Positions 1 to 64,000 of a stretch of DNA of 64,000 nt are shown here, piece by piece. The DNA comes from Glycomyces xiaoerkulensis (lineage in GTDB: Bacteria; Actinomycetota; Actinomycetes; Mycobacteriales; Micromonosporaceae): NCBI RefSeq assembly GCF_002798405.1, contig NZ_PGGV01000003.1, positions 62,001-126,000 on the forward strand, read 5' to 3'. Every line of letters starts with the position of its first letter. Position 1 is the first letter of the stretch. The translations under genes and the position numbers were made by a program. Under the pieces are notes generated by a model. The model had not been told where the DNA came from and did not search any database. It was given only the letters and a program-made list of their open reading frames with translations.

Positions 1-46
1 GCTGCGAGGACCAGGGGTAATTCGGCGCGTTCGTTGAGGAGTGTGT

Positions 47-3000
47 ATGAGTCTTCGAGCTACCCACCGGGGGTATGCATACCAGGACCTTGTAACCGGT
101 ATCGCGCTCGTCGACCTCATGCTCGGTACGGCGTCCACCGTTACCGTCGACACAAAGGGCTTCGATGATGACCGCTTCGACGACCTCACGATCCTCTCCC
201 GCACTGGTAGGCGCACACGGCTGCAGGTAAAACACACCGCCGATGACCGCGAACTGACGAAGGCCACGTTCTCAGGAGACCGTCGCAGCCTGCGGCTCGA
301 TCGAGTCTTCACCTCAGCGCTCAAGGACCTCGCTGACCATCCCCAAACTACTTACAGAATCGTCGTTCGAGACGGGCGCCCAGACGGCGACCTTGCGAAG
401 GTGCTCCGCCCTATCACAGACGCAAAGGATCCGGGCGACCCCTTCCCTGGCTTTACTACGACCAGATACAGGTTCGACCCGCAACACCTTCGCGAGAGCA
501 CCCCATGGTGCAGGCTCGTCGCCGACCTGTCAAACGCTGAGCTTCGTACCGTATGCTCGCATCTCACCGTCGACACTGCAGCTCCCGACTCCAGTCAGGA
601 GCTCTATGCTGCAGGGCCAGCAGAACTAGTGCTGCTGCGCCGAGCTACAGAGGAACTTGGTGCGGGCCGACCGCCGAATACCCACAGATCGCCCGAAGAC
701 GTTGCTCAGGCTCTCATCATCGCCGCGACCGCCTCACGCTCACGCGACGGCAACGTTACAAAAGAAGTCCTGGCGCCTCGACTTGGACTTGATACGGACT
801 TCGGAGCAGTTCGAGAAGGGCACCCCGTAGAACCAGCCGTCGCCATCGAACGACCAGACGCCATCATGGCCATCGGAGAGGCTATAAGCCAGGCCGCCAC
901 CACAGGAGGACGCGTCGTCATCGCAGGTGGGCCCGGAGTCGGCAAGTCCTGGCTCTGCGAACAGTTGGCCGATGCCTACCGCTCCCGCGACTGGATCGTC
1001 GCTCGTCACCACTGCTGGCTCGGTGCGTCCGACACTGACCGCGACGCACGGGTCCTATCCGAGGTCGTTCTCGGCAGCCTTCTCCATCAGCTCGAAGAAA
1101 CGGTCCCCCAAGCGACCATAGACCTCAGGCCAAGGTATGCGGCAACCATCCAGTCGCTGGCCACAGCGTTGAAAGTCTGCCGCAACGAACAACCGGACCG
1201 CAACGTGCTCTTGATCGTCGATGGCCTCGACCACGTTGACCGAGTCAAGGGCCGGCAAATGTCGGGAATTATCCCCCGACATGACCCATCACGCCTACTT
1301 ATTGATCAACTTGCAGCCATCGCCCTGCCGGCAGGTGTCTGCATGCTGATCGCGAGCCAGCCTGGGGAGCACCTGGATCACGCCCACCCAGTAACCGGGC
1401 AACCCCTGCCCGTCTCACCCATGTCCTGGGAAGAGATCCACGCGCTCGCCGGAAAGCACCGGCTGTTCGACGGCTTCGAAACTGAAGGGCGACCCGCTGA
1501 CTCCGACATCCGAGACGACATCGTCAAGCTGTTGTTCGACCGCTCAGCGGGTAACCCGCTCTACGCCACCTATCTCTGCCGCGACGCGACCCGCATCTCA
1601 TCGCTCGACGACACGTCAGGGCAACCTTGGACGAGTGTCGAGATCATCGACCGCCTCCGACAGATACCGGATACCGCCACCGACCTCGACGCCTACTACG
1701 CGCACCTCGTCGCCGGGATGACCGAGACACAGCAGCTCGCAGTTGGCGTCCTGGCAGTCTGCGACTTCGCCCTGACTATAGAAGAGCTTGGCCAAGTCGT
1801 ACCCCCAGTGCAGCCCTTCCTTGCCAAAGCGCTCGCAACGCTTGGGCCAGTCCTGCACTCACAACCCGGACTCGGTGGTCTGAAGGTCCACCATGAAAGC
1901 TTCAGCCGCTACGTGCTCCGCGATCACACCAAAGAGTGGATCACATCAATCCGCAGCAGCGCCACAGAGTGGCTCTCCGCACGCGGCTTCTTCACCGACT
2001 CGCGGGCCTTCCGTCACCTACCGGGACTGCTCGTCAGTCTCGGACGATTCGACGAACTCAAGAACCTCTTCTCCTCAAAGTTCGTAACCGCGGCAATTCA
2101 AGCTCTCCAACCACCGGGAGCCCTCTTGAGCGCGCTGGAAGTATTCGCCCATGAGAGCGCACGGCGGCGTGACTGGCCTTCGCTGATCGCCTGCGTGGAA
2201 CTGCGCAGGGCCGTCGACAAATACGAGACTGAATCGCTCCCGGACACCCTCATCAGGTACGCAGATGTTGTCGTTTCAATCCTGGGTGCCGAGGTAGTCA
2301 CCGAGCGCCTGCTCTATGAAGGAAGGACGACCTTCCCGACCAGATGGGGACTTCAGCTCTGCGCAGCAGTCGATCGTGCAGGCGAATCAGCCCCGTGGCA
2401 TGCCTACCTCGCCGAATGGAAACGCCAGGGCGACCGCGAACGAGTTCAGTACGGAGCCGACCAAGACGCAGCCCTACACCTCGCCATCCAGCTCGGCCAC
2501 CTACGCCTGCGAAGCCAGCGCGGAACCGTAGCTCCGGATGTCGCGCAACGAGTTGCTGAGAACCTTGAGCAAGATCACACAGCAGACTTGGCGAGCCTGG
2601 TCGAAGTCTTCGTCATGGGGCTTGAGCCCGGGGATGTACTAGATGCGGCCAACGCCATGAGCGACACCAGCAAGGCAGCAAGGGTGCTGGTCGCCTTGGC
2701 CGATCTAGTGTCAAGAGGCGTAGCCGGATTGCCACCGGCCGGCGCGCTCGTCGGGATGGCGCAGGAGTGGGCGCCAGCTGCGGATCCAAGCGCTTATCTC
2801 AAGTACGGGATCGCGCCTGAGGAGGTGCTCCGCGGACTCGCGATCGGTGACCTCATGACCGAACTTGACGGAGTGACTCGGAGCCTGCTTGAGGGAAACT
2901 CCGCGGACGCGAAGCTCGTCGACCACTGGCTGCACCTGCTCCGCCTCACACACGCACTCGATCCGTCAATGCTCATGACCCTTCAGGGCACGCTCGCTGG

Positions 3001-5263
3001 AGCAGGGTTTTACCGCGCATGGCTTCGATTCGCGGTAGCGACAGTAGGACTCGCTGACGATGTGGCACGGGGTGTCTCCACGAAACCGGAAGCATCCACC
3101 GCAGCTCGAGCAGCCCTGGAGGCGCTGGCTGGCGAAGCGACACCGTTCACCGGCACACCTCGCGCCTGTGACCTCTGGTCAATTCACGCTCTCATCCACG
3201 ATGTGATCGAGCGAGCGCTGGTGGTCGTGGAGCATGTCGATCTTGATGCGATCCTCGATTCCCTCATCGCCATCGGTGACGGCACAACAACCTCGCTGAT
3301 GGGCATGGCCGGAACTGGGCCGCTCGTACTCAACGACATGCTTGCAATCCTGATCCGAGTTTCCCCCCACGTTGGCCAGGTAGCCATCCACTCGCTAGCG
3401 GAAACAATCCGAGAACGCCGTACGGATGCGTCCGCCATGTACTCGGAGACTGCAGACTTCGAGCTCAGCATCGCGCGAATATGCGTCGCCGCCGGCGACA
3501 TCGAACAAGCCGAGGACTGCTGGGCCACCGCATCGCTGTACCTCGGAGCTTACGGAGGACACAAGGATCCAACCATCGGCGAACTGATTGACAGCATTGA
3601 CGATCTGGCATCAGCCGATATCGATGCCGCACTCAGCTCGCTTGTAAAGGTGCGTGACTTGGCCTATCTGGTTCGACAACACACCGACGGTCGAGACACA
3701 TCGCACTTCCCTCAATCCTGGTGGAACGCCGTCGCACGAGTCGATCCAGCTGCCGCTGCGCGTGATGCGGCAAACCTTCTGCTGACCGAACCAGGATTCG
3801 AGGACGCCAGAGCCCACGCAGCACACGAAACGCTCCTGACGACGCAGGTCCACGCCGCTGACCCAATCGTCCTCGCCGCATTGCGACTGACGGTTTCGCA
3901 ATCGTGGCGGAGACCCGATACTGACCTGGCGATCCTCAATCGGCTCGCGGAAGAGACGGACCCTAGCCCGGCGACCAAAGCGGCCGTCGCCGCGGTCGCC
4001 AACAATGTTGCCGCCTCATATGATGATCAACCACTCATGCACACAAGTGACATGAGCAAAGCTGCCGCTACCCGCGACTTGATAGGTGCCGTTCAGCGCC
4101 TCGGCGGCGGCACCTTTGACGTACGGACAGTTCGACCAAGAGAATCGAGGAAATCATCGTTCGATGGCCCTCACGTTCGGACCGATGCGGCACTGAAGCG
4201 AATCGAGGCGAGGATTCGGCCCGAACTCCCGAGCGGCGCGAATGGAGCCGTCGTTGCGGCTCGCGAATACGCCCGCAAGGACTACAGCGACGACTCCACT
4301 GCTCCGAGGTGGAACCTCGAGGCATTGACCAACGCAATCGGGTGGAGGCTCATGGAAGTCACTCTAGACGAGGGTGAACAGGCCGGGAGGCAGCTGCTGG
4401 CGGACGTGGCCAGGGAACTGCCGCTCTACTCCGACGCCGAAGTGCTGGCTATGGTGGCTGACGGCGTTGTTGCGCGGTGCGTAGCTGCATCCGAACCGCT
4501 TGCAACCGTCGCCAGTTATGCTTCTGCACTCGCCTTCACTCGGATCCGCGGTAGCGGAGGTTGGCGCACGTTTGCTGGACGCGAGCACAACAGACTATGG
4601 CAGACGGCGATGGCCCTGAATCCGTCGGTTGCCGAAGAAGTCCTGGCCAGCGCCATAGCAGATATTGCCGCCGGTCCGGCCTACCGCACCTACGGAGTCA
4701 CCGAGTCCGTGATAGCCGCCTTCGCTACGCAACCAACATCCGGGCCTGGCGGAACCGCGATCGAATGCTGGAACGCCGCGTTCGCCATCCTCGATTACCG
4801 ACTCCCTGGAGAAGTACAGCAGGACAACCACCGATACACGCCCACGACCAGCCCGGATCATCAGGATCTGATCAATGGCGCACTAGCGACGCTCGCAGTA
4901 TCAACCATCGCTCAGCCGGACCGCTCTGGTATCAGGCGAGCACTCCTGGCAACGTCCTTGCTGATCATCAGTCGGCCGAAACTAGCGGAATCGGCACTGC
5001 TGGCGGCTTTGAACGGGCAACTGGATCCCGGCCGGCTCATCTGGCTGCTCGAAACCGCACGGGGCTTCATGCCGGACTCCGCGCTAACTCCACCGATGGG
5101 GCACGCGTTGACCGAATTGGCCCGATGCGACTTGCTCGCAGTCCGTGTACTCGCAGCCGATATCCTCGAGGCCCACGGGCTAGAGGCACCGAATCCACCT
5201 GCAACGGCACCCGATATCGAACTTCGTCTCGCTGTAAGTACTTTCCTTGGAGGGCCAGAATGA
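47..5263 (+). CDS. Avs-like STAND NTPase with N-terminal Mrr/Cap4-type nuclease domain
   Basis: A 1738-residue protein, probably a phage-sensing defence ATPase. The N-terminus (about residues 7-130) has the layout of an Mrr/Cap4-type PD-(D/E)XK nuclease: GYAYQD, then a DDLTI strand near residue 48, then LQVKHT near 60. A P-loop NTPase follows, with Walker A GGPGVGKS near 295 and Walker B LLIVDGLD near 390. The remaining ~1100 residues look alpha-helical and repeat-like, as sensor arms of STAND proteins usually are. I chose ATG at 47 because GAGGA ends 6 nt upstream; GTG at 41 is in frame but has no such site. Its stop overlaps the next start (ATGA), so the two genes should be co-translated. 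The assignment is by motif only; the founding Avs members are not clearly recognisable in it. Confidence 0.8.
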   Translation: MSLRATHRGYAYQDLVTGIALVDLMLGTASTVTVDTKGFDDDRFDDLTILSRTGRRTRLQVKHTADDRELTKATFSGDRRSLRLDRVFTSALKDLADHPQTTYRIVVRDGRPDGDLAKVLRPITDAKDPGDPFPGFTTTRYRFDPQHLRESTPWCRLVADLSNAELRTVCSHLTVDTAAPDSSQELYAAGPAELVLLRRATEELGAGRPPNTHRSPEDVAQALIIAATASRSRDGNVTKEVLAPRLGLDTDFGAVREGHPVEPAVAIERPDAIMAIGEAISQAATTGGRVVIAGGPGVGKSWLCEQLADAYRSRDWIVARHHCWLGASDTDRDARVLSEVVLGSLLHQLEETVPQATIDLRPRYAATIQSLATALKVCRNEQPDRNVLLIVDGLDHVDRVKGRQMSGIIPRHDPSRLLIDQLAAIALPAGVCMLIASQPGEHLDHAHPVTGQPLPVSPMSWEEIHALAGKHRLFDGFETEGRPADSDIRDDIVKLLFDRSAGNPLYATYLCRDATRISSLDDTSGQPWTSVEIIDRLRQIPDTATDLDAYYAHLVAGMTETQQLAVGVLAVCDFALTIEELGQVVPPVQPFLAKALATLGPVLHSQPGLGGLKVHHESFSRYVLRDHTKEWITSIRSSATEWLSARGFFTDSRAFRHLPGLLVSLGRFDELKNLFSSKFVTAAIQALQPPGALLSALEVFAHESARRRDWPSLIACVELRRAVDKYETESLPDTLIRYADVVVSILGAEVVTERLLYEGRTTFPTRWGLQLCAAVDRAGESAPWHAYLAEWKRQGDRERVQYGADQDAALHLAIQLGHLRLRSQRGTVAPDVAQRVAENLEQDHTADLASLVEVFVMGLEPGDVLDAANAMSDTSKAARVLVALADLVSRGVAGLPPAGALVGMAQEWAPAADPSAYLKYGIAPEEVLRGLAIGDLMTELDGVTRSLLEGNSADAKLVDHWLHLLRLTHALDPSMLMTLQGTLAGAGFYRAWLRFAVATVGLADDVARGVSTKPEASTAARAALEALAGEATPFTGTPRACDLWSIHALIHDVIERALVVVEHVDLDAILDSLIAIGDGTTTSLMGMAGTGPLVLNDMLAILIRVSPHVGQVAIHSLAETIRERRTDASAMYSETADFELSIARICVAAGDIEQAEDCWATASLYLGAYGGHKDPTIGELIDSIDDLASADIDAALSSLVKVRDLAYLVRQHTDGRDTSHFPQSWWNAVARVDPAAAARDAANLLLTEPGFEDARAHAAHETLLTTQVHAADPIVLAALRLTVSQSWRRPDTDLAILNRLAEETDPSPATKAAVAAVANNVAASYDDQPLMHTSDMSKAAATRDLIGAVQRLGGGTFDVRTVRPRESRKSSFDGPHVRTDAALKRIEARIRPELPSGANGAVVAAREYARKDYSDDSTAPRWNLEALTNAIGWRLMEVTLDEGEQAGRQLLADVARELPLYSDAEVLAMVADGVVARCVAASEPLATVASYASALAFTRIRGSGGWRTFAGREHNRLWQTAMALNPSVAEEVLASAIADIAAGPAYRTYGVTESVIAAFATQPTSGPGGTAIECWNAAFAILDYRLPGEVQQDNHRYTPTTSPDHQDLINGALATLAVSTIAQPDRSGIRRALLATSLLIISRPKLAESALLAALNGQLDPGRLIWLLETARGFMPDSALTPPMGHALTELARCDLLAVRVLAADILEAHGLEAPNPPATAPDIELRLAVSTFLGGPE

Positions 5264-6441
5264 CCAGCGAGGAGAACGAACACGCCGACGAACTGGTCGG
5301 CATTTTCCTCGAAGATCGCCTGGAGAGAGCAGGCAATCCACCCGGTCTCCGGGACACCGTAGTCAAACGTGTCGCCGCCCAGACCGAAGCGATCGCGCAG
5401 AGGTGGCGAGCCCAAGTCGACCACCTCTCAACACCAAGCAGCCGCACTCTTCCCGATGCCTACCTCGCTGATGAAGAAGCAACCGAAGGCGCGCTTCAAG
5501 AAGCCGCCGCTGGTATCCGATCGGCGATGGCCATCGGGGGAGTGATTGTAGAACCACGGCACTTCGAACGACGCCTCGCAAGATCGTTGTCTCCCACCTC
5601 GACCTGGGGACTACGAACCGAAGCATCCCGCTACCCGCGTCCGAACACGAGACCGAGGGTCCTGAAGTGGTCACTGGCCCCCGCACCATGGGCAGACGAC
5701 AAGGACGCCGCCTGGCCACCAACATGTGTGTTGGAGGCCAGCACTATCAGGCAGCTCGAAGGAGCAGAGGCCCGGCCGGTACGGGTATTGGAATCTCCCT
5801 ACAAGGACTGGATTCAGATTGCCCTTGTCGAGCGCCAAGCCTCGCTGCCATCCGAACATCCGAAACGGCCGAGCAGGCAAATCTTCATCGCTACGGGCCT
5901 TGAAGCCTGCGAAGACCCACCGCCCGCTAACTCACTCCCGCTCTCACAATCGCCCCCAAGTCTTTGGGCCCATCCCTACGATGAGCTGTTCCCGCAGCTC
6001 GACAGGACTCGCGCGACCACAAGCTTGAGGCAAGGGCAGCTACCACTCGCCGCGATTGCAAGGTTCGACAATGAACCCGGAAGCCCAGACACTGATCGGG
6101 GCCCCGGCCTCCACGACTTCGTCCTGACTCCTCGCATTGAAGTGGCCGTATTGCTCGACCTGCGTCCGGTACCTGGTTCTCTCAGCCTCCAAATGGCCGA
6201 TGCGGAAGGCCAAGGAATGGTGTGTCGAAACTGGCGAAGCTTCCCTATCCATGATGGAGGATATGGAGTACTTCGGCCTGCTGTTACAGGCTCGGATCTG
6301 CTCTTGAGGCCTGATCTATTCGCGAAACTCGAAACTGTCATCGGAATGGGCCGTATCGCCATCGGGCTGGCAGTTAGCTGTGCCCCGCGACCAGGACCAT
6401 CGTCCCTGCCGCGGTCGGACGATCAGGACTTGCCACAATGA
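5260..6441 (+). CDS. Unknown protein translationally coupled to the STAND NTPase
   Basis: A 393-residue soluble protein that I do not recognise. It starts at an ATG sharing ATGA with the stop of the NTPase, after a GGAGGG-like ribosome site, so it is almost certainly its operon partner. The first 120 residues are charged and helical (AQTEAIAQRWRAQ region). The middle is proline-rich, and the C-terminal 90 residues alternate strands (VAVLLDLRP, GYGVLRPAVTG). There is no signal peptide, membrane segment, cysteine cluster or obvious catalytic motif. From the coupling it may be an accessory sensor, effector regulator or inhibitor of the NTPase; that is inference only. Confidence 0.75.
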   Translation: MTSEENEHADELVGIFLEDRLERAGNPPGLRDTVVKRVAAQTEAIAQRWRAQVDHLSTPSSRTLPDAYLADEEATEGALQEAAAGIRSAMAIGGVIVEPRHFERRLARSLSPTSTWGLRTEASRYPRPNTRPRVLKWSLAPAPWADDKDAAWPPTCVLEASTIRQLEGAEARPVRVLESPYKDWIQIALVERQASLPSEHPKRPSRQIFIATGLEACEDPPPANSLPLSQSPPSLWAHPYDELFPQLDRTRATTSLRQGQLPLAAIARFDNEPGSPDTDRGPGLHDFVLTPRIEVAVLLDLRPVPGSLSLQMADAEGQGMVCRNWRSFPIHDGGYGVLRPAVTGSDLLLRPDLFAKLETVIGMGRIAIGLAVSCAPRPGPSSLPRSDDQDLPQ

Positions 6442-6561
6442 GTAACCGGTTCTTGTTGTGATGCGTCGCTTTTCTAGAGACTGCGGACGAGCGTCAAGGG
6501 GGTACCATCTGGTATGGCGTTGAGATCCATTTAGTCGCAGCTGAAGTAGATTGGAACTGGT

Positions 6562-9500
6562 TTGAGCAGGGCTGGGCAAGCAAACGAGGTCGGCAGTGTC
6601 TTCCGCTGTGCCGTCGCCACCCATTTGGCAGTGCATGGACTCCGAGGTCGACCCGTTTCCGGCCTCGATCTTCCGGAGAACATCCACCCTGTCCGGCTCG
6701 ACTTCGAGACGTCCGACCCAACCGACGATATCCGAGTTACGTTCTCAGACGGGCGCCGCGCCTTCATCTCAGCCAAACGTAGAATCAGTATTGGAAGGCC
6801 ACTTGTCGAGACGGTCGCAGGGTGGGTCGCCCAGACTGCGACACTGAGGACCGACGACCTCCTGGTTCTTGCAGGAGAGGACCTCACCGGCCGCGCCAAG
6901 AACTTGGACCGCGTATTGCGACGCCATACAGCAGCGCTAGCGATGGAGACGCGGGCTGAACAGGACGCCTTCAAACTACTCGAAGCGCAGATCCCTGAAG
7001 CGGCCCGTAAGTGTGTGCTGAAGCGAGCGCGAGTGCTGCATCTGCCGCACACATCCGGGAGGGGAATCGCGAGTGACCTCCTGGCAGCGCTCATGGACCA
7101 CGTCGTAGCCAACGATCAGGGCCTGCAGGCAGTACGTGTGCTCGCCGACTTCTTTCACCGCCAGGCCGGAGAGGCCTTGGGCAGCAGTATCGATGATTGG
7201 ATAGACGAGTTGCACCGGACCGGTCTTTCCGTGATCGCGAAGCACGGCGGCCCAGCTGGGATGCACGCTGCAGCGAGAGCGAACGCCGTCGGTGCCTATC
7301 GCGACCATCTGCGAGCCGACGCCGGTCGAATCGACCTGTCCTTGCTCGCAGAAGACTTGCCGCCGATCGTCGACGACAACCTCGTTGACGGCTTGCGGAT
7401 CAGCGGTGAGTACGAACGACTACCTGATCACCTCCTACCATGCCTGCGGCGTTGGCGACGGATGCTTCTCGTCGGCCAACCAGGTTCCGGCAAATCGGTG
7501 GCTCTGCGAGAAATCGCAGCACACTGCGTGGACCATCCCCATGCGCCCATCCCGATCCGGGTTTCACTGCCACGCCTGATGGAACAGGTGCCCGAGATTT
7601 GGTCCATTGCCAAGATCATCGACACTGTCGCCGCCAATGCTGTCACCGCCGACCAGCGCACTGCACTCGCTGCATTTCTGTTGAACGAGGTAGGTCACGG
7701 CCGAGCCCTGTTGCTCTGCGACGGACTCGATGAATGCGGTGCACGGGCCTCATGGGCTGCCCAGCAACTGAGCGATGTCCTCAACGAGATACACCCAAAA
7801 ACCGGATTCGTGCTCGCGACGCGGGCAAGTGCTCAAACCGCCGCCGCGCGACTGGGTCTGCCTACAGTCGAACTGGAACCGCCCGAATTCCTCTACGCAA
7901 CGGTGTGCCGCGTCCTGGGCGCCTGCGCCGAGACACGCATCCCCGAATCCGAACGGAAGCAATGGCTCCAGACCCGCCGCTCCTGGATCAGAGACGCCAG
8001 AGTCGAACACAGTGAGCTGCTCAAGGTGCCCCTCCTTGCCATCCTGCTGGCGCTGGTTTGCGCCAGCGCCGCAGACGATGACCTGCCCAAGGGACGTGCC
8101 GCGCTGCTTCACCGTGCCGTCAGGGAATCCGTCAACCGATGGGAGCTGGATCTGCGGAAGCTAGCCCCGCCGCGTCAGTGGTCGGCGGAGCTCAGCGCCG
8201 ACATGCTATTGGACGGCTATATTGTCCTCGGACGGATTCTCGACAGGGGAGTGAATGCTTCTCAAAGGGACGTTCTTGACGCCCTGATCACGATGCTGCG
8301 CGATCCCGGTCAGTGGGCGATGCCGCCAGCAAGAGCTCGCGAGGCCGCGAGTGGGGTGCTTCGCTTCTGGGACGAACACGTCGCCGTGTTCGTGGCGAAC
8401 GGTGCTGGAGTCCTCACCGCTCGAAGCAAAGTGTTCGCCGAAATCGCTACTGCAATGTGGACGACCACGTGCTCATGGGAGGAGCTGACCGCATGGCTGA
8501 TTGAGGCCCTTGCTTACACCGATTCTGATGGTGCCATCGCGTTGGCCAGCGGCCTCAATCCCAGAATCATGGACGCCCTGCTTGATGCCGGCGCGCGAGG
8601 GAACCGAGACGCCACGCTCATGGTTGCAGAACTCGCCACCCGAGATCTAGGCACGCTCAGCCCGACCGCCGTGGCGCGAATCCTCGAGCAACTCGCCGAC
8701 GGTGTGCACGCCTCGCTGCAAGGAGAACTGCCCCGTGAACGATGGCCGCGAGAGCCCTCGGATGATTTCCCGATGTTCGAGGACCGCACACGTGGCCCTG
8801 GACCGTGGCCGTTCGTCCAAGCCGCCTGCATGCTGCCGGTGTGCATCGACCACCGCGGCAGACGTAACGAAGCGCTGGCAGCCGCCCGGCTTGGCCGTGA
8901 GGAGAGTCAGATCGCAGCAGCACTCTGCGAACTCACCGACGCCAGCGCTGACGCACGCCTCCTGACCGAGCAAGGCACAGCCCTTGTCAGCTCGGTGCTG
9001 GAGCAGCCGGTTCCAGCGGACGTCCCCCACCTATCTGAAGAAGGCCAAATACGAATCCCATTGGCGAACGCGCCGATTCCCGACGGGCTCGCGGAAGTCG
9101 CACTGGCGGCCGCAGCACGCCTCGGCGAACTCGCCGACGGCGTAGGAGAACGAGTGAAGCAGATCGCCGTCGACGCCCCAAGGCATATCGCCAACCGTCT
9201 CAACATCACCCTTGCCCGTGCTGGCATCGAGATCCTCCCGTGGTACGCGAAGCTGGCCTCCATGGAGGGGGAAACGACCACCATCAGACGCGCTGAAGAG
9301 ATGCTCCTGGCCGACCTCGCCTCCCTGGCCGAACCTGACACGAACCAAGATGCCGGGGACCTGTGGTCACTTTCCGAGGTATGCGATCTTGCCCAGGCCA
9401 CCGAACTCGCCGCCACCGGCATTCATGCCGTCGATCGAGCATTCGTCCACGACTCCGCACAGCTCCGTCACGCCTGGCTTGCTGCCATAGCCGACGCCTA

Positions 9501-10179
9501 CGGGATTGACAAGGCAACCGTCGCAGCACAAGCACGGCACCTGCAACGCACGGACTTGGCAGCTGATCAGCAGTGTAGCTCGAGCGACGATTGGTATGTC
9601 GTGTTCGTGGAATCCCAAGAGCCGCCCTCACCGCAGGCCAACATGGACGATGCACTTTCTGCCAGGCAGAAGCAACTACTCCTGGCCTGTCTTGAAGCCG
9701 ACTCCTCGTGGATGGCTTGGGCAGCAGCCAACGTGCTCAGCGACCTTCGGAACGCACCGTGGAATCCGCAACAATTCATGGCCAAGGACATGTCGGACTG
9801 GTCACGGGCACGAGCGGGACTGCTGTATGCCGTCGCGATCCTCTCAGCTGGAGCCGATGCCGAATCAGTACTCAGGCAAGCGGTCGCCTCCGAGATCGCA
9901 GATCACCGCTACGCGGCATGGATCGCGGTTGCCTCGGCGCCGCAACTCGACCCCAGCAGCGAGGTGGCCAATGCCGTACGCCGCGATCCTGATCTTTCGG
10001 CCCGACCGGGAGATGCTTGGGCCGAAGATCCGCAGCCAGCGTATTGGTCGTGCAGGAAATGCAGGTTCCACAACGAAATTCGCGATTTTCGTTGCCGGGC
10101 TTGCGATCACGCCACGCGACAGGGCGAACGGGCGCATGCCAGCAGACGGCGAAGACACCGGGACCGCACCAAAGAATGA
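6562..10179 (+). CDS. NACHT-type NTPase with nuclease-like N-terminus and C-terminal RanBP2-like zinc finger
   Basis: A 1205-residue defence-type ATPase. Residues about 10-80 resemble a PD-(D/E)XK core: DDIRVTF followed by FISAKRR. Walker A GQPGSGKS lies near 306 and Walker B LLLCDGLDE near 385. A NACHT-like helical stretch follows (LLKVPLLAILLALVC, then a conserved RAALLHRAV). The C-terminal half is helical. The last 50 residues contain WSCRKCRFHN then FRCRACDHA, a W-x-C-x2-C-x10-C-x2-C zinc finger of the RanBP2 type, and then a very basic tail. Start: TTG at 6562 behind GGAACTGG; no good ATG or GTG is nearby, so the first residues are uncertain. It is separated from the preceding pair by 120 bp and is probably its own unit. 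Confidence 0.8.
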   Translation: MSRAGQANEVGSVFRCAVATHLAVHGLRGRPVSGLDLPENIHPVRLDFETSDPTDDIRVTFSDGRRAFISAKRRISIGRPLVETVAGWVAQTATLRTDDLLVLAGEDLTGRAKNLDRVLRRHTAALAMETRAEQDAFKLLEAQIPEAARKCVLKRARVLHLPHTSGRGIASDLLAALMDHVVANDQGLQAVRVLADFFHRQAGEALGSSIDDWIDELHRTGLSVIAKHGGPAGMHAAARANAVGAYRDHLRADAGRIDLSLLAEDLPPIVDDNLVDGLRISGEYERLPDHLLPCLRRWRRMLLVGQPGSGKSVALREIAAHCVDHPHAPIPIRVSLPRLMEQVPEIWSIAKIIDTVAANAVTADQRTALAAFLLNEVGHGRALLLCDGLDECGARASWAAQQLSDVLNEIHPKTGFVLATRASAQTAAARLGLPTVELEPPEFLYATVCRVLGACAETRIPESERKQWLQTRRSWIRDARVEHSELLKVPLLAILLALVCASAADDDLPKGRAALLHRAVRESVNRWELDLRKLAPPRQWSAELSADMLLDGYIVLGRILDRGVNASQRDVLDALITMLRDPGQWAMPPARAREAASGVLRFWDEHVAVFVANGAGVLTARSKVFAEIATAMWTTTCSWEELTAWLIEALAYTDSDGAIALASGLNPRIMDALLDAGARGNRDATLMVAELATRDLGTLSPTAVARILEQLADGVHASLQGELPRERWPREPSDDFPMFEDRTRGPGPWPFVQAACMLPVCIDHRGRRNEALAAARLGREESQIAAALCELTDASADARLLTEQGTALVSSVLEQPVPADVPHLSEEGQIRIPLANAPIPDGLAEVALAAAARLGELADGVGERVKQIAVDAPRHIANRLNITLARAGIEILPWYAKLASMEGETTTIRRAEEMLLADLASLAEPDTNQDAGDLWSLSEVCDLAQATELAATGIHAVDRAFVHDSAQLRHAWLAAIADAYGIDKATVAAQARHLQRTDLAADQQCSSSDDWYVVFVESQEPPSPQANMDDALSARQKQLLLACLEADSSWMAWAAANVLSDLRNAPWNPQQFMAKDMSDWSRARAGLLYAVAILSAGADAESVLRQAVASEIADHRYAAWIAVASAPQLDPSSEVANAVRRDPDLSARPGDAWAEDPQPAYWSCRKCRFHNEIRDFRCRACDHATRQGERAHASRRRRHRDRTKE

Positions 10180-10296
10180 GCGCGCGACAGGCTGAGGAGC
10201 TCTCCGCAGCGCGATCCTGAATGGCTCGGACCTGTTGACCGGATCGACGGGGTTTGGCATCGAGCGTCACTTCAGACTCTCGGGTGTTGCTGGAGC

Positions 10297-13200
10297 TTAC
10301 CGTCTCTCGGACTCCCAGTTGCGCTCTGGAGTTGACGTGGAACTGAGTTGGCGTGCGGCCGTAGCAGCGTCGTTGCCCAGTTCAGGATCGTGCGCCATCG
10401 AAGCGAGGAGCCGCATGGTGGCTTGATTGCCAACCTTGGAGAGCAGTTGGATGTACCTGCGGAGGTGGTCGAGTTGTTCCGGCCATCGTGTCAGGTGGAG
10501 ATGCCGGTCTGATTGGGTGATGCCGTGTTCAAGGACGGTGCGGACCTGTTCGGGGAAGTGCATCAGCAGTTTGCGGAGTACGCCTTTAACCGGAGATCGG
10601 AACGTATGGCTGATCCAGAAGAGGGGTTCGGCTGCAACCTCGTGCAGTTCGTGTATCAGTCGCTGCCACAGTGGTCGGCATTGCTCGGTGACTTCTCTAT
10701 TGGTAAGGCTGGGATGGTGGAGATACCAGAGGACCTGGCCATAACAGCTCCATGCTTCGGCCAGCGAACCGCTGAGATGGGTGAGTGGGGGCAGTGGGCT
10801 CATGTGGCTGGCGAGTCCGAGCACGCTGATGACGTACGCTGCGACATCATCCTGGGGCTGCATTGTATCTTTTGCGAGGGATGCCGCCCACAATCTGAAC
10901 GCTGGGATTGCGATGGGGTCGTTGGCGTCAAGGAGCACCTCAAGGATCACGTCCTTCCAGACCAGTGCCTCGGTGCATCGTCCTGCGAGGGCTGCCAGCC
11001 GGTTGATCTGGTCAGGTTCGAGTGCGTCTATAGCCTCGACAAACGGAGGACCGATGACGGGTTCGAACTGAGAGACGAAGATGTGATATGCCTGCGCGAA
11101 GGTGTCGTTGCTGTCGGGTGATGAGAGTAGTTGCCTGATGTCATCGGCAATGTCTTGCGGGCTGTGCGGTGAATCGACGAGGCCATAGGCATGCAAGCAC
11201 TCGATGAGTGCGTCATTCAGGAACAGATGGCCAGGTTGAAGGCATTCAAGGAACTCCTCCAACGCACGCCGTTCGTCCGCCTGGGCAGTGAGTCGTACGA
11301 ACATCAACATGTCGAATATCGCGAGTTGGAGATGGTAGGCGCCACTGTCCCACGCGCAGCGGGCGACGGTGAGCGCTAGCTCGGCGGCTTCGGGAAGGCT
11401 GGTGCGGCTCACGAGCAAGCACGCCAAGGCTATACGGCTGTACCGGTTCGGCTCGAGTCCATGGGTCAGCTGCTCGAATTGCTGTAGTGTCACGGCCGAG
11501 TGAAACCGATTGAATGTGAGGCGGCAGGCCTCCAGGATCAGGCCGGTCGGCAGTCGTTCCGATCCTGAGCGGCTAAGTCCTGCCAGGGCATAGCCGATAT
11601 GGTTCGCCAGGGTGACCCTGGCAGGCGCCGAGTTGGCGACGGTCGCCGAAGCGAACGCGGTGTCGGTTGCGTCAAGAAGCTGAAGACACTCCCTGAACAG
11701 GATGCCGTCGTGCAACCCTTCGCCGATCGCGGCGAAGATTGCATGGTCGTAAGCGCTCCAAGCGAAGCTTGGGCTGATTTCGACTTGATATTCCTGCTGG
11801 AAGTGAAGTGACGCTGCCTCGAAGATGCTGGCCGTTCTTTGGAGCAAGCGTCGAGCTTCTCGGTCCATGACCTGCTCGGCCGGCGTCCCCAGCCTGCCTC
11901 GCAGCGCATCGGAGAACGCGCTCGATTGTGGGATCGCCGTCATGATCGCCTGTATGGTCTTGAAGTCGGAGGCCAATGCAAGTGCGAACTTGACGAGGTC
12001 TGCATGATCGGGAGAGCTCAGGTCACTGACCATTGCGGTGGTATCGGTGCCGTGGTCAAGGAGAAGCGCCTCAGCTGCGAGCAGCCGCTGATACTGCTCG
12101 TGGGTAAAGGCAACATGCTGGCCTTGGACCTGGATGAGCCCAGATGCCAAAACGTCATCGAAGCTGTCGGCTCCTGCGCTTGCGGCGCAGCGTTCGGCCT
12201 CGCCGAGTGTGATCGCGCCGCGCAGTTGCTGGTCCATGGTACGAGCCCAGCTTCGAAGGACGGCTCGAACCGTAGTTGGCCGGTTCGTACCTGACGCCCG
12301 CTCCCGGATGTAGGCATCCAGCAGAGTACCGGTGCCGGCTCGAGGTGGGAGATCGCCAAGGAGCTTGGCGGCGAGGGCGAGCTCGAGCGGCTGTTCGAAC
12401 GGTGCAAATGCAGGATCGGAGGGATCCGCTCCGTTGGCTTCGATGATGCGGTTACGTTGTTCCGGGGAGGGTGACTTCATCAACCAGGTGGTTCCGCCCA
12501 GGGGTTCGGGCGCGTCGGGTTGTGCCTGGCCTGTGGTGATCACGGTGATGGGTTCACGGAGACACATGGCGTTGAGTTCGTGGAGCAGGCGCGTCTGCAG
12601 ATCTGCAGGGCACTCGTTGATGCCGTCGACGAGCAGCGCCACAGATCGCTGCCAGGCCTTTGCCCCCTGAATGAGGGCTTGCGCATCACGTGCGGAATAG
12701 GTGGCGACGGCCTCGTCGAGGAGGGCCCGGAGGCCGCCAGGTCCGTACAGGCGGGCCGAGATCCAGACGGGGAGCCAACCGGTCTGCGCCAGCTGTGAAG
12801 CAATTTGTACCAATGCGATGGTCTTTCCTGACCCAGACGGTCCAACAATATGAATGTGGTGCTGGGCTTTCAGGTGCACGGTGAGAGCATCCGTAGCGAG
12901 CTCCGCACCGGAAGAAGCTTTGATACTCACGGGCACTGCCGCAGACAGGTCCGGGGAGCGGTGGGAGAGGAATCGCTGCACGAACTCGTCCAGACCCGTG
13001 TCGGCAAGGGAGCGGGGGGTCAGCCCGAGACGAGCGGCGAGCGTCGACCGGTCCACTTGGGCTCCGACCGGAGCGTAGCTGCTTGCCAGGTCGAGCATGC
13101 GGTCGAAGTATCGACTTGCTGCGTCCAGGTTGCCGTCGGTGATCTGATTGCTCAGCCACGTGACGGCACCAGCGCGGTCGGCGTCTCGCCCGTCATCGAG

Positions 13201-13740
13201 TCGCAGTTCGACTATGTAGAGGGCTGAGAGCAGACGCCATGTCAGGTCGTCGATCGCACCCTCTTGCTGCGAGGCGGTTGCGACCATTTTGTCGAGCTGC
13301 TGCAGGCGCCTTTGCAGCGACTTAGAGCGTCTGCTGGCGACGTGGTCTCGGAACTCCTGAGCGTTGGGCTGACTTCGCGCACAACCGGTGAGTTCAGCGA
13401 GATCATGTGCAAGCCCGGCGGGCCCCTCCATCGCGAGTGCCAGGCGCCAATGGCCTGTACCCAGGTCCTCACGATGCCGTTCGATCTCGGCAAGGAAGGA
13501 TCGGAAGAGCCTAACCGAGTCCTCGTCGCCCAGCTTGAGCGTTGGCCGTCGCCGCATCGCAATATTGAGTTCCCGTTCGAAGCCGGTCGTGTTTGAACCG
13601 CGAATACGGAAGTCATCGACGTGAGTCGCCGGCGCCTGGAAGGTCACCTCGACCGACGCCACGTCAGCGCCGAGAGCGGGCAAGGGGACACCCGTCAGCA
13701 AGTGGGTGAGCAGGACAGCACCATATCGATGCTCGAGCAC
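10297..13740 (-). CDS. NACHT-type NTPase with degenerate nuclease-like N-terminus
   Basis: A 1147-residue ATPase convergent with the previous gene. The N-terminus reads VLEHRYGAVLL, then THVDDFRI, then IAMRRRP: the same order as a PD-(D/E)XK fold, but with Arg where Q-x-K is expected, so this domain may be a non-cleaving sensor. Walker A GPSGSGKT is near residue 281 and Walker B VALLVDGINE near 355. After that come a NACHT-like helical region and about 600 residues of helical repeats. I chose GTG at 13740 because GGTGGAGG lies just upstream and homologous domains begin close to the RYG motif. GTG 13797 and ATG 14028 are in frame, but the extra residues do not look coding. Confidence 0.75.
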   Translation of the reverse strand: MLEHRYGAVLLTHLLTGVPLPALGADVASVEVTFQAPATHVDDFRIRGSNTTGFERELNIAMRRRPTLKLGDEDSVRLFRSFLAEIERHREDLGTGHWRLALAMEGPAGLAHDLAELTGCARSQPNAQEFRDHVASRRSKSLQRRLQQLDKMVATASQQEGAIDDLTWRLLSALYIVELRLDDGRDADRAGAVTWLSNQITDGNLDAASRYFDRMLDLASSYAPVGAQVDRSTLAARLGLTPRSLADTGLDEFVQRFLSHRSPDLSAAVPVSIKASSGAELATDALTVHLKAQHHIHIVGPSGSGKTIALVQIASQLAQTGWLPVWISARLYGPGGLRALLDEAVATYSARDAQALIQGAKAWQRSVALLVDGINECPADLQTRLLHELNAMCLREPITVITTGQAQPDAPEPLGGTTWLMKSPSPEQRNRIIEANGADPSDPAFAPFEQPLELALAAKLLGDLPPRAGTGTLLDAYIRERASGTNRPTTVRAVLRSWARTMDQQLRGAITLGEAERCAASAGADSFDDVLASGLIQVQGQHVAFTHEQYQRLLAAEALLLDHGTDTTAMVSDLSSPDHADLVKFALALASDFKTIQAIMTAIPQSSAFSDALRGRLGTPAEQVMDREARRLLQRTASIFEAASLHFQQEYQVEISPSFAWSAYDHAIFAAIGEGLHDGILFRECLQLLDATDTAFASATVANSAPARVTLANHIGYALAGLSRSGSERLPTGLILEACRLTFNRFHSAVTLQQFEQLTHGLEPNRYSRIALACLLVSRTSLPEAAELALTVARCAWDSGAYHLQLAIFDMLMFVRLTAQADERRALEEFLECLQPGHLFLNDALIECLHAYGLVDSPHSPQDIADDIRQLLSSPDSNDTFAQAYHIFVSQFEPVIGPPFVEAIDALEPDQINRLAALAGRCTEALVWKDVILEVLLDANDPIAIPAFRLWAASLAKDTMQPQDDVAAYVISVLGLASHMSPLPPLTHLSGSLAEAWSCYGQVLWYLHHPSLTNREVTEQCRPLWQRLIHELHEVAAEPLFWISHTFRSPVKGVLRKLLMHFPEQVRTVLEHGITQSDRHLHLTRWPEQLDHLRRYIQLLSKVGNQATMRLLASMAHDPELGNDAATAARQLSSTSTPERNWESERR

Positions 13741-14385
13741 GGTGCCTCCACCGCCGGAAGCATAGGGGTGTCCTGGGGTGGGCTGTTCCTCCACAGAGAC
13801 AGTCTCGCATCTGGCCTCTGTCGGGCACAGGTGGAGGAGCCTTCCAGATGTTCTGGAGGCGGAGCATTCGCCGTGTCCAGGCACAGGCTCACTTGGACTG
13901 AGGCAGGGCTCCTCGTCGCGGCCGTGATGCCCACGGCCAACTTTGTTCCAAACCGTCTCGGCGGGAAGGAAGTTGAGAAGGTGCGCCCGGTGAGATTCAG
14001 CTTGACTCTCACTCTTCAGTGATGGCATCGTTCAGCGCCATCTCAGTTTCAAATATATATTGACAACAAGGCATTCTAAAGAACCTCGAGCCGCGGATCG
14101 TATCGGCATAGCGTCGAGCCCGGTGCCGATCGCGACGAAGTCCCGAGTTCCTACCTGAACGGTTGGGCGCTCGAAACCTTCGAGCTGACGGAGACCCAGT
14201 GGCCGGAGCTTGCGGGTGCCAACCTTGCCCGGCGCGCTGGCATGCGAACTGCGGTGCTTGTGAATTGTGAATACACTGTCGACTGCGGCCGTTTTGCTGG
14301 ACGGAGAAGACGAGGTGCGCCGACGTGGCCACGCGAGGGAAATGGAATGGTGGGGCGGAGTCTGGTATGAGGGTTGGGAGGCCGG
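13741..14385. other. Divergent intergenic region with AT-rich core
   Basis: The stretch between two divergent defence genes has no convincing gene. Its centre (about 14045-14085) is strikingly AT-rich for this genome (AATATATATT next to TTGACA on the plus strand) and is the likely promoter zone for the minus-strand NTPase. A ten-codon minus-strand frame starts at 14041 and is too short to judge. Confidence 0.5.
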
Positions 14386-16254
14386 GTGTTCCTGCAACGA
14401 GCAGTGATTCGGGGGTTTCGTGCGTCTTCGACGGAGGATCTTGAATGCGAGTTTCCGGGCCGCTTTTCGGTTCTGGTAGGAGCGAATAACGCCGGTAAGA
14501 GCACTGTCACCGATGCCCTGTATCTGGCGCATCGGGACCGGTTCCCGAGGCTTGGGGCGCCCTCGGTGGCGACGTTGGGACCGCACCGGCCGCGCGAGAT
14601 CGCTGTGTCGTTCGCATTCACCGCTGAGCTGAGTGGCGAGGGACCTATTGGAGCCATGCTGCGGGCACAGGCGATGCCTGCGCCAAGCTGGTCTCGCGGA
14701 CTCGAGCGCAACCTCGGTAGCGTACGCGCCGCTGCGCCCGAGATGGTGCCGGATGCCTACGATAAGCTGCGGCTGATCTACCTTCCGGCGTATCGCAATC
14801 CGCTCGATGAGCTTGCGCGTCGAGAGGCGCAGGTGCTCATCGAGATGCTGCGGGCCGAACAGCAGCGGCAACACGGTCATCGCAACCTATCCGATGTGCG
14901 TGCGAGAGCCCAGCGACTCCTTGAGGATCTGACGCGCACCGGGCTGATCGAAGCGGTCGAGCATCGCATCCGCGAGCATTTGACCGCGCTGTCGTCCGGC
15001 GTCAGCGGACATTATGCGTTCGTTGGCGGCCAAGCCGTTGACGACGCTTATCTGGCGCGAGTGCTGGAGCTGCTTTTGGGAGCCGTTGACGAGCGGGCCT
15101 CCGCGCAGCGGCTCGAGGTCTCCGGGTTGGGCTATGTCAACCTGCTGCATATCGCTGTAACGCTTGCCGGGATACCGAACTTGCGGGCTTCGGCAGCCGA
15201 CACAGGCGAGAACGCGCACGCTCGGGAGGGGCGAAGCGACGATGCGAGCAGTACGGCAGAGGAGTCGGCTTCGCAGTCGGACCGTGAACCGACTGAGGAA
15301 GAACTCGACGCGCAGCGCGAGGTTGAAGCCGAATCGAACGAGGATGCGTTCTTTCCCGACCAGTTCCATGTCACCTTGGTCATCGAGGAACCCGAAGCGC
15401 ACCTGCACCCCCAGCTGCAACACGGTCTGACGCGTTACCTGCGCAAGCTGACTGCAGACCGGCCGGAGCTGCAGACGATCATCAGTACCCACTCCGGAGA
15501 CGTCATCGCCGCATGCAGACCGGAGGAGCTTGTAGTGCTCCGGCGGCTCGGCGGCGGTCGGCGGACCTCACGCGTGCTGGCCAATATCCCGATGCATGAC
15601 CGGGATCGGACCCTCCACATGGCTCGCATGCACCTCGACGTGACCAGGTCGGCCGCCCTCTTTGCTGAGCGCATGGTCATCACCGAAGGCGTCACGGACG
15701 CGTTGCTGCTGCGCCAATTCGGGCGTGCTTGGGCGGGCGCCGAATCGCGTCGTCGTCAGTTCATCGAAGCGCTGACTATCGTGGTGATGGGGTGGAAGGT
15801 CGGCCGCTGGCCAGTCGACCTGCTGGCGACCCGCGGGCATGAGATCGCTACCCGAATCGCAGTCTTCAGAGATACCGACAACCGGACGGGAGCGCCGGCT
15901 GCGCCTCCTTCGTGGCTCGCCGACTTCGATGATGCCGTCGTCAGGGGCTTCTACAATGACCCGACACTGGAGCCGGCGATCACGCAAGGCAACGAGGAAG
16001 CCGTCACCATCGCGCTCGAAGAGACCGGGATCGGGCGTCCTGCCCAGTGCACGGCGAAGGCCGTCGACGGCCTCTTTACTGGAGCCTCCAACAGCAAGAA
16101 GGCCATGTTCGCCCACGCCCTGGCCGCTGAATTGGAGCAGCGAATGGCGAACGACAGTCCGGTGATGGTGCCAAATCATATGAGCCAAATGTTCGAATTC
16201 CTATATGCGGGCCACGACGACGATGACCTCGACACGCTCACGCCTGACATGTGA
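14386..16254 (+). CDS. gajA: GajA, OLD-family ATPase-TOPRIM nuclease of a Gabija system
   Basis: A 622-residue OLD-family protein. The ABC-like ATPase has Walker A GANNAGKS at about 32-39 and the signature/Walker [12 protein letters not shown] near 332, followed by ISTHSGD. The C-terminal TOPRIM domain shows [13 protein letters not shown] near 430 and the acidic DTD of FRDTDN near 497. In Gabija systems GajA is a nucleotide-regulated DNA nicking enzyme working with GajB. Start: GTG at 14386, preceded by GGGAGG at 4-5 nt; the in-frame TTG at 14374 has a GAGGG directly abutting it, too close to serve. The 3' end overlaps the gajB start by about 30 nt, the usual two-gene layout. GajA looks intact, but its partner is disrupted. 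Confidence 0.9.
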
Positions 16255-17229
16255 ACAGCGGGCAGCGGCGACGAGCGCCGAAAGGCGTATTTACATCAAC
16301 GCTGCACCAGGCTCAGGTAAAACGACCGTGGCTGCCGAGCGCTTCGGCGTGCTGCGATGGGAACCAGACGATGATCTGCGCCGGATCCTTGCGCTCAGTT
16401 TCACCCGATCTGCCTGCGCAGAGCTGTGCACAAGAATCCGGCAGCGATGGGGCCGGACGGCCCTATCCTGGCCTCATGTGGGGATGACGATCGACGCTCT
16501 CCACTGCGAAATACTGACCTACCTGCTGCGAACCGAGGCGGTCTCCTGGCCGGGCGGCCTGACTGAACTGACGGTGCTGGACAACTGGCGCGGCCAGAAG
16601 GCCGCGCGGTGGATGGCGGAGAGCATGGGCTACCGCAGGGCCATCACCCTCGATGGAACCGCAGTCGGCACCCGTGGGATTCCGGTCAACCGTGCCGGAC
16701 ACTACGTCGGCAAGAAGGAGGACTTCGAATCGCACCTGCGAGCCGGCCGGTGCGCGCACGAGGACGTCCGCCACCTGGTCCTCGCTTCGCTGAAGAACGC
16801 TGAATTGAAGGCGATTATCGCTGAATTCCTCCGTGCAACCACGAAAGCCGTGATTGTCGACGAGGTCTTCGACGCCAACGAGCTCGATCTCGCTCTGGTT
16901 TGGCTGGCGGCCGAGGAGGGACTATCGGTCACCGTGATCGGTGATCCCTGGCAGGCACTCTACGACTTCCGCGGCGCCCGACCAGACTTGGTGCCCGGGA
17001 TGGTCGAGGCCGGAGCCTTCACAACCTACCCGGTCAGCCGCTCATTTCGATTCACGACCGACACGATGCGCACCGTCGCGGAAAAGGCCAGGTCCGGCGC
17101 CCCAGTGTCGTTGGCGACGTCGGCCGACATCGCCGAGTGCGACGTCGTCCTCGCGCGCAAATGGAAAGACCTCTGGGACGTCGCCGACTGTGTGCTGCCG
17201 CTGTCTTTCGGCCGACTGGCCAACCAAAC
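16223..17229 (+). pseudogene. gajB: gajB, 5' part (UvrD-like helicase), interrupted by IS21 element
   Basis: The N-terminal 335 codons of the UvrD/Rep-like Gabija helicase. Seen are motif I INAAPGSGKTT near residue 25, motif Ia LALSFTR, a Walker B-like VDEVFD near 213 and motif III VIGDPWQALYDFRGA. Helicase motifs V and VI are absent from this piece because an IS21-family element is inserted after 17229. Translation would run about 36 codons into the element and stop at 17338. ATG at 16223 overlaps the end of gajA; ATG 16205 is also in frame and neither has a strong ribosome site. Rejoined with 19916-20411 the frame is open for 500 residues, close to the usual GajB length. Confidence 0.92.
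17223..17229. repeat. Target-site duplication, left copy
   Basis: ACCAAAC immediately precedes the left end of the IS21-family element and recurs directly after its right end (19909-19915). Seven base pairs lies within the 4-8 bp usual for the family. Confidence 0.9.
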
Positions 17230-17245
17230 TGATTATTACGGGTTG
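17230..17245. repeat. IS21 left terminal inverted repeat
   Basis: TGATTATTACGGGTTG; matches the complement of the right end at 15 of 16 positions. Confidence 0.9.
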
Positions 17246-17334
17246 CGGTGGCCCCGGGTTCTGGTGAGTTTGGGCCCCAGTTCGGGGGTTGGAACTGGGG
17301 CCGTTTCCAGGTTGATTTGGCCCCGCCTGGTGGG

Positions 17335-18126
17335 CTAGTTGGTGGCGGTTTTCTGGGTCTGGGCGAGTCGGTAGGAGTCGGTGCCGGTCTCGATGATGGT
17401 GCCGTTGAAGGTCAGGCGATCGACGATCGCGGCGCAGAGCCTGGGGTCGGTGAACGTTTTCGTCCAGCCGGAGAACGACTCGTTGGAGGCGATGGCGACG
17501 CTGTTCTTCTCCTCGCGTTCGGTCAAGACCTGGAAGAGCAGTTCGGCGCCGTACCGGTCGAGTTCCATGTAGCCCAGCTCGTCGATGCAGAGCAGGTCGA
17601 CCCTGCCGTAGCGGGCGATGGTGCGTCCCAGCTGTTTGTCGTTGGCGGCTTCGGTGAGTTCGTTGACCAGTTTCGCGGCCAGGACGTACTTGACCTTGTA
17701 TCCGGCCATGACCGCCTCGTGCCCCAGGGAGATCAGCAGGTGCGATTTCCCGGTGCCGGAGTCGCCGATGAGGCAGAGCGGGCTGCCGGTTCGGATCCAG
17801 TCGCATTTGGCGAGGGTGGCGACGGTCGCGGCTTCGATGTTCGGATTGGCTTCGTAGTCGAAGTCCTTCACGCCCAAGAACTTCTGGCGGGGGAAGTCCG
17901 CGGCCCGCAGGCGGCGTTGGCAGCGGCGACGGTCGCGGTCCTCGCACTCGGCCATCATCAGCTCGGCCAGGTAGCCGCGGTAGGTGAGCTGTTCGCGTTT
18001 GGCCGCGTCGGCGGCCGGGGCGAACTGGCTGCGGACGGTCGGCAGTCGCAGCATCTTGGTCGCGACGTCGACCGCGGTCTCGGCGGCGGCTTCAGTCATC
18101 CCTCGCGTCGTGGGTTTGTTGGTCAT
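17335..18126 (-). CDS. istB: IstB, IS21 transposition helper ATPase
   Basis: A 263-residue AAA+ helper of the IstB/DnaC type. Residues about 85-100 give FPRQKFLGVKDFD; Walker A is GDSGTGKS near 122, Walker B LLCIDELGYM near 177, with the sensor region VAIASNESFSGW after it. IstB loads on target DNA and stimulates the IstA transposase. The ATG lies inside the 3' end of istA (35-nt overlap), the normal translational coupling of the pair. Full length for the family. Confidence 0.95.
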   Translation of the reverse strand: MTNKPTTRGMTEAAAETAVDVATKMLRLPTVRSQFAPAADAAKREQLTYRGYLAELMMAECEDRDRRRCQRRLRAADFPRQKFLGVKDFDYEANPNIEAATVATLAKCDWIRTGSPLCLIGDSGTGKSHLLISLGHEAVMAGYKVKYVLAAKLVNELTEAANDKQLGRTIARYGRVDLLCIDELGYMELDRYGAELLFQVLTEREEKNSVAIASNESFSGWTKTFTDPRLCAAIVDRLTFNGTIIETGTDSYRLAQTQKTATN

Positions 18127-19825
18127 GGTCGCTCTCTCCCTCGTGGTGCGGTGACGGTGGTGTCGGCAGGCGTTTCAGCAGCCAGTCGTAGGCAGCGACC
18201 GAGGGTGGGGGCCTGGTGTCGATCGGGAGGCAGGGCCGCTCGCCCCAGGCGGGGCTCGCAGTGTCGGTCTCGCCTGGGCTGTCGTTGTCGGACAGGCCTT
18301 GCGCGGCGCGTCGGGCCAGGACCGCGACCGCATCGGAGGTGAGGGCGCCCGATCCGATCGCAGCGGCCAGACCGGCGACGACGTGTTCGTGGGCGAGACT
18401 GCGGTGGAGCAGCAGGATGCGGATCAGCTCCCGGGTGCCCGCAGCCTGGCCGTGGGCGCGGCCGGCGAGCTGCCACCATCGGTCGTGGACCGGGGTGAAC
18501 TTCCCGGCCGCGCGGGCCTGGTCCAGTGCGGTCGCGCCGGGCAGGGCGCCGGGTTTGATCAGCAGCGCCTCAAGGTAGTGGTCGAGCTTGAGTTGCTCCT
18601 CGCCGCGCCGCAGCAGCCGCCGGTGCCGGGCGATCTCGGTCCGGCCCTCGAAGACCACCAGGTGCGAGGCATACAGCAGCACGCGGACCTTCCTGCCGAT
18701 ATAGCGGACCGGGACGGAGTACTTGACCTGCCGGACCGTGACCTGGCTGAACCGGTCGACCCGAGGGCAGAACAGGCGCCCGACCTCGAAATCCTCTTCC
18801 GGCAGCGGGGCCAGGTGCATCTTCTCGACCTCGAAGTACTGGCCGACCGTCTGCGCTCTGGCACCGATCCGGCGGGTCTCGTCCTCAGCGTCCCACCGCT
18901 CGACGGCCGCGTTGAGCTCGTCGAGGTCGGCGACGACCGGGACGGGAACGAAGTGGTTGCGGCGGAACCAGCCGATATCGCCCTCGACACCGCCTTTCTC
19001 ATGCGCGCCTTCCAAACCGGGACGGCAGTAGAACGCATCGATGCCATAGTGGACGCGAAAGGCCGTCCAGCGGTCGTTCTCGATCCGGGACCGGGACAGG
19101 CCCACGACCTGATGAACTGCGGCCCGCAGATTGTCGTAGCGGACCTGACCGGTCGGGACACCGCCGATGGTCTTCAGCGCGTGGACATGGCCCTCGAAGA
19201 ACGCCTCCTGCCCGCACGAGAGTGAAATCCGGTGGACCGCCTTCCCCGAGAACGACAGCCGGAAGCTGAACAGGAAACACTTCGTGCGCACCCCCGCCAG
19301 ATCCACCCAGATCTCTCCGAAATCGACCTCCGCGCCGACACCGGGCCGATGGGACTGGCGAATGAACGCCTCCGGCGCACGCGCCCGGGCCTCCTGCTCG
19401 AGTTCCTTGCGCCGCTCGGAGACGTACTCGGCCAGCGTCGTATAGGCGACATCCGACATGCCCCACTCGTCCATCAGCCGCTCATGTAGCCGCCGGACCG
19501 TATGCCGCTGCTTGGCCGGGGCTTCCAGGTCGGCTTTCAAGATCTCGTCGATCGCACCGGTGAACGGCTCGAGTTTCCGCTTCCGTTTGGGCGGCTTCTT
19601 GCGCTCCGGAGGCTCTATGGACTCAAGTGCGTCCCGGATCGTTCGACGATGCACGCCGTATTTCTCAGCGAGCGCCCGGATCGACAGGTCCTGGCTGCGG
19701 GCATCACGCCGGATCGCAGCGAACAGTTCCGCCCTCTTCCGCACAGACCGATCGACCACCGACGCCCCCACCCGCCTCGGATACTCAGTCACCGCATGGT
19801 CACACGACCACCAGGGTGGGGCCAC
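18092..19825 (-). CDS. istA: IstA, IS21 transposase
   Basis: DDE transposase of the IS21 family. An N-terminal helix-turn-helix (IRALAEKYGVHRRTIRDAL) is followed by a basic linker (PPKRKRKLEPF) and an rve integrase core. Catalytic acids are visible as EVDFGE, RYDNL and the Glu of HEKGGVEGDIGWF. A beta-barrel-like domain (VPVRYIGRKVRVLLYASHLV) and a variable tail complete it. The full open frame gives 577 residues; the true start may be one of the internal GTG codons around 19759, since family members begin only a few residues before the ELFAAIRRDAR segment. The frame is undamaged. Confidence 0.93.
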   Translation of the reverse strand: MAPPWWSCDHAVTEYPRRVGASVVDRSVRKRAELFAAIRRDARSQDLSIRALAEKYGVHRRTIRDALESIEPPERKKPPKRKRKLEPFTGAIDEILKADLEAPAKQRHTVRRLHERLMDEWGMSDVAYTTLAEYVSERRKELEQEARARAPEAFIRQSHRPGVGAEVDFGEIWVDLAGVRTKCFLFSFRLSFSGKAVHRISLSCGQEAFFEGHVHALKTIGGVPTGQVRYDNLRAAVHQVVGLSRSRIENDRWTAFRVHYGIDAFYCRPGLEGAHEKGGVEGDIGWFRRNHFVPVPVVADLDELNAAVERWDAEDETRRIGARAQTVGQYFEVEKMHLAPLPEEDFEVGRLFCPRVDRFSQVTVRQVKYSVPVRYIGRKVRVLLYASHLVVFEGRTEIARHRRLLRRGEEQLKLDHYLEALLIKPGALPGATALDQARAAGKFTPVHDRWWQLAGRAHGQAAGTRELIRILLLHRSLAHEHVVAGLAAAIGSGALTSDAVAVLARRAAQGLSDNDSPGETDTASPAWGERPCLPIDTRPPPSVAAYDWLLKRLPTPPSPHHEGESDHDQQTHDARDD

Positions 19826-19892
19826 CCCAATCTGGAACTAGTTTTCAGCCCCGTCCAGTGGGGCCACACGAACCCGGAAGACGGGGCCAACT

Positions 19893-19908
19893 CAACCCGT
19901 AATAACCA
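19893..19908. repeat. IS21 right terminal inverted repeat
   Basis: CAACCCGTAATAACCA; the complement of the left end with one mismatch. Confidence 0.9.
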
Positions 19909-19915
19909 ACCAAAC
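19909..19915. repeat. Target-site duplication, right copy
   Basis: ACCAAAC, identical to 17223-17229. Confidence 0.9.
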
Positions 19916-20411
19916 CGACGCGGCTGTAGCGCTGCTGCTCGATCGCTTCGTACGGGGCAGGTTCGGGCATGGGACGGTGCATGGCGTCGAGGCCGGAGCG
20001 GTCCTGGGCCTCGACTTCGAGCGCGTGCAACTCGAAAGCGACCGGTTCGCGGCGATTCTCGAGGTGCTGCACGCCGGGTCTGCTGCGGCAGCCACTGTGG
20101 CACTTGAACAGCTCCGCGACACGATCAAGACGCTCCGGACCGATGGTCGCAGGCCAAGAAGCCTCAAGGCCGAATCAGAAGCCGAGCAAATCGGCCGCCT
20201 CCAGGCGCTGGCGCGTCGCATGCGCCGTGACGACCTGATCCCGGGCCTAACTGTCCATCAGGCCAAGGGCCGGGAATGGCCTGCAGTCGGCCTCAGCCTC
20301 TCCTCGGGCGAAATGGCGCGACTTCGGGAAGGTCTGCACGAAAACAAACCTGACGACCGCGTGCTCTACGTAGCGCTGACGCGGGCGATGAAGACGGTTC
20401 GGCGGTGTTGA
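19916..20411 (+). pseudogene. gajB: gajB, 3' part (UvrD-like helicase C-terminus)
   Basis: The C-terminal 165 codons of the disrupted Gabija helicase. Helicase motif V appears as LTVHQAKGREWPAVG and motif VI as VLYVALTRAM, both diagnostic of the UvrD/Rep superfamily. When one copy of the 7-bp duplication and the IS are removed, the last two bases of the 5' part plus 19916 complete a codon and the frame continues without a stop to 20411. The only in-frame start inside this piece is a GTG at 19977 with no supported ribosome site, so the fragment is probably not expressed. Confidence 0.92.
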
Positions 20412-21114
20412 GAGCGCCAGGCAGTGGACAGATGGAAACACTGCAATTGAGCGGGTTCCGCCTCCTGCCTGGTCTGCTGGGACGTCTTGCGTGACGATAC
20501 AGGTGCGTTCGTGAGTTGGGACATCAGCTTATTCTTGTCGGTCTAGGGCATTCCAATCATCACGAAAATCGCCTCGGCAGCGCTGGCTTTCGCCCGCTGC
20601 TGCCGCGACCTCGGTCCGAGTGCGGCTGCGGGAGCTGAGGCGAGACATCCCGGCTGTTCGATCCCCACCCGAGCGGCCTGCGGGTCGTGCCCAGCTCGGT
20701 TTCCTCCGTGACAACGATGCCTGCTCGCCCCGACGCGGACCTGCTCCGGAGCGTCTACGTGAGCGTTCTGCGCCGCCGGGGCTGCGGTTCGTTGTTCAGG
20801 GATGCAGGGCATGGAGGTCCGGTGCCGAGACCAGGTGCCGAAGCTCCGGTGCGGTGGCTCAACCTTGACTGCAGAGGAGCTTGGCTATGCCCCGACCGAG
20901 AGGTTCCGCAGGATTGTCTAGAGGTGGACCGTCGCCGCTCCATTGCCCGCACCGTGCCACATGCAGCGATGCCCAAGCGGGACGGGAAAGCGAAGCTACT
21001 GTGGACGCATTGCGTCCGTAACCCATGGGACGCAGAAGGCAGGGCTGAGGGCCAGTGAGCGTCGATCCATTTTAGGGGATGACTCTCCAGGAGTTGGTTG
21101 CGTACGATCGACTC
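20412..21114. other. Intergenic stretch, no convincing gene
   Basis: About 700 bp between the gajB remnant and the GIY-YIG gene. Short frames occur on both strands (for example 20687-21058 plus), but none has a recognisable motif, a ribosome site or steady third-position bias. It could be a decayed gene. The promoter of the downstream gene lies at its right end. Confidence 0.5.
21080..21108 (+). promoter_or_regulatory. Leaderless promoter of the GIY-YIG gene
   Basis: TGACTC (21080-21085), 17-bp spacer, TACGAT (21103-21108), then 6 nt to ATG 21115. This spacing puts the transcript start at the start codon, as in leaderless actinobacterial mRNAs. Confidence 0.5.
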
Positions 21115-23421
21115 ATGGCAGGGACGCTTGGTTTCAAACTGGCAGTTCGGCATACGTATCAGCGGCGGTTCACCCGACAGGACCTGGACACGGCCCTGGC
21201 AGGGTGCCATTGGTACCTCATCTCCGCCCGACCGGCCGTTCGCATCATTCCCGACTCTGAGCGACTCGATGATGGCATCCTGACCGTCGGGTTCCAAGAG
21301 GCGGGAGCGGGCGACAGTTCAGGCACGGCCGCGCTGTACGGCGCTGAGTACGCCGACACCGATCATGATGCGACTTTCCATGTCCACGAGGGCGGCTCCT
21401 ACTTCTCGCTCCGGTTCCCGGGTGTCCATCTCCATGGCGATTCGTGGTCGCTGGCCGCATTCCTTTCTGGGGGCGGTCCGGACCTGGCACGGCACGAGAT
21501 CCTCTACATCGGCAAGGCCTACGGTGACGGCCGGCGTACCGCCGCTACTCGCACGGCCCAGCATGAAACACTCCAGACCATCTATGAGGACTATCTCGAC
21601 CAGAGGATGGACATCTTCGTCACCCCATTGATGCTCGCGAAATCCACATGGTCCAGCGACGACCACATCGACGACACCGAACCCGGCCCGGACATCGATG
21701 CGTACGAACGCGTCTTCGCTACCCGGGACGGAGTCGTATCCGGATCTACGGTCGACCTGATCGAGCACAGTCTCATCGCCCATTTCAGCCCGGCTTACAA
21801 CGTGAACCTGAGCAAGTGGCAGGCGCCCCGGCAGACCGAGCCGATGCGGCAGATGCGCTCGGCAGGGTTCCGGCTGCTCAACGTACACCTTGACACAAGT
21901 GACGGGCTCGCCCGATTCTGTTCCGCGACCCAGCCCGAGGCCCGTCGGAGCCACTTCATTTACCACGACGTCCCGCCTGCCCCTCGCAAGGCCGTGCCGC
22001 GTGGCATCAGCGCCATGGAGATCAGCCAGTGGCGCCCGGAGGCCCGTCTCGTTCGCGAAGGCCCCGATATGTTCAGCGATCTCGCCGAACAACGAGACCT
22101 GATGTTCCGAACCTTCGGCGACGAGGCCCCCGCCGAGCGGAAACCGAGCTCCATCTTCCTCGACCATTCGAGCGACACAACGGTCCAGACCACGCCCCTG
22201 GCGCCGGACCTTCTCGAGGCCGAACAGCAGGTTCGCGAATCCATCCTGCAGCGGCGACAGCAAGAGGCCGACGAGGAGGCGGCACTGCAGTACCGGGGCG
22301 TGCCCACCTACGACCCCGAGACCGGCAGTATCGAGTTCGGACGGCTGGACTCCGGAGAACCGGTCCCCTGGATCCTGCACGACCGTGAGGGAAACGCCCA
22401 GAGCGGCTACCTCATCAACGACGACCACCGATCGAACACTTCGACTCTCGTGATCCTCAAGCACCAAGCGGAGCTGTCCGGGCGATTCGTGACCTACCTC
22501 TGCGACCCGAAAGACCGGTTGCGCCTGTCGGCGGGCACGGATGCATCGTCGCCGCAGGCCTGGATTGCCACGAGTCCCGATGCGACCGCTGAGGCGATCC
22601 TCAAAGTCGCCGACGTGGTCGACCTGCGCGCTGGCGATCCGGGTGACTTCAAGATCGGGTCCGGGACCGCTGGTCTCCTGCTCGTGATCAACGATGCGGA
22701 TACGATTCTGGGGTCTCCGGCGATCGACCGCGCCGCATCCAACATCCTCACCAACGGTCCTGTCGTGGGCGTCGGCCTGCTCACGGCGTTCGGTACGGTC
22801 ACTGGTTTCACCTACGCTGCCGAGCACTGGCAGGGGCTCGGCGGGGTCCATAACAAGCTGGCTGGGATTGAAGTGCCGCCCTCGCTGCCCGCGTGGGCGG
22901 CGATGCTCCACCGCGCTCCGCTGCAGGAGGTACCGGTGACTGACGGCGAGCTTGCTTTCGCCGTCTTCCATGACGACCGGAACCTGTACTTCGGCATCGT
23001 CGCGGGCGTCTTGGACGGCTCGCACGATGGTGAAGCCGTCAAGCGCGAGGGCAGAGCGATCATCGTGGATCTCGTCGGCGGGGACCTGCTCTGGATTGAA
23101 GAGGATCACGACTGCGGGTGTTATGAGGGGCTGAATCTCTTGAATGCCACGCGATGGATCGTCAGGCGCTTCCCCGAGCAATGGGTGCTGTTCCATGTCA
23201 TGACGAATTACTTCTTCGACGTCGACGCGCCGCAGCATGAGGCCCTGGGTTGGGCGGACGAAGTGATGCGGTCCCGATTCCGCACCCCCGCCTACACCTG
23301 GCGCTCGGGTCCGACCCCCGACGGCACCGATTTCGCCCTCTACACGACCATCCCTGAACCCATCGAGGTCCTCGACCAGTCCAACAAGATCATGCAGCTG
23401 TACCGACACCTCTACGGATAA
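21115..23421 (+). CDS. GIY-YIG nuclease-like protein with FtsK/HerA-like region lacking Walker A
   Basis: A 768-residue protein with no close family I can name. Residues 120-240 carry a GIY-YIG-like signature: LYIGKA at 130-135, an Arg/His-containing helix after it (TAATRTAQHETLQTIY), a metal-ligand Glu at 217 in IEHSLIAHFSPAYN. Residues ~430-600 run parallel to an FtsK/HerA ATPase: SNTSTLVILKHQAEL where the P-loop helix should be, VTYLCDPKDR like the 'IDPK' strand, LLLVINDADTIL like Walker B, and VGVGLLTAFGTVT like the final strand. The glycine-rich P-loop itself is missing. ATG 21115 is preferred because a -10 lies 6 nt upstream; ATG 21079 has an AGGGG abutting it and overlaps the -35. It is probably co-transcribed with the next gene (31-nt gap). 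Confidence 0.75.
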   Translation: MAGTLGFKLAVRHTYQRRFTRQDLDTALAGCHWYLISARPAVRIIPDSERLDDGILTVGFQEAGAGDSSGTAALYGAEYADTDHDATFHVHEGGSYFSLRFPGVHLHGDSWSLAAFLSGGGPDLARHEILYIGKAYGDGRRTAATRTAQHETLQTIYEDYLDQRMDIFVTPLMLAKSTWSSDDHIDDTEPGPDIDAYERVFATRDGVVSGSTVDLIEHSLIAHFSPAYNVNLSKWQAPRQTEPMRQMRSAGFRLLNVHLDTSDGLARFCSATQPEARRSHFIYHDVPPAPRKAVPRGISAMEISQWRPEARLVREGPDMFSDLAEQRDLMFRTFGDEAPAERKPSSIFLDHSSDTTVQTTPLAPDLLEAEQQVRESILQRRQQEADEEAALQYRGVPTYDPETGSIEFGRLDSGEPVPWILHDREGNAQSGYLINDDHRSNTSTLVILKHQAELSGRFVTYLCDPKDRLRLSAGTDASSPQAWIATSPDATAEAILKVADVVDLRAGDPGDFKIGSGTAGLLLVINDADTILGSPAIDRAASNILTNGPVVGVGLLTAFGTVTGFTYAAEHWQGLGGVHNKLAGIEVPPSLPAWAAMLHRAPLQEVPVTDGELAFAVFHDDRNLYFGIVAGVLDGSHDGEAVKREGRAIIVDLVGGDLLWIEEDHDCGCYEGLNLLNATRWIVRRFPEQWVLFHVMTNYFFDVDAPQHEALGWADEVMRSRFRTPAYTWRSGPTPDGTDFALYTTIPEPIEVLDQSNKIMQLYRHLYG

Positions 23422-23452
23422 TCTCAGGCGCGATCCCCATGCTGGGGGTGTC

Positions 23453-24910
23453 GTGCGGCAGCGGTGTCGAATTGACAGAGCGGCAGGCGTGCCGTCGACG
23501 GTCCTGCTGTCAACTACCCGACGACTTGTGTTCCATGGGGTCCCAACGGAATACGTTGAGGATCGAGGAGTGTTCTGGCAGGCGTTGTTCGCACGCTCGA
23601 GAAAGGGCCCGCGCTTGTTCCGACGCCGCAACACCTCGACCCGGACCGCAGTCGATCCCCATACCTGGCCTGCCTTGACCAAACTCGCCGACTACGACGG
23701 CGCCGTCGATCTCGGCGGCGCGACCGCCCAGATCTGGGCCCGCGCAGAAGGACGGATCGCGCTCGTCCAGCACGAAGCGACCACCGCCAGCACGTGGACG
23801 TGGCGTGAGGACCTCGCCGGCATCGAGGCCGTCGTCTATTGCACCGGCCGGCTCTGGACGGCCGAACCCGAGATGCGCTTGTGGGAGCCGGGCGTGTTCC
23901 CCGACCACAACGCGCCACTGGTGTCCTGGACACAGATGAGCGGCTGGATCGGGACCGCCCCTCCCTTGTTCCCACAGAACCTTCGCACATTCGCGATCAT
24001 CGACCGGTGGGAGCCCGGCGAGCCCCCGGTGACCGCGCTTGCCCGCGACGTCGACATCGCCTCGATCCTGGTCGCCGCCGCCACGTGCGAGCCCGGTACG
24101 GCGGCGCACCGCGCGCTCACCAACTTCGCCGCTGAAGCCCTTTGGGACGACTACCGGATCACAAAGAACGACATTGCCACGTTCACCGACGCATGCGAAC
24201 AACTCACGCTGCCGTGGGGTGCGAGACCCTTGCCAGTACCCGAGCCCGGCGACCTCGATGAGACGACAATCCGTGCCGGGTGGCTCGACATACTTGACCG
24301 CAGGGACGACGCTGCTGGCGCCGCACTACGGACGATGCGCTCCTGGACCAGCGGCGACCGGACACTGCCGTTCGCCGCATTCACGCAAATCGACCCCAGC
24401 GCGGACCAGTGGGCGGCCGAGTGGACCTCGCGGCTGGAGCCGAGCCCGTGGAGGGCCGCGCATGTCCTCTTCGAAGAGCGCAGACCTGTCCGGTACCTGA
24501 CCGACCCGGCAACGGGAGCGGCATGCGCCGAGGACCCCGACGGCATCATTCACACGCTCGTCCCGGCCGCGATCCCCACCGCAGCCGCGCTCCACTCAGT
24601 GATCCTCTCCGGTGGGCACACGACCGTGTGGATCCGCGACACCGACGGCCGCCTATGGCTCGCACCCCAGCTCGCCGCCGACGGCATCGCCTGGGGTTAC
24701 AGCGGCGGCGGCCCGTGGACGCTTGCCGGCCTCCTGGGTCGACTCCTCGACGACCTCGCCGCCCGAGCCACTGTCGGCGGCAAACCCCGGCCCGGCCTGC
24801 TTGCCTTGTGCCAGCACCCATGGCCAGACGGTACGGTGCTGACACGGGCGGACCTCGAAGCAGCACGTGACGGCCGGTTCACGCTGCCAGTAGTCGACAC
24901 CGATAAATGA
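23453..24910 (+). CDS. Uncharacterised protein, partner of the GIY-YIG gene
   Basis: A 485-residue acidic, tryptophan-rich protein that I do not recognise. There is no signal peptide, membrane helix or nucleotide-binding motif. The middle has repeated W-containing segments (ASTWTWREDLAG, LVSWTQMSGWIG) and the C-terminus ends in an aspartate-rich helix. GTG 23453 is the first in-frame start; GTG 23489 is an alternative and neither has a strong ribosome site. It follows the GIY-YIG gene by 31 nt and is closed by a strong hairpin, so the two probably form a unit. Function unknown; the context suggests defence. Confidence 0.65.
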   Translation: MRQRCRIDRAAGVPSTVLLSTTRRLVFHGVPTEYVEDRGVFWQALFARSRKGPRLFRRRNTSTRTAVDPHTWPALTKLADYDGAVDLGGATAQIWARAEGRIALVQHEATTASTWTWREDLAGIEAVVYCTGRLWTAEPEMRLWEPGVFPDHNAPLVSWTQMSGWIGTAPPLFPQNLRTFAIIDRWEPGEPPVTALARDVDIASILVAAATCEPGTAAHRALTNFAAEALWDDYRITKNDIATFTDACEQLTLPWGARPLPVPEPGDLDETTIRAGWLDILDRRDDAAGAALRTMRSWTSGDRTLPFAAFTQIDPSADQWAAEWTSRLEPSPWRAAHVLFEERRPVRYLTDPATGAACAEDPDGIIHTLVPAAIPTAAALHSVILSGGHTTVWIRDTDGRLWLAPQLAADGIAWGYSGGGPWTLAGLLGRLLDDLAARATVGGKPRPGLLALCQHPWPDGTVLTRADLEAARDGRFTLPVVDTDK

Positions 24911-24915
24911 CGCTC

Positions 24916-24948
24916 GTGTGGGCCAGCGCCACCGGCGCTGGCCCACAC
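24916..24948 (+). terminator. Rho-independent-type hairpin
   Basis: 15-bp perfect stem (GTGTGGGCCAGCGCC and its complement) with a 3-nt loop, 5 bp after the stop of the preceding gene. There is no U-tract, as is common in high-GC actinomycetes. Confidence 0.75.
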
Positions 24949-25128
24949 ACGGACGACATGATTGCAGACACCCTGATCGAATCCAGGGGTTGGTCTGGGG
25001 ACGCGAAGATCCGCCATGGTCAAACCCATCCAGTCCATCGCACGGCTCCGGAACACATGAAGCGCCGCAGGTTGCTGACGAGGAAGATTTCCAGATGGAC
25101 AGAGGCGAGCTTCAAATCTCCATCTTGG

Positions 25129-25134
25129 TAAATT
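25129..25134 (+). promoter_or_regulatory. -10 element of a leaderless transcript
   Basis: TAAATT ends 6 nt before the GTG start at 25141, the leaderless geometry also seen at 21103 and 31850. No clear -35. Confidence 0.45.
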
Positions 25135-25140
25135 CGTTAC

Positions 25141-26187
25141 GTGTCACGAGACGGTCTCCCTACTGGCGCAGGGCGTCGGCCTGCTGAAATCACCGCCCCC
25201 GCCCGTTGCTCAAATCTACGCATCGATCCGCGCGGGTACCCGATTATCGGGGTCATCCCGCAGGCGCCAGGGAAGGAGGACTTCGGCGGCCTGTCAGAGA
25301 AGCGCAAACTCGTCCTCGCCACCTATGACCTGTGCGCTGTGTGCGCGATGCCGTTCCGTGACGAGCTGCGCTGGCAGGTGACGTTCAACGATCAGTTGCA
25401 TCACATGGGCCCTGCGCCGACATTCAACGAGGCACCCGTCCACAAAATATGCGCGCTGTACGCGGCGCAGGTGTGTCCATTTGTGTCATCGCCCCACGCG
25501 CGTCTGGGCGATGCCCAGCGCAAGGGCCAGCGTCGACCCGAAACCCTCGTCCTCGCAGGCTTCACTGGCACAGCAGCAGTGTTCGGGCATGAGAGCGACC
25601 TGCAGGCCGGCGAGAACATCCTGATGTTCGAGATGGACGAGCTGCGCAGTACCCACCAGCTCACCAGCGCCAGCGATGCCCGTGACGCCTATGAAGCAGC
25701 GTTGGGCGATGAAGCCAGCATCGAACTCGACGATCAAGAGCGGCGCATCATCGAAATCCTGTGTGCACCGACTCTCGAGGAGAATGAGGACTCCGGTGGC
25801 GTCATGGCCGGAGCCGCATGGTTCATCGGTGCGGCGTTCTGCCCGCAGATCAAGCGAGTTCAGGCGATGAAGCAGTTCGCCGAGTCCCGCGACGACTTCT
25901 ACTTCCAGATGGCGGCGAATTTTCTGTTCTATCCCAATCGCATGGCCGACTGGGAAGACGCTGAAGATGCCTCGACTGCCGCAGCTGTATCGTGGTTCAG
26001 GTCGCGGGATAGCCTGCCTGAGGTACTGAGACCGTGGCGATCCGATGCTGCGCGTCGGCTCAGGGATTCCAAGGGGCGGCGCCCTATCCCGACTACCAAG
26101 CGGGCACCAGTAGTCCGCGATGAAGACGCGCTGCGTCGACGCAGGGAAGCCGAGGCGCGCCTTCGCAGGCGGCGACGAAAGAAGTAG
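25141..26187 (+). CDS. Uncharacterised protein with Cys/His zinc-binding-like motif
   Basis: A 348-residue protein. Residues 60-125 contain LCAVCAMPF followed by APVHKICALYAAQVCPF, a C-x2-C...H-x2-C...C pattern that looks like a treble-clef/HNH-type metal site, but no catalytic HNH histidines can be assigned. The rest is helical and the last 35 residues are strongly basic (RRRREAEARLRRRRRKK), suggesting nucleic-acid contact. GTG 25141 is chosen from the leaderless -10 at 25129. It is the last gene before the island end. Function unknown. Confidence 0.7.
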   Translation: MSRDGLPTGAGRRPAEITAPARCSNLRIDPRGYPIIGVIPQAPGKEDFGGLSEKRKLVLATYDLCAVCAMPFRDELRWQVTFNDQLHHMGPAPTFNEAPVHKICALYAAQVCPFVSSPHARLGDAQRKGQRRPETLVLAGFTGTAAVFGHESDLQAGENILMFEMDELRSTHQLTSASDARDAYEAALGDEASIELDDQERRIIEILCAPTLEENEDSGGVMAGAAWFIGAAFCPQIKRVQAMKQFAESRDDFYFQMAANFLFYPNRMADWEDAEDASTAAAVSWFRSRDSLPEVLRPWRSDAARRLRDSKGRRPIPTTKRAPVVRDEDALRRRREAEARLRRRRRKK

Positions 26188-27040
26188 CGGTGGGGGGCTT
26201 CGATGAACTCTGTGAGGCGATCTCAATCTGCTTCGGTCGCATGTCGGCCGATTGTGCCGTGCAGAGTTGTCAGCCGAGGAGGCGTGGTCCTTCGGACCTA
26301 GGTCCATGAGATTCCTGCCAAGTGCTGGCCAGTGTTTCCTGATGTGCTGAGGAGACAGCGTTCGACCAGGCTAAGGGTCAATTCACGGAGTTGCCGACCG
26401 CCCGCTGAGCAGGTTTCAGGGGATGCATGATCACGAAGCCGGCCGGTTTCGGTGTCCAAGCCTGCGACGTGGCCGGTAGGGGATCATCTTGAAGTCGCTG
26501 CCGGACCGGTTGGCGGCATGGGTCCCCGACTTGGGCTAAGAGTTCTGACGTTTGAAGAGATCCTTGCCCACCGTCGGAGGGTAGGGAATCACGGCGGACA
26601 TTGAGATGATGCATGGCGAGTTACCGGTCGGTAATCCGAGAATCCTTGAGTGGCGATACAAGTGCGCTTTCGGTGGTGTGCCTCTGCCTCGGCGGGTTCG
26701 AAGGTCGATGGTGGTTCGCGGTTGTGTGAGGTAGTGGGGGCCAAGGAGCGTCGACGCCACGACATCGCCGAGCAGACCGGAGATGCGGCGCAGCATTTGC
26801 CCGATAACGGGGGGTGCGTCGAGCCTGTGGCGGTCCTTGTGCGACACTGCGTCGGCTCCATCAAAAAGTAGGCAGTATCACATTCTTGCGATAGTCCTCC
26901 CAATCAGATCCATAATGGACTTGGCGGCCATACTCTTGGCCATGAACACGTTGGGAAAGGTTGGCAGATCGCCTGGTCAGTCAGGGTGGGTCTGGGCGTT
27001 CGATAGGCCCATTGCCGCTGGTAAGGAGTTTCGGATAGCG
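26188..27040. other. Non-coding or decayed stretch at island end
   Basis: About 850 bp with no persuasive gene. The minus-strand frames at 26378-26614 and 26536-26847 lack ribosome sites and motifs. Composition is less GC-rich than the neighbours. No integrase or excisionase is visible here; if the island encodes one, it should be at the other end, outside this window. Confidence 0.5.
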
Positions 27041-27085
27041 CTGGGGGTCAAGGGGTCGCAGGTTCAAATCCTGTCAGCCCGACCA
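27041..27085 (+). other. 3' half of tRNA-Pro(GGG): island attachment-site scar
   Basis: The 45 nt run from the GGG anticodon loop (CTGGGGGTCAAG) through the variable region, the T-arm (GGTTCAAATCC) and the 3' acceptor strand CAGCCCG-A-CCA. The matching 5' half (acceptor CGGGCTG, D-arm) is absent upstream, so this is not a functional tRNA. Such partial copies form when an element integrates at a tRNA 3' end; the intact gene should lie at the far junction. Confidence 0.8.
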
Positions 27086-27349
27086 TAGAGCTCTTGTTTG
27101 AACATCGGGCACTTTCTGCGGGGCCGCGGCGTAAGCCGCGGCTCTTTCGCGTGCCAGCGCCTGGCTGGTGGCATGCTGTCCGAGATAGTGGCGGAGCGGT
27201 GCGTAGACGGCGGCGTGGTCTGCGCGGGCGGTCGCCGGGTGGTCGAGATCGTCGGCGTCGATGTAGAGCTTGTCGAAGCACAGGCCGTTGAAGGCGCGAC
27301 GGTGGTCGTCCGGCAGGGACCGGTAGAGCGCCCAGGGCTTCAGATAAGC
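27074..27349 (-). pseudogene. C-terminal fragment of an unknown protein
   Basis: A minus-strand frame with strong GC3 bias and protein-like composition (RAFNGLCFDKLYIDADD, then HAAVYAPLRHYLGQ) ends at a TGA that lies within the tRNA-Pro fragment. It has no start codon, and upstream the frame loses coding character near 27350. It reads through the hairpin at 27123, which encodes an alanine-rich tail. I cannot name the family. It may be a gene tail truncated by the tRNA-side rearrangement. Confidence 0.4.
27123..27147 (+). terminator. Hairpin plus T-rich run after the tRNA-Pro fragment
   Basis: GCCGCGGC-gtaa-GCCGCGGC followed by TCTTT, 38 nt downstream of the tRNA 3' end; the likely original terminator of tRNA-Pro. 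Confidence 0.6.
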
Positions 27350-27999
27350 AGAGGGACTGTCCGGATCTGCTGCTGCGGGTGGCCGCGGGCGGTGTTGACT
27401 CTGGTCGACCGGTCGCTCACAATGGTTTTGATGACGATTTACCGAAAGGACGATGCCGCGTAGGTCTCCTGCGCAGGTCCGCGCAAGCCAGCGGCATCGA
27501 TCGAGATCCCTGATTCAGCGACCGACTCCTCAGATTCGCGGTGCTTCAGGGTCGTTGAACGCCGCTCTTCGTAGGCTTGAGGTCCGTGACTCCCGGTCGT
27601 GGCCCGGCCGGTTCGGATCGGCGTTTCTCGTTTGGCGGCAGATCGCTTACAGGCGCAGTCGCGCCCGAGGAGATTCGATCTGTACCGAAGAGTGCTGTTG
27701 CCCGCGTCCGAGGGAGGCACTGGAGCAGGCTTTGCACGGGCTTCCTCGCCGGTTCGCGCGCGAGCTTCGACGACTGCTCGCGCCGCTTGACTCGGCGGTT
27801 GAGAGACGGACCGTTCCGGACCCGTTCGCGCCGGTCGGCCGGGAATGGAGTTTCCGGAGCTGACAAACCGGAACCGATGCAGGTTTCGCCGGTTCCGGGC
27901 GGTGTACGGGCTTGCCTGTATTGCACGGTCAGGTTCGGGAAGCCTCCCTTGTTTCGGGCGCTTCTGCTGTTCAATCCTTCTGAGCTCATGGAGTTTTCG
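27350..27999. other. Intergenic stretch, nothing assigned
   Basis: A 650-bp region. The long plus-strand frame that runs into the HAD gene from 27577 has an arginine/serine-rich translation typical of shadow frames, and I do not count it as coding. Confidence 0.5.
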
Positions 28000-28548
28000 A
28001 TGAGGTCCAATGCGGTCGGTGGTATCGGGAGTTTCGAGGAGATGCTCGGAGCTTCCGACCGGCCGTGCTGGCTGCTTGATGTGGACGGGGTCCTCAATGC
28101 TGGACAGCCATGCTGGTCGAATGCGCAGCAGCGTCTCGTTTCCTCGAGAGCCGCGGGCGTATTGCGGTTGACCTGGTCGCCGCCCCTTCTCGACCGCATC
28201 CGCGCTGTGGCTGAATCAGGACTGGTCGATCTGGTCTGGGCTACGACGTGGTGCCCCGAAGGCGAGATCCTGGAGGACCTGTGGAACCTGCCGACGTTGA
28301 CCCGGGCCTGGACTGCGGAACTGTATGGACCTGCGGCCGCCGAAGCGAAGGCGGCTGCCGCCACCGAAGTGACCTTGGCCGGCCGTCCATTGATCTGGAC
28401 CGACGATGAACTCGCCGAGGACCTCGCCGAACCGGATCGTCTGGAGATCCGCCCTCGATCCCGGTGCGGTTTGGCTCCGGGCGATCTCGAGGCGATTGAA
28501 CGGTTCGTCGCTCGCCACGCAAGGTCCGGCGGCGGAAGGGCAGGTTAG
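28000..28548 (+). CDS. HAD-like hydrolase
   Basis: A 182-residue cytoplasmic protein of the HAD phosphatase fold. Motif I is WLLDVDGVLNA (residues ~24-34, nucleophile Asp of DVDGV). A motif II-like segment is DLVWATTW, and an acidic loop IWTDDEL follows late in the protein as the metal-binding motif. It resembles the HAD domain found alone or in RNA-repair 'Swiss army knife' proteins, so a polynucleotide or small-phosphate substrate is possible. ATG 28000 is chosen because GGAG lies 6 nt upstream; ATG 27988 is an alternative. It stands alone. Confidence 0.75.
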   Translation: MRSNAVGGIGSFEEMLGASDRPCWLLDVDGVLNAGQPCWSNAQQRLVSSRAAGVLRLTWSPPLLDRIRAVAESGLVDLVWATTWCPEGEILEDLWNLPTLTRAWTAELYGPAAAEAKAAAATEVTLAGRPLIWTDDELAEDLAEPDRLEIRPRSRCGLAPGDLEAIERFVARHARSGGGRAG

Positions 28549-28709
28549 CCACGGGAGGGCGCAGGTCTTGCGATCGGTGCGAACCGGGCGCTTGACACCG
28601 CGGAAGCTGATGTCGCATTTGAGCGCGAGACTCGCGGGGATGCGATCAGGGCCACCTGGATCAAGAGTGGCGGCTCGGATCCTCCCCCGTGATGGGGACA
28701 CCGCATTCT

Positions 28710-28856
28710 TCAACGCGACCTGGTCGCAGCACATCGGGCAGCACGTGCAGCGCCTCGCTGGCGGACGATCAGGAGCGTGGCGTTGAGTGCGGGCCAGGAG
28801 ACCAGGAGCGCCGCGAGGACGCCCAGCAGCAGGTCCCACCAGAAGGAGTCGGCCAT
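28710..28856 (-). pseudogene. Broken DUF1232/YkvA-like membrane gene
   Basis: A 48-codon frame begins FWWDLLLGVLAALLVSW and continues as a hydrophobic helix ending LLIVRQRG, the usual start of actinobacterial DUF1232 proteins. In the neighbouring frame the family's next segment can be read as EALHVLPDVLR. The frame is therefore shifted, and no intact C-terminal part follows. Short length makes this tentative; it could instead be a genuine one-helix small protein. Confidence 0.35.
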
Positions 28857-28928
28857 AGGTTCTCAAGCCCACCGGAAGCTGGGTGGAATGTGGTGGCGGG
28901 CTTCGGATTTCGGGTGTTCGGGTCGCGA

Positions 28929-29357
28929 TTACCTGGACCGTGACATGGGGCTTCGGAGGGTGCGGGCCAGTGCCAGTCCGCCGAGGTTCATCCCGATCAG
29001 GGCGACTACGAGCGCGACGATCGCTCCGGCTCGGCCGTTTCCGGTGCCGAATCCACCGGTGGACTGGGCTTCGTGCAGGACGGCCAGGACGAATCCGGTG
29101 AGCCCCAGCGCCAGTGCCGCGATGGCTGCGGCCGGTGCGCTGCCGATGCGGATGCGACCGGCGGCGCGGAGGTACGCCAGGGCGCCGATGGCCACACTGG
29201 TCAGGCCCAGCGCGGCGGCCACGACGGCGCCGAACCGGTCCGAGTCGGGGCCGTAGCCGCCGACGGCGACTTGGTCGTGCGCGGCGGCCGGTGCGGCCAG
29301 CAGCAGCACGCCGGCGATGGCGGTCGTGGCGATCGTGGACAGATGGCGCGCTGTCAT
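28929..29357 (-). CDS. DUF6223 family membrane protein
   Basis: A 142-residue protein. A signal-like N-terminal helix (IATTAIAGVLLLAAPAAAH) is followed by three further membrane segments with the recurring glycine-rich pattern seen in DUF6223: LGLTSVAIGALAYLRAAGRI, ALALGLTGFVLAVLHEA and GNGRAGAIVALVVALIGM. The family's function is not known. ATG 29357 is preceded by AAGGGGG at 5 nt. It appears monocistronic. Confidence 0.75.
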   Translation of the reverse strand: MTARHLSTIATTAIAGVLLLAAPAAAHDQVAVGGYGPDSDRFGAVVAAALGLTSVAIGALAYLRAAGRIRIGSAPAAAIAALALGLTGFVLAVLHEAQSTGGFGTGNGRAGAIVALVVALIGMNLGGLALARTLRSPMSRSR

Positions 29358-29510
29358 AGGGGCCCCCTTGAGCCGTACGACGGGTACAGAGGACAGTAGA
29401 TTCGGGGCAGATGCCTCGTCGTCGTGCCGGGGGCGAAGATCCGGCCTACCGTGCGGGCAGTATGAGATCCGGGCAATACCGCCATGGTTGTCCCCGACGA
29501 CTCTCGGCCG

Positions 29511-29678
29511 TCACCATTGCCGTTGCGCGGTCGCCTTCGAGCCGGTCCTCAGGGGCGCCGGCGGCACGTCTTCGGACACGACCGCTCCGGCGGTGATCAC
29601 GGCGTCGCGGCCGATGGTGACTCCAGGGAGGATCGTGGCACCGGCGCCGATCCACACGTTCTCCGCGATGTCGACGGG
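29511..29678 (-). pseudogene. C-terminal fragment of a hexapeptide-repeat acetyltransferase
   Basis: About 55 codons encode the left-handed beta-helix end of a maltose/galactoside O-acetyltransferase-like enzyme: [20 protein letters not shown], then [14 protein letters not shown]. No start or N-terminal half is present; upstream sequence belongs to a different gene in another frame. A truncated remnant. Confidence 0.6.
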
Positions 29679-29680
29679 CG

Positions 29681-30127
29681 CTAGCCGACGATGTTGTCGG
29701 CGGTCAGGGCGTAGATGGCCCAGATCGACAACAGGCTGATCAGTGCGATCTCGCGCCAGGCGAGCCAGGGGTTGGCCTGGATCGCATACGAGGTGTGTTG
29801 GTTGGGCCGGACCGGTTCGGGTGGCATCTGCTCGTCGGCCAGCGGCCGGTCGAACCGGTGTATGAATACCTGGATGAGGGTCATGCCGATGATCAGTCCG
29901 GCCGCGAAGCTCGTCACCTCCACGCCGGAGGCGAACGCCAGCACCGTCATGGCCACGACCAGCACCAGCGATACGGTGTCGTAGCCGCGTATGATGCGCT
30001 GGCCGCGTGCGTAGTACGAGCCGACCCGCTTGATACGGATGCGGTAGGGCAGGGCCAGCCACACGGCGAATTTGGCCAGGCTCTGGAGGAAGTACAGGAT
30101 CAGCAGGACGGTGAGGGCGAGTGTCAT
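29681..30127 (-). CDS. Small integral membrane protein, TetR-coupled
   Basis: A 148-residue protein with about four hydrophobic helices ([52 protein letters not shown] and [15 protein letters not shown]). No transporter motif is recognised. Its ATG shares ATGA with the stop of the upstream TetR gene, so it is the regulator's operon partner and plausibly the regulated function. The start is fixed by that overlap. Confidence 0.75.
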
Positions 30128-30828
30128 CGGTGATCTCCATTTGATTCGGCGCGGTCGGGGAACCACGCGGCCAGCACGGTCGGGTCGATCAGGACGACTG
30201 AGCCGGACGGCACGCCCAGGACCCGTTCGAGGGCGTCGGTGTAAGCGGCCGTCGTGCGTGCGGCGTGGCCGGCCTCAGCGCCTGTCAGGAGTGCTTCGGC
30301 CAGTCGGTCGTTCAGGTCCAGGGCGAGGTCGAGGAGGACTACGGCGCTGGATTCGGGATCGGTCGCGGTGAAGACGCGCGCCTGGATGCCCTGGTCGATC
30401 AGCTCGGCCAGGAGCGGGGCGATCCGGCTGGTGATCGCGCGGCGCAGGCGCTGCCGGACTACGGCGTTGGCGTCTGAGTACCACACCCCGACAAGTTCGA
30501 GCAGGAGCTCGCGGCGGTGCGTCTTCCACTGCCCGGCGGCGGCGAGGAACTGTTGGAGCTTGTCCAGGGGAGCGAGTCCGGTCTGGTGGTCGACCACCGG
30601 GGCCAAAGCGGCCGCGAGTCGCTCGCTGGTGCGGTCCATGACTGCCGCGGCGAGGTCTTGTTTGGAGTCGAAGTAGTGGTAGAAGGCGCCCTTGGACGTG
30701 TCGAGTTCCTTGAGCACGTCGGCGACGCTCATGTCCTCGTACCCCTTGGACTGCAGCAGTCGCTCGGCCGCATCCAGGAAGGCGTCGCGCCGCCGGGCAT
30801 GCGCCACCGGGTCCAGTGTCCGGGCCAT
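30124..30828 (-). CDS. TetR/AcrR family transcriptional regulator
   Basis: A 234-residue repressor. The N-terminal HTH is typical: [20 protein letters not shown], then [16 protein letters not shown] at about 48-63. The C-terminal ligand domain is helical and the inducer cannot be predicted. ATG 30828 has GGAG at 4 nt. A 19-bp near-perfect palindrome sits 14 bp upstream of the start, consistent with autoregulation. Translationally coupled to a membrane protein. Confidence 0.92.
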
Positions 30829-30841
30829 CTCACTCCATCAA

Positions 30842-30860
30842 TAGACCAACCGTCGGTCTA
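30842..30860. promoter_or_regulatory. TetR operator-like palindrome
   Basis: TAGACCAACCGTCGGTCTA: 9-bp arms around a central C with one mismatched pair, just upstream of the TetR gene. Probable binding site of that regulator. Confidence 0.7.
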
Positions 30861-30915
30861 ACAATAGTCGAAAGCATGGGGACCCATCAACCCCGCTAGC
30901 CGAACGGCATTGCGA

Positions 30916-31812
30916 CTAGCGGGATCGGTAAGCCGTCGGGGTCATGCCGTGGACGCTGGTGAACTGCCGGGAGAAGTACATCGGGTCTTCGTATCCGGTC
31001 TCGCGGGCCACGACGGCGATGGGCAGGTCGGTGCCGTCGAGGAACTCGCGGGCGCGCGTCATGCGGAGCTGCACCTGGAACTGGAGCGGGGTGACGCCGA
31101 GACGCTCGCGGAACAGCGCGGTCAGTTGCGAAGTGCTCAGTCCGACCATCGAGGCGAGAGCGGTGACCGAGGTGCGGTGCGGGGCAGTGGCCCGAAGATG
31201 CTCGGCGGCACGCTCCAGCGGGCTCATACCGGCTCCGGGTCCGCGACGTCCGGTGGCGATCACCTGCGTCAGGGCGTGCCAGGCGGCACCCGCGGCTCGA
31301 ATGAAGGCCGAGGTGGTGAGCCCGGAGTCGAGCGCGTCGATGACCTGAGAGACCAGGCTCGCTACCGGAGCGGGGTCCCGCAGGTGCGTGACCGGTCCGC
31401 CCGTCGTCGAATGCGCGGTGCGGACCAGGTCGGCTGCGTCGGATCCGGCGAAGTGGAACCACCACAGGGTCCACGGATCGTCCTGGGAGGCGCCGTAGGC
31501 GTGCGCGCGGTCGGAGGGGAGCAGGACGGTGCCGCCGCGGGAGACGCTGAACCGGAGGTCCTCGCTACGGCACCAGCCGGCGCCGTCGGTGCAGACCAGG
31601 AGGATGTGCTCGCCCGCGCCCCGACGGCGTACACGACCGTGCCGGGCGGCGTGCGGAAAGAACCCGGCATCGGTGACCAGCAGCTTCCCGGTCACCGGGT
31701 GGCGCAGCGCCTCGGCAACCGCGGTGCGCGGCACCACGAGCATTCGCTGCCCGGTGAAACCTTCACGAATCGTCCCCGGGCCTGCATCGGCAGTTGTTTC
31801 GTCCATGGACAT
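30916..31812 (-). CDS. AraC family transcriptional regulator
   Basis: An activator-type regulator of about 298 residues. The N-terminal half has a cupin-like sugar-sensing domain (EHILLVCTDGAGWCR, WTLWWFHFAG). The C-terminal 100 residues hold the two AraC helix-turn-helix units: TALASMVGLSTSQLTALFRE and PIAVVARETGYEDPMYFSRQ. It faces the DUF5107-GH35 operon across a roughly 50-bp shared control region, so it most likely senses a galactoside and controls that operon. ATG 31812 or 31806 are equally possible starts; the in-frame ATG at 31842 would overlap the divergent promoter. Confidence 0.88.
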   Translation of the reverse strand: MSMDETTADAGPGTIREGFTGQRMLVVPRTAVAEALRHPVTGKLLVTDAGFFPHAARHGRVRRRGAGEHILLVCTDGAGWCRSEDLRFSVSRGGTVLLPSDRAHAYGASQDDPWTLWWFHFAGSDAADLVRTAHSTTGGPVTHLRDPAPVASLVSQVIDALDSGLTTSAFIRAAGAAWHALTQVIATGRRGPGAGMSPLERAAEHLRATAPHRTSVTALASMVGLSTSQLTALFRERLGVTPLQFQVQLRMTRAREFLDGTDLPIAVVARETGYEDPMYFSRQFTSVHGMTPTAYRSR

Positions 31813-31826
31813 CAGTGAAATGACCA

Positions 31827-31855
31827 TCGACGGCCATGTCAAGAGCTCATAGGGT
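31827..31855 (+). promoter_or_regulatory. Leaderless promoter of the DUF5107-GH35 operon
   Basis: TCGACG (31827-31832), 17 bp, TAGGGT (31850-31855), then 6 nt to ATG 31862. Confidence 0.5.
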
Positions 31856-31861
31856 CAAGTA

Positions 31862-34800
31862 ATGCCATCCGGACAGTCGAGGATCGTCCTACCCGACGTT
31901 CCCGCCGCGCTCGTTGACTCACCCGTGAGGGCCTGGCGTGAGCCGGTCGCGATCGACACCTACGCGCCCGCCGCACCCGACCGCTACCCCGCCTACCTGG
32001 ACCAGCGCGTCTACCAGGGATCCTCGGGCGCGGTCTACCCGCTGCCGTTCATCGACGCGGTCGACCGCGAGAAGGCCCCGAGAAACTGGGACGCGATCCA
32101 CCTCGAGAACGAGTACGTCCGGCTGATGATCCTCCCCGAGCTCGGCGGCAGGATTCACATCGGACTCGACAAGACTCGCGGCCGCGACTTCTTCTACCGC
32201 AACGACGTCATCAAGCCCGCCCTCGTGGGCCTTGCTGGCCCGTGGGTCTCAGGCGGGGTCGAATTCAACTGGCCCCAGCACCACCGTCCCGCCACCCACC
32301 TGCCGGTCGAGACCGAAATCGAGGCCGAAACGGACGGGTCGACCACCGTCTGGTGCTCCGACCACGACCCGTTCGCGCGCATGCAGGGCATGCACGGCAT
32401 CCGCCTGCGCCCGGCGAGCGCGCTGGTGGAGCTGCGCGGTCACCTGGTGAACCGGACGGCGGAGGTGCAGACCTTCCTGTGGTGGGCGAACGCGGCGGCC
32501 GCGTCCCACGACGATTACCAATCGTTCTTCCCCACGGATGTGCGGGTGGTCGCCGACCACGCCAAGCGCGCGACCACGAGTTTCCCCGCGGCCGACGGCC
32601 CCTATTACGGCGTGGACTACCCGTCCCGCCGAACCCTCGAGCACCCGGACGGCGACCGTCTGGACTGGTACCGCAACATTCCGGTACCGACGTCGTACAT
32701 GTGCCTGGGCACCGAAGACGACTTCTTCGGTGGCTACGACCACGCCGCGCGCGCCGGGTTCGTCCACTGGGCCGACCACCGGACCGCTCCCGGCAAGAAG
32801 CAGTGGACCTGGGGCAACGCCCCCTTCGGCTGGGCCTGGGACGCTCAACTCACCGACGACAACGGCCCCTATGTGGAGCTCATGGCCGGGGTCTTCACCG
32901 ACAACCAGCCCGACTTCGCGTTCCTCGAACCCGGCGAGACCAAGACGTTCTCGCAGTACTGGTACCCGATCCAGGACACCGGCCCGGTTCACCAGGCCAC
33001 CCGCGAGGCCGCCGTCCGCCTCGACCTCCACGTCGACGACGGTGAGACGCGCGCCCGGATCGCCGCGGCGGTCACCGAGCCGCGGCCCGGCGCCCGGGTG
33101 GTACTGCACGTCGGCGGCCGCACGGTCCACCGGGACGCCGTCGATCTCGCCCCCGGCTCCCCGTACCGGCGCGACATCCACTGGTCCGGAACCCCCGATC
33201 CGTCCGAGTGCGAACTCGTGATCGAGCACCGCGACGAGGCGCTGGTCCGATGGCGCCCCCGCCCCGAACGCGTGGAGCCGCCCGCCGCCGAGCCCGCGAC
33301 CGAGCCGCCCGCACCGGCCGATATCGATTCGGTCGACGAGCTGTACCTCACCGGCCTGCACTTGGAGCAGTACCGGCACGCGACCCGCAGGCCGGAGCCG
33401 TACTGGCGGGAGGCCCTGCGCCGTGATCCGGGCGATGCCCGCTGCAACACAGCGCTGGCCGCACGGCTGGCGCATGCCGGCCGCCTCGAAGAGGCCGAGG
33501 AGCACCTGCGCACGGCCATCGGGCGGCTGACGCGCCGCAACCCCAACCCGCGCGACGGCGAGACCCACTACCGGCTCGGCCTCGTCCTCGCCCGCCGGGG
33601 CCGCGGCGCCGAGGCCAAGGAGGCGTTCGGCAAGGCCCTGTGGGACCGCGCCTGGGCCGACGCCGCCGCGGTCGCCACCGCCCGGATCGACCTCGCCGCG
33701 GGACGCGACGGGGACGCCCAGACCGAACTCGCCGTGCTGCTCGAGCGCAGCCCGGGCCACACGCAGGCCCGGAATCTCATGACGGTGGCGGTCCTGCGGC
33801 ACGGTGATCGGGCGCGTGCGGCCGCGATCGTGCGGGAGACCCTGCGGGGCAACCCGCTCGATGCGTGGGCCCGCGATCTGGCCGACCGGCTCGGCCGCGA
33901 CGCCGAGCCCACGACCGACCCGACGATCGCCATGGACGTCGCCCTCGAATACCGCTCGATCCGCGAGGACGAGAACGCGATCGAACTGTTCGACGACGCC
34001 GCGCGGCTCGTACCCGCTTCCGGCCAGGTCAACGTCGCCCCGCTCTCCTGGCTGCACCGCGCCGACCTCGAGTTCGAACGCGGCGACGAGCAAGCCGCCG
34101 ACCTGGCGCTGGAGATGGTCCGCCAATCGGATCGGACGTGGTGCTTCCCCTCGGCCGCCGACAACGACGCGTTGGCGCGGCTGCGGGACCGACGCCCCGG
34201 CGACGCCGTGCTCTCCGCCCTCGCCGGGCACTGGCTCTACGCCGCGGGCCGCCGCGACGAAGCCGTCGCCGCATGGGAGGCCGCGGCCCCGACCGGCGAC
34301 CCGGTCGTCCTGCGCAACCTCGGCGTGGCCGCGCACAACGTCCAAGGCGACCCCGAGCACGCCGCCGCCTGGTACGAGCGCGCCCGCACCGCCGCGCCCG
34401 ACGACGCCCGCCTGCTCTACGAGGCCGACCGGCTCGACGCCCGTCGCGGCGTCGATCCCGAGCACCGTCTCTCGACTCTGGAGGGACGTCGCGACCTGGT
34501 CGAACTCCGCGACGACCTGTCCGTGCAGTTCGCCGCGCTGCTGACCGCCGCCGGCCGCGCGGACGAGGCCCTCGACGTGCTCGCCGGCCGCGCCTTCCAG
34601 CCCTGGGAAGGCGGCGAAGGACGCGTCCTGGCCGCCTGGGAGGAGGCCCACCTCGCCCTCGCCCGCGCCGCCGTGGCCGCGGACGATGCCCGCCGCGCCG
34701 CGGACCACGCCCGGGCCGCGCTCGACCCGGCCCCGAACCTCGGGGAGGCCCGCCACCTCCTGGCCAACACCGCCGACCTCCACCTGCTGCTCGGGGACGC

Positions 34801-35260
34801 CCTGGCCTCCGCCGGGGACCCGGCCGCCGCCCGGGGCGCGTGGGAGCGGGCCGCCGCCCAGCAGGGCGACTTCCAGACCATGCGGGTGCAGACCCACTCC
34901 GAGCACACCGCCGCCGCCGTCACCGCCCTGCGGCGCCTGGGCGAGACCGACGCCGCACAGGCCCTGCGCGACGACCTAGCCCGCTACATCGACGAACAGG
35001 ACCGGACCGAGGCCCGGATCGACTACTTCGCGACCTCCCTGCCGGCCATGCTGCTGTTCACCGCCGACCTCCAGGCCGCCCACGACACGCGGGTCCTGGT
35101 GCTGCGAGCACAGCTTGCACTGCTGGACGGTGCGCCCGGCCGCGCCGCCGCCCTCGCCGCCGAAGCGCTCGAGCGCGACCCGCTCAACGGCGCCGCCCGC
35201 GCCGTAGCCGAATCGGCCCCCGCCCCTCGACCGCATCGCGTCCTCAAAGGTGAGACATGA
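31862..35260 (+). CDS. DUF5107 domain protein with TPR repeats
   Basis: A 1132-residue cytoplasmic protein. Residues ~40-350 form a mutarotase-like beta-sandwich of the DUF5107 type: HLENEYVRLMILPELGGRIH, GGVEFNWPQHH and WWANAAAASHDDYQSFFP. From ~400 onward alpha-helical TPR-like repeats dominate (REALRRDPGDARCNTALAAR, RRGRGAEAKEAFGKALWD). Such proteins are usually found beside glycoside hydrolases and are thought to act on or bind sugars, but their reaction is not established. Its stop overlaps the GH35 start (ATGA). ATG 31862 is supported by the leaderless -10. There is no signal peptide. Confidence 0.85.
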   Translation: MPSGQSRIVLPDVPAALVDSPVRAWREPVAIDTYAPAAPDRYPAYLDQRVYQGSSGAVYPLPFIDAVDREKAPRNWDAIHLENEYVRLMILPELGGRIHIGLDKTRGRDFFYRNDVIKPALVGLAGPWVSGGVEFNWPQHHRPATHLPVETEIEAETDGSTTVWCSDHDPFARMQGMHGIRLRPASALVELRGHLVNRTAEVQTFLWWANAAAASHDDYQSFFPTDVRVVADHAKRATTSFPAADGPYYGVDYPSRRTLEHPDGDRLDWYRNIPVPTSYMCLGTEDDFFGGYDHAARAGFVHWADHRTAPGKKQWTWGNAPFGWAWDAQLTDDNGPYVELMAGVFTDNQPDFAFLEPGETKTFSQYWYPIQDTGPVHQATREAAVRLDLHVDDGETRARIAAAVTEPRPGARVVLHVGGRTVHRDAVDLAPGSPYRRDIHWSGTPDPSECELVIEHRDEALVRWRPRPERVEPPAAEPATEPPAPADIDSVDELYLTGLHLEQYRHATRRPEPYWREALRRDPGDARCNTALAARLAHAGRLEEAEEHLRTAIGRLTRRNPNPRDGETHYRLGLVLARRGRGAEAKEAFGKALWDRAWADAAAVATARIDLAAGRDGDAQTELAVLLERSPGHTQARNLMTVAVLRHGDRARAAAIVRETLRGNPLDAWARDLADRLGRDAEPTTDPTIAMDVALEYRSIREDENAIELFDDAARLVPASGQVNVAPLSWLHRADLEFERGDEQAADLALEMVRQSDRTWCFPSAADNDALARLRDRRPGDAVLSALAGHWLYAAGRRDEAVAAWEAAAPTGDPVVLRNLGVAAHNVQGDPEHAAAWYERARTAAPDDARLLYEADRLDARRGVDPEHRLSTLEGRRDLVELRDDLSVQFAALLTAAGRADEALDVLAGRAFQPWEGGEGRVLAAWEEAHLALARAAVAADDARRAADHARAALDPAPNLGEARHLLANTADLHLLLGDALASAGDPAAARGAWERAAAQQGDFQTMRVQTHSEHTAAAVTALRRLGETDAAQALRDDLARYIDEQDRTEARIDYFATSLPAMLLFTADLQAAHDTRVLVLRAQLALLDGAPGRAAALAAEALERDPLNGAARAVAESAPAPRPHRVLKGET

Positions 35261-37578
35261 AGCACCCGGCCCCCACCCGCGCATTGCGCGTCGGTGCATC
35301 CCCGCCGCCGCCCCGCGGCCACCTACCCCACGGCGAGCCCCCGGGAACACCCGACCGGATCGAGGTGACCGGCCGCTGGATCGAGCGCGCCGGTCGAGCC
35401 TGGATCCCGATCACCGGCGAGATCCACTACTCCCGGCTCCCGCGCGAACGCTGGGACGAGGTCCTCGGCCACGCACGCGCCGGAGGCCTCGACTCGGTCG
35501 CCACCTACGTGTTCTGGGCCGCCCACGAGCCCGAACCCGGCCGCTTCGACTGGACCGGGAACCTCGACCTGCGCGCATTCGTCGAACTCGCCGGCTGCCA
35601 CGGTCTCGACGTCGTCGTGCGCCTGGGTCCCTGGGCCCACGGCGAGTACCGCAACGGCGGCTTCCCCGACTGGGTCGCCGAGCGCGACCTGAAGACCCGC
35701 ACCGACGACCGGGAATACCTCGCGTTGGTGCGGCGACTGTACGCCCATACCATCGGCCGGCTCCGGGGCCTCGCCCACGCCGAAGGCGGCCCGATCATCG
35801 GCGCGCAGGTCGACAACGAGCTGTACGACCGGCCCGAGCACCTCGCCACGTTGCGGGACATCGCCGAGGAGTGCGGTCTGCGTGTTCCGATCTGGACCGC
35901 GACCGGCTGGGGCGGCGCTCAACTGCCCGAGACCCTCCTGCCGCTGTACAGCGCCTACTCCGAGGGGTTCTGGGAGGACGAGACCACCGAGTGGCCCGCG
36001 TTCGCCCCGTGCCACTTCCGCTACAGCGAAGTCCGCGACGACCTCAGCGTCGGCACCGACTTGAGGGAGGCCCTCGACGGCCTCGCCGCCGCCGACACCG
36101 CCGAGATCGACGACCGGCTGCCGTTCGCCACGTGCGAACTCGGCGGCGGCATGCACGTTGCCTACCATCGCCGGCCCCTGGTCTCGTCCGAAGACGTCGC
36201 CACACTCGCGCTCGCCAAGATCGGGTCCGGTTCGGTCTGGCAGGGCTACTACATGTATTCGGGCGGCACGCAGCACACCGGACCACATGGGACCGAGCAG
36301 GAGTCGCACGCCACCGGCTACCCCAACGACGTGCCGGGACTCAGCTACGACTTCCACGCGCCGATCGGCGAGCACGGCCAGATCCGCGCCCACCACCACT
36401 ACCTGCGCCGCCAGCACCTGTGGCTACGTCAGGAAGGCCATCGCATCGCCGCCATGACCGCCGCCGTGGGCGGCGGCAGCGACGACCCCGACGAACTGCG
36501 TTGGGCCGTCCGCTCCGACGGGTCGAGCGGCTACCTGTTCCTGACCACCTACCAGCCGCCGAAGCGGCCCATCGCGGCACAGCCCGACGTCCAGGTCACC
36601 GTCGCGTTCGACGACGCCGAGGTCACCGTCCCGACTGATCCGGTGGACATCCCGGCGGGCCGCTCGCTGGTGTGGCCGCTGCGCTACGCGCTCGCCCCGG
36701 ACCTGGAGCTGCGAAGCGCCACTGCGCAACTGCTCACCAGGCTCAGTGACGACGAAGGCGAGATCGTGGTTCTCGCCGCCACCGAGGGGATTCCGGTCGA
36801 GATCATCCTGGGCGACGGCACTGTGGTCGACCTGCCCGCCGCTCCGGGCCCGGACTGCGTCGTGCGACTGCCCGGCGTGCGGCTGCTGATCCTCGACGAG
36901 GCGAGCGCGAACCGGCTCTACCGGCTCGACCTCGCCGGCCGCGACCGTCTCGTCCTCGCCGACGCACCCGTCCGGGCCGACGGCGGCGACCTCATCGTCC
37001 AGTCCGAGTCCGAGCACGTGACCGTCGCGGTCCTGCCCGCACCCGACGGGTTCGACTCCGACGGCGCCGAGCTGTCGGGGCCCCGCGCCCAGGGGCCGTG
37101 GCGGTCCTGGGCCGTCACCGCCCGCGGCGCGGGACCGATCCCGCTGGCCGTCCGACGCCGGCCCGAGCACGGACCCGCGCCCGAACCCAGACGCGGCGGC
37201 CCTCTGGGACGCCTCAGCGCCCCCGACGACTACACGAACGCGGCGGCCGTCCACATCGACGTCCCTGCCGAGGCGTTCGCGGCCGACCGGACGCTGCTGC
37301 GCGTCGAGTGGACCGGCGACACCGGTCGTGCCTATGTCGGCGAGCGACTGGTCTCCGACCACTTCTGGCACGGCCGCGCCTGGGACATCGACCTCACACC
37401 GCACCGCCAGCCGGTCTCCGAACACGGCCTCCGGCTCGAACTGCTGCCCTGGCGGCGCGAGACGGGCGTATGGGTCGACCCGTCCGTACGCGGGGTCGAC
37501 GACGGCATCGCCATCGCCGCCGCCACCGCCGTCCGGGTGGCCAATACCCGGCTCAGCGCCAGGAAGGAGCCGTCCTGA
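35257..37578 (+). CDS. GH35 beta-galactosidase
   Basis: A 773-residue enzyme removing terminal beta-galactose. The TIM barrel begins at ITGEIHYSRLPRERW; the acid/base Glu is E188 in IIGAQVDNEL, and the nucleophile is probably E294 in TCELGGG. C-terminal beta domains with jelly-roll character end in DTGRAYVGERLVSDHFWHG, as in other GH35 enzymes. No signal peptide, so it acts in the cytoplasm on imported oligosaccharides. Translationally coupled to the DUF5107 gene. A remnant of a further gene overlaps its stop. Confidence 0.9.
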   Translation: MKHPAPTRALRVGASPPPPRGHLPHGEPPGTPDRIEVTGRWIERAGRAWIPITGEIHYSRLPRERWDEVLGHARAGGLDSVATYVFWAAHEPEPGRFDWTGNLDLRAFVELAGCHGLDVVVRLGPWAHGEYRNGGFPDWVAERDLKTRTDDREYLALVRRLYAHTIGRLRGLAHAEGGPIIGAQVDNELYDRPEHLATLRDIAEECGLRVPIWTATGWGGAQLPETLLPLYSAYSEGFWEDETTEWPAFAPCHFRYSEVRDDLSVGTDLREALDGLAAADTAEIDDRLPFATCELGGGMHVAYHRRPLVSSEDVATLALAKIGSGSVWQGYYMYSGGTQHTGPHGTEQESHATGYPNDVPGLSYDFHAPIGEHGQIRAHHHYLRRQHLWLRQEGHRIAAMTAAVGGGSDDPDELRWAVRSDGSSGYLFLTTYQPPKRPIAAQPDVQVTVAFDDAEVTVPTDPVDIPAGRSLVWPLRYALAPDLELRSATAQLLTRLSDDEGEIVVLAATEGIPVEIILGDGTVVDLPAAPGPDCVVRLPGVRLLILDEASANRLYRLDLAGRDRLVLADAPVRADGGDLIVQSESEHVTVAVLPAPDGFDSDGAELSGPRAQGPWRSWAVTARGAGPIPLAVRRRPEHGPAPEPRRGGPLGRLSAPDDYTNAAAVHIDVPAEAFAADRTLLRVEWTGDTGRAYVGERLVSDHFWHGRAWDIDLTPHRQPVSEHGLRLELLPWRRETGVWVDPSVRGVDDGIAIAAATAVRVANTRLSARKEPS

Positions 37579-37700
37579 CCGTCAACCGCAGACGGCTGCT
37601 GCGCCTGGCCGGAGCCGCGGGCCGACGGCCGTTCCGGATCGGGCCCCGAGGAGGGGGCGTGGCACATATTGACAATATATGCATATATACCTATATTTAA
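37575..37700 (+). pseudogene. Remnant of a Tat-exported protein (signal region only)
   Basis: Directly overlapping the GH35 stop (CTGA where ATGA would be expected) is a frame reading LTVNRRRLLRLAGAAG, a twin-arginine signal start. It runs only to 37700 and ends in an AT-rich promoter. An AGGAAGGAG ribosome site is still present 8 nt upstream. This looks like the front of a third operon gene whose body has been deleted and whose start codon has mutated. Confidence 0.45.
37669..37697 (+). promoter_or_regulatory. Promoter of the GH43 gene
   Basis: TTGACA (37669-37674), 17-bp AT-rich spacer, TATATT (37692-37697). Near-consensus; the LacI-type operator lies 10 bp downstream. Confidence 0.8.
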
Positions 37701-37706
37701 CATGAC

Positions 37707-37720
37707 TGGGATCGTTCACA
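37707..37720. promoter_or_regulatory. LacI-type operator A
   Basis: TGGGATCGTTCACA (complement TGTGAACGATCCCA), 9 bp after the -10, overlapping the expected transcript start. Identical to operator B at 41925. Confidence 0.75.
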
Positions 37721-37876
37721 GTCGTCATTGAAAGACCGTCGACGAGAAGGTGGCGTCCGCGCCGTGGTTCGGCGCGCGAGCATGTCCCGATCGGTCGGAA
37801 CGCACCCGGCACGCGGCCGACCGGCGCGCGGCTCGGTTCGCCTCGCTTCCGCGCGACACCGAGAGAGAGGAAGACC

Positions 37877-40213
37877 ATGACACGTACAACACGTACGAAA
37901 CCGAGACGACGGCGGCCGCTGGTCGCCGTGGCGCTGTTCGCACTGGTGGCGGCACCGCTGGCGGCGACCGGTCCCCTCGCGGAGGCGCAGGACACGGACG
38001 AAGGGGCGGCCCCGGCCGATTCTCTGGTCTCGTTGTCCGAGGAGGTGGCGCCCTACTCCGCCGCGGACTACACGCCCGGCTCCTGGGAATCCTTCGCCAT
38101 GGCGAGGGAGGAGGCCACGGAGGTGATCGAGCAGGCGGACGCCACCGGTGCCGAGCGGGCCGAGGCACGCGAGGAACTCCAGGAGGCGATCGACGACCTG
38201 GTGATGGTTCGCGGCCTCGAGACGCTGATCGCCGACTATGAGACGCGGGCTCCGGGCGAGCACACCGCCGACTCCTGGGCCCCGTTCGCCGAGGCGTTGA
38301 CCACCGCCTCCGATGTCGCCGACGACACGTCGGCGACATCGGAGGCGGTCGCGGACGCCAAGACAGACCTGCAGACCGCCGCTGCCGAACTGGAGCCGCT
38401 CCAGGGATCGTTCGAGACGATCACCAACGACACCTTCTGGAACGACACCGACGGCAACCCGATCTACTCCCAGGGCGGCGGGGTGTTCAAATTCGGCGAC
38501 ACCTACTACTGGTACGGCGTGCACTACCAAGGCGCCGAGTCCTACCGGGCGGACCCGTCACGGAAGTACAACGACCAGGTCCGATTCGTATCGATCCCCG
38601 TGTACTCCTCGCAGGACCTGGTGAACTGGACGTTCGAGAACGAGATCGCCACGACCTCCACGGGACTGGGCGAACTTGGCGGCAACATGGGCGATGCCGG
38701 GTGGATCGGACGCCTGGGGGTCTCGTACAACGAGAACACCGGCAAGTACGTGCTGCTGGTGCAGATGTGGCACCCGTCGCACGACCACGGGGTGCTGTTC
38801 CTGCAGGGCGACTCGCCGACCGACGACTTCGCCTACGGGAACTTCCAGACCCGGATCCAGAACTCCCCGACCACGGGCACCGGCGACCAGACCGTGTTCA
38901 CCGATGAGGACGGGCGGGACTACCTGATCATGTCCAACCGCGAGGGACGCGCTCACGCCTACGTCGCCGAGATCAGCGAGTCCGACTCGCTGAGCGTGGA
39001 ACCGGCCGTGGAGGTCGGCTACAGCTCCGAAGGCCGCGAGGGCAACGCCATGTTCAAGCTCGACGGCACCTATTACATGGCCGCCTCGGACCTGCACGGG
39101 TGGAACACCTCGGTCAACTACGTCCTCGAATCCACCGGCGGCGGCATCCAGGGTGATTACACGGACTGGTACACCATGGACGGCACCGGGATGGACTACA
39201 GTCACGTGACTCAGACCGGGTTCTTCGTGACCGTCGAGGGCACCGAGCAGGACACAGTGCTCTACGCCGGCGACCGCTGGGCCGACTTCGCCTGGAACGG
39301 CATCGGATACAACCAGTGGGTGCCGATCACCGAAGAAGGCGATGAGCTCCGGTTCCACTCGGTGAGCCAGTGGGAGTTCAACGCGGTCACCGGAGAATGG
39401 AGGGTCGGGTCGGACAACAACTACATTCTCAACCCCGACTTCCAAGCCGACCGGATCATCGTCTCCAGCGTACGGGGATGGAGGAACATCGGCGGTTGGG
39501 TCACCAATGTCGAGGGCGGCGCGAACTCCAGCCGCTTCGCCCTCCAGGTGGGCGACGGCGGCGGTGTCGAGCAGCGGATCGAGACGCTGCCCGAAGGCGT
39601 CTACACCCTGTCCTTGGAAGCTCGGGGCGATGCCGGAGAGGTCGTGGTCACCGACGCCGACGGCGTCGAAAGCACCCTCGGCGTCCCGTCGTCGGGCGGC
39701 TGGACCGAGCGCGAGCTCACCGGCATCGAGCTGCCCGGCGGGGCTGCAACCGTGACCGTGCGGGCCTCGGATTCGGGCGGCTTCACCGTCGACGACTTCT
39801 CGCTCGTCCGGCAGGGCGGCGGCAACGGCGGTGCCACCGTCCGGTACGAGGCCGAGAATCCGCCCGCGACCTGCGAGGGCACGATCGACGCCAACCACTC
39901 CGGATACTCGGGTACCGGATTCTGCAACACCCTGAACAGCACCGGCACGGCGGCGCAGTTCACCGTGAACGCCGACGGCGCGGAAGAGACGACGTTGGAG
40001 ATCCGCTTCGCCAACGGCTCCTCCAGCGCCAGAGGGGCCGATGTGGTGGTCAACGGCACCGCCGTCGCGTCCACCTCGTTCCAGAACACCGGTTCATGGG
40101 CCACCTGGAGCACCGAGACCGTGACCGTGCCGCTCGACGAGGGGGACAACACCGTCCGCCTGGCCGCGACCGGTTCGGGAGGACTCCCCAATATCGACTA
40201 CCTCGACGCGTAG
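37877..40213 (+). CDS. Secreted GH43-family galactanase-like enzyme with FIVAR and CBM domains
   Basis: A 778-residue exported glycoside hydrolase. It has an arginine-rich Sec/Tat-like signal (cleavage near AEA-QD, residue ~38). Two FIVAR-type helical modules (~45-175) precede a five-bladed GH43 catalytic domain (~180-510: GGGVFKFGDTYYWYGVH, GDAGWIGRLGVSYNENTGKY). A jelly-roll module follows (~515-650), and the C-terminal CBM6/35-like domain (~655-778) starts VRYEAENPPATC. The YYWYG signature fits the GH43 exo-beta-1,3-galactanase group, whose catalytic base is atypical, so substrate assignment is tentative. ATG has GAGG at 6 nt. Controlled by a LacI-type operator and closed by a strong terminator. 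Confidence 0.85.
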   Translation: MTRTTRTKPRRRRPLVAVALFALVAAPLAATGPLAEAQDTDEGAAPADSLVSLSEEVAPYSAADYTPGSWESFAMAREEATEVIEQADATGAERAEAREELQEAIDDLVMVRGLETLIADYETRAPGEHTADSWAPFAEALTTASDVADDTSATSEAVADAKTDLQTAAAELEPLQGSFETITNDTFWNDTDGNPIYSQGGGVFKFGDTYYWYGVHYQGAESYRADPSRKYNDQVRFVSIPVYSSQDLVNWTFENEIATTSTGLGELGGNMGDAGWIGRLGVSYNENTGKYVLLVQMWHPSHDHGVLFLQGDSPTDDFAYGNFQTRIQNSPTTGTGDQTVFTDEDGRDYLIMSNREGRAHAYVAEISESDSLSVEPAVEVGYSSEGREGNAMFKLDGTYYMAASDLHGWNTSVNYVLESTGGGIQGDYTDWYTMDGTGMDYSHVTQTGFFVTVEGTEQDTVLYAGDRWADFAWNGIGYNQWVPITEEGDELRFHSVSQWEFNAVTGEWRVGSDNNYILNPDFQADRIIVSSVRGWRNIGGWVTNVEGGANSSRFALQVGDGGGVEQRIETLPEGVYTLSLEARGDAGEVVVTDADGVESTLGVPSSGGWTERELTGIELPGGAATVTVRASDSGGFTVDDFSLVRQGGGNGGATVRYEAENPPATCEGTIDANHSGYSGTGFCNTLNSTGTAAQFTVNADGAEETTLEIRFANGSSSARGADVVVNGTAVASTSFQNTGSWATWSTETVTVPLDEGDNTVRLAATGSGGLPNIDYLDA

Positions 40214-40226
40214 CCATACGCCACCG

Positions 40227-40262
40227 GGACGCGGATCCCCAGACGAGGGGTCCGCGTCCTTT
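40227..40262 (+). terminator. Terminator of the GH43 gene
   Basis: GGACGCGGATCCCC pairs with GGGGTCCGCGTCC (one bulge) and is followed by TTT, 13 bp after the stop. Confidence 0.8.
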
Positions 40263-40288
40263 GCCGTCGCCGAATCCGGTTGCGGGAC

Positions 40289-40366
40289 GCCCGACCACGA
40301 CGGCGCCGACACTGGATGCCGGGGCCGTGCGGCGCCGTCGTGGTCGGGCCGGATCTTGATCCGGCC
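40289..40366. terminator. Two overlapping inverted repeats between convergent genes
   Basis: A perfect 20-bp stem (40289-40308 with 40330-40349, 21-nt loop) overlaps by three bases a second stem, GGCCGGATC-tt-GATCCGGCC (40347-40366). Placed just after the minus-strand hydrolase gene, it probably terminates that transcript; the two stems are mutually exclusive. Confidence 0.65.
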
Positions 40367-40374
40367 GCTCCGGG

Positions 40375-41676
40375 TCAGACTGCTTGGCGGGCGAAGCGCT
40401 GGTTGGCATCGCCGGTGTAGGTGTACTGGGAGATGCGGGCGCCGTCGGCGGTCGAGTACTCCCAGACGTCCATGGCCAGGCCGGAGGCCCGATTGATGAG
40501 GCTGACGGCGCCGCCGTGTTCGACGATGCGCCACTGCTGGCTCGCCGCGTCCGATTCCGGTTGCTGAGAGATGTCGGCGCCGTTGTCGTTGCTCGCCGCT
40601 TGCAGGACCAAGCCGGAGTGCACGGCCCTGATCCGGTAGTGGCCGGCGCCGGCGTCGACGAACTCGAACCGCTGGTTGGCCCGGCCGGTCGCCGGCCACT
40701 GGATCAGCGTGGCCCCGGCGCTGGTGGAGACGGCGTCGATGTCGGCGTACTTGCCGCTGTGCTGCGCGGCCAGGCGGTAGACGCCGGTGGGGTCGGACGG
40801 TTCTTCGCCCAGTTCGGCCTCCCACCTGGTGTCCGAGCCCGCGGCGTCCTGCGGCAGGCGGTCGCGGGCGGCGGTGTCGCCGTACATGCTCCAGCGGGCC
40901 CAGTCCACGACCGTGTCGGGGAACCGGTCGTCGCCCCAGAAGCTGGTGTGGCTGCCGCCCACGAAGGTCAGGAACGCCTTGGGCCAGGTCAGCTCGTCGT
41001 AGGCCTGGCGGGCCGAGTCGTACCGGGTGAGGTCGTCGTTGTCGCCGTGGACGAACAGGACCTTGGCCGTGATCGAGGCGGCGGGGGCGCCCATGTCCTC
41101 GCACGATTGCGGGTTGGCCGACACGATGCGGCTGTCGGGCCAGGCCGTGAGCAGGCCGTGGGTGGTCATGCCGCCCAAGGAGTGGCCCGAGACGCCCACG
41201 CCGGCGTCGGTGTCGATGTGCCCGGCGAGCGGACCGCTCGAATCGAGGTTGAGGGTCCGCGTGATGATCTCGGAGACGTCCTGCGACGGCTCGCCGCTCC
41301 AGACCTCGCCGGCGCCGTCGTAGTCGAAGTGCGGGGCGGGGACGATGAATCCCGCCGCGGCCAGCGGCCGGATGAGGAACTCCGAGCCCTGGGGGCTGGA
41401 CCCGAATCCGTGGGTGTAGTTGTAGACGGGAAAGACCCCGTCGGCGACCGGCGCGTTCGTGACAGGATCCCCGCCGGGGGATCCGGTGGCCGGGTAGTAG
41501 ACGTAGGTGGTGCACGGACGTGAGCCGCGGTACCAGTCGTACCGGCGTACGCCCACGGCGAACGGATCGGCCGGAGCGGGATCGGCGGCCGCCTGGCGGG
41601 CGCCGAGCAGGGATGCGCCCGCTCCCAGGAGGCCTGCGGCACCGAGGCCGAGGAAGGCCCGTCGTTGCATTGACAT
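40375..41676 (-). CDS. Tat-exported alpha/beta-hydrolase with C-terminal ricin-type lectin
   Basis: A 433-residue secreted esterase-like enzyme. The Tat signal is MQRRAFLGLGAAGLLGAG, cleaved near AAA-DPA. An alpha/beta-hydrolase domain (~40-290) resembles dienelactone hydrolases/PET-hydrolase-like lipases, with nucleophile elbow GVSGHSLGG, Asp in FVHGDNDD and His in GGSHTSFW. The C-terminal ~135 residues are a CBM13 beta-trefoil with QxW-type repeats (NQRFEFVD, SQQWRIVE, NQRFARQ). It may remove ester groups from plant polysaccharide. ATG 41676 has AAGGAG at 5 nt. The promoter lies 270 bp upstream between two LacI-type operators, giving a long 5' leader. Confidence 0.87.
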   Translation of the reverse strand: MSMQRRAFLGLGAAGLLGAGASLLGARQAAADPAPADPFAVGVRRYDWYRGSRPCTTYVYYPATGSPGGDPVTNAPVADGVFPVYNYTHGFGSSPQGSEFLIRPLAAAGFIVPAPHFDYDGAGEVWSGEPSQDVSEIITRTLNLDSSGPLAGHIDTDAGVGVSGHSLGGMTTHGLLTAWPDSRIVSANPQSCEDMGAPAASITAKVLFVHGDNDDLTRYDSARQAYDELTWPKAFLTFVGGSHTSFWGDDRFPDTVVDWARWSMYGDTAARDRLPQDAAGSDTRWEAELGEEPSDPTGVYRLAAQHSGKYADIDAVSTSAGATLIQWPATGRANQRFEFVDAGAGHYRIRAVHSGLVLQAASNDNGADISQQPESDAASQQWRIVEHGGAVSLINRASGLAMDVWEYSTADGARISQYTYTGDANQRFARQAV

Positions 41677-41924
41677 GATGACTCCTTGTGCAAGAGATGT
41701 AAGAGATTCGACCGGTTGGTTCGGCAGCTGGCCCACGGTGGTGAACTCGCCGAATGTGTCCGCCGGGTTGAGCGGCAGGCCGGTCCAGCACTGAAATCGT
41801 TCCCAGATTGAACGCGCACGCGTGCGCCCCGAAGCCGCACCGGATCGGTGCGGCACCCGAGCTCGTAGGAATGGGGCGACGACGTCGCCACCGTCCCTCC
41901 CTATCGGAGACTGCCGAATCCTAC
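41677..41924 (-). other. Long 5' untranslated leader of the hydrolase gene
   Basis: From the predicted transcript start near 41941 to ATG 41676 there are about 265 nt without a convincing gene. I see no recognisable riboswitch. Confidence 0.4.
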
Positions 41925-41938
41925 TGTGAACGATCCCA
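41925..41938. promoter_or_regulatory. LacI-type operator B
   Basis: TGTGAACGATCCCA, 9 bp downstream of the minus-strand -10 (41948-41953). Same sequence and same position relative to the promoter as operator A. Confidence 0.75.
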
Positions 41939-41947
41939 ATAGAAGTA

Positions 41948-41976
41948 AGTATAGACATAGATGAATATTCGGTCAA
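41948..41976 (-). promoter_or_regulatory. Promoter of the hydrolase gene
   Basis: On the minus strand TTGACC (41976-41971), 17-bp spacer, TATACT (41953-41948). Confidence 0.8.
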
Positions 41977-42004
41977 GGCGTTCCACCTCGGCTTGCCGCG
42001 AGGC

Positions 42005-42018
42005 TGTGAACGATTGCC
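42005..42018. promoter_or_regulatory. LacI-type operator C
   Basis: TGTGAACGATTGCC, a weaker half-site copy 28 bp upstream of the -35 of the hydrolase promoter; with operator B it brackets the promoter, 80 bp apart. Confidence 0.55.
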
Positions 42019-42039
42019 TTCGGAGAGGCCCGCGCCCGT

Positions 42040-43068
42040 TCAGGCCGAGTCGCGAATGATCAATTCGGTCGGGAGCACCACGGATTCGAGCTCTCGCCCG
42101 TCGAGGCGCGCGATGAGAATTCGGACCGTTTCCTCGGCGACCTTGGCGAGGGGCTGGCGGACGGTGGTGAGCATCGGGCGGGTCGCGGTCGCGATGGCCG
42201 AGTCGTCGAACCCGGCCACGGCCACGTCGTCGGGCACGCGGCGGCCCGCCGCGTGCAGGGCCTGGAGCGCCCCGGCGGCCATGAGGTCGGAGGCGACGAA
42301 CACCGCATCCAGGTCGGGGACGGCCTCCAGGAGCTTGCGCATCGCCGCCTCGCCCCCGGCCTGCGTGTAGTCACCGTGAACGACCGTCCTCTTGGTCGCC
42401 TTGCGGCCGAGGACGCCCGTGAAGCCCTCCAGCCGCAAGGAGCCGCCCGGCGTATCGAGCGGTCCGGTGATCATGCCGATCTTGCTGCGGCCCTGGGATA
42501 CCAGGTACTCGGTGATCTGTCGGGCGCCACCGCGGTCGTCCGCCGAGGCGTACGGGATGACCGACTCGCGGCCCAACACTGCGCCGCAGGCGACCGCGGG
42601 CACGTCGCTGCGCTCGATGGCCTCCAGCAGCGGGTCGCCGGCGTGGGTCGAGATCAGCAGCGCCCCGTCGGCGTGGCCGCCGCGCAGATAGCGCGCGACG
42701 CGGTTGCGGCCGCCGTCGTCGCCGGCGATCATGAGCACCAGTGACATGTCGCGGTCGGCGAGCTGGTTGGTGGCAACGCGCATGAGGACCGAGAAGTTCG
42801 GGTCCTCGAACAGGCGCTCCTGGGGCTCGGACAGCACCATGACGATCGAGCCGGTGCGGCTGGTCTTGAGGCTCCGAGCGGCCCGGTTGACGACGTAGCC
42901 GGTCTCGGTCACCGCCCGGCGCACCGCCATCTCGGCGGCCAGGGAGACGTTGCCCTTCCCGTTGAGGACGCGCGACACCGTGCCGCGCGAGACTCCGGAG
43001 GCCGCCGCGACGTCGTTGATAGTCGGTCGTTTCCGTGTCAAGTCCCTCGACTCTCCCATGCTCTCCAC
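42040..43068 (-). CDS. LacI family regulator of the galactan locus
   Basis: A 342-residue repressor. The N-terminal DNA-binding domain is TINDVAAASGVSRGTVSRVL (about 15-34) with the hinge helix NRAARSLKTSRT. A periplasmic-binding-protein-like sugar domain follows, with the usual TRPMLTTVRQPLAKVAEE near the end. The family binds palindromes with a central CG; five such sites (TGTGAACGATCACA-like) lie at promoters of the surrounding secreted hydrolase, transporter and GH42 genes. The inducer is probably galactobiose/galactose-like, by context. GTG 43068 has GGGGAG at 8 nt; ATG 43059 is an alternative. Confidence 0.92.
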   Translation of the reverse strand: MESMGESRDLTRKRPTINDVAAASGVSRGTVSRVLNGKGNVSLAAEMAVRRAVTETGYVVNRAARSLKTSRTGSIVMVLSEPQERLFEDPNFSVLMRVATNQLADRDMSLVLMIAGDDGGRNRVARYLRGGHADGALLISTHAGDPLLEAIERSDVPAVACGAVLGRESVIPYASADDRGGARQITEYLVSQGRSKIGMITGPLDTPGGSLRLEGFTGVLGRKATKRTVVHGDYTQAGGEAAMRKLLEAVPDLDAVFVASDLMAAGALQALHAAGRRVPDDVAVAGFDDSAIATATRPMLTTVRQPLAKVAEETVRILIARLDGRELESVVLPTELIIRDSA

Positions 43069-43091
43069 GTTTCATTCTCCCCCGAGCCGCC

Positions 43092-43135
43092 GGGACCGGG
43101 GAGGCCGCCCAGGGGACGGCGGCCTCCCCGGTCCC
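43092..43135 (-). terminator. Terminator of the galactan-transport/GH53 operon
   Basis: Perfect 18-bp stem (GGGACCGGGGAGGCCGCC and complement) with an 8-nt loop, 43 bp after the GH53 stop and 24 bp before the LacI start. Confidence 0.8.
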
Positions 43136-43178
43136 GCTCACCGAGCGCGGCGCGTTGGCCGCGCCGTCGGTCGTGCCT

Positions 43179-44753
43179 CTACCCGAAGGTCCATTGCTGG
43201 TTGGATCCGCCGTGGCACGACCAGAGCACGACCTCCGCGCCGTTGGCGGTCGAAGCCTGGTAGACGTCCAGGCACAGCCCCGAGTCGACGCCGGTGACCG
43301 TACCGTCGCCGTTGAGGCGCCACTGCTGGTTGGCCTGGCCGTTGCAGTTCCAGATGATTACCGCGGTGCCGTCGCTCGTCCCTCCGCCTTCGGCGTCCAG
43401 GCACAACTGCGAGCCACCGGAGTAGACGGTCAGTTCGCCGGCGGAGGTGTAGGTCCACTGCTGGCCGGCACCGCCCCAGCAGTCGTAGATCTGCACCCGG
43501 GTCCCCGGCTCGGTGCTCTGGTCCGGCACGTCGAGGCACTTGTCGGCGGATGCCGATCGCAGTTCCCCGGTGTCGCCGCCGGGTTCGCCGGGGCCGTCGC
43601 CGGCGAACTCGCCGAAGACGTCGAGCGACGGCAGCTTGTTCCCGTCGCAGTCGAACAGGGCCTGGTTGTCCCACGAGTTGCTCTCGCCGGCCTGATCGTC
43701 GATGTAATCCATGCCGGCCTGGGTGGCCCAGGTGGTGTCGCCGATCCAGGCGGGCTCCCACCAGACGATGCCTCGGCCCCGGTCGTTCGGGACGTCGGCG
43801 ACTGCCCGGCTCACGTCGCGCAGGAAGTCGGTCTGGCCCTGCACGGTCGCGGGGTATCCGCTCTCCTGGGCGTGGGAATCGCTGAAGATGTTGCCGCGTC
43901 CGTCGCAGTCGTTCAAGGTGTACCCGTAGGCGGTCTCGACGACGAGCACGTCCTTGCCGTAGCGGGAGGCGACATCGTTCAGGTTGTTCCGCAGGTCGTT
44001 CAGCGTACCGTGCCAGTACGGGTAATAGGACAGGGCGATGATGTCGTACTGGAGTCCCTGGTCGCGGGCGTTGTCGAACCAGTTGCGGTACGCGCCGTTG
44101 TCGCCGCCGCGGTCGAGGTGCAGTGCGATCTCGATGCCGCTGCCGCCCTGGTGGACGCCCTCGATGCCGGCCTCGAGCAGCCCGGCCAGTTGCGACCAGT
44201 CGTCGGTGCTGCCCTCGGGCCAGAGCATGCCGTTGACGGTCTCGTTGCCGATCTGGACGATGTCGGGCCCCGCGCCCGCAGCGTCCATCTGGGTGACGAC
44301 GTCGCTGGTGTAGTCCCTCACCGAGTCGACCAGTCGGCCGTAGGAATGGTTCTCCCACGCCTTGGGTTTGTTCTGCTTGCCCGGGTCGACCCAGAAGTCC
44401 GAGTAGTGGAAGTCGAGCAGGACGTCCATGCCGAGTGCCTTGGCCCGCTGCGCCAGCTCGATGGTCTTGGCCAGGTCGTTCGTGCCGCCGCCGTAGGGCT
44501 CTCCCGAGGAACTGTACGGGTCGTTCCACAGCCGCAGCCGCACCAGGTTGGCGCCGCTGTCGGCCATGATCTGCAGTGCGTCGCCCTGCGCGCCGTCGTC
44601 GTAGAATCGCTCGCCGGAGGCTTCGACCTCGACGAGGGTGCCGACGTCGACGCCCATGTAGAAGTCGTCCTGCTGGGCCTGCGCCGGGGAGGCCGTGGCG
44701 AACGCGACGAAGCACAGAGTTGCCGTGAGGATCACCGCCATTGCTCGTCTCAT
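43179..44753 (-). CDS. Secreted GH53 endo-beta-1,4-galactanase with ricin-type lectin
   Basis: A 524-residue exported arabinogalactan endo-1,4-galactanase. The signal peptide (MAVILTATLCFVAFATASPAQ) is cleaved near residue 26. The GH53 barrel (~30-375) shows NLVRLRLWNDP, LDFHYSDFWVDPGKQ, the acid/base E171 in QIGNETVNGM and the nucleophile E273 in VVETAYGY. A linker rich in Gly/Pro leads to a CBM13 beta-trefoil (~390-524) with QQW repeats. It cuts galactan backbones outside the cell to feed the upstream transporter. ATG 44753 has AAGGAG at 6 nt. Last gene of the importer operon, controlled from the operator at 48572. Confidence 0.93.
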   Translation of the reverse strand: MRRAMAVILTATLCFVAFATASPAQAQQDDFYMGVDVGTLVEVEASGERFYDDGAQGDALQIMADSGANLVRLRLWNDPYSSSGEPYGGGTNDLAKTIELAQRAKALGMDVLLDFHYSDFWVDPGKQNKPKAWENHSYGRLVDSVRDYTSDVVTQMDAAGAGPDIVQIGNETVNGMLWPEGSTDDWSQLAGLLEAGIEGVHQGGSGIEIALHLDRGGDNGAYRNWFDNARDQGLQYDIIALSYYPYWHGTLNDLRNNLNDVASRYGKDVLVVETAYGYTLNDCDGRGNIFSDSHAQESGYPATVQGQTDFLRDVSRAVADVPNDRGRGIVWWEPAWIGDTTWATQAGMDYIDDQAGESNSWDNQALFDCDGNKLPSLDVFGEFAGDGPGEPGGDTGELRSASADKCLDVPDQSTEPGTRVQIYDCWGGAGQQWTYTSAGELTVYSGGSQLCLDAEGGGTSDGTAVIIWNCNGQANQQWRLNGDGTVTGVDSGLCLDVYQASTANGAEVVLWSCHGGSNQQWTFG

Positions 44754-44778
44754 GTGTCGCTCCTTTGTGATCGTAGGG

Positions 44779-44824
44779 GCGGGCGCCGCTGAGCGCCCGC
44801 GGCGACGGCGAGGCATCGCCGTCG
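44779..44824 (-). terminator. Two small hairpins between permease and GH53 genes
   Basis: GCGGGCGC-cgctga-GCGCCCGC (44779-44800) and CGACGGCGA-ggca-TCGCCGTCG (44803-44824). They could attenuate transcription into GH53 or protect the permease mRNA. Confidence 0.45.
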
Positions 44825-44906
44825 GAGTCGGAGAGGGCCCGATCGGCCCCGGTGCGCCGCCGACGAGGATCCGACCTCGACGACCTGTGCCTCTGACCCA
44901 TGCGGC

Positions 44907-45785
44907 TCATCCCTTCTCCGCGCCGGCCATGGCACCGGCGACCAGGTAGCGCTGCATGACGACGAAGAGGACCGTGATCGGCACCGCCAGAAAGACCGCC
45001 CCGGCGGCGAAGGTGGTGAAGTCGTTGGCGTACTGGTCCGTGATCATCTCGAACAGTCCCAGCGCCACGGTCTGCTTGCTGGGGCTCTGGAGCAGCAGCC
45101 GGGGCAGGATGAAGTCCATCCACGGGATCGTGAACTGGGTGATCGCCACGAACGCCAGCATCGGCCGCATCAGCGGCAGGATGATCTTGCGGAAGATCGT
45201 GATCCTGCCGGCGCCGTCGAGGGCGGCGGCCTCGTCGAGACTGGCGGGCAGGTTGTCGGCGTAGCCCTTCATGAGCCAGGTGTTGTACGGCAGGGCGGCG
45301 GCGATGCTCACCAGCGCCAGCCCGGTCAGCGAGTCGAGCAGTCCGAAGTTCAGGAACAGCATGTAGACGGCGATGGCGGTCAGGAAGGACGGGAACATCT
45401 GGAGGACGAGGATCGCCAGCATCCCGAACTTGCGGCCGCGGAATCGGATGCGGGCGAACACGTACCCGCAGAGCGCCGACAGCACGACGCTGCCGACCAT
45501 GTTGAGCGTGGCGACATAGAGCGAGTTGAGGTACCAGCGCCCGTAGCCGGTCTGCGTGAACAGGTGGACGTAGTTGTCGAGTGACGCGTCCTCGGGGATG
45601 GGGGAGGTGTTCGCCAGGCCGCCGCCGGGACCGAAGGAGGCGCCCACGACCCACATCAGCGGGAAGATCACGATCACGGCGACGACCAGGAGCTCCAGGT
45701 GGATGAGCACGCTGGAGAGCCGCCCCTTGCGGCGTTCGCGCTCGGCGATGGCGGCCGGCGGTTCCCGCCGGAGCATGTCGACCAT
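44907..45785 (-). CDS. Sugar ABC transporter permease, MalG/GanQ-like
   Basis: A 292-residue inner-membrane component with six helices. The first is LELLVVAVIVIFPLMWVVGA; the cytoplasmic EAA loop is EAAALDGAGRITIFRKIILP, which docks the ATPase. It pairs with the MalF-like permease just upstream (2-nt gap) to import galacto-oligosaccharides. ATG 45785 has GGGAG at 8 nt. No ATPase gene is present in the locus, so a shared MsiK-type ATPase elsewhere is likely, as is usual in actinomycetes. Confidence 0.9.
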   Translation of the reverse strand: MVDMLRREPPAAIAERERRKGRLSSVLIHLELLVVAVIVIFPLMWVVGASFGPGGGLANTSPIPEDASLDNYVHLFTQTGYGRWYLNSLYVATLNMVGSVVLSALCGYVFARIRFRGRKFGMLAILVLQMFPSFLTAIAVYMLFLNFGLLDSLTGLALVSIAAALPYNTWLMKGYADNLPASLDEAAALDGAGRITIFRKIILPLMRPMLAFVAITQFTIPWMDFILPRLLLQSPSKQTVALGLFEMITDQYANDFTTFAAGAVFLAVPITVLFVVMQRYLVAGAMAGAEKG

Positions 45786-45787
45786 GG

Positions 45788-47209
45788 CTACAACTCCCGA
45801 ATCGCCTTGGAACGCTTGAGGTTCCAAACCGAGATAGTGCCGACGATGAAGAAGACGATGATGCTCATGACCGCGCCGATGTTGTAGAGGCGATTGTCCA
45901 GGGTGAGCTTGAACAGCCAGGTGACGAGCAGGTCGGTGCTTCCGGCGAAGCGGTAATCGACGTTGTCCGGCCCGCCTTCGGTGAGGAAGTAGACCAGCCC
46001 GAAATTGTTGAAGTTGGTGACGAACGCCAGGACCAGCAGGGGCGTGCAGGTCCGCTGCACGATCGGGATGGTGACGTACCGAAGCTGCTGGAGCGGGCCG
46101 GCGCCGTCGATGCGGGCGGCTTCGTAGTAGCTGTCGGGGATGTTGGTGAGCACGCCCCCGATGAGCGCCATGAAGAACGGGAAGCCGAGCCAGAGGTTGA
46201 CCAGGAGCGCGACGGCGCGGGCGAGATTGGGGTTGCTCGGGTCGGTGAACCAGTAGACGCGCTCGTCGGTCAGTCCGATGTCGATCAGGAACTGGCTGAT
46301 GGGGCCGAACTGGCCGTTGAACATCGCGCGGAACACCAGGGCCGAGACGATTCCCGGCACCGCCCAGGGGAGCAGGAAGATCGTGCGCCACACGCGCGGG
46401 AACCGGACGCGTTTGTTCGCGAGCAGCACGGCCTGGAGGAAACCGGCGGCGTAGGTGGTGGCGGTCGCGAGGATCGCCCACGCGAACGTCCAGGCGAGCA
46501 CTCCGAGGAACGTCCCCGCCCAAGACGGCACCGAGAAGATCTGGGCGAAGTTCTCGAAACCGACCCAGTCGACGAGGTTCATCGGCGGCAGGTTGTCGCG
46601 GTTGTAGTCGGTGAACGCGACCATGACGCCGAAGGTGATCGGCAGCACCGACATGAAGACGACGAGCACCAGAGCCGGGGACAGGGCGATATAGGCGAAG
46701 GCGCCTTCCCAGGTCTTGCGGAAGTAGTCGGCGGAGCGCTCGGCGGCTTCGCCGGCGCCCAGGCGGATGCGGTAGCGGGTGGCGTCGCGAACACTCCAGA
46801 TCGCGACGACCGCGAGCAGGCAGAGGGTCAGCAGCGCAATGATCCCGTTGGCGAGCAGGACGATCGAATTGTCGCCGTCGACGAGGCCGGCGAGTGTCAT
46901 CTCGCGGGGCGTATCGCCCAGGGTGACCAGTCCCCACAGGCCTTTGACGAAGAAGCCGCCGTTGGCGCGGGGGCTGAAGTCCATGCCGGCGTAGTAGTTG
47001 CCGGTGGTCATCTCCCAGGTGACGGCCGCCGCGTAGAACGCGAAGAAGAACGCGGCCTTGCCCGGCTGTCGGTTGATGAGCTGACCGGATCCCCACACCA
47101 GTGCCGAGGCGATGCCCGGCACGGGTGCGGGGATCCCGGAGCTCCCCGTGTCCCGGGGCGCCCGGGCGGGCGTCGGGACGCGAGGGGAGGGGGTCTTGGT
47201 GGTGGTCAC
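45788..47209 (-). CDS. Sugar ABC transporter permease, MalF/GanP-like
   Basis: A 473-residue permease, longer than typical because of extra N-terminal helices (IASALVWGSGQLINRQPGKA, FFFAFYAAAVTWEM, and an inserted periplasmic region), as in GanP/MalF. The EAA motif is EAARIDGAGPLQQLRYVTIP; about eight membrane segments are visible, including AYIALSPALVLVVFMSVLPI. Start GTG 47209, 12 nt after the binding-protein gene. It forms the translocation pore with the MalG-like protein. Confidence 0.9.
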   Translation of the reverse strand: MTTTKTPSPRVPTPARAPRDTGSSGIPAPVPGIASALVWGSGQLINRQPGKAAFFFAFYAAAVTWEMTTGNYYAGMDFSPRANGGFFVKGLWGLVTLGDTPREMTLAGLVDGDNSIVLLANGIIALLTLCLLAVVAIWSVRDATRYRIRLGAGEAAERSADYFRKTWEGAFAYIALSPALVLVVFMSVLPITFGVMVAFTDYNRDNLPPMNLVDWVGFENFAQIFSVPSWAGTFLGVLAWTFAWAILATATTYAAGFLQAVLLANKRVRFPRVWRTIFLLPWAVPGIVSALVFRAMFNGQFGPISQFLIDIGLTDERVYWFTDPSNPNLARAVALLVNLWLGFPFFMALIGGVLTNIPDSYYEAARIDGAGPLQQLRYVTIPIVQRTCTPLLVLAFVTNFNNFGLVYFLTEGGPDNVDYRFAGSTDLLVTWLFKLTLDNRLYNIGAVMSIIVFFIVGTISVWNLKRSKAIREL

Positions 47210-47221
47210 GAGCGATCGGTC

Positions 47222-48523
47222 CTAGAGTCCGTGGAGTTCTTCGTAGGTCTCGACCGCCTTGTCCTGGGCGGCGCCCGGGTCGGACAGGTCGTCCCATACA
47301 TCGATGACCAGGGTGTCGCCGACCTCCCAGAAGTACTCGGGCACCTGCGGGACGAGGTCGGCCTGAGCGGACTGGGCGACGATGCCGTCGACGTGCGGGT
47401 CGTCCGCGATGCCCTCGATGCCGGAGAGCAGGTCCTCGTTGAGCGCGGGGATCTGCCCGCTCGAGGCGTAGACGGCGGCGGCGCCCTCGTCGGAGGCCAT
47501 GAAGTTGGCGAAGACGCGAGCGGCGGCCGGGTACTCCGAGTAGCCCGAGACGGCGGCGACGTGCATGCCCGCGAAGGTCGCGGCCGGATCGCCGCCTTCC
47601 CTGGTCGGCATCGTGGTGACCCCGTATTCGAAGCCGTTCTGCTCGGCCCCTTCGTCGAAGGTCGCGAAGCTCCAGGGCCCGGTGGTGACGTACGGGGTCT
47701 CGCCCTCGGCGAACGCCTCCTCGATGGTCTCCCAGGTGGAGTCGGCGCTGGGGACGTCGAAGATCTCGCGCAGCTCCGCGTAGTACTCCAGCGCCTCGGC
47801 GAGGCTCGGGTCGCCGAAGCCGGGGTCGTCGACGTCGTGGTCGGGGAAGACCTTCCAGCCGGCGGTGGAGAGGATCGGGTAGGCGCGGTAGATCTCGGCG
47901 GTGGACATGCGGATCGTCCAGCGGTTGGTGGAGGGGTCGTTGTAGTCTTCGGCGAGTTCGGCGATCTCCTCCCAGGTGTCGGCGGGCTCGGGCGAGCCGG
48001 TGAGCTCTTCGAGGAGCGTCCTGTTGTACATCAGGGCCATCGACTCGGTCGTGACCGGGACGGCGTGCATGTCGCCGTCGTCGCTGACCACGCCGGTATA
48101 GGTCGGGTTCATGCGCGATTCGTGGATCTCCTGGTACCGGCCGAGGGGCGCGGCGGTACCGTCGTCGATCGCGTTGGGGACCTCGTTGTAGAAGGTCATG
48201 AAGACGTCGGCGCCGGTCCCGGCTTCTCCGGCCAGGGCCATCTTGCCGACCGCGTCGTGCTTGGCGACCAGCTCGTATTCGACCTTGACGTCGGGGTACC
48301 GCTCGTTGAAGGCGGCGATGACGGCCTCGGCGAGGTAGTCCTCCTCGAACCAGACCTTGAGGGCGGCCTCGCCGTCGGCGATCTCCTCCTCCATCACGTA
48401 CTGCTGGGACTGTTCGTCCCATTCGAGGTCGCCGTCGGTCTCCTCGTTCTGGGTGGGCCCGCCGCAGGCGGCCAGGCCGACTGCGGCCGCTGCGGCGACC
48501 GCGACAACTGCTCTGCCTCGCAT
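47222..48523 (-). CDS. Extracellular sugar-binding lipoprotein, GanS/MalE-like
   Basis: A 433-residue family-1 solute-binding protein. Lipoprotein signal MRGRAVVAVAAAAAVGLAAC, with lipobox LAAC. The mature part shows ALKVWFEEDYLAEAV and AFNERYPDVKVEYE, a MalE-like fold, and the C-terminal AAARVFANFMASDEGAAA. It captures galacto-oligosaccharides released by the secreted enzymes. ATG 48523 is preferred over GTG 48529 because AGGAC lies 6 nt upstream. First gene of a four-gene operon, 58 nt below a LacI-controlled promoter. Confidence 0.92.
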   Translation of the reverse strand: MRGRAVVAVAAAAAVGLAACGGPTQNEETDGDLEWDEQSQQYVMEEEIADGEAALKVWFEEDYLAEAVIAAFNERYPDVKVEYELVAKHDAVGKMALAGEAGTGADVFMTFYNEVPNAIDDGTAAPLGRYQEIHESRMNPTYTGVVSDDGDMHAVPVTTESMALMYNRTLLEELTGSPEPADTWEEIAELAEDYNDPSTNRWTIRMSTAEIYRAYPILSTAGWKVFPDHDVDDPGFGDPSLAEALEYYAELREIFDVPSADSTWETIEEAFAEGETPYVTTGPWSFATFDEGAEQNGFEYGVTTMPTREGGDPAATFAGMHVAAVSGYSEYPAAARVFANFMASDEGAAAVYASSGQIPALNEDLLSGIEGIADDPHVDGIVAQSAQADLVPQVPEYFWEVGDTLVIDVWDDLSDPGAAQDKAVETYEELHGL

Positions 48524-48571
48524 GGTCACGTCCTTGTCTCGGTTGAGGGAATCTGGCCATCCGGCGCAGAC

Positions 48572-48585
48572 CGTGAACGATTACA
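48572..48585. promoter_or_regulatory. LacI-type operator D
   Basis: CGTGAACGATTACA, 2 bp downstream of the -10 of the importer operon. Confidence 0.65.
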
Positions 48586-48587
48586 TC

Positions 48588-48616
48588 AACATAGCGACAT
48601 GCGTCACTGAAATCAA
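48588..48616 (-). promoter_or_regulatory. Promoter of the galactan importer operon
   Basis: On the minus strand TTGATT (48616-48611), 17-bp spacer, TATGTT (48593-48588). Confidence 0.75.
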
Positions 48617-48661
48617 GAGCCTTATGCAGTGCTTCAGTCGATATGCTGGCAATACAGTCTC

Positions 48662-48675
48662 ATAGAACGATCACA
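48662..48675. promoter_or_regulatory. LacI-type operator E
   Basis: ATAGAACGATCACA, 11 of 14 matches to the full palindrome, upstream of the GH42 gene and 90 bp from operator D. The -35/-10 for GH42 are not clear; TACAGT at 48652 is a possible -10. Confidence 0.6.
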
Positions 48676-48778
48676 GTTCCGAACTACGTCCTCGAGGCGG
48701 TAGGTTGCCAAGCTGCTGCGGCCCGGGTAGCGTGCACGTTCACAAGAGTTGGTGCTAGGAACCCCACAGGAGAACACG

Positions 48779-50761
48779 TTGAGGACGATCCGCTACGGAG
48801 GCGATTACAACCCCGAGCAGTGGCCCGAGGAGGTCTGGCACGAGGACGTCCGCCTCATGCGGGAGGCCGGGGTCGATCTCGTCAGCCTCGGCGTGTTCAA
48901 CTGGGGCATCGTCGAACCCGCCCCGGGCGAGTACGACTTCGGCGGCCTCGACCGGATCATCGACCTCCTGCACGCCAACGGCGTCGGCGTCGACCTCGGC
49001 ACCCCGACCGCCTCGCCGCCGGCTTGGCTGCGGCGCGCCCATCCCGAGATCCGCCTGGTCGACTCCGACGGCCGCACCATGTCCGGCGGCACCCGCCACG
49101 GGGTCTGCCCCTCGGCCCCCGCCTTCCGCGAAGCCTGCGCGAGCATCGTGGAGCGGTTGGCCGCCCGCTACGGCGCCCACCCCGCCGTGGAGCTGTGGCA
49201 TATCCACAACGAGTTCGGATGGGGCGGCGCGGAATGCTACTGCCCGGTCTCCGAACGCGCCTTCCACCGCTGGCTCGAAAGCGAGTACGGGGACATCGAC
49301 CGGCTCAACGAGGCGTGGGGCACCGCCTTCTGGGGCCTCGTCTACCGCTCCTTCGACCAGATCGAGGCGCCCGGCGCCGCCCCGCCCGGCGTCAACCCGG
49401 CGCTCCAGCTCGACTGGAGGCGGTTCTCGAACGACGAGCACATCGCGGGCTACCGCATCCAGCGCGAGATCATCGCCCGCTACTCGGAGGTCCCGGCCAC
49501 CACGAACTTCATGGTCCCCAACTGCAAGGAGATGGATTACTTCCGCTGGGCCCGAGAGGTCGACGTGGTCTCCAACAACCACTACCTCGTCGCCGAGCGG
49601 CCCGAGAACCACATCGAACTGTCCATGAGCGCCGATTTGACCCGCGGCGTCGCGGGCGGGCCGTGGATGCTGATGGAGCATTCGACCTCGGCGGTCAACT
49701 GGCAGCCCCGCAACCTCGCCAAGCGCCCCGGGGAGATGCGCCGCAACTCCCTGGCGCACCTGGCCCGCGGCGCGGACGGCCTCCTGTTCTTCCAGTGGCG
49801 CGCCTCCCGGACCGGGGCCGAGAAGTTCCATTCGGCGATGGTCCCGCACGGCGGCACCGACACCCGCGTATGGCGCGAGGTCGCCTCCCTCGGCAGGGAT
49901 CTCAAGCAACTGTCCGAGGCGGTCGACTCCGAGGTGGCCGCCGAGGTCGCGATCCTGTGGGACTGGGAGTCGTGGTGGGCCCTCGAACTCGAGTGGCGGC
50001 CCTCGGTCGACCTGCGCTTCCGCGAGCGCGTCGAGGCGTACTACGTTTCGCTGTGGAAGCAGCACGTCACCGTCGACTTCGTCCACCCCGAGGCCGATCT
50101 GCGCGGCTACAAGCTGGTCGTCGCCCCCTCCTCGTACCTGCTGACCGACGCCGGGGCGAAGAATCTCCGCGGCTACGTCGAGGATGGCGGCCGCCTGGTC
50201 GTCTCCTACTTCTCGGGGATCGTCGACGAGTACGACGTCGTCCACCCCGGAGCCCACCCCGGGGCGCTGCGGGAGACCCTCGGCCTCTGGATCGAGGAGT
50301 TCCACCCGGTGGCCGAGGGCGCCTCGCTCGCCCTGGACTCCGGTGCGGTCGGCCGGATCTGGTCCGAGCACGTGCGCCTCGAAGGGGCCGAGGTCCTGGC
50401 GGCCTTCGCCGACGGTCCCGACGCCGGGCGCCCGGCCCTGACCCGCAACCGGCTCGGGCGCGGCGACGCCTGGTACGTCGCGACGGCTCTCGACGACGCC
50501 ACCGGACTGCGCAACCTGCTCGCCGACGTCCTGGACTCCTCTGGAGTGCACCGGCCGACGGGTGCGCCCGAACAGGTGGAGATCGTGGACCGGGGCGGTC
50601 TCCGCTTCTTGATCAACCACACGGGCGAGTACGTCGCCGTCCCGGGCCTTTGGGGCATCGACGCCTTGGACGGCACCCCGTACGACGGAGAGGTCCCCAT
50701 CGCCGCCGGAGGAGTCGCCGTCGTCCGCATCACCGAGGAAGCGCCGCCGCAGGGGACCTGA
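48779..50761 (+). CDS. GH42 beta-galactosidase
   Basis: A 660-residue cytoplasmic enzyme releasing galactose from galacto-oligosaccharides. It begins with IRYGGDYNPEQWPEEVWHED, a hallmark of the family. The acid/base is E145 in HIHNEFGWGG, followed by the zinc-cluster cysteines ECYC; the nucleophile is E300 in MLMEHSTSAVNWQ. The trimerisation domain starts near 380 (VAILWDWESWW) and a small C-terminal beta domain follows. TTG 48779 is chosen because GGAG lies 6 nt upstream and it sits right before the conserved start; TTG 48749 is also in frame. Divergent from the importer operon. Confidence 0.93.
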   Translation: MRTIRYGGDYNPEQWPEEVWHEDVRLMREAGVDLVSLGVFNWGIVEPAPGEYDFGGLDRIIDLLHANGVGVDLGTPTASPPAWLRRAHPEIRLVDSDGRTMSGGTRHGVCPSAPAFREACASIVERLAARYGAHPAVELWHIHNEFGWGGAECYCPVSERAFHRWLESEYGDIDRLNEAWGTAFWGLVYRSFDQIEAPGAAPPGVNPALQLDWRRFSNDEHIAGYRIQREIIARYSEVPATTNFMVPNCKEMDYFRWAREVDVVSNNHYLVAERPENHIELSMSADLTRGVAGGPWMLMEHSTSAVNWQPRNLAKRPGEMRRNSLAHLARGADGLLFFQWRASRTGAEKFHSAMVPHGGTDTRVWREVASLGRDLKQLSEAVDSEVAAEVAILWDWESWWALELEWRPSVDLRFRERVEAYYVSLWKQHVTVDFVHPEADLRGYKLVVAPSSYLLTDAGAKNLRGYVEDGGRLVVSYFSGIVDEYDVVHPGAHPGALRETLGLWIEEFHPVAEGASLALDSGAVGRIWSEHVRLEGAEVLAAFADGPDAGRPALTRNRLGRGDAWYVATALDDATGLRNLLADVLDSSGVHRPTGAPEQVEIVDRGGLRFLINHTGEYVAVPGLWGIDALDGTPYDGEVPIAAGGVAVVRITEEAPPQGT

Positions 50762-50892
50762 GCCGGGGGAGCGCCGGGGCGTTCGTGGGATGGCCGGTCG
50801 CGCCTCGGTCGCGAGTGGAGCGGACCGGGAGCTTGGCTCTGCGGACGCCTACTCCGTACTCCAGGGCGGGCTCGCCTCGTCCGGCCCCGGCC

Positions 50893-51315
50893 TCAGAAGC
50901 AGTGGCGGCATTCGGATCCGGGCATGAGCCGCCCGCATTCCGGGCAGGTCCGCCTCCCGGTCTCGGCCGCTTCCTCTTCCTGGGTCTCCGACTCGGGTTC
51001 GAGCTCGGCGGCGAGGACGTCCGGGTCGCCGCCGGACCGCTCGACCGCCTCGTACAGTTCCGTCTGGCGTTCCTTCGCGAGTTCGAGCGATTCGGTGAGG
51101 TGGTCGCGGTAGGCCGGCGTCGCGAGGGCGTCGGACAGCGTCATCGCGCCGCTCTTGAGCTGCTCGCCCATCTCCCGCCACAGGGGGTCCTCATGGGCGG
51201 CCATGAGGTCGTACAGCTCTTCCTGCCGCTGTCGGGGGGTGGAGAGTCGTTCGCCGAGCGGGGTGCCCTCCAGGCCCCGGAGAACCCGCTCGGGGTCATG
51301 GGAATCGTCGGTCAT
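50893..51315 (-). CDS. Small acidic protein with C-terminal zinc ribbon
   Basis: A 140-residue protein of unknown function. The body is helical and charged (RQEELYDLMAAHEDPLWREM); the end is CPECGRLMPGSECRHCF, a C-x2-C...C-x2-C zinc knuckle. ATG 51315 has GAGGG at 4-5 nt. It lies 7 nt downstream of the ESX-like gene, so the pair is one transcript and this protein may act in handling or regulating that product. Confidence 0.75.
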   Translation of the reverse strand: MTDDSHDPERVLRGLEGTPLGERLSTPRQRQEELYDLMAAHEDPLWREMGEQLKSGAMTLSDALATPAYRDHLTESLELAKERQTELYEAVERSGGDPDVLAAELEPESETQEEEAAETGRRTCPECGRLMPGSECRHCF

Positions 51316-51322
51316 CGCGCCC

Positions 51323-52465
51323 TCAATCGGGGAGTTGCAGTATCGGGGAGCCGGGCGCACCGGCCTCGGGCAGTTGCGGCATGAGGTTGCCGGCGGCGTC
51401 GACCCGCCCGAAGTCCTCGAGGCCGGAACGGACGGTGCTCATCACCGCATTGGTGGTGTTCCAGACGTCCACGGCGGCCTGGATGCATTTGACGAGCTGG
51501 CGGCCTTCGATGACGGCGATGCCGCCCCCGACGAGCCAGCCGACGGGCCCGGTCGAGGCTCCCGCACCCGCCGCGAGCAGGCACTTGGCCGCGCTGTCGA
51601 CCATTTCGTTCAGGATGCTGCCGACCGCCGAGGCGAACTCGAACGCACCTTCGGCGGCGTTCACGTACTCGTCGGCGATCGCTTCGAGCGTCTCGGCGGC
51701 CGGTGCGAGGGCGGCGCAGACCTCGGCGATGAAGGAATCGCAGGAGTCGGCGGCGTTGCCCGACCAGACCGTCGGGATCCCCAGCCTGCCGTGGGAGAGG
51801 TTGCCCGAGATGTTCCGGCACGCCTGGGCGGTGTTGCGGTAGACGTCGGCGCAGCCGCGGAATCCCGCCCAATCACCGGTCACGGGTTTGAGGAAGAACT
51901 CGTACGGGTCGTAGGCCCGATCGAGCAGGCCGATCATCGAGAGGAAGTCGGTGGCCCTCATGATCGTCCCGCGGGCGACCGATCCGGCCGAGAAGGCGTC
52001 CAGCAGGCTCGGTTCCCACCGCCATGCGCCCTGCGCGGCGTAGTCGTCGGGCTCGGTCAGGTGACCCGTCGGATCGGCGGTCTCGCCGAAGGCCCCGACG
52101 CGGGCGCGGTCGTCGAAGAGGTAACCGGGGGTGGAGGGGAGCCGGTCGGCCGGCGGGCGCCCCTCGAGTTGGACGTCGAACTCCTCGGCGGCCGCCTCGT
52201 CGGTCCTCGCGTAGTAGTCGGCGGAGTCGGTGACCGCGGACTCCGCCGCGTCGAGCGTGTAGTGGCCGAACTCATGGAACCAGGTCTGCGTCCGGTCGAC
52301 CAGGACGTCGTGCGCGCCGCTGAGCTGGTTGAGCCAGCCTTCGCCGCCTTGGAGACCGGTGTTGGCGATGATGTAGCGCCTGCAGGCGTCGGCGTGCTCG
52401 GACTGCAGTCCGAGGAGTTTTCCGAGATCCCGGATGGAGCCGGGTTCGGCTTGGAAATCGCTCAT
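51323..52465 (-). CDS. WXG100/ESX-like protein
   Basis: A 380-residue protein resembling large actinobacterial type VII (ESX) substrates. The N-terminal 60 residues are helical, a long linker has many aromatic/proline residues, and the central helical hairpin contains PTVWSGNAADSCDSF, the WSG turn of the WXG100 fold. A glycine-rich hydrophobic stretch (AGAGASTGPVGWLVGGGIAV) follows, then a C-terminal helix. There is no signal peptide and no toxin domain is recognisable. ATG 52465; the GGAGG is only 1 nt away, so a leaderless start is possible. Divergent from the PQQ dehydrogenase gene. Confidence 0.75.
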   Translation of the reverse strand: MSDFQAEPGSIRDLGKLLGLQSEHADACRRYIIANTGLQGGEGWLNQLSGAHDVLVDRTQTWFHEFGHYTLDAAESAVTDSADYYARTDEAAAEEFDVQLEGRPPADRLPSTPGYLFDDRARVGAFGETADPTGHLTEPDDYAAQGAWRWEPSLLDAFSAGSVARGTIMRATDFLSMIGLLDRAYDPYEFFLKPVTGDWAGFRGCADVYRNTAQACRNISGNLSHGRLGIPTVWSGNAADSCDSFIAEVCAALAPAAETLEAIADEYVNAAEGAFEFASAVGSILNEMVDSAAKCLLAAGAGASTGPVGWLVGGGIAVIEGRQLVKCIQAAVDVWNTTNAVMSTVRSGLEDFGRVDAAGNLMPQLPEAGAPGSPILQLPD

Positions 52466-52721
52466 GCCTCCGCAGCGTACGATATGCCGTCCACTGTGCG
52501 TGTTCGCCGGCATTCGGGCCCGACCCGGTGGAGACCGAAGAACTCGTACTCCGCTGCCGTCCCGGCCCCGCTCGGCGGCGCGACCGAACGCCTCGCGTTC
52601 GCGATCGGATTCTCTGCGGCCCGCCTCTGCCCAGAACCCGAGTGTATCGACTAGCATCGATGTGAAGGAGCTTGTCTGCCACTGGGCCGGGACCGCGTTC
52701 CGGCCAGAGGAGGATCGTCAC

Positions 52722-54224
52722 ATGGACGCCACACGAGGTCGACCAGGACGGCTCACGGCCGTCGCCGCCGTATCCGGGGCGCTCGTCGCCGGTGCGGTCG
52801 CGGTGGTCGCGGCGAACCCGGCACACGCCGCCGCTTGCGAGTCGGTCGAATACAACGTCGTCAACGACTGGGGCGGCGCGCACCACGCCGTAGTCTCGCT
52901 CACCGCCGGAACCGAGGGGGTGGACGGTTGGAACCTCTCGTTCGACCTGCCTGACGGTGCTCAGGTGCAGTCCGCCTGGAACGTCGACTGGAGCCAGAGC
53001 GGCTCGTCGTTCACGGGGTCCGATGTCGGATGGAACGCCACCGTCGCGGCCGGACAGAGCCGGGAACTGTTCGGCATGATCGTATCCGGCGGTGCAGTGC
53101 AGCCCGAGCCGTTCACGCTGAACGGCGTCGAATGCGGCGAGGACGGCGACGACCCGAGTGAGAGCCCGACGGAGGATCCGGGCCCGACCCAGGTCGACGC
53201 GGGCCTGACGCAGGTGGCGAGCGGATCGTCTCCCACGGCCGGGGCGGTCGGACCGGACGGGGCGATCTGGATCGCCAACCGCGAGGGCACGGTCCAAGTT
53301 CTGGACGACGGGGAATTGAGCGACCCGGTCCTCGATATCAGCGACGAGACCACCACCGAGAGCGAAAGAGGCCTGCTCGGCATCGCCTTCGATCCGGCCT
53401 TCGAGCACTTCTACATCTCCTTCACCGACCTGAACGGCGACACCGCCGTCGAAGAGTTCGGAATGCTCGACGGCCAGATCCAGCTCGACACCCGGCGAAC
53501 CGTCCTCACTCAGGAACAGCCGTTCTCCAACCACAACGGCGGCCAGGTCGCCTTCGGACCCGACGGTATGCTCTACATCGGTCTCGGTGACGGAGGCGAC
53601 GCCTTCGACCCGTCCGACAACGCGCAGAACCTCGATACGCTGCTGGGCAAGCTGCTGCGCATCGACCCTTCGGGTGCCGAACCGTACGCGATTCCGCCCG
53701 ACAATCCGTTCGTCGGCGATCCGGGCGCCCGGGACGAGATCTGGGCCTACGGGCTGCGCAACCCCTGGCGGTTCTCATGGGATGCCGAGACCGGCGACCT
53801 CTACATCGCCGATGTGGGGCAGAACGATCGCGAGGAGATCAACTTCGCGCCCGCCTCCAGCACCGGTGGTGAGAACTACGGCTGGGCCCGCATGGAGGGC
53901 ACCCTTCCCGTCTCCGGTGAGGAGCCGGCGAACCACGTGCCGCCGTGGTACGAGTTCGACCACAGCGACGGAGCGTGCTCGGTCACCGGTGGATTCGTCT
54001 ACCGGGGCAGCGCGATCCCCGAACTGCAAGGGGCCTACGTGTTCAGCGACTACTGCCTCGGAGTCGTGCTGGCAAGGGAGATCGAGAACGGCAGCGACGC
54101 GGGCGAAGTCGAGTTCAGCGGCCGGATCGGCGCCGGATCGATCGCATCGTTCGTGGAGGGACCCGACGGCGAGCTGTACGTCCTGAGCCTCGGCGGCTCG
54201 ATTCTCCGCCTGGATCCGCAGTGA
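52722..54224 (+). CDS. Secreted CBM2-PQQ-dependent sugar dehydrogenase
   Basis: A 500-residue exported protein. Signal peptide to about residue 35 (HAA-AC). A CBM2-like cellulose/chitin-binding domain (~36-135) is bounded by CESVEYNVVNDW and NGVEC. A Asp/Pro/Thr linker follows, then a six-bladed soluble glucose/sorbosone dehydrogenase propeller (~160-500) with ERGLLGIAFDPAFE, NHNGGQVAFGPDGMLYIGLG and WAYGLRNPWRFSWD, the PQQ and calcium site residues. It probably oxidises sugars at polysaccharide surfaces and may donate electrons to other redox enzymes. ATG 52722 has GAGGAGG at 8 nt. Confidence 0.9.
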   Translation: MDATRGRPGRLTAVAAVSGALVAGAVAVVAANPAHAAACESVEYNVVNDWGGAHHAVVSLTAGTEGVDGWNLSFDLPDGAQVQSAWNVDWSQSGSSFTGSDVGWNATVAAGQSRELFGMIVSGGAVQPEPFTLNGVECGEDGDDPSESPTEDPGPTQVDAGLTQVASGSSPTAGAVGPDGAIWIANREGTVQVLDDGELSDPVLDISDETTTESERGLLGIAFDPAFEHFYISFTDLNGDTAVEEFGMLDGQIQLDTRRTVLTQEQPFSNHNGGQVAFGPDGMLYIGLGDGGDAFDPSDNAQNLDTLLGKLLRIDPSGAEPYAIPPDNPFVGDPGARDEIWAYGLRNPWRFSWDAETGDLYIADVGQNDREEINFAPASSTGGENYGWARMEGTLPVSGEEPANHVPPWYEFDHSDGACSVTGGFVYRGSAIPELQGAYVFSDYCLGVVLAREIENGSDAGEVEFSGRIGAGSIASFVEGPDGELYVLSLGGSILRLDPQ

Positions 54225-54238
54225 GCGTCTAGATCAAC

Positions 54239-54284
54239 GGCGACCGGCCGCCGCCGCGCGAATGCGCGGCGGCGGCCGGTCGCC
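54239..54284. terminator. Bidirectional terminator hairpin
   Basis: Perfect 21-bp stem with a 4-nt loop, between the convergent PQQ-dehydrogenase and 6PGDH-like genes. Confidence 0.8.
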
Positions 54285-54309
54285 GCATGCCGAAGAAGCA
54301 GCAGTCGCC

Positions 54310-54966
54310 CTATACGCCTTGGTCGTCGGCCGTCGAACCGAGGTGCTCGAAGACCTCGTGCAGATCGATGTCCCAGTCGTCCTTGTCGCCGCTCCAGCGT
54401 TCGAAGACTCGTTCGGCGCCCGCTGCGAGGTCTTCGGGAAGCCCGGCTTCCCGCAGCGCGGCGGCGATCTCGTGCATCTCGGGCGCCCATCGCCAAGCGC
54501 GAGCGGCGAGGCTCGGCAGGTATCCGGGCTGGGCGAGGGCCGATGGCCCCATGCGGTCGGCCTCCGACCGGAGTTCTTCGCGGACGCCGTGGCGATCGGC
54601 CAGCGCGTGGGACACGGCGGCGAGCGCCCGTGAGGCCTTCTGGAACGACGCGAACGACAGCTTCAACGCCGAAGCCTCGCCGACCTCGGGCCCGATCTGG
54701 CGGGCCTCCACCAAGGTGCCGGTGAACAACTGCGCCACTTCGCGAGCGAGGTCTTCGGCGAAGGCCGGCGGGCACACCGAGAGCACCAAGCTCACCCGAT
54801 CGAGCAGCTCGGGGAGAGTACGGGTGGAGTCCGGGCCCGACGCTTGCGCTCGCTGAACGGTGGCCTCGCTCCGGCCGGCGGGGCGCCACAGGACCCGGGC
54901 ACCGCGCCTGCGGGCCTGCGCCGCGACGGCGGCCCCCATCCGGCCGGGGTGGAGGATTCCGATCAC
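54310..54966 (-). CDS. 6-phosphogluconate-dehydrogenase-like protein with internal deletion
   Basis: A 218-residue NAD(P)-binding protein. The N-terminal Rossmann fingerprint is ILHPGRMGAAVAAQARRRGA, with AGRSEAT after strand 2 and LSVCPPAFAEDLA. The C-terminal helical domain is of the DUF1932/6PGDH type (GEASALKLSFASFQKASRAL). Between FTGTLVEA and RQIGPEVG about 50 residues normally present (the NAxSP loop, the DGxIxGPP segment and the LYLSG strand) are missing in frame. The catalytic competence of the product is doubtful. GTG 54966; weak ribosome site. Confidence 0.75.
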   Translation of the reverse strand: MIGILHPGRMGAAVAAQARRRGARVLWRPAGRSEATVQRAQASGPDSTRTLPELLDRVSLVLSVCPPAFAEDLAREVAQLFTGTLVEARQIGPEVGEASALKLSFASFQKASRALAAVSHALADRHGVREELRSEADRMGPSALAQPGYLPSLAARAWRWAPEMHEIAAALREAGLPEDLAAGAERVFERWSGDKDDWDIDLHEVFEHLGSTADDQGV

Positions 54967-55242
54967 CGTTGCGGCTACGCCCTTCTCGGTCGGATCGTCG
55001 ACGGCCCGCCCGCAGGCGTCGAACGCCCGAAGCGGGGTTCGACATGCTCGCCACTGTACCGGCCGACCGGCGTCGGCTTCCTGTGCGGCGGAGCCCGACC
55101 GGCCGCAGCGGTGACCCTCGCCCTCATCAACGCCCGTCGCGAGCGTTTCGATGTCGAGCTGCCGTCGCGCGCCTCATGCGCGAGATGGACCGTCGGGCGG
55201 GCCTCCGTCTTGGTAACAGATTCTTAACGTCAGCGGTGTCGA
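54967..55242. other. Intergenic, nothing assigned
   Basis: Stretch between the minus-strand 6PGDH-like gene and the operon promoter. Short frames here lack ribosome sites and motifs. Confidence 0.5.
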
Positions 55243-55271
55243 TTGACAATATAAATGACGAGGAGTAGCGT
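55243..55271 (+). promoter_or_regulatory. Promoter of the tetritol operon
   Basis: TTGACA (55243-55248), 17 bp, TAGCGT (55266-55271). Confidence 0.8.
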
Positions 55272-55277
55272 CAGAAA

Positions 55278-55305
55278 TCACATGAAGAGTGTTAACTTCA
55301 TGTGA
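55278..55305. promoter_or_regulatory. Operator-like inverted repeat
   Basis: TCACATGAAG, 8-bp AT-rich spacer, CTTCATGTGA: perfect 10-bp arms covering the expected transcript start. Likely binding site of the operon's regulator, perhaps the DeoR-type protein starting at 63912. Confidence 0.75.
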
Positions 55306-55414
55306 GATTTAACAGAGACCAGCAGTGCGCTACATGAGGCACCGGGATGACCAGGGCTGGGACGCCCGCGCCGCCCCCGCGTCTGCGATGACCGAGCCAA
55401 TGGAGGAATGTGTC

Positions 55415-56434
55415 ATGCGAGCAGTTGTCTTCGACGAAGCAGGCGAACTCGCCCGGGTCGACCGTCCCGAACCGGCCCCCGGCCCGAAGGAGGTCGTGGT
55501 CGAGACCGCCGCCGTAGGCGTGTGCGGCACCGACACCCACGTCTTCGACGGCGAGTTCGAGGGGACCGTCTACCCGCTGGTTCCCGGGCATGAGGCCACC
55601 GGAGTCGTCGTCGCCGTCGGATCGGAGGTGACCACCCTCTCCTCCGGCGACCACGTGGCCGTCAACCCCTCCACCACCTGCGGGGAGTGCGAGTTCTGCG
55701 CCAACGGCAAGTCGAACCTGTGCCGAGAGTGGAACGGACTGGGAGTCGTCGCCTCCGACGGCGCCGCCCAGGAACGGTTCACCGCCCCCGTGCAGAACGT
55801 CTACAAGCTGCGCCCGGAGACGGACCTCTACCAGGCCGCTCTCATCGAGCCGCTCGCCTGCGCCATCCGCGCCTACGACCGCCTGCCGCGTCGCATGGGC
55901 GACCACTACCTGATCTACGGCGCAGGCACGATGGGCCTGATCATGGCCCAACTGGCTCCCCGCGCCGGTGCGGCGAGCGTGACCGTCGTCGACATCAACG
56001 AAGCGCGTTTGAAGACTGCTCGCGAGCTCGGGTTCGAGCACGTGCTGACCAGCGCCGACCGGGCCGAGCGCGATCGGTGGGACGTGATCGTCGATTGCAC
56101 CGGGGCCGTACCGGCGATCGAGGACGCCCTGCCGAGGGTCAAGGCCGGCGGCACCTTCCAGCACTTCGGCGTCGCACCGGCCGAAGCCGGCGCGGACTAC
56201 TCGCCCTTCCGCGTCTATCGCGACGAGATCAGCATCGTCGGCACCATGGCCGTCCTGAACTCCTTCGGCCGGGCCGTGGAGATGTTCGAGGCCGAGGCCA
56301 TCAATCCCGCCCCGATGATCAGCCACTCCTTCACGCTCGACGACTATCCGAAGGCGCTGGAGCTGTTCCGTCAGGGCAAAGGCCGCAAGCTCCAGATCCG
56401 CCCGGGCGACACCGTCTCCCGCGTCCTGCTCTGA
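55415..56434 (+). CDS. Zinc-dependent medium-chain dehydrogenase (tetritol dehydrogenase candidate)
   Basis: A 339-residue MDR alcohol dehydrogenase. Catalytic zinc ligands appear in VGVCGTDTHVFDG and GHEATG; the structural zinc loop is CGECEFCANGKSNLC; the Rossmann motif is YGAGTMGLIMAQ followed by DINEARL, the Asp pointing to NAD+. By context it would oxidise a tetritol (erythritol or threitol) to erythrulose, the substrate of the kinase downstream. ATG 55415 has GGAGG at 8 nt; longer in-frame starts to 55325 lack one. First gene of a nine-gene operon. Confidence 0.88.
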   Translation: MRAVVFDEAGELARVDRPEPAPGPKEVVVETAAVGVCGTDTHVFDGEFEGTVYPLVPGHEATGVVVAVGSEVTTLSSGDHVAVNPSTTCGECEFCANGKSNLCREWNGLGVVASDGAAQERFTAPVQNVYKLRPETDLYQAALIEPLACAIRAYDRLPRRMGDHYLIYGAGTMGLIMAQLAPRAGAASVTVVDINEARLKTARELGFEHVLTSADRAERDRWDVIVDCTGAVPAIEDALPRVKAGGTFQHFGVAPAEAGADYSPFRVYRDEISIVGTMAVLNSFGRAVEMFEAEAINPAPMISHSFTLDDYPKALELFRQGKGRKLQIRPGDTVSRVLL

Positions 56435-56470
56435 GAGCGCGGCTCCCCACCCTTCGATAGGAGACACAGC

Positions 56471-57133
56471 ATGTCCCAGCAGAGCAGCGCGCGACGGCGC
56501 CGCTTGCGCTCCGTCCGCCGGATCGTCCTGCCGATCGGCGTCGCAGCCCTTCTCCTCGGCATGGCCATGGACATCACCGTATTGACCACCGACGAAGCGG
56601 CCGACGCCGGCGAGCCGGACTTCGACGCGGAGGAGTACGCCGACGAGCACTTCGACGCGATCGTCGAGCAGATCATCGAACGGGCCGTGCCCGCCGAAGA
56701 GCTCGCGGCCGCCGTCGCGGCCGACGTCGACGCGGCCGGTGAGGAGTACGGCGCCCGTGCCGACGACACCGCCGCCTGGACGTTCCCGGTGGCCTTCGAG
56801 GGCACCGTCGGCGAGGCGGACGCCGTCAACGGCACCGCACCGGTCGAGGTCGAAGGTATCCCGGACGGGCAGGAGGTCATCGTCCAATTCGGCCCGATCA
56901 TCAACGGCTCCGCCCTGCGCGACGTCACCGGCGAGGTCCACCTCGGCAGCTTCCGGAACCAGATGGAGTACCAATCGGTGGCCACCGAGCTGAACACCCA
57001 TGTGCGGGAGAACGTCGTCGCCGACCTCGACGCCGCGGAGATCGAGGCCGCCACCGTCACCGTCGTGGGGGCCTTCTCCCGCGCCCCGGGCGGATCCTGG
57101 CTCGTGACCCCCGTCCTGGTGGAGGTGAACTGA
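56471..57133 (+). CDS. DUF2291 family protein
   Basis: A 220-residue protein with an N-terminal basic segment and one hydrophobic helix (RIVLPIGVAALLLGMAMDI), so anchored outside the membrane. Conserved features of DUF2291 include EEYADEHFDAIVEQI and QFGPIINGSALRD. The family is nearly always encoded with Rbs-type sugar/polyol ABC importers; its role is not established. GGAG at 7 nt. The stop overlaps the next start by one base (TGATG). Confidence 0.85.
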   Translation: MSQQSSARRRRLRSVRRIVLPIGVAALLLGMAMDITVLTTDEAADAGEPDFDAEEYADEHFDAIVEQIIERAVPAEELAAAVAADVDAAGEEYGARADDTAAWTFPVAFEGTVGEADAVNGTAPVEVEGIPDGQEVIVQFGPIINGSALRDVTGEVHLGSFRNQMEYQSVATELNTHVRENVVADLDAAEIEAATVTVVGAFSRAPGGSWLVTPVLVEVN

Positions 57134-58719
57134 TGGTCGCCACGCAGGCCGCCGCACCGACGACCACCGACGTCGTCCTGCATGCCACCGGCATCACCAA
57201 ACGCTACGGCGGCGTCGACGCCCTCAAGGGCGTCGACTTCGAGATCCGGCCCGGCGCGGTCACCACGCTCTTCGGCGAGAACGGGGCCGGCAAATCGACG
57301 CTGATGAAGATCATCTCCGGCGTCGAACAGCCCACCTCGGGCACCCTCGAACTCGATGGAGCACCGGTCCGCTTCGGCTCCTCCGACGACGCCCTCGACA
57401 AGGGCATCGCCATCATCCACCAGGAGCTCAACCTCGCCCCCAACCTCAGCGTCCGCGACAACATCTTCCTCGGCCGCGAGCTCCTCACGCCCTTCGGATC
57501 GGTGGACCGCTCCGCCGAGGACGAGGTGGTGCGCACTCTGATGGAACGACTCGAGGAAGACCTCGACCCTGCCACCAAGGTGGCCGACCTGCGCCTTGGC
57601 CAGCAGCAGATCGTCGAGATCGCCGGGGCGCTCGCCGCCGACGCGCGCGTCCTCATCATGGACGAGCCCACCTCCGCACTCAGCGCCAGCGAGGTCGAAG
57701 TCCTCTTCAAGGTCATCGAGGACCTCAAGGCCGACGGCGTCGCGATCGTCTACATTTCCCACCACCTCGAGGAGGCGCTGCACGTCACCGACCGAGCGGT
57801 GGTCCTCCGCGACGGCGAGCTCGTCGCCCAGGACGAGGTGCGCCACATCGACCTCGCCTGGGTCGTGGAGAAGATGGTCGGCGCCGCCGACGAGGAGGTC
57901 TTCGCCAGCCTCGATCCGAATCCGGGCGAGGTCGTGCTGGGCGTCTCCGACCTCGTCGTCGCCGACCCGCAGGCCCCCGAACGCAACGTCGTCGACCACG
58001 TCTCGCTCGAGGTGCGGGCCGGCGAGATCGTGTGCGTCTACGGCCTCATGGGGGCCGGGCGAACCGAGCTCATGGAGGCGGTCGCCGGTCGCATGCCCGT
58101 GGTCGCCGGACAGGTCACCCTCCAGGGGCGGGACGTCGGCGGCCTGAACGTCCGCGACCGGATCGACCTCGGCCTCGGCCTGGTGCCCGAGGACCGCCAG
58201 CGCGACGGGCTCGTCCCGCAGCTTTCGGTCGGCCGGAACATGTCCCTGGCCAGCATCGGCGACTTCGTGCGCGGGATCTTCCTGTCGGGCCGCATCGAGA
58301 ACGGCCGGATCGAGGCGGGCATCGCCAAGACCCGGGTGAAGACCTCCTCGCCGAACGCCCCGGTCGGCTCGCTCTCCGGCGGGAACCAGCAGAAGGCCGT
58401 GATCAGCAAGATGCTGCTCACCGAGCCGAACGTGCTCCTGCTCGACGAACCCACCCGGGGCATCGACGTCGGTGCCCGCGCCGAGATCTACTCCCTGCTC
58501 GCCCAGCAGGCGCAGCAAGGGCTCGGCGTCCTGTACGTCACCAGCGAGATCGGCGAGGCCATCACCGGCTCGAACCGCCTCGTCGTCATGCACAAGGGGC
58601 GCCTGGTCGCCGAGTTCGACTCCCGCAAGGTCGACCGGCACACCGTGATGGCCGCCTCCGGAGAGAACGCCGATCTGGCCGGGGAAACGGCCGAGAACGA
58701 GATGGGAGCCAGCCGATGA
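57133..58719 (+). CDS. Sugar/polyol ABC transporter ATPase, RbsA-like
   Basis: A 528-residue double ATPase. The N-domain has GENGAGKS (~49), signature LRLGQQQIVEIA and Walker B VLIMDEPTSAL. The C-domain has the degenerate P-loop GLMGAGRTE, signature LSGGNQQKAVISK and LLLDEPTRGID, as usual for RbsA/XylG types. Powers import of the tetritol. Overlaps the permease gene by ATGA. Confidence 0.94.
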   Translation: MVATQAAAPTTTDVVLHATGITKRYGGVDALKGVDFEIRPGAVTTLFGENGAGKSTLMKIISGVEQPTSGTLELDGAPVRFGSSDDALDKGIAIIHQELNLAPNLSVRDNIFLGRELLTPFGSVDRSAEDEVVRTLMERLEEDLDPATKVADLRLGQQQIVEIAGALAADARVLIMDEPTSALSASEVEVLFKVIEDLKADGVAIVYISHHLEEALHVTDRAVVLRDGELVAQDEVRHIDLAWVVEKMVGAADEEVFASLDPNPGEVVLGVSDLVVADPQAPERNVVDHVSLEVRAGEIVCVYGLMGAGRTELMEAVAGRMPVVAGQVTLQGRDVGGLNVRDRIDLGLGLVPEDRQRDGLVPQLSVGRNMSLASIGDFVRGIFLSGRIENGRIEAGIAKTRVKTSSPNAPVGSLSGGNQQKAVISKMLLTEPNVLLLDEPTRGIDVGARAEIYSLLAQQAQQGLGVLYVTSEIGEAITGSNRLVVMHKGRLVAEFDSRKVDRHTVMAASGENADLAGETAENEMGASR

Positions 58720-59843
58720 GCGCTCAGCCGGGAGCGGGGCTCTTTCGCGCCCGCACCGAGAAGATCAACTGGAACGCGGTATTCCTCGAAGGACGCGCGC
58801 TCATCGCCCTGATCCTCATCGTCGTCATCTTCGCGTCGATGTCGGACCACTACCTGACGGCGACGAACCTCCTGTCGATGACGCGGCACGTGGCCTTCAA
58901 CGCGGTGCTGGCGCTGGGCATGCTGATGGTGATCCTGCACGGGGGCATCGACCTGTCGGTCGGATCGACCGTCGGACTCTCGGGAGTCGTCGCCGGCTCG
59001 CTGCTGCAGGGCCTCGACCTCTCCCTGTTCGACATCGTCGCCTACCCGGCCGTGTGGGTCGTGGTCGTCGTCGCGGTCGCGGTCGGCGCGCTGGCGGGGT
59101 ACGTGAACGGTTTGATGGTCACCAGATTCCGGGTGGCGCCGTTCGTCGCCACCCTCGGCATGATGTACATGGCGCGCGGCGCCGCGATGCTCATCGCCGA
59201 CGGCCGCACCTTCCCTGAGCTGCAAGGCGACCCCGAACTCGGCAACACCGGCTTCTCGGCGATCGGCAACGGGCGGCTCCTCGGGATCCCGATGGGCGTG
59301 TGGATCATGATCGGCGTCGCGGTCCTGGTCGCGATCCTGCTCACCCGCACCCCGTTCGGGCGCTGGCTCTACTCCATCGGAGGCAACTCCCGCGCGGCGG
59401 AACTCTCCGGCGTCCCGGTGGGACGCGTGGTCCGTTCGGTCTACGTCATCTCGGGCATGTGCGCCGCGCTCGTGGGCCTCATCCTCGCCTCGGAACTGAC
59501 CGCGGCCACCCCGCAGACGGGGCAGATGTACGAGCTCAACGCCATCGCCGCCGTCGTCATCGGCGGCGCGGCCCTCTCCGGCGGCCGGGGCACCGTGCGC
59601 GGGACGCTGATCGGCGCCTTCGTCATCGGCTTCCTCACCGACGGTCTCGTCATCGTCGGCGTCTCCGAATTCTGGCAGATGGTCATCACCGGCGCGGTCA
59701 TCGTCGCCGCGGTAGCCCTCGACCAGTTCCAACAGCGACTCAACCACACCCGGCGCGGACCGGGCAAGCCCGGCTCGGGCGCGAGGCCCGCGACGAAACC
59801 CGCCGAAGACAAGGCGGCGGCGAGCGCGACGGTCAGCAATTGA
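58716..59843 (+). CDS. Sugar/polyol ABC transporter permease, RbsC-like
   Basis: A 375-residue membrane protein with about ten helices. Family motifs are HGGIDLSVGSTVGLSGV and AAVVIGGAALSGGRGTVRGT. A hydrophilic Lys/Arg-rich tail of ~40 residues follows the last helix. ATG fixed by the overlap with the ATPase stop. Confidence 0.94.
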   Translation: MSAQPGAGLFRARTEKINWNAVFLEGRALIALILIVVIFASMSDHYLTATNLLSMTRHVAFNAVLALGMLMVILHGGIDLSVGSTVGLSGVVAGSLLQGLDLSLFDIVAYPAVWVVVVVAVAVGALAGYVNGLMVTRFRVAPFVATLGMMYMARGAAMLIADGRTFPELQGDPELGNTGFSAIGNGRLLGIPMGVWIMIGVAVLVAILLTRTPFGRWLYSIGGNSRAAELSGVPVGRVVRSVYVISGMCAALVGLILASELTAATPQTGQMYELNAIAAVVIGGAALSGGRGTVRGTLIGAFVIGFLTDGLVIVGVSEFWQMVITGAVIVAAVALDQFQQRLNHTRRGPGKPGSGARPATKPAEDKAAASATVSN

Positions 59844-59884
59844 TCACTCCCGCCGTGAACCTCTCAATCAGGAAAGGCAATACC

Positions 59885-60880
59885 ATGAATCGCAAGCTCA
59901 TCACCGGCATCGTCGCCGGGTCCGTCCTCGCCGTCACGGCGGCGTGCGGGGGCGGCGGCGACACGGGAAGCGACGACGCGCCCAATCCCGATCCGGAGGC
60001 GGTCGAGGGCGGTTACGTCCCGGTCATCTCGGTCGAACTGGCCAACCCCTACTGGGACACCGAGGCCGAGACCGCTCGGACCGCACTCGAGGGACTGGGT
60101 TACGAGACGGACGTCTTCCAGCACGAGAACGACCCGCAGCGCCAGAACGAGCTGATCGACACCGCCGTCTCCCAGGACGCGGTGGCCATCGTCCTCGATC
60201 CGGCCGGGGCCGACGAGTCCATCGGCGCGGTCCAGCGCGCCACCGACGCGGACATTCCGGTCTTCCTGATCAACGCCGAGATCAACGAGGAAGGCATCGC
60301 GCTCTCCCAGATCGTGGCGAACAACGCCCAGGGCGCCGCCGCGGGGGCGCAGTACTTCGCCGAGCGGATGGGCGGTGAGGGCACCTACGTCGAGCTCTAC
60401 GGCAATCCGACCGACAACAACGCCCCGGTGCGGTCGACCGCCTACGAGGAGACCCTCGCCCAGTACACGGACATGGAGCTCCTCCAGCGGGAGACCGCGA
60501 ACTGGAGTCGCGAGGAGGGATATCAGGCCATGCAGAACCTGCTCACCGCCCACCCCGACATCGACGGCGTGCTCTCGGGCAACGACGAGATGGCGCTCGG
60601 GGCCATCGCCGCGATCGAGTCGGCCGGCCTCACCCCGGGCGAGGACATCCTCGTCATGGGCTTCGACGGCTCTCCCGACGCGGTCGCCGCGATCGAGGAG
60701 GGCAAGCTCCTCGGCACCGTTCTCCAGCCCATCGTGTCGGCCACCGAGATGCTGGTGGAGCAGCTTCACACTTATCTCACCGAGGGCGAGACCGGTACCG
60801 ACCAGGAGAAGCAGGCCGTCGACTGCGTCCTGATCACTCCGGACAACATCGACCGGTACACGACGTTCGCTCTCGAGTGA
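59885..60880 (+). CDS. Sugar/polyol-binding lipoprotein, RbsB-like
   Basis: A 331-residue periplasmic-binding-protein type 1 lipoprotein. Signal MNRKLITGIVAGSVLAVTAAC with lipobox VTAAC. The mature protein shows VISVELANPYWDTEAE, AIVLDPAGADESIGAV and DIDGVLSGNDEMALGAI, typical of ribose/polyol binders. AGGAAAGG at 7 nt. It is followed by a strong hairpin, which often boosts binding-protein mRNA over the rest of the operon. Confidence 0.94.
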   Translation: MNRKLITGIVAGSVLAVTAACGGGGDTGSDDAPNPDPEAVEGGYVPVISVELANPYWDTEAETARTALEGLGYETDVFQHENDPQRQNELIDTAVSQDAVAIVLDPAGADESIGAVQRATDADIPVFLINAEINEEGIALSQIVANNAQGAAAGAQYFAERMGGEGTYVELYGNPTDNNAPVRSTAYEETLAQYTDMELLQRETANWSREEGYQAMQNLLTAHPDIDGVLSGNDEMALGAIAAIESAGLTPGEDILVMGFDGSPDAVAAIEEGKLLGTVLQPIVSATEMLVEQLHTYLTEGETGTDQEKQAVDCVLITPDNIDRYTTFALE

Positions 60881-60884
60881 TCCA

Positions 60885-60914
60885 CGGTGCCGGGCCTTCG
60901 CGGGCCCGGCACCG
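60885..60914 (+). terminator. Intra-operon hairpin after the binding-protein gene
   Basis: CGGTGCCGGGCC pairs with GGCCCGGCACCG (12 bp, 6-nt loop), 4 bp after the stop. Probably an mRNA stabiliser or partial terminator, since the next gene is 24 bp further on. Confidence 0.6.
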
Positions 60915-60937
60915 CCGACGGTCCTGCGGAGGAGACC

Positions 60938-62671
60938 ATGACTTACCTTTTGAACGACCCGGCCCGTTTCGCGGACGAGCTGATCGAGGGCTTCGTCGCG
61001 GCCCACCCTTCCTGGGTGCAGGCCGTCCCCGGCGGCGTCGTGCGAGCCACCCGGGTGCCCGACGGCGAGGTGGCCGTCGTGATCGGCGGCGGCTCCGGCC
61101 ACTATCCGGCCTTCGCCGGGCTCGTCGGTCCCGGCCTCGCCCACGGGGCGGCCATGGGGAACGTGTTCGCCTCGCCTTCGGCCGAGCAGGTCTACACCGT
61201 CGCCAGGGCCGCTTCGGCCGGCGGCGGCATCCTGTTCGCGTACGGCAACTACGCCGGCGACGTCCTCAACTTCGACCTGGCCCAGGAGCGGCTGCGCGCC
61301 GAAGGGATCGATTGCAGGACCGTGGTCGTCACCGACGACGTCTCCTCCGCCCCGCCCGAACAGCGGGACGAGCGCCGGGGCATCGTCGGCGACCTGGTGG
61401 TCTTCAAGGCGGCCGGCCAGGCCGCCGAGGCCGGCCTGCCGCTGGACGAGGTCCGCGACCTGGCCGACCGCGCCAATGAGCGCACCCGCTCGTTCGGCGT
61501 CGCCTTCTCCGGGTGCACCTTGCCCGGCGCCGATGGGCCCCTCTTCACCGTCCCCGAGGGGCGCATGGGCGTCGGCATGGGCATCCACGGCGAGCCGGGC
61601 ATCGGCGAGGAGGAGGTGCCCAGCGCCGACGACCTCGCCGAGCGACTGGTGCGGACGCTGCTGGCCGAGGCCCCCGCGGACGCCGGAGACCGTGTGGCCC
61701 CGGTACTCAACGGATTGGGGGCGGTCAAGTACGAGGAACTCTTCGTCCTCTACCGCCGTGTGGCCCGACTGCTGGCCGAGGCCGGTCTCGAGGCGGTGGA
61801 ACCGGACGTCGGCGAGTTCTGCACGAGCTTCCAGATGGCGGGCCTGTCGCTGACCCTGACCTGGCTCGACGAGGACCTCGAGCGCGCCTGGCGCGGTCCG
61901 GCCGATACCCCCGGCTATCGCAAAGGGCCTATGCCCGCCCGCGAACGGCGCGGCACCGCTGAAATCGCCGCCGCCATCGAACTGCAGATCCCGGATTCCG
62001 ATGAGGACTCCCGCGCCGCCGCGAAGGCGGCGGCGACGGCGCTCGCCGCGGCCGCCGCCGTCATCGACGACGGCGCGGTCGAACTCGGACGCCTGGACGC
62101 CGTCGCCGGTGACGGCGACCACGGTATCGGGATGCGGCGCGGCGCCACCGCCGCGGCCGAGCGCGCCCGAAAGGCCGTGGCGCTCGGGGCCGGCGCCGCC
62201 ACCACTCTGCGGCTGGCCGGCGACGCCTGGGCGCATCGGGCCGGCGGCACGTCCGGCGCCCTGTGGGGCCTGATCCTGCAATCGCTCGGCGGGGAGCTCG
62301 CCGACTCCGGTCGCCCCGGGCCCGCACAGGTGGTCGCCGGAGTCCGCGAGGCGGAGACGCAGGTCGCCCGTTACGGCGGTGCCCGGCGCGGGGACAAGAC
62401 GTTGCTGGACGCGCTCGGCCCGTTCGCCGACGCCCTCGAGTCCGCAGTGGCGGGAGGGGACCGAATCGCCGTGGCCTGGCCGCGTGCCGCCGTCGCTGCC
62501 GAGGCGGGTGCGCGAGCCACCGCGGACCTACTGCCCCGCAAGGGGCGGGCCAGGCCGCACGCCGAGAACAGCCTCGGGACGCCCGATCCGGGCGCCGTGT
62601 CCCTGGCCTCGGTCGCCCGTGCGGTGGGAGAGGTTCTCACCGACGACCCGAAAGGAGAGCACGATGAGTGA
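60938..62671 (+). CDS. DhaK-DhaL fusion kinase, probable erythrulose kinase
   Basis: A 577-residue ATP-dependent ketose kinase of the dihydroxyacetone kinase family. The DhaK half (~1-330) has [12 protein letters not shown] and the covalent-substrate His region GMGIHGEPG; the DhaL half (~370-577) has [14 protein letters not shown], the Asp cluster for Mg-ATP, and [18 protein letters not shown] instead of GSGHEP, plus the isomerase neighbours, point to erythrulose rather than dihydroxyacetone, as in mycobacterial LerK/DerK. ATG 60938 has GGAGG at 5 nt. Overlaps the RpiB-like gene by 8 nt. Confidence 0.9.
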
Positions 62672-63137
62672 GGCATGGCGCATCGTCGTCGGCAGCGACG
62701 ACGCGGGGTACCGCTACAAGGAGGCGCTCAAACGCGACCTTGAGACCAGCGACCTCGTCGCCGAGGTCGTCGATGTCGGCGTCGACGAGGGAGGCGACTC
62801 GCCGTACCCGGCCGTCGCCGTGACCGCCGCCGAACGGGTGGCGCGCGGCGAGGCCGACCGGGCCCTGCTCGTCTGCGGGACCGGGCTGGGCGTCGCCGTC
62901 GCCGCCAACAAGGTTCCCGGCATCCGCGCGGTGACCGCCCACGACGGCTTCTCCGTCGAGCGCAGCGTGCTGAGCAACGACGCCCAGGTGCTGTGTTTCG
63001 GTGAACGGGTGGTCGGCCTTGAACTGGCGCGCCGCCTCGCCCGCGAATGGCTGACCTACCGCTTCGACAGCTCCAGCGCCTCCGCCGCGAAGGTGGCCGT
63101 CATCGGCCGGTACGAGTCGGACCGGGCATGCGAGTGA
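62664..63137 (+). CDS. RpiB-like erythrulose-4-phosphate isomerase (EryI/DerI type)
   Basis: A 157-residue RpiB/LacA-fold isomerase. The N-terminus is [12 protein letters not shown], with Asp where RpiB has the ring-opening His, as expected for open-chain tetrose phosphates. The catalytic Cys is in [19 protein letters not shown]. It should convert D-erythrulose-4-P to D-erythrose-4-P, entering the pentose phosphate pathway. GGAG at 6 nt; overlaps both neighbours. Confidence 0.9.
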
Positions 63138-63898
63138 CGGCCCGGTTCATGGGAGTGAGCCTGAAGATGTACTTCGACCACGAACGCACCGTCGCGTGGG
63201 CCAAGGACGTCGCCGCTCTCGCCGAAACCCACCCCGCGGTGCGCGACGGGCACGTCGAGCTCGTCGTGCTGCCCTCCCACACCTCCCTGCCCGACCTCGG
63301 ACCGATCGCCGGCGGAGCCGGCATCGCACTCGGAGCGCAGGACGTTGCCGAGCACGACTCCGGCCCCTACACCGGCGAGGTCTCCGCGGCCAGCCTGTCC
63401 CAGGTCGGTTGCCGCTACGCGGAAGTCGGCCACGCCGAGCGGCGCGCCCGCCACGGCGAGGACGACGCGGTCGCGGGCCGTAAGGCCGCCGCCGCCTGGC
63501 GGCACGGGCTGGTCCCCATCCTCTGCGTGGGCGAGGAGCGGCGGGTCGGGACCGATGCGGCCGTCGAGCACTGCCTCGCGCAGGTGCGCGCCGCGGTGGC
63601 ACACGCCGGGGCGGAGGCATCCGGCGAGCTGGTGGTGGCCTATGAGCCGGTGTGGGCGATCGGCTCGACGCACGCCGCCTCGGCCGAGCGTGTCGCCGTC
63701 GTCGCCGGGGCCCTGCGGGAGCTGCTCGCCGACCACCCGGCGGTGACCTCGGCCCGCGTCATCTACGGCGGCAGCGCCGGGCCGGGCGTGCTGACTGAGC
63801 TGGACGGTGCGGTGGACGGACTTTTCCTGGGGCGCTTCGCGCACGACCCTCGCACGCTGAGTAGCGTCTTGGACGAGACCGTCGAGCACATCGGGTGA
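63128..63898 (+). CDS. TIM-like erythrulose-1-phosphate isomerase (EryH/LerI type)
   Basis: A 256-residue triosephosphate-isomerase homologue. Catalytic residues are visible as Lys in GVSLKMYF (GNWKMN in true TIM), His in VGHAERRA, and Glu in [11 protein letters not shown]; the phosphate loop is [10 protein letters not shown]. The changed Lys motif and the operon context indicate L-erythrulose-1-P to D-erythrulose-4-P isomerisation rather than glycolysis. ATG 63128 overlaps the RpiB-like gene by 10 nt; ATG 63149 is an alternative. Confidence 0.9.
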
Positions 63899-63911
63899 TA
63901 CGGAGGTCGTT

Positions 63912-64000
63912 GTGACCAGTCAGGGCAGTACGTGGCCGGCGTCGTCGGGCTCGGGGCGGCAGTCGCGCCAGGCCGAACGGCAACAGGAGATCACGGACGT
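63912..64000 (+). CDS. Start of a DeoR-type regulator (partial)
   Basis: The frame begins GTG 63912 behind GGAGG (5 nt) and runs off the window after about 29 codons. It ends RQSRQAERQQEITDV, which resembles the first helix of DeoR/GlpR repressors. It would be the last gene of the operon and the candidate binder of the inverted repeat at 55278. Too short for certainty. Confidence 0.5.
   Translation, partial: MTSQGSTWPASSGSGRQSRQAERQQEITD

Follow-up and report, generated by a model that had tools for sequence, protein, structure and literature searches.

An IS21-family element splits the helicase gene of a Gabija operon in Glycomyces xiaoerkulensis and probably silences the system

The DNA analysed, referred to here as the window, is a 64,000-nucleotide stretch of the draft genome of Glycomyces xiaoerkulensis. 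It carries a Gabija operon, gajA followed by gajB, with an insertion sequence lying inside the second gene. The features of the locus, in window coordinates, are as follows.

14386-16254, plus strand: gajA, class 2 OLD-type nuclease with ABC ATPase and TOPRIM; open, 622 aa
16205-17229, plus strand: gajB 5′ piece, ~341 N-terminal residues of the UvrD-like helicase; second possible start at 16223
16205-17338, plus strand: frame now present, truncated GajB plus a tail of ~36 residues encoded by the element
17223-17229: left target duplication, ACCAAAC, 7 bp
17230-19908: IS21-family element, exactly 2,679 bp, with TG...CA ends and terminal repeats 23 bp apart at both ends
17335-18126, minus strand: istB, AAA+ helper ATPase (NCBIfam IS21_help_AAA, 1.3e-73, above cut-off)
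18092-19825, minus strand: istA, DDE transposase (NCBIfam transpos_IS21, 3.4e-67, above cut-off)
19909-19915: right target duplication, ACCAAAC, 7 bp
19916-20411, plus strand: gajB 3′ piece, C-terminal ~165 residues; stop at 20409-20411
19977-20411, plus strand: putative C-terminal fragment on its own, 144 aa from a GTG start; predicted frame

The initial annotation had described a Gabija system whose gajB is split exactly by a 2,679-bp IS21 element with a 7-bp duplication, ACCAAAC. The analysis placed the element at 17230-19908, flanked by the duplication at 17223-17229 and 19909-19915, and upheld both identities: the GajA product matched the PADLOC GajA family at 2e-51, both gajB pieces matched the PADLOC GajB profile PDLC00112, and istA and istB scored above their NCBIfam cut-offs. 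Scanning the whole window against Rfam (gathering threshold) and for tRNAs gave no matches.

Assignment of the element to the IS21 family follows from its overlapping IstA and IstB frames, its TG...CA ends with 23-bp repeats, and the short target duplication. The two genes, both recognized by curated NCBIfam equivalog models, overlap by 35 bp and run on the strand opposite to gajAB. The element opens with TGATTATTACGGGTTG... and closes with ...CAACCCGTAATAACCA. Its outermost 16 bases form inverted repeats that match at 15 of 16 positions, and a GGCCCC-containing repeat at each end recurs every 23 bp. Target duplications of the IS21 family range from 4 to 8 bp. Published examples, namely IS5376 and numerous IS21 members, have 5-bp target repeats (PMC10122671, PMC11208146), in contrast to the 7 bp found here; the istA/istB overlap, the TG...CA ends and the 23-bp direct repeats are common to IS21, IS5376 and the present element, and the 23-bp spacing has been reported for IS21-family ends (PMC10122671). 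The boundaries placed here are supported by a related 1,346-bp element from a different genome of the same genus (locus L037), which has like TG...CA ends and a duplication of its own, the 6-bp repeat GCGGGG. A search for outward promoters and terminators over 14000-21100 gave one promoter-like and four terminator-like sites, as against shuffle means of 0.9 and 4.1.

The draft genome (4,366,437 bp in 40 contigs, 97.65% complete) contains one copy of the element, together with a 32-bp chance-like match; of its five PF01695 matches, one is a complete IstB. A search across the family, with up to two candidates scored per genome, found relatives at E ≤ 1e-60 in 41 of 354 genomes, its own included. 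The best-scoring relative from elsewhere in the family was 72% identical at the DNA level over positions 126-2305 of 2,679, without the ends, while shorter stretches of family relatives reached up to 87%. The closest ends within the genus were those of the L037 element, 83% identical along 206 bp and 80% identical along 154 bp. Among plasmids, 87 records matched the element (query 17231-19909) and none covered 80% of it; the longest of the matches listed were 73-76% identical, and the best place was at least 90% identical in 13 records. Because no second copy is present in the draft genome, the source was probably a copy residing on a different replicon or mobile element. Movement of IS21 is proposed to be copy-out/paste-in, in which the donor site is not emptied (PMC11208146), so that a source copy would have been left in place. 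Given that none was found, this suggests that the source was carried by a replicon or mobile element since lost, or falls within the small part missing from the assembly.

The start of gajB, whether 16205 or 16223, overlaps the 3′ end of gajA. The adjacent UvrD-like gajB does not form a single frame at this locus; it is in two pieces, with the element between them. The 5′ piece matched Pfam UvrD-helicase at 4.4e-23 and PDLC00112 at 6.8e-31, and the inner frame of the 3′ piece, 19977-20411, matched PDLC00112 at 1.9e-8 and Pfam UvrD_C at 2.2e-8. The N-terminal part of the PDLC00112 profile was matched by the 5′ piece and the C-terminal part by the 3′ piece; neither piece scored above the cut-off of any NCBIfam model. 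Both reading frames stay open up to and beyond the element, with matching phases, and the rejoined gene would comprise about 500 codons from 16223, or about 506 from 16205. The break lies between helicase motifs IV and V, with motifs V and VI within the 3′ piece and absent from the 5′ piece. The element separates the nucleotide-binding N-terminal part of GajB from the motif V/VI part.

The integrity of the pieces was assessed against relatives, taken as the best 80 of 312 confirmed loci in a genome scan. Fifty-five of these (L047-L101) showed at least 41% identity in the best segment; the remaining 25, more distant (35% or less), were left out. Addition of plasmid loci L033 and L034 and merging of identical copies gave 47 distinct open GajB sequences, to which the two gajB pieces were aligned as separate rows, a column being counted as conserved when it was the same in at least 95% of the 47. 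No conserved column was changed in either the N piece (0 of 55) or the C piece (0 of 20); the relatives' medians were 1 and 0, with gaps counted as deviations. Across the 505 codons of both pieces there were no stops, frameshifts or conserved-site changes. Motif II reads DEVFD, not the DExQ form, but the 47 distinct relatives have DEVFD as their consensus too, which makes it a feature of the clade, not a lesion. The nearest intact relatives among the best 80 of 312 loci were L047 (62% identical in the N piece, 52% in the C piece) and L060 (59% and 51%). In both, GajB is continuous across the junction, and the one residue that falls between the pieces corresponds to the codon split by the element. 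This indicates that the insertion removed nothing of gajB. It had been proposed that removal of the element and one repeat restores a frame of about 500 codons with all helicase motifs and no other lesion; the open, in-phase pieces and the 0 of 75 conserved columns changed bear this out. Elsewhere in the genome, the search for a second GajB returned only three partial UvrD-like matches, 31-38% identical to the N piece, and these were rejected as replacements for GajB.

For GajA, Pfam names only the ATPase half, and no NCBIfam model was matched above its cut-off. The PADLOC GajA family was the best of 136 families, among the 25 matches listed. Residues E434, D496, D498 and K572 of the TOPRIM half were invariant in 30 aligned family members, and the protein thus combines the ATPase and TOPRIM parts that define gajA in Gabija. 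A family profile matched the Thermus OLD protein at 7e-17 and solved GajA at about 8e-4. The AlphaFold2 model had a mean pLDDT of 78, with 121 of 622 residues below 50; a fold search of the PDB with this model listed TsOLD (Thermus OLD) first and GajA structures next, at 10-17% identity, with TM-scores between about 0.4 and 0.6 and rmsd values from 7 to 20. With TM this low and rmsd this high, the overall arrangement of the OLD/GajA structures is poorly reproduced by the predicted model. In the fold alignments, solved GajA structures were about 10-12% identical to the GajA described here. Against relatives, GajA deviated at 4 of 125 conserved columns (S in place of T, M in place of L at two columns, and T in place of V), where the 49 others ranged from 0 to 9; these 49 include L090, itself interrupted by an insertion sequence near the end of gajA. 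The heptamer AATAACC at the right end of the element, which occurs once on the plus strand of the window, resembles the B. cereus GajA site CCGGGTTATT (PMC8136825). This was rejected as meaningful, as it is a post-hoc match of seven bases and the GajA described here is only about 10-12% identical to the solved enzymes.

Like the Gabija system of Bacillus cereus VD045, the operon pairs a gene for an OLD-type ATPase-TOPRIM nuclease with a downstream gene for a UvrD-like helicase, and the products fall in the same PADLOC families. It differs in belonging to a mostly actinobacterial clade (as judged from the best 80 of 312 loci), with a GajA 10-12% identical to solved GajA, in the clade-consensus motif II of GajB, DEVFD, and in having gajB split.

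Interruption of the operon recurs within this clade. The 55 related loci, from the best 80 of 312, represent 51 distinct ones, L047-L051 being a single nearly identical locus. Both genes were open in 47 of the 55, and four carried an insertion sequence inside gajA or gajB, as here; the elements differ from the present one, being IS3-type at the 3′ end of gajA in L090, IS3-type in gajB in L094 (where gajA, too, has a frame break, which may be a sequencing error, and the match to gajB stops short), IS4-type in gajA in L098, and IS110-type in gajA in L101, at which no gajB was found. These types were assigned from Pfam domains. In a terminal-repeat scan, a clear pair was found in L094 only, with weak ones in L098 and none at threshold in L090, so that the exact ends of the other insertions are not fixed. 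The remaining loci were L100, where gajA is truncated and no gajB was found, L054 and L078, with frame breaks in gajB that may be sequencing errors, and L051, cut by a contig end. Locus L006, from the family but outside the 55, has a frame break in gajA that may likewise be a sequencing error. The search of flanks for insertion sequences used the insertions' own transposases; it is biased by construction and does not serve as a control. The data show recurrence of insertions into the clade's Gabija, not enrichment.

It is very likely that a single IS21 transposition split gajB, with Gabija switched off and GajA idle as a result, in what amounts to ordinary insertional inactivation. One transposition event placed the IS21-family element in gajB and created the 7-bp duplication, the Gabija operon being otherwise intact. 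As the break falls between motifs IV and V, neither gajB piece should be a working helicase. Splitting of the helicase would in turn prevent the GajA-GajB complex from working, leaving GajA idle and harmless and the Gabija locus unable to protect against phage. Both GajA and GajB are reported to be necessary for defence in vivo, whereas in vitro GajA can cut its target by itself (PMC10781630). In the Gabija system of PA14 both proteins were likewise described as required, as were, by mutation, the ATPase and DExx residues of GajB (PMC12407980), and over-expression of GajA in E. coli was reported to be without toxicity (PMC8136825). By analogy with these systems, in which both proteins are needed in vivo and GajA alone is non-toxic, the system here is probably silent. 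We regard it as very improbable that the split operon still works, with truncated GajB or the separate pieces acting with GajA at reduced or altered activity. By homology the 5′ piece would span domains 1A and 1B, and the 144-aa C-terminal frame has a GTG start, but the 5′ piece has neither motif V nor motif VI. Docking of truncated GajB on GajA is conceivable by analogy, because the major GajA contacts of B. cereus GajB are reported to lie in domain 1B, and the in vitro cutting by GajA alone would also favour some activity (PMC10781630); against this, both subunits are described as essential in vivo, and the ATPase and DExx residues of GajB as required (PMC12407980). That the insertion acts as a reversible switch, with precise excision in part of the population making Gabija phase-variable, appears very unlikely. 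The perfect duplication and the open, in-phase pieces mean that exact loss of the element would restore gajB; however, the proposed copy-out/paste-in pathway leaves the donor site filled (PMC11208146), and frequent precise excision is thus unlikely if IS21 moves by copy-out.

The initial annotation had called the insertion recent, and the lesion-free pieces are consistent with a young insertion, but they provide a bound and not a date. With none of the 75 conserved codons changed, across about 166 non-synonymous sites, neutral divergence is held below about 1.8% (95% bound), while the absence of stops alone bounds neutral divergence since loss of constraint to 6.6%. An old, decaying pseudogene with a clean appearance due to chance would be compatible with divergence up to these values, but seems improbable given 505 codons with no stop, frameshift or conserved-site change, and an element complete together with its genes. 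GajA matches at E ≤ 0.001 were found in 6 of 22 genomes of the genus, its own included; the other five were distant (39% or less over parts), and 16 of the 21 other genomes gave none. The insertion might have been selected and not merely tolerated, if the clade's Gabija is repeatedly shut off by unrelated insertion sequences since it is costly. The five insertions by four kinds of element (IS21 here, and IS3-, IS4- and IS110-type) would fit such a cost, but we consider this explanation unlikely. Were it true, the cost of Gabija could be, for example, self-targeting under impaired end-repair, or the blocking of useful mobile DNA.

The IS family and the defence system are both known, the element is a new member of its family, and the event is ordinary insertional inactivation. 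No IS-split gajB was found in literature on Gabija with insertion sequences or transposons, represented in part by titles and the beginnings of abstracts. As a possible natural loss-of-function allele of gajB beside an intact gajA, the locus could offer a tool for the role of GajA alone in its own host. It also illustrates how automated Gabija counts that rely on single-gene matches can take in dead systems. With insertion sequences recurring at 4 of 55 other loci (from the best 80 of 312), the cost of Gabija becomes a question that can be tested.

Analysis of the genes adjoining the Gabija locus placed three large proteins with NTPase matches on one side and a further large protein downstream of gajB:

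41-5263, 6562-10179 and 10297-14028 (minus strand): three proteins (1,740, 1,205 and 1,243 aa) that match NTPases of the NACHT or STAND type, the third (10297-14028) scoring below the cut-off
21079-23421: protein of 780 aa, downstream of gajB

Because the genes of these three proteins lie beside Gabija, the gene content suggests a defence island. The 780-aa protein produced no Pfam match up to an E-value of 1, nor a PADLOC match up to 0.01, and we read its stretch LYIGKAYG as GIY-YIG-like.

Helicase motif II in the GajB consensus of 47 distinct relatives was DEVFD and not of the DExQ form, apparently a GajB variant running through the whole clade. Among the related loci, one group (L047-L051) shared a Gabija neighbourhood with at least 99.97% identity: four named Prauserella and Amycolatopsis species had it across 15.8 kb, and a fifth (L051) across 10.1 kb. 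Such near-identity would reflect either a mobile element that spread very recently or contamination between the samples.

A relative of the IS21-family element in gajB was found at L037, a locus in another genome of the genus:

L037:1500-2845: element of 1,346 bp, with IS21-type ends resembling those of the gajB element and a 6-bp duplication

No complete transposase was present in this element. Its 300-aa product matched APH_6_hur (aminoglycoside/hydroxyurea kinase, 1.2e-15), and the element is thus apparently a non-autonomous IS21-type element carrying a passenger gene.
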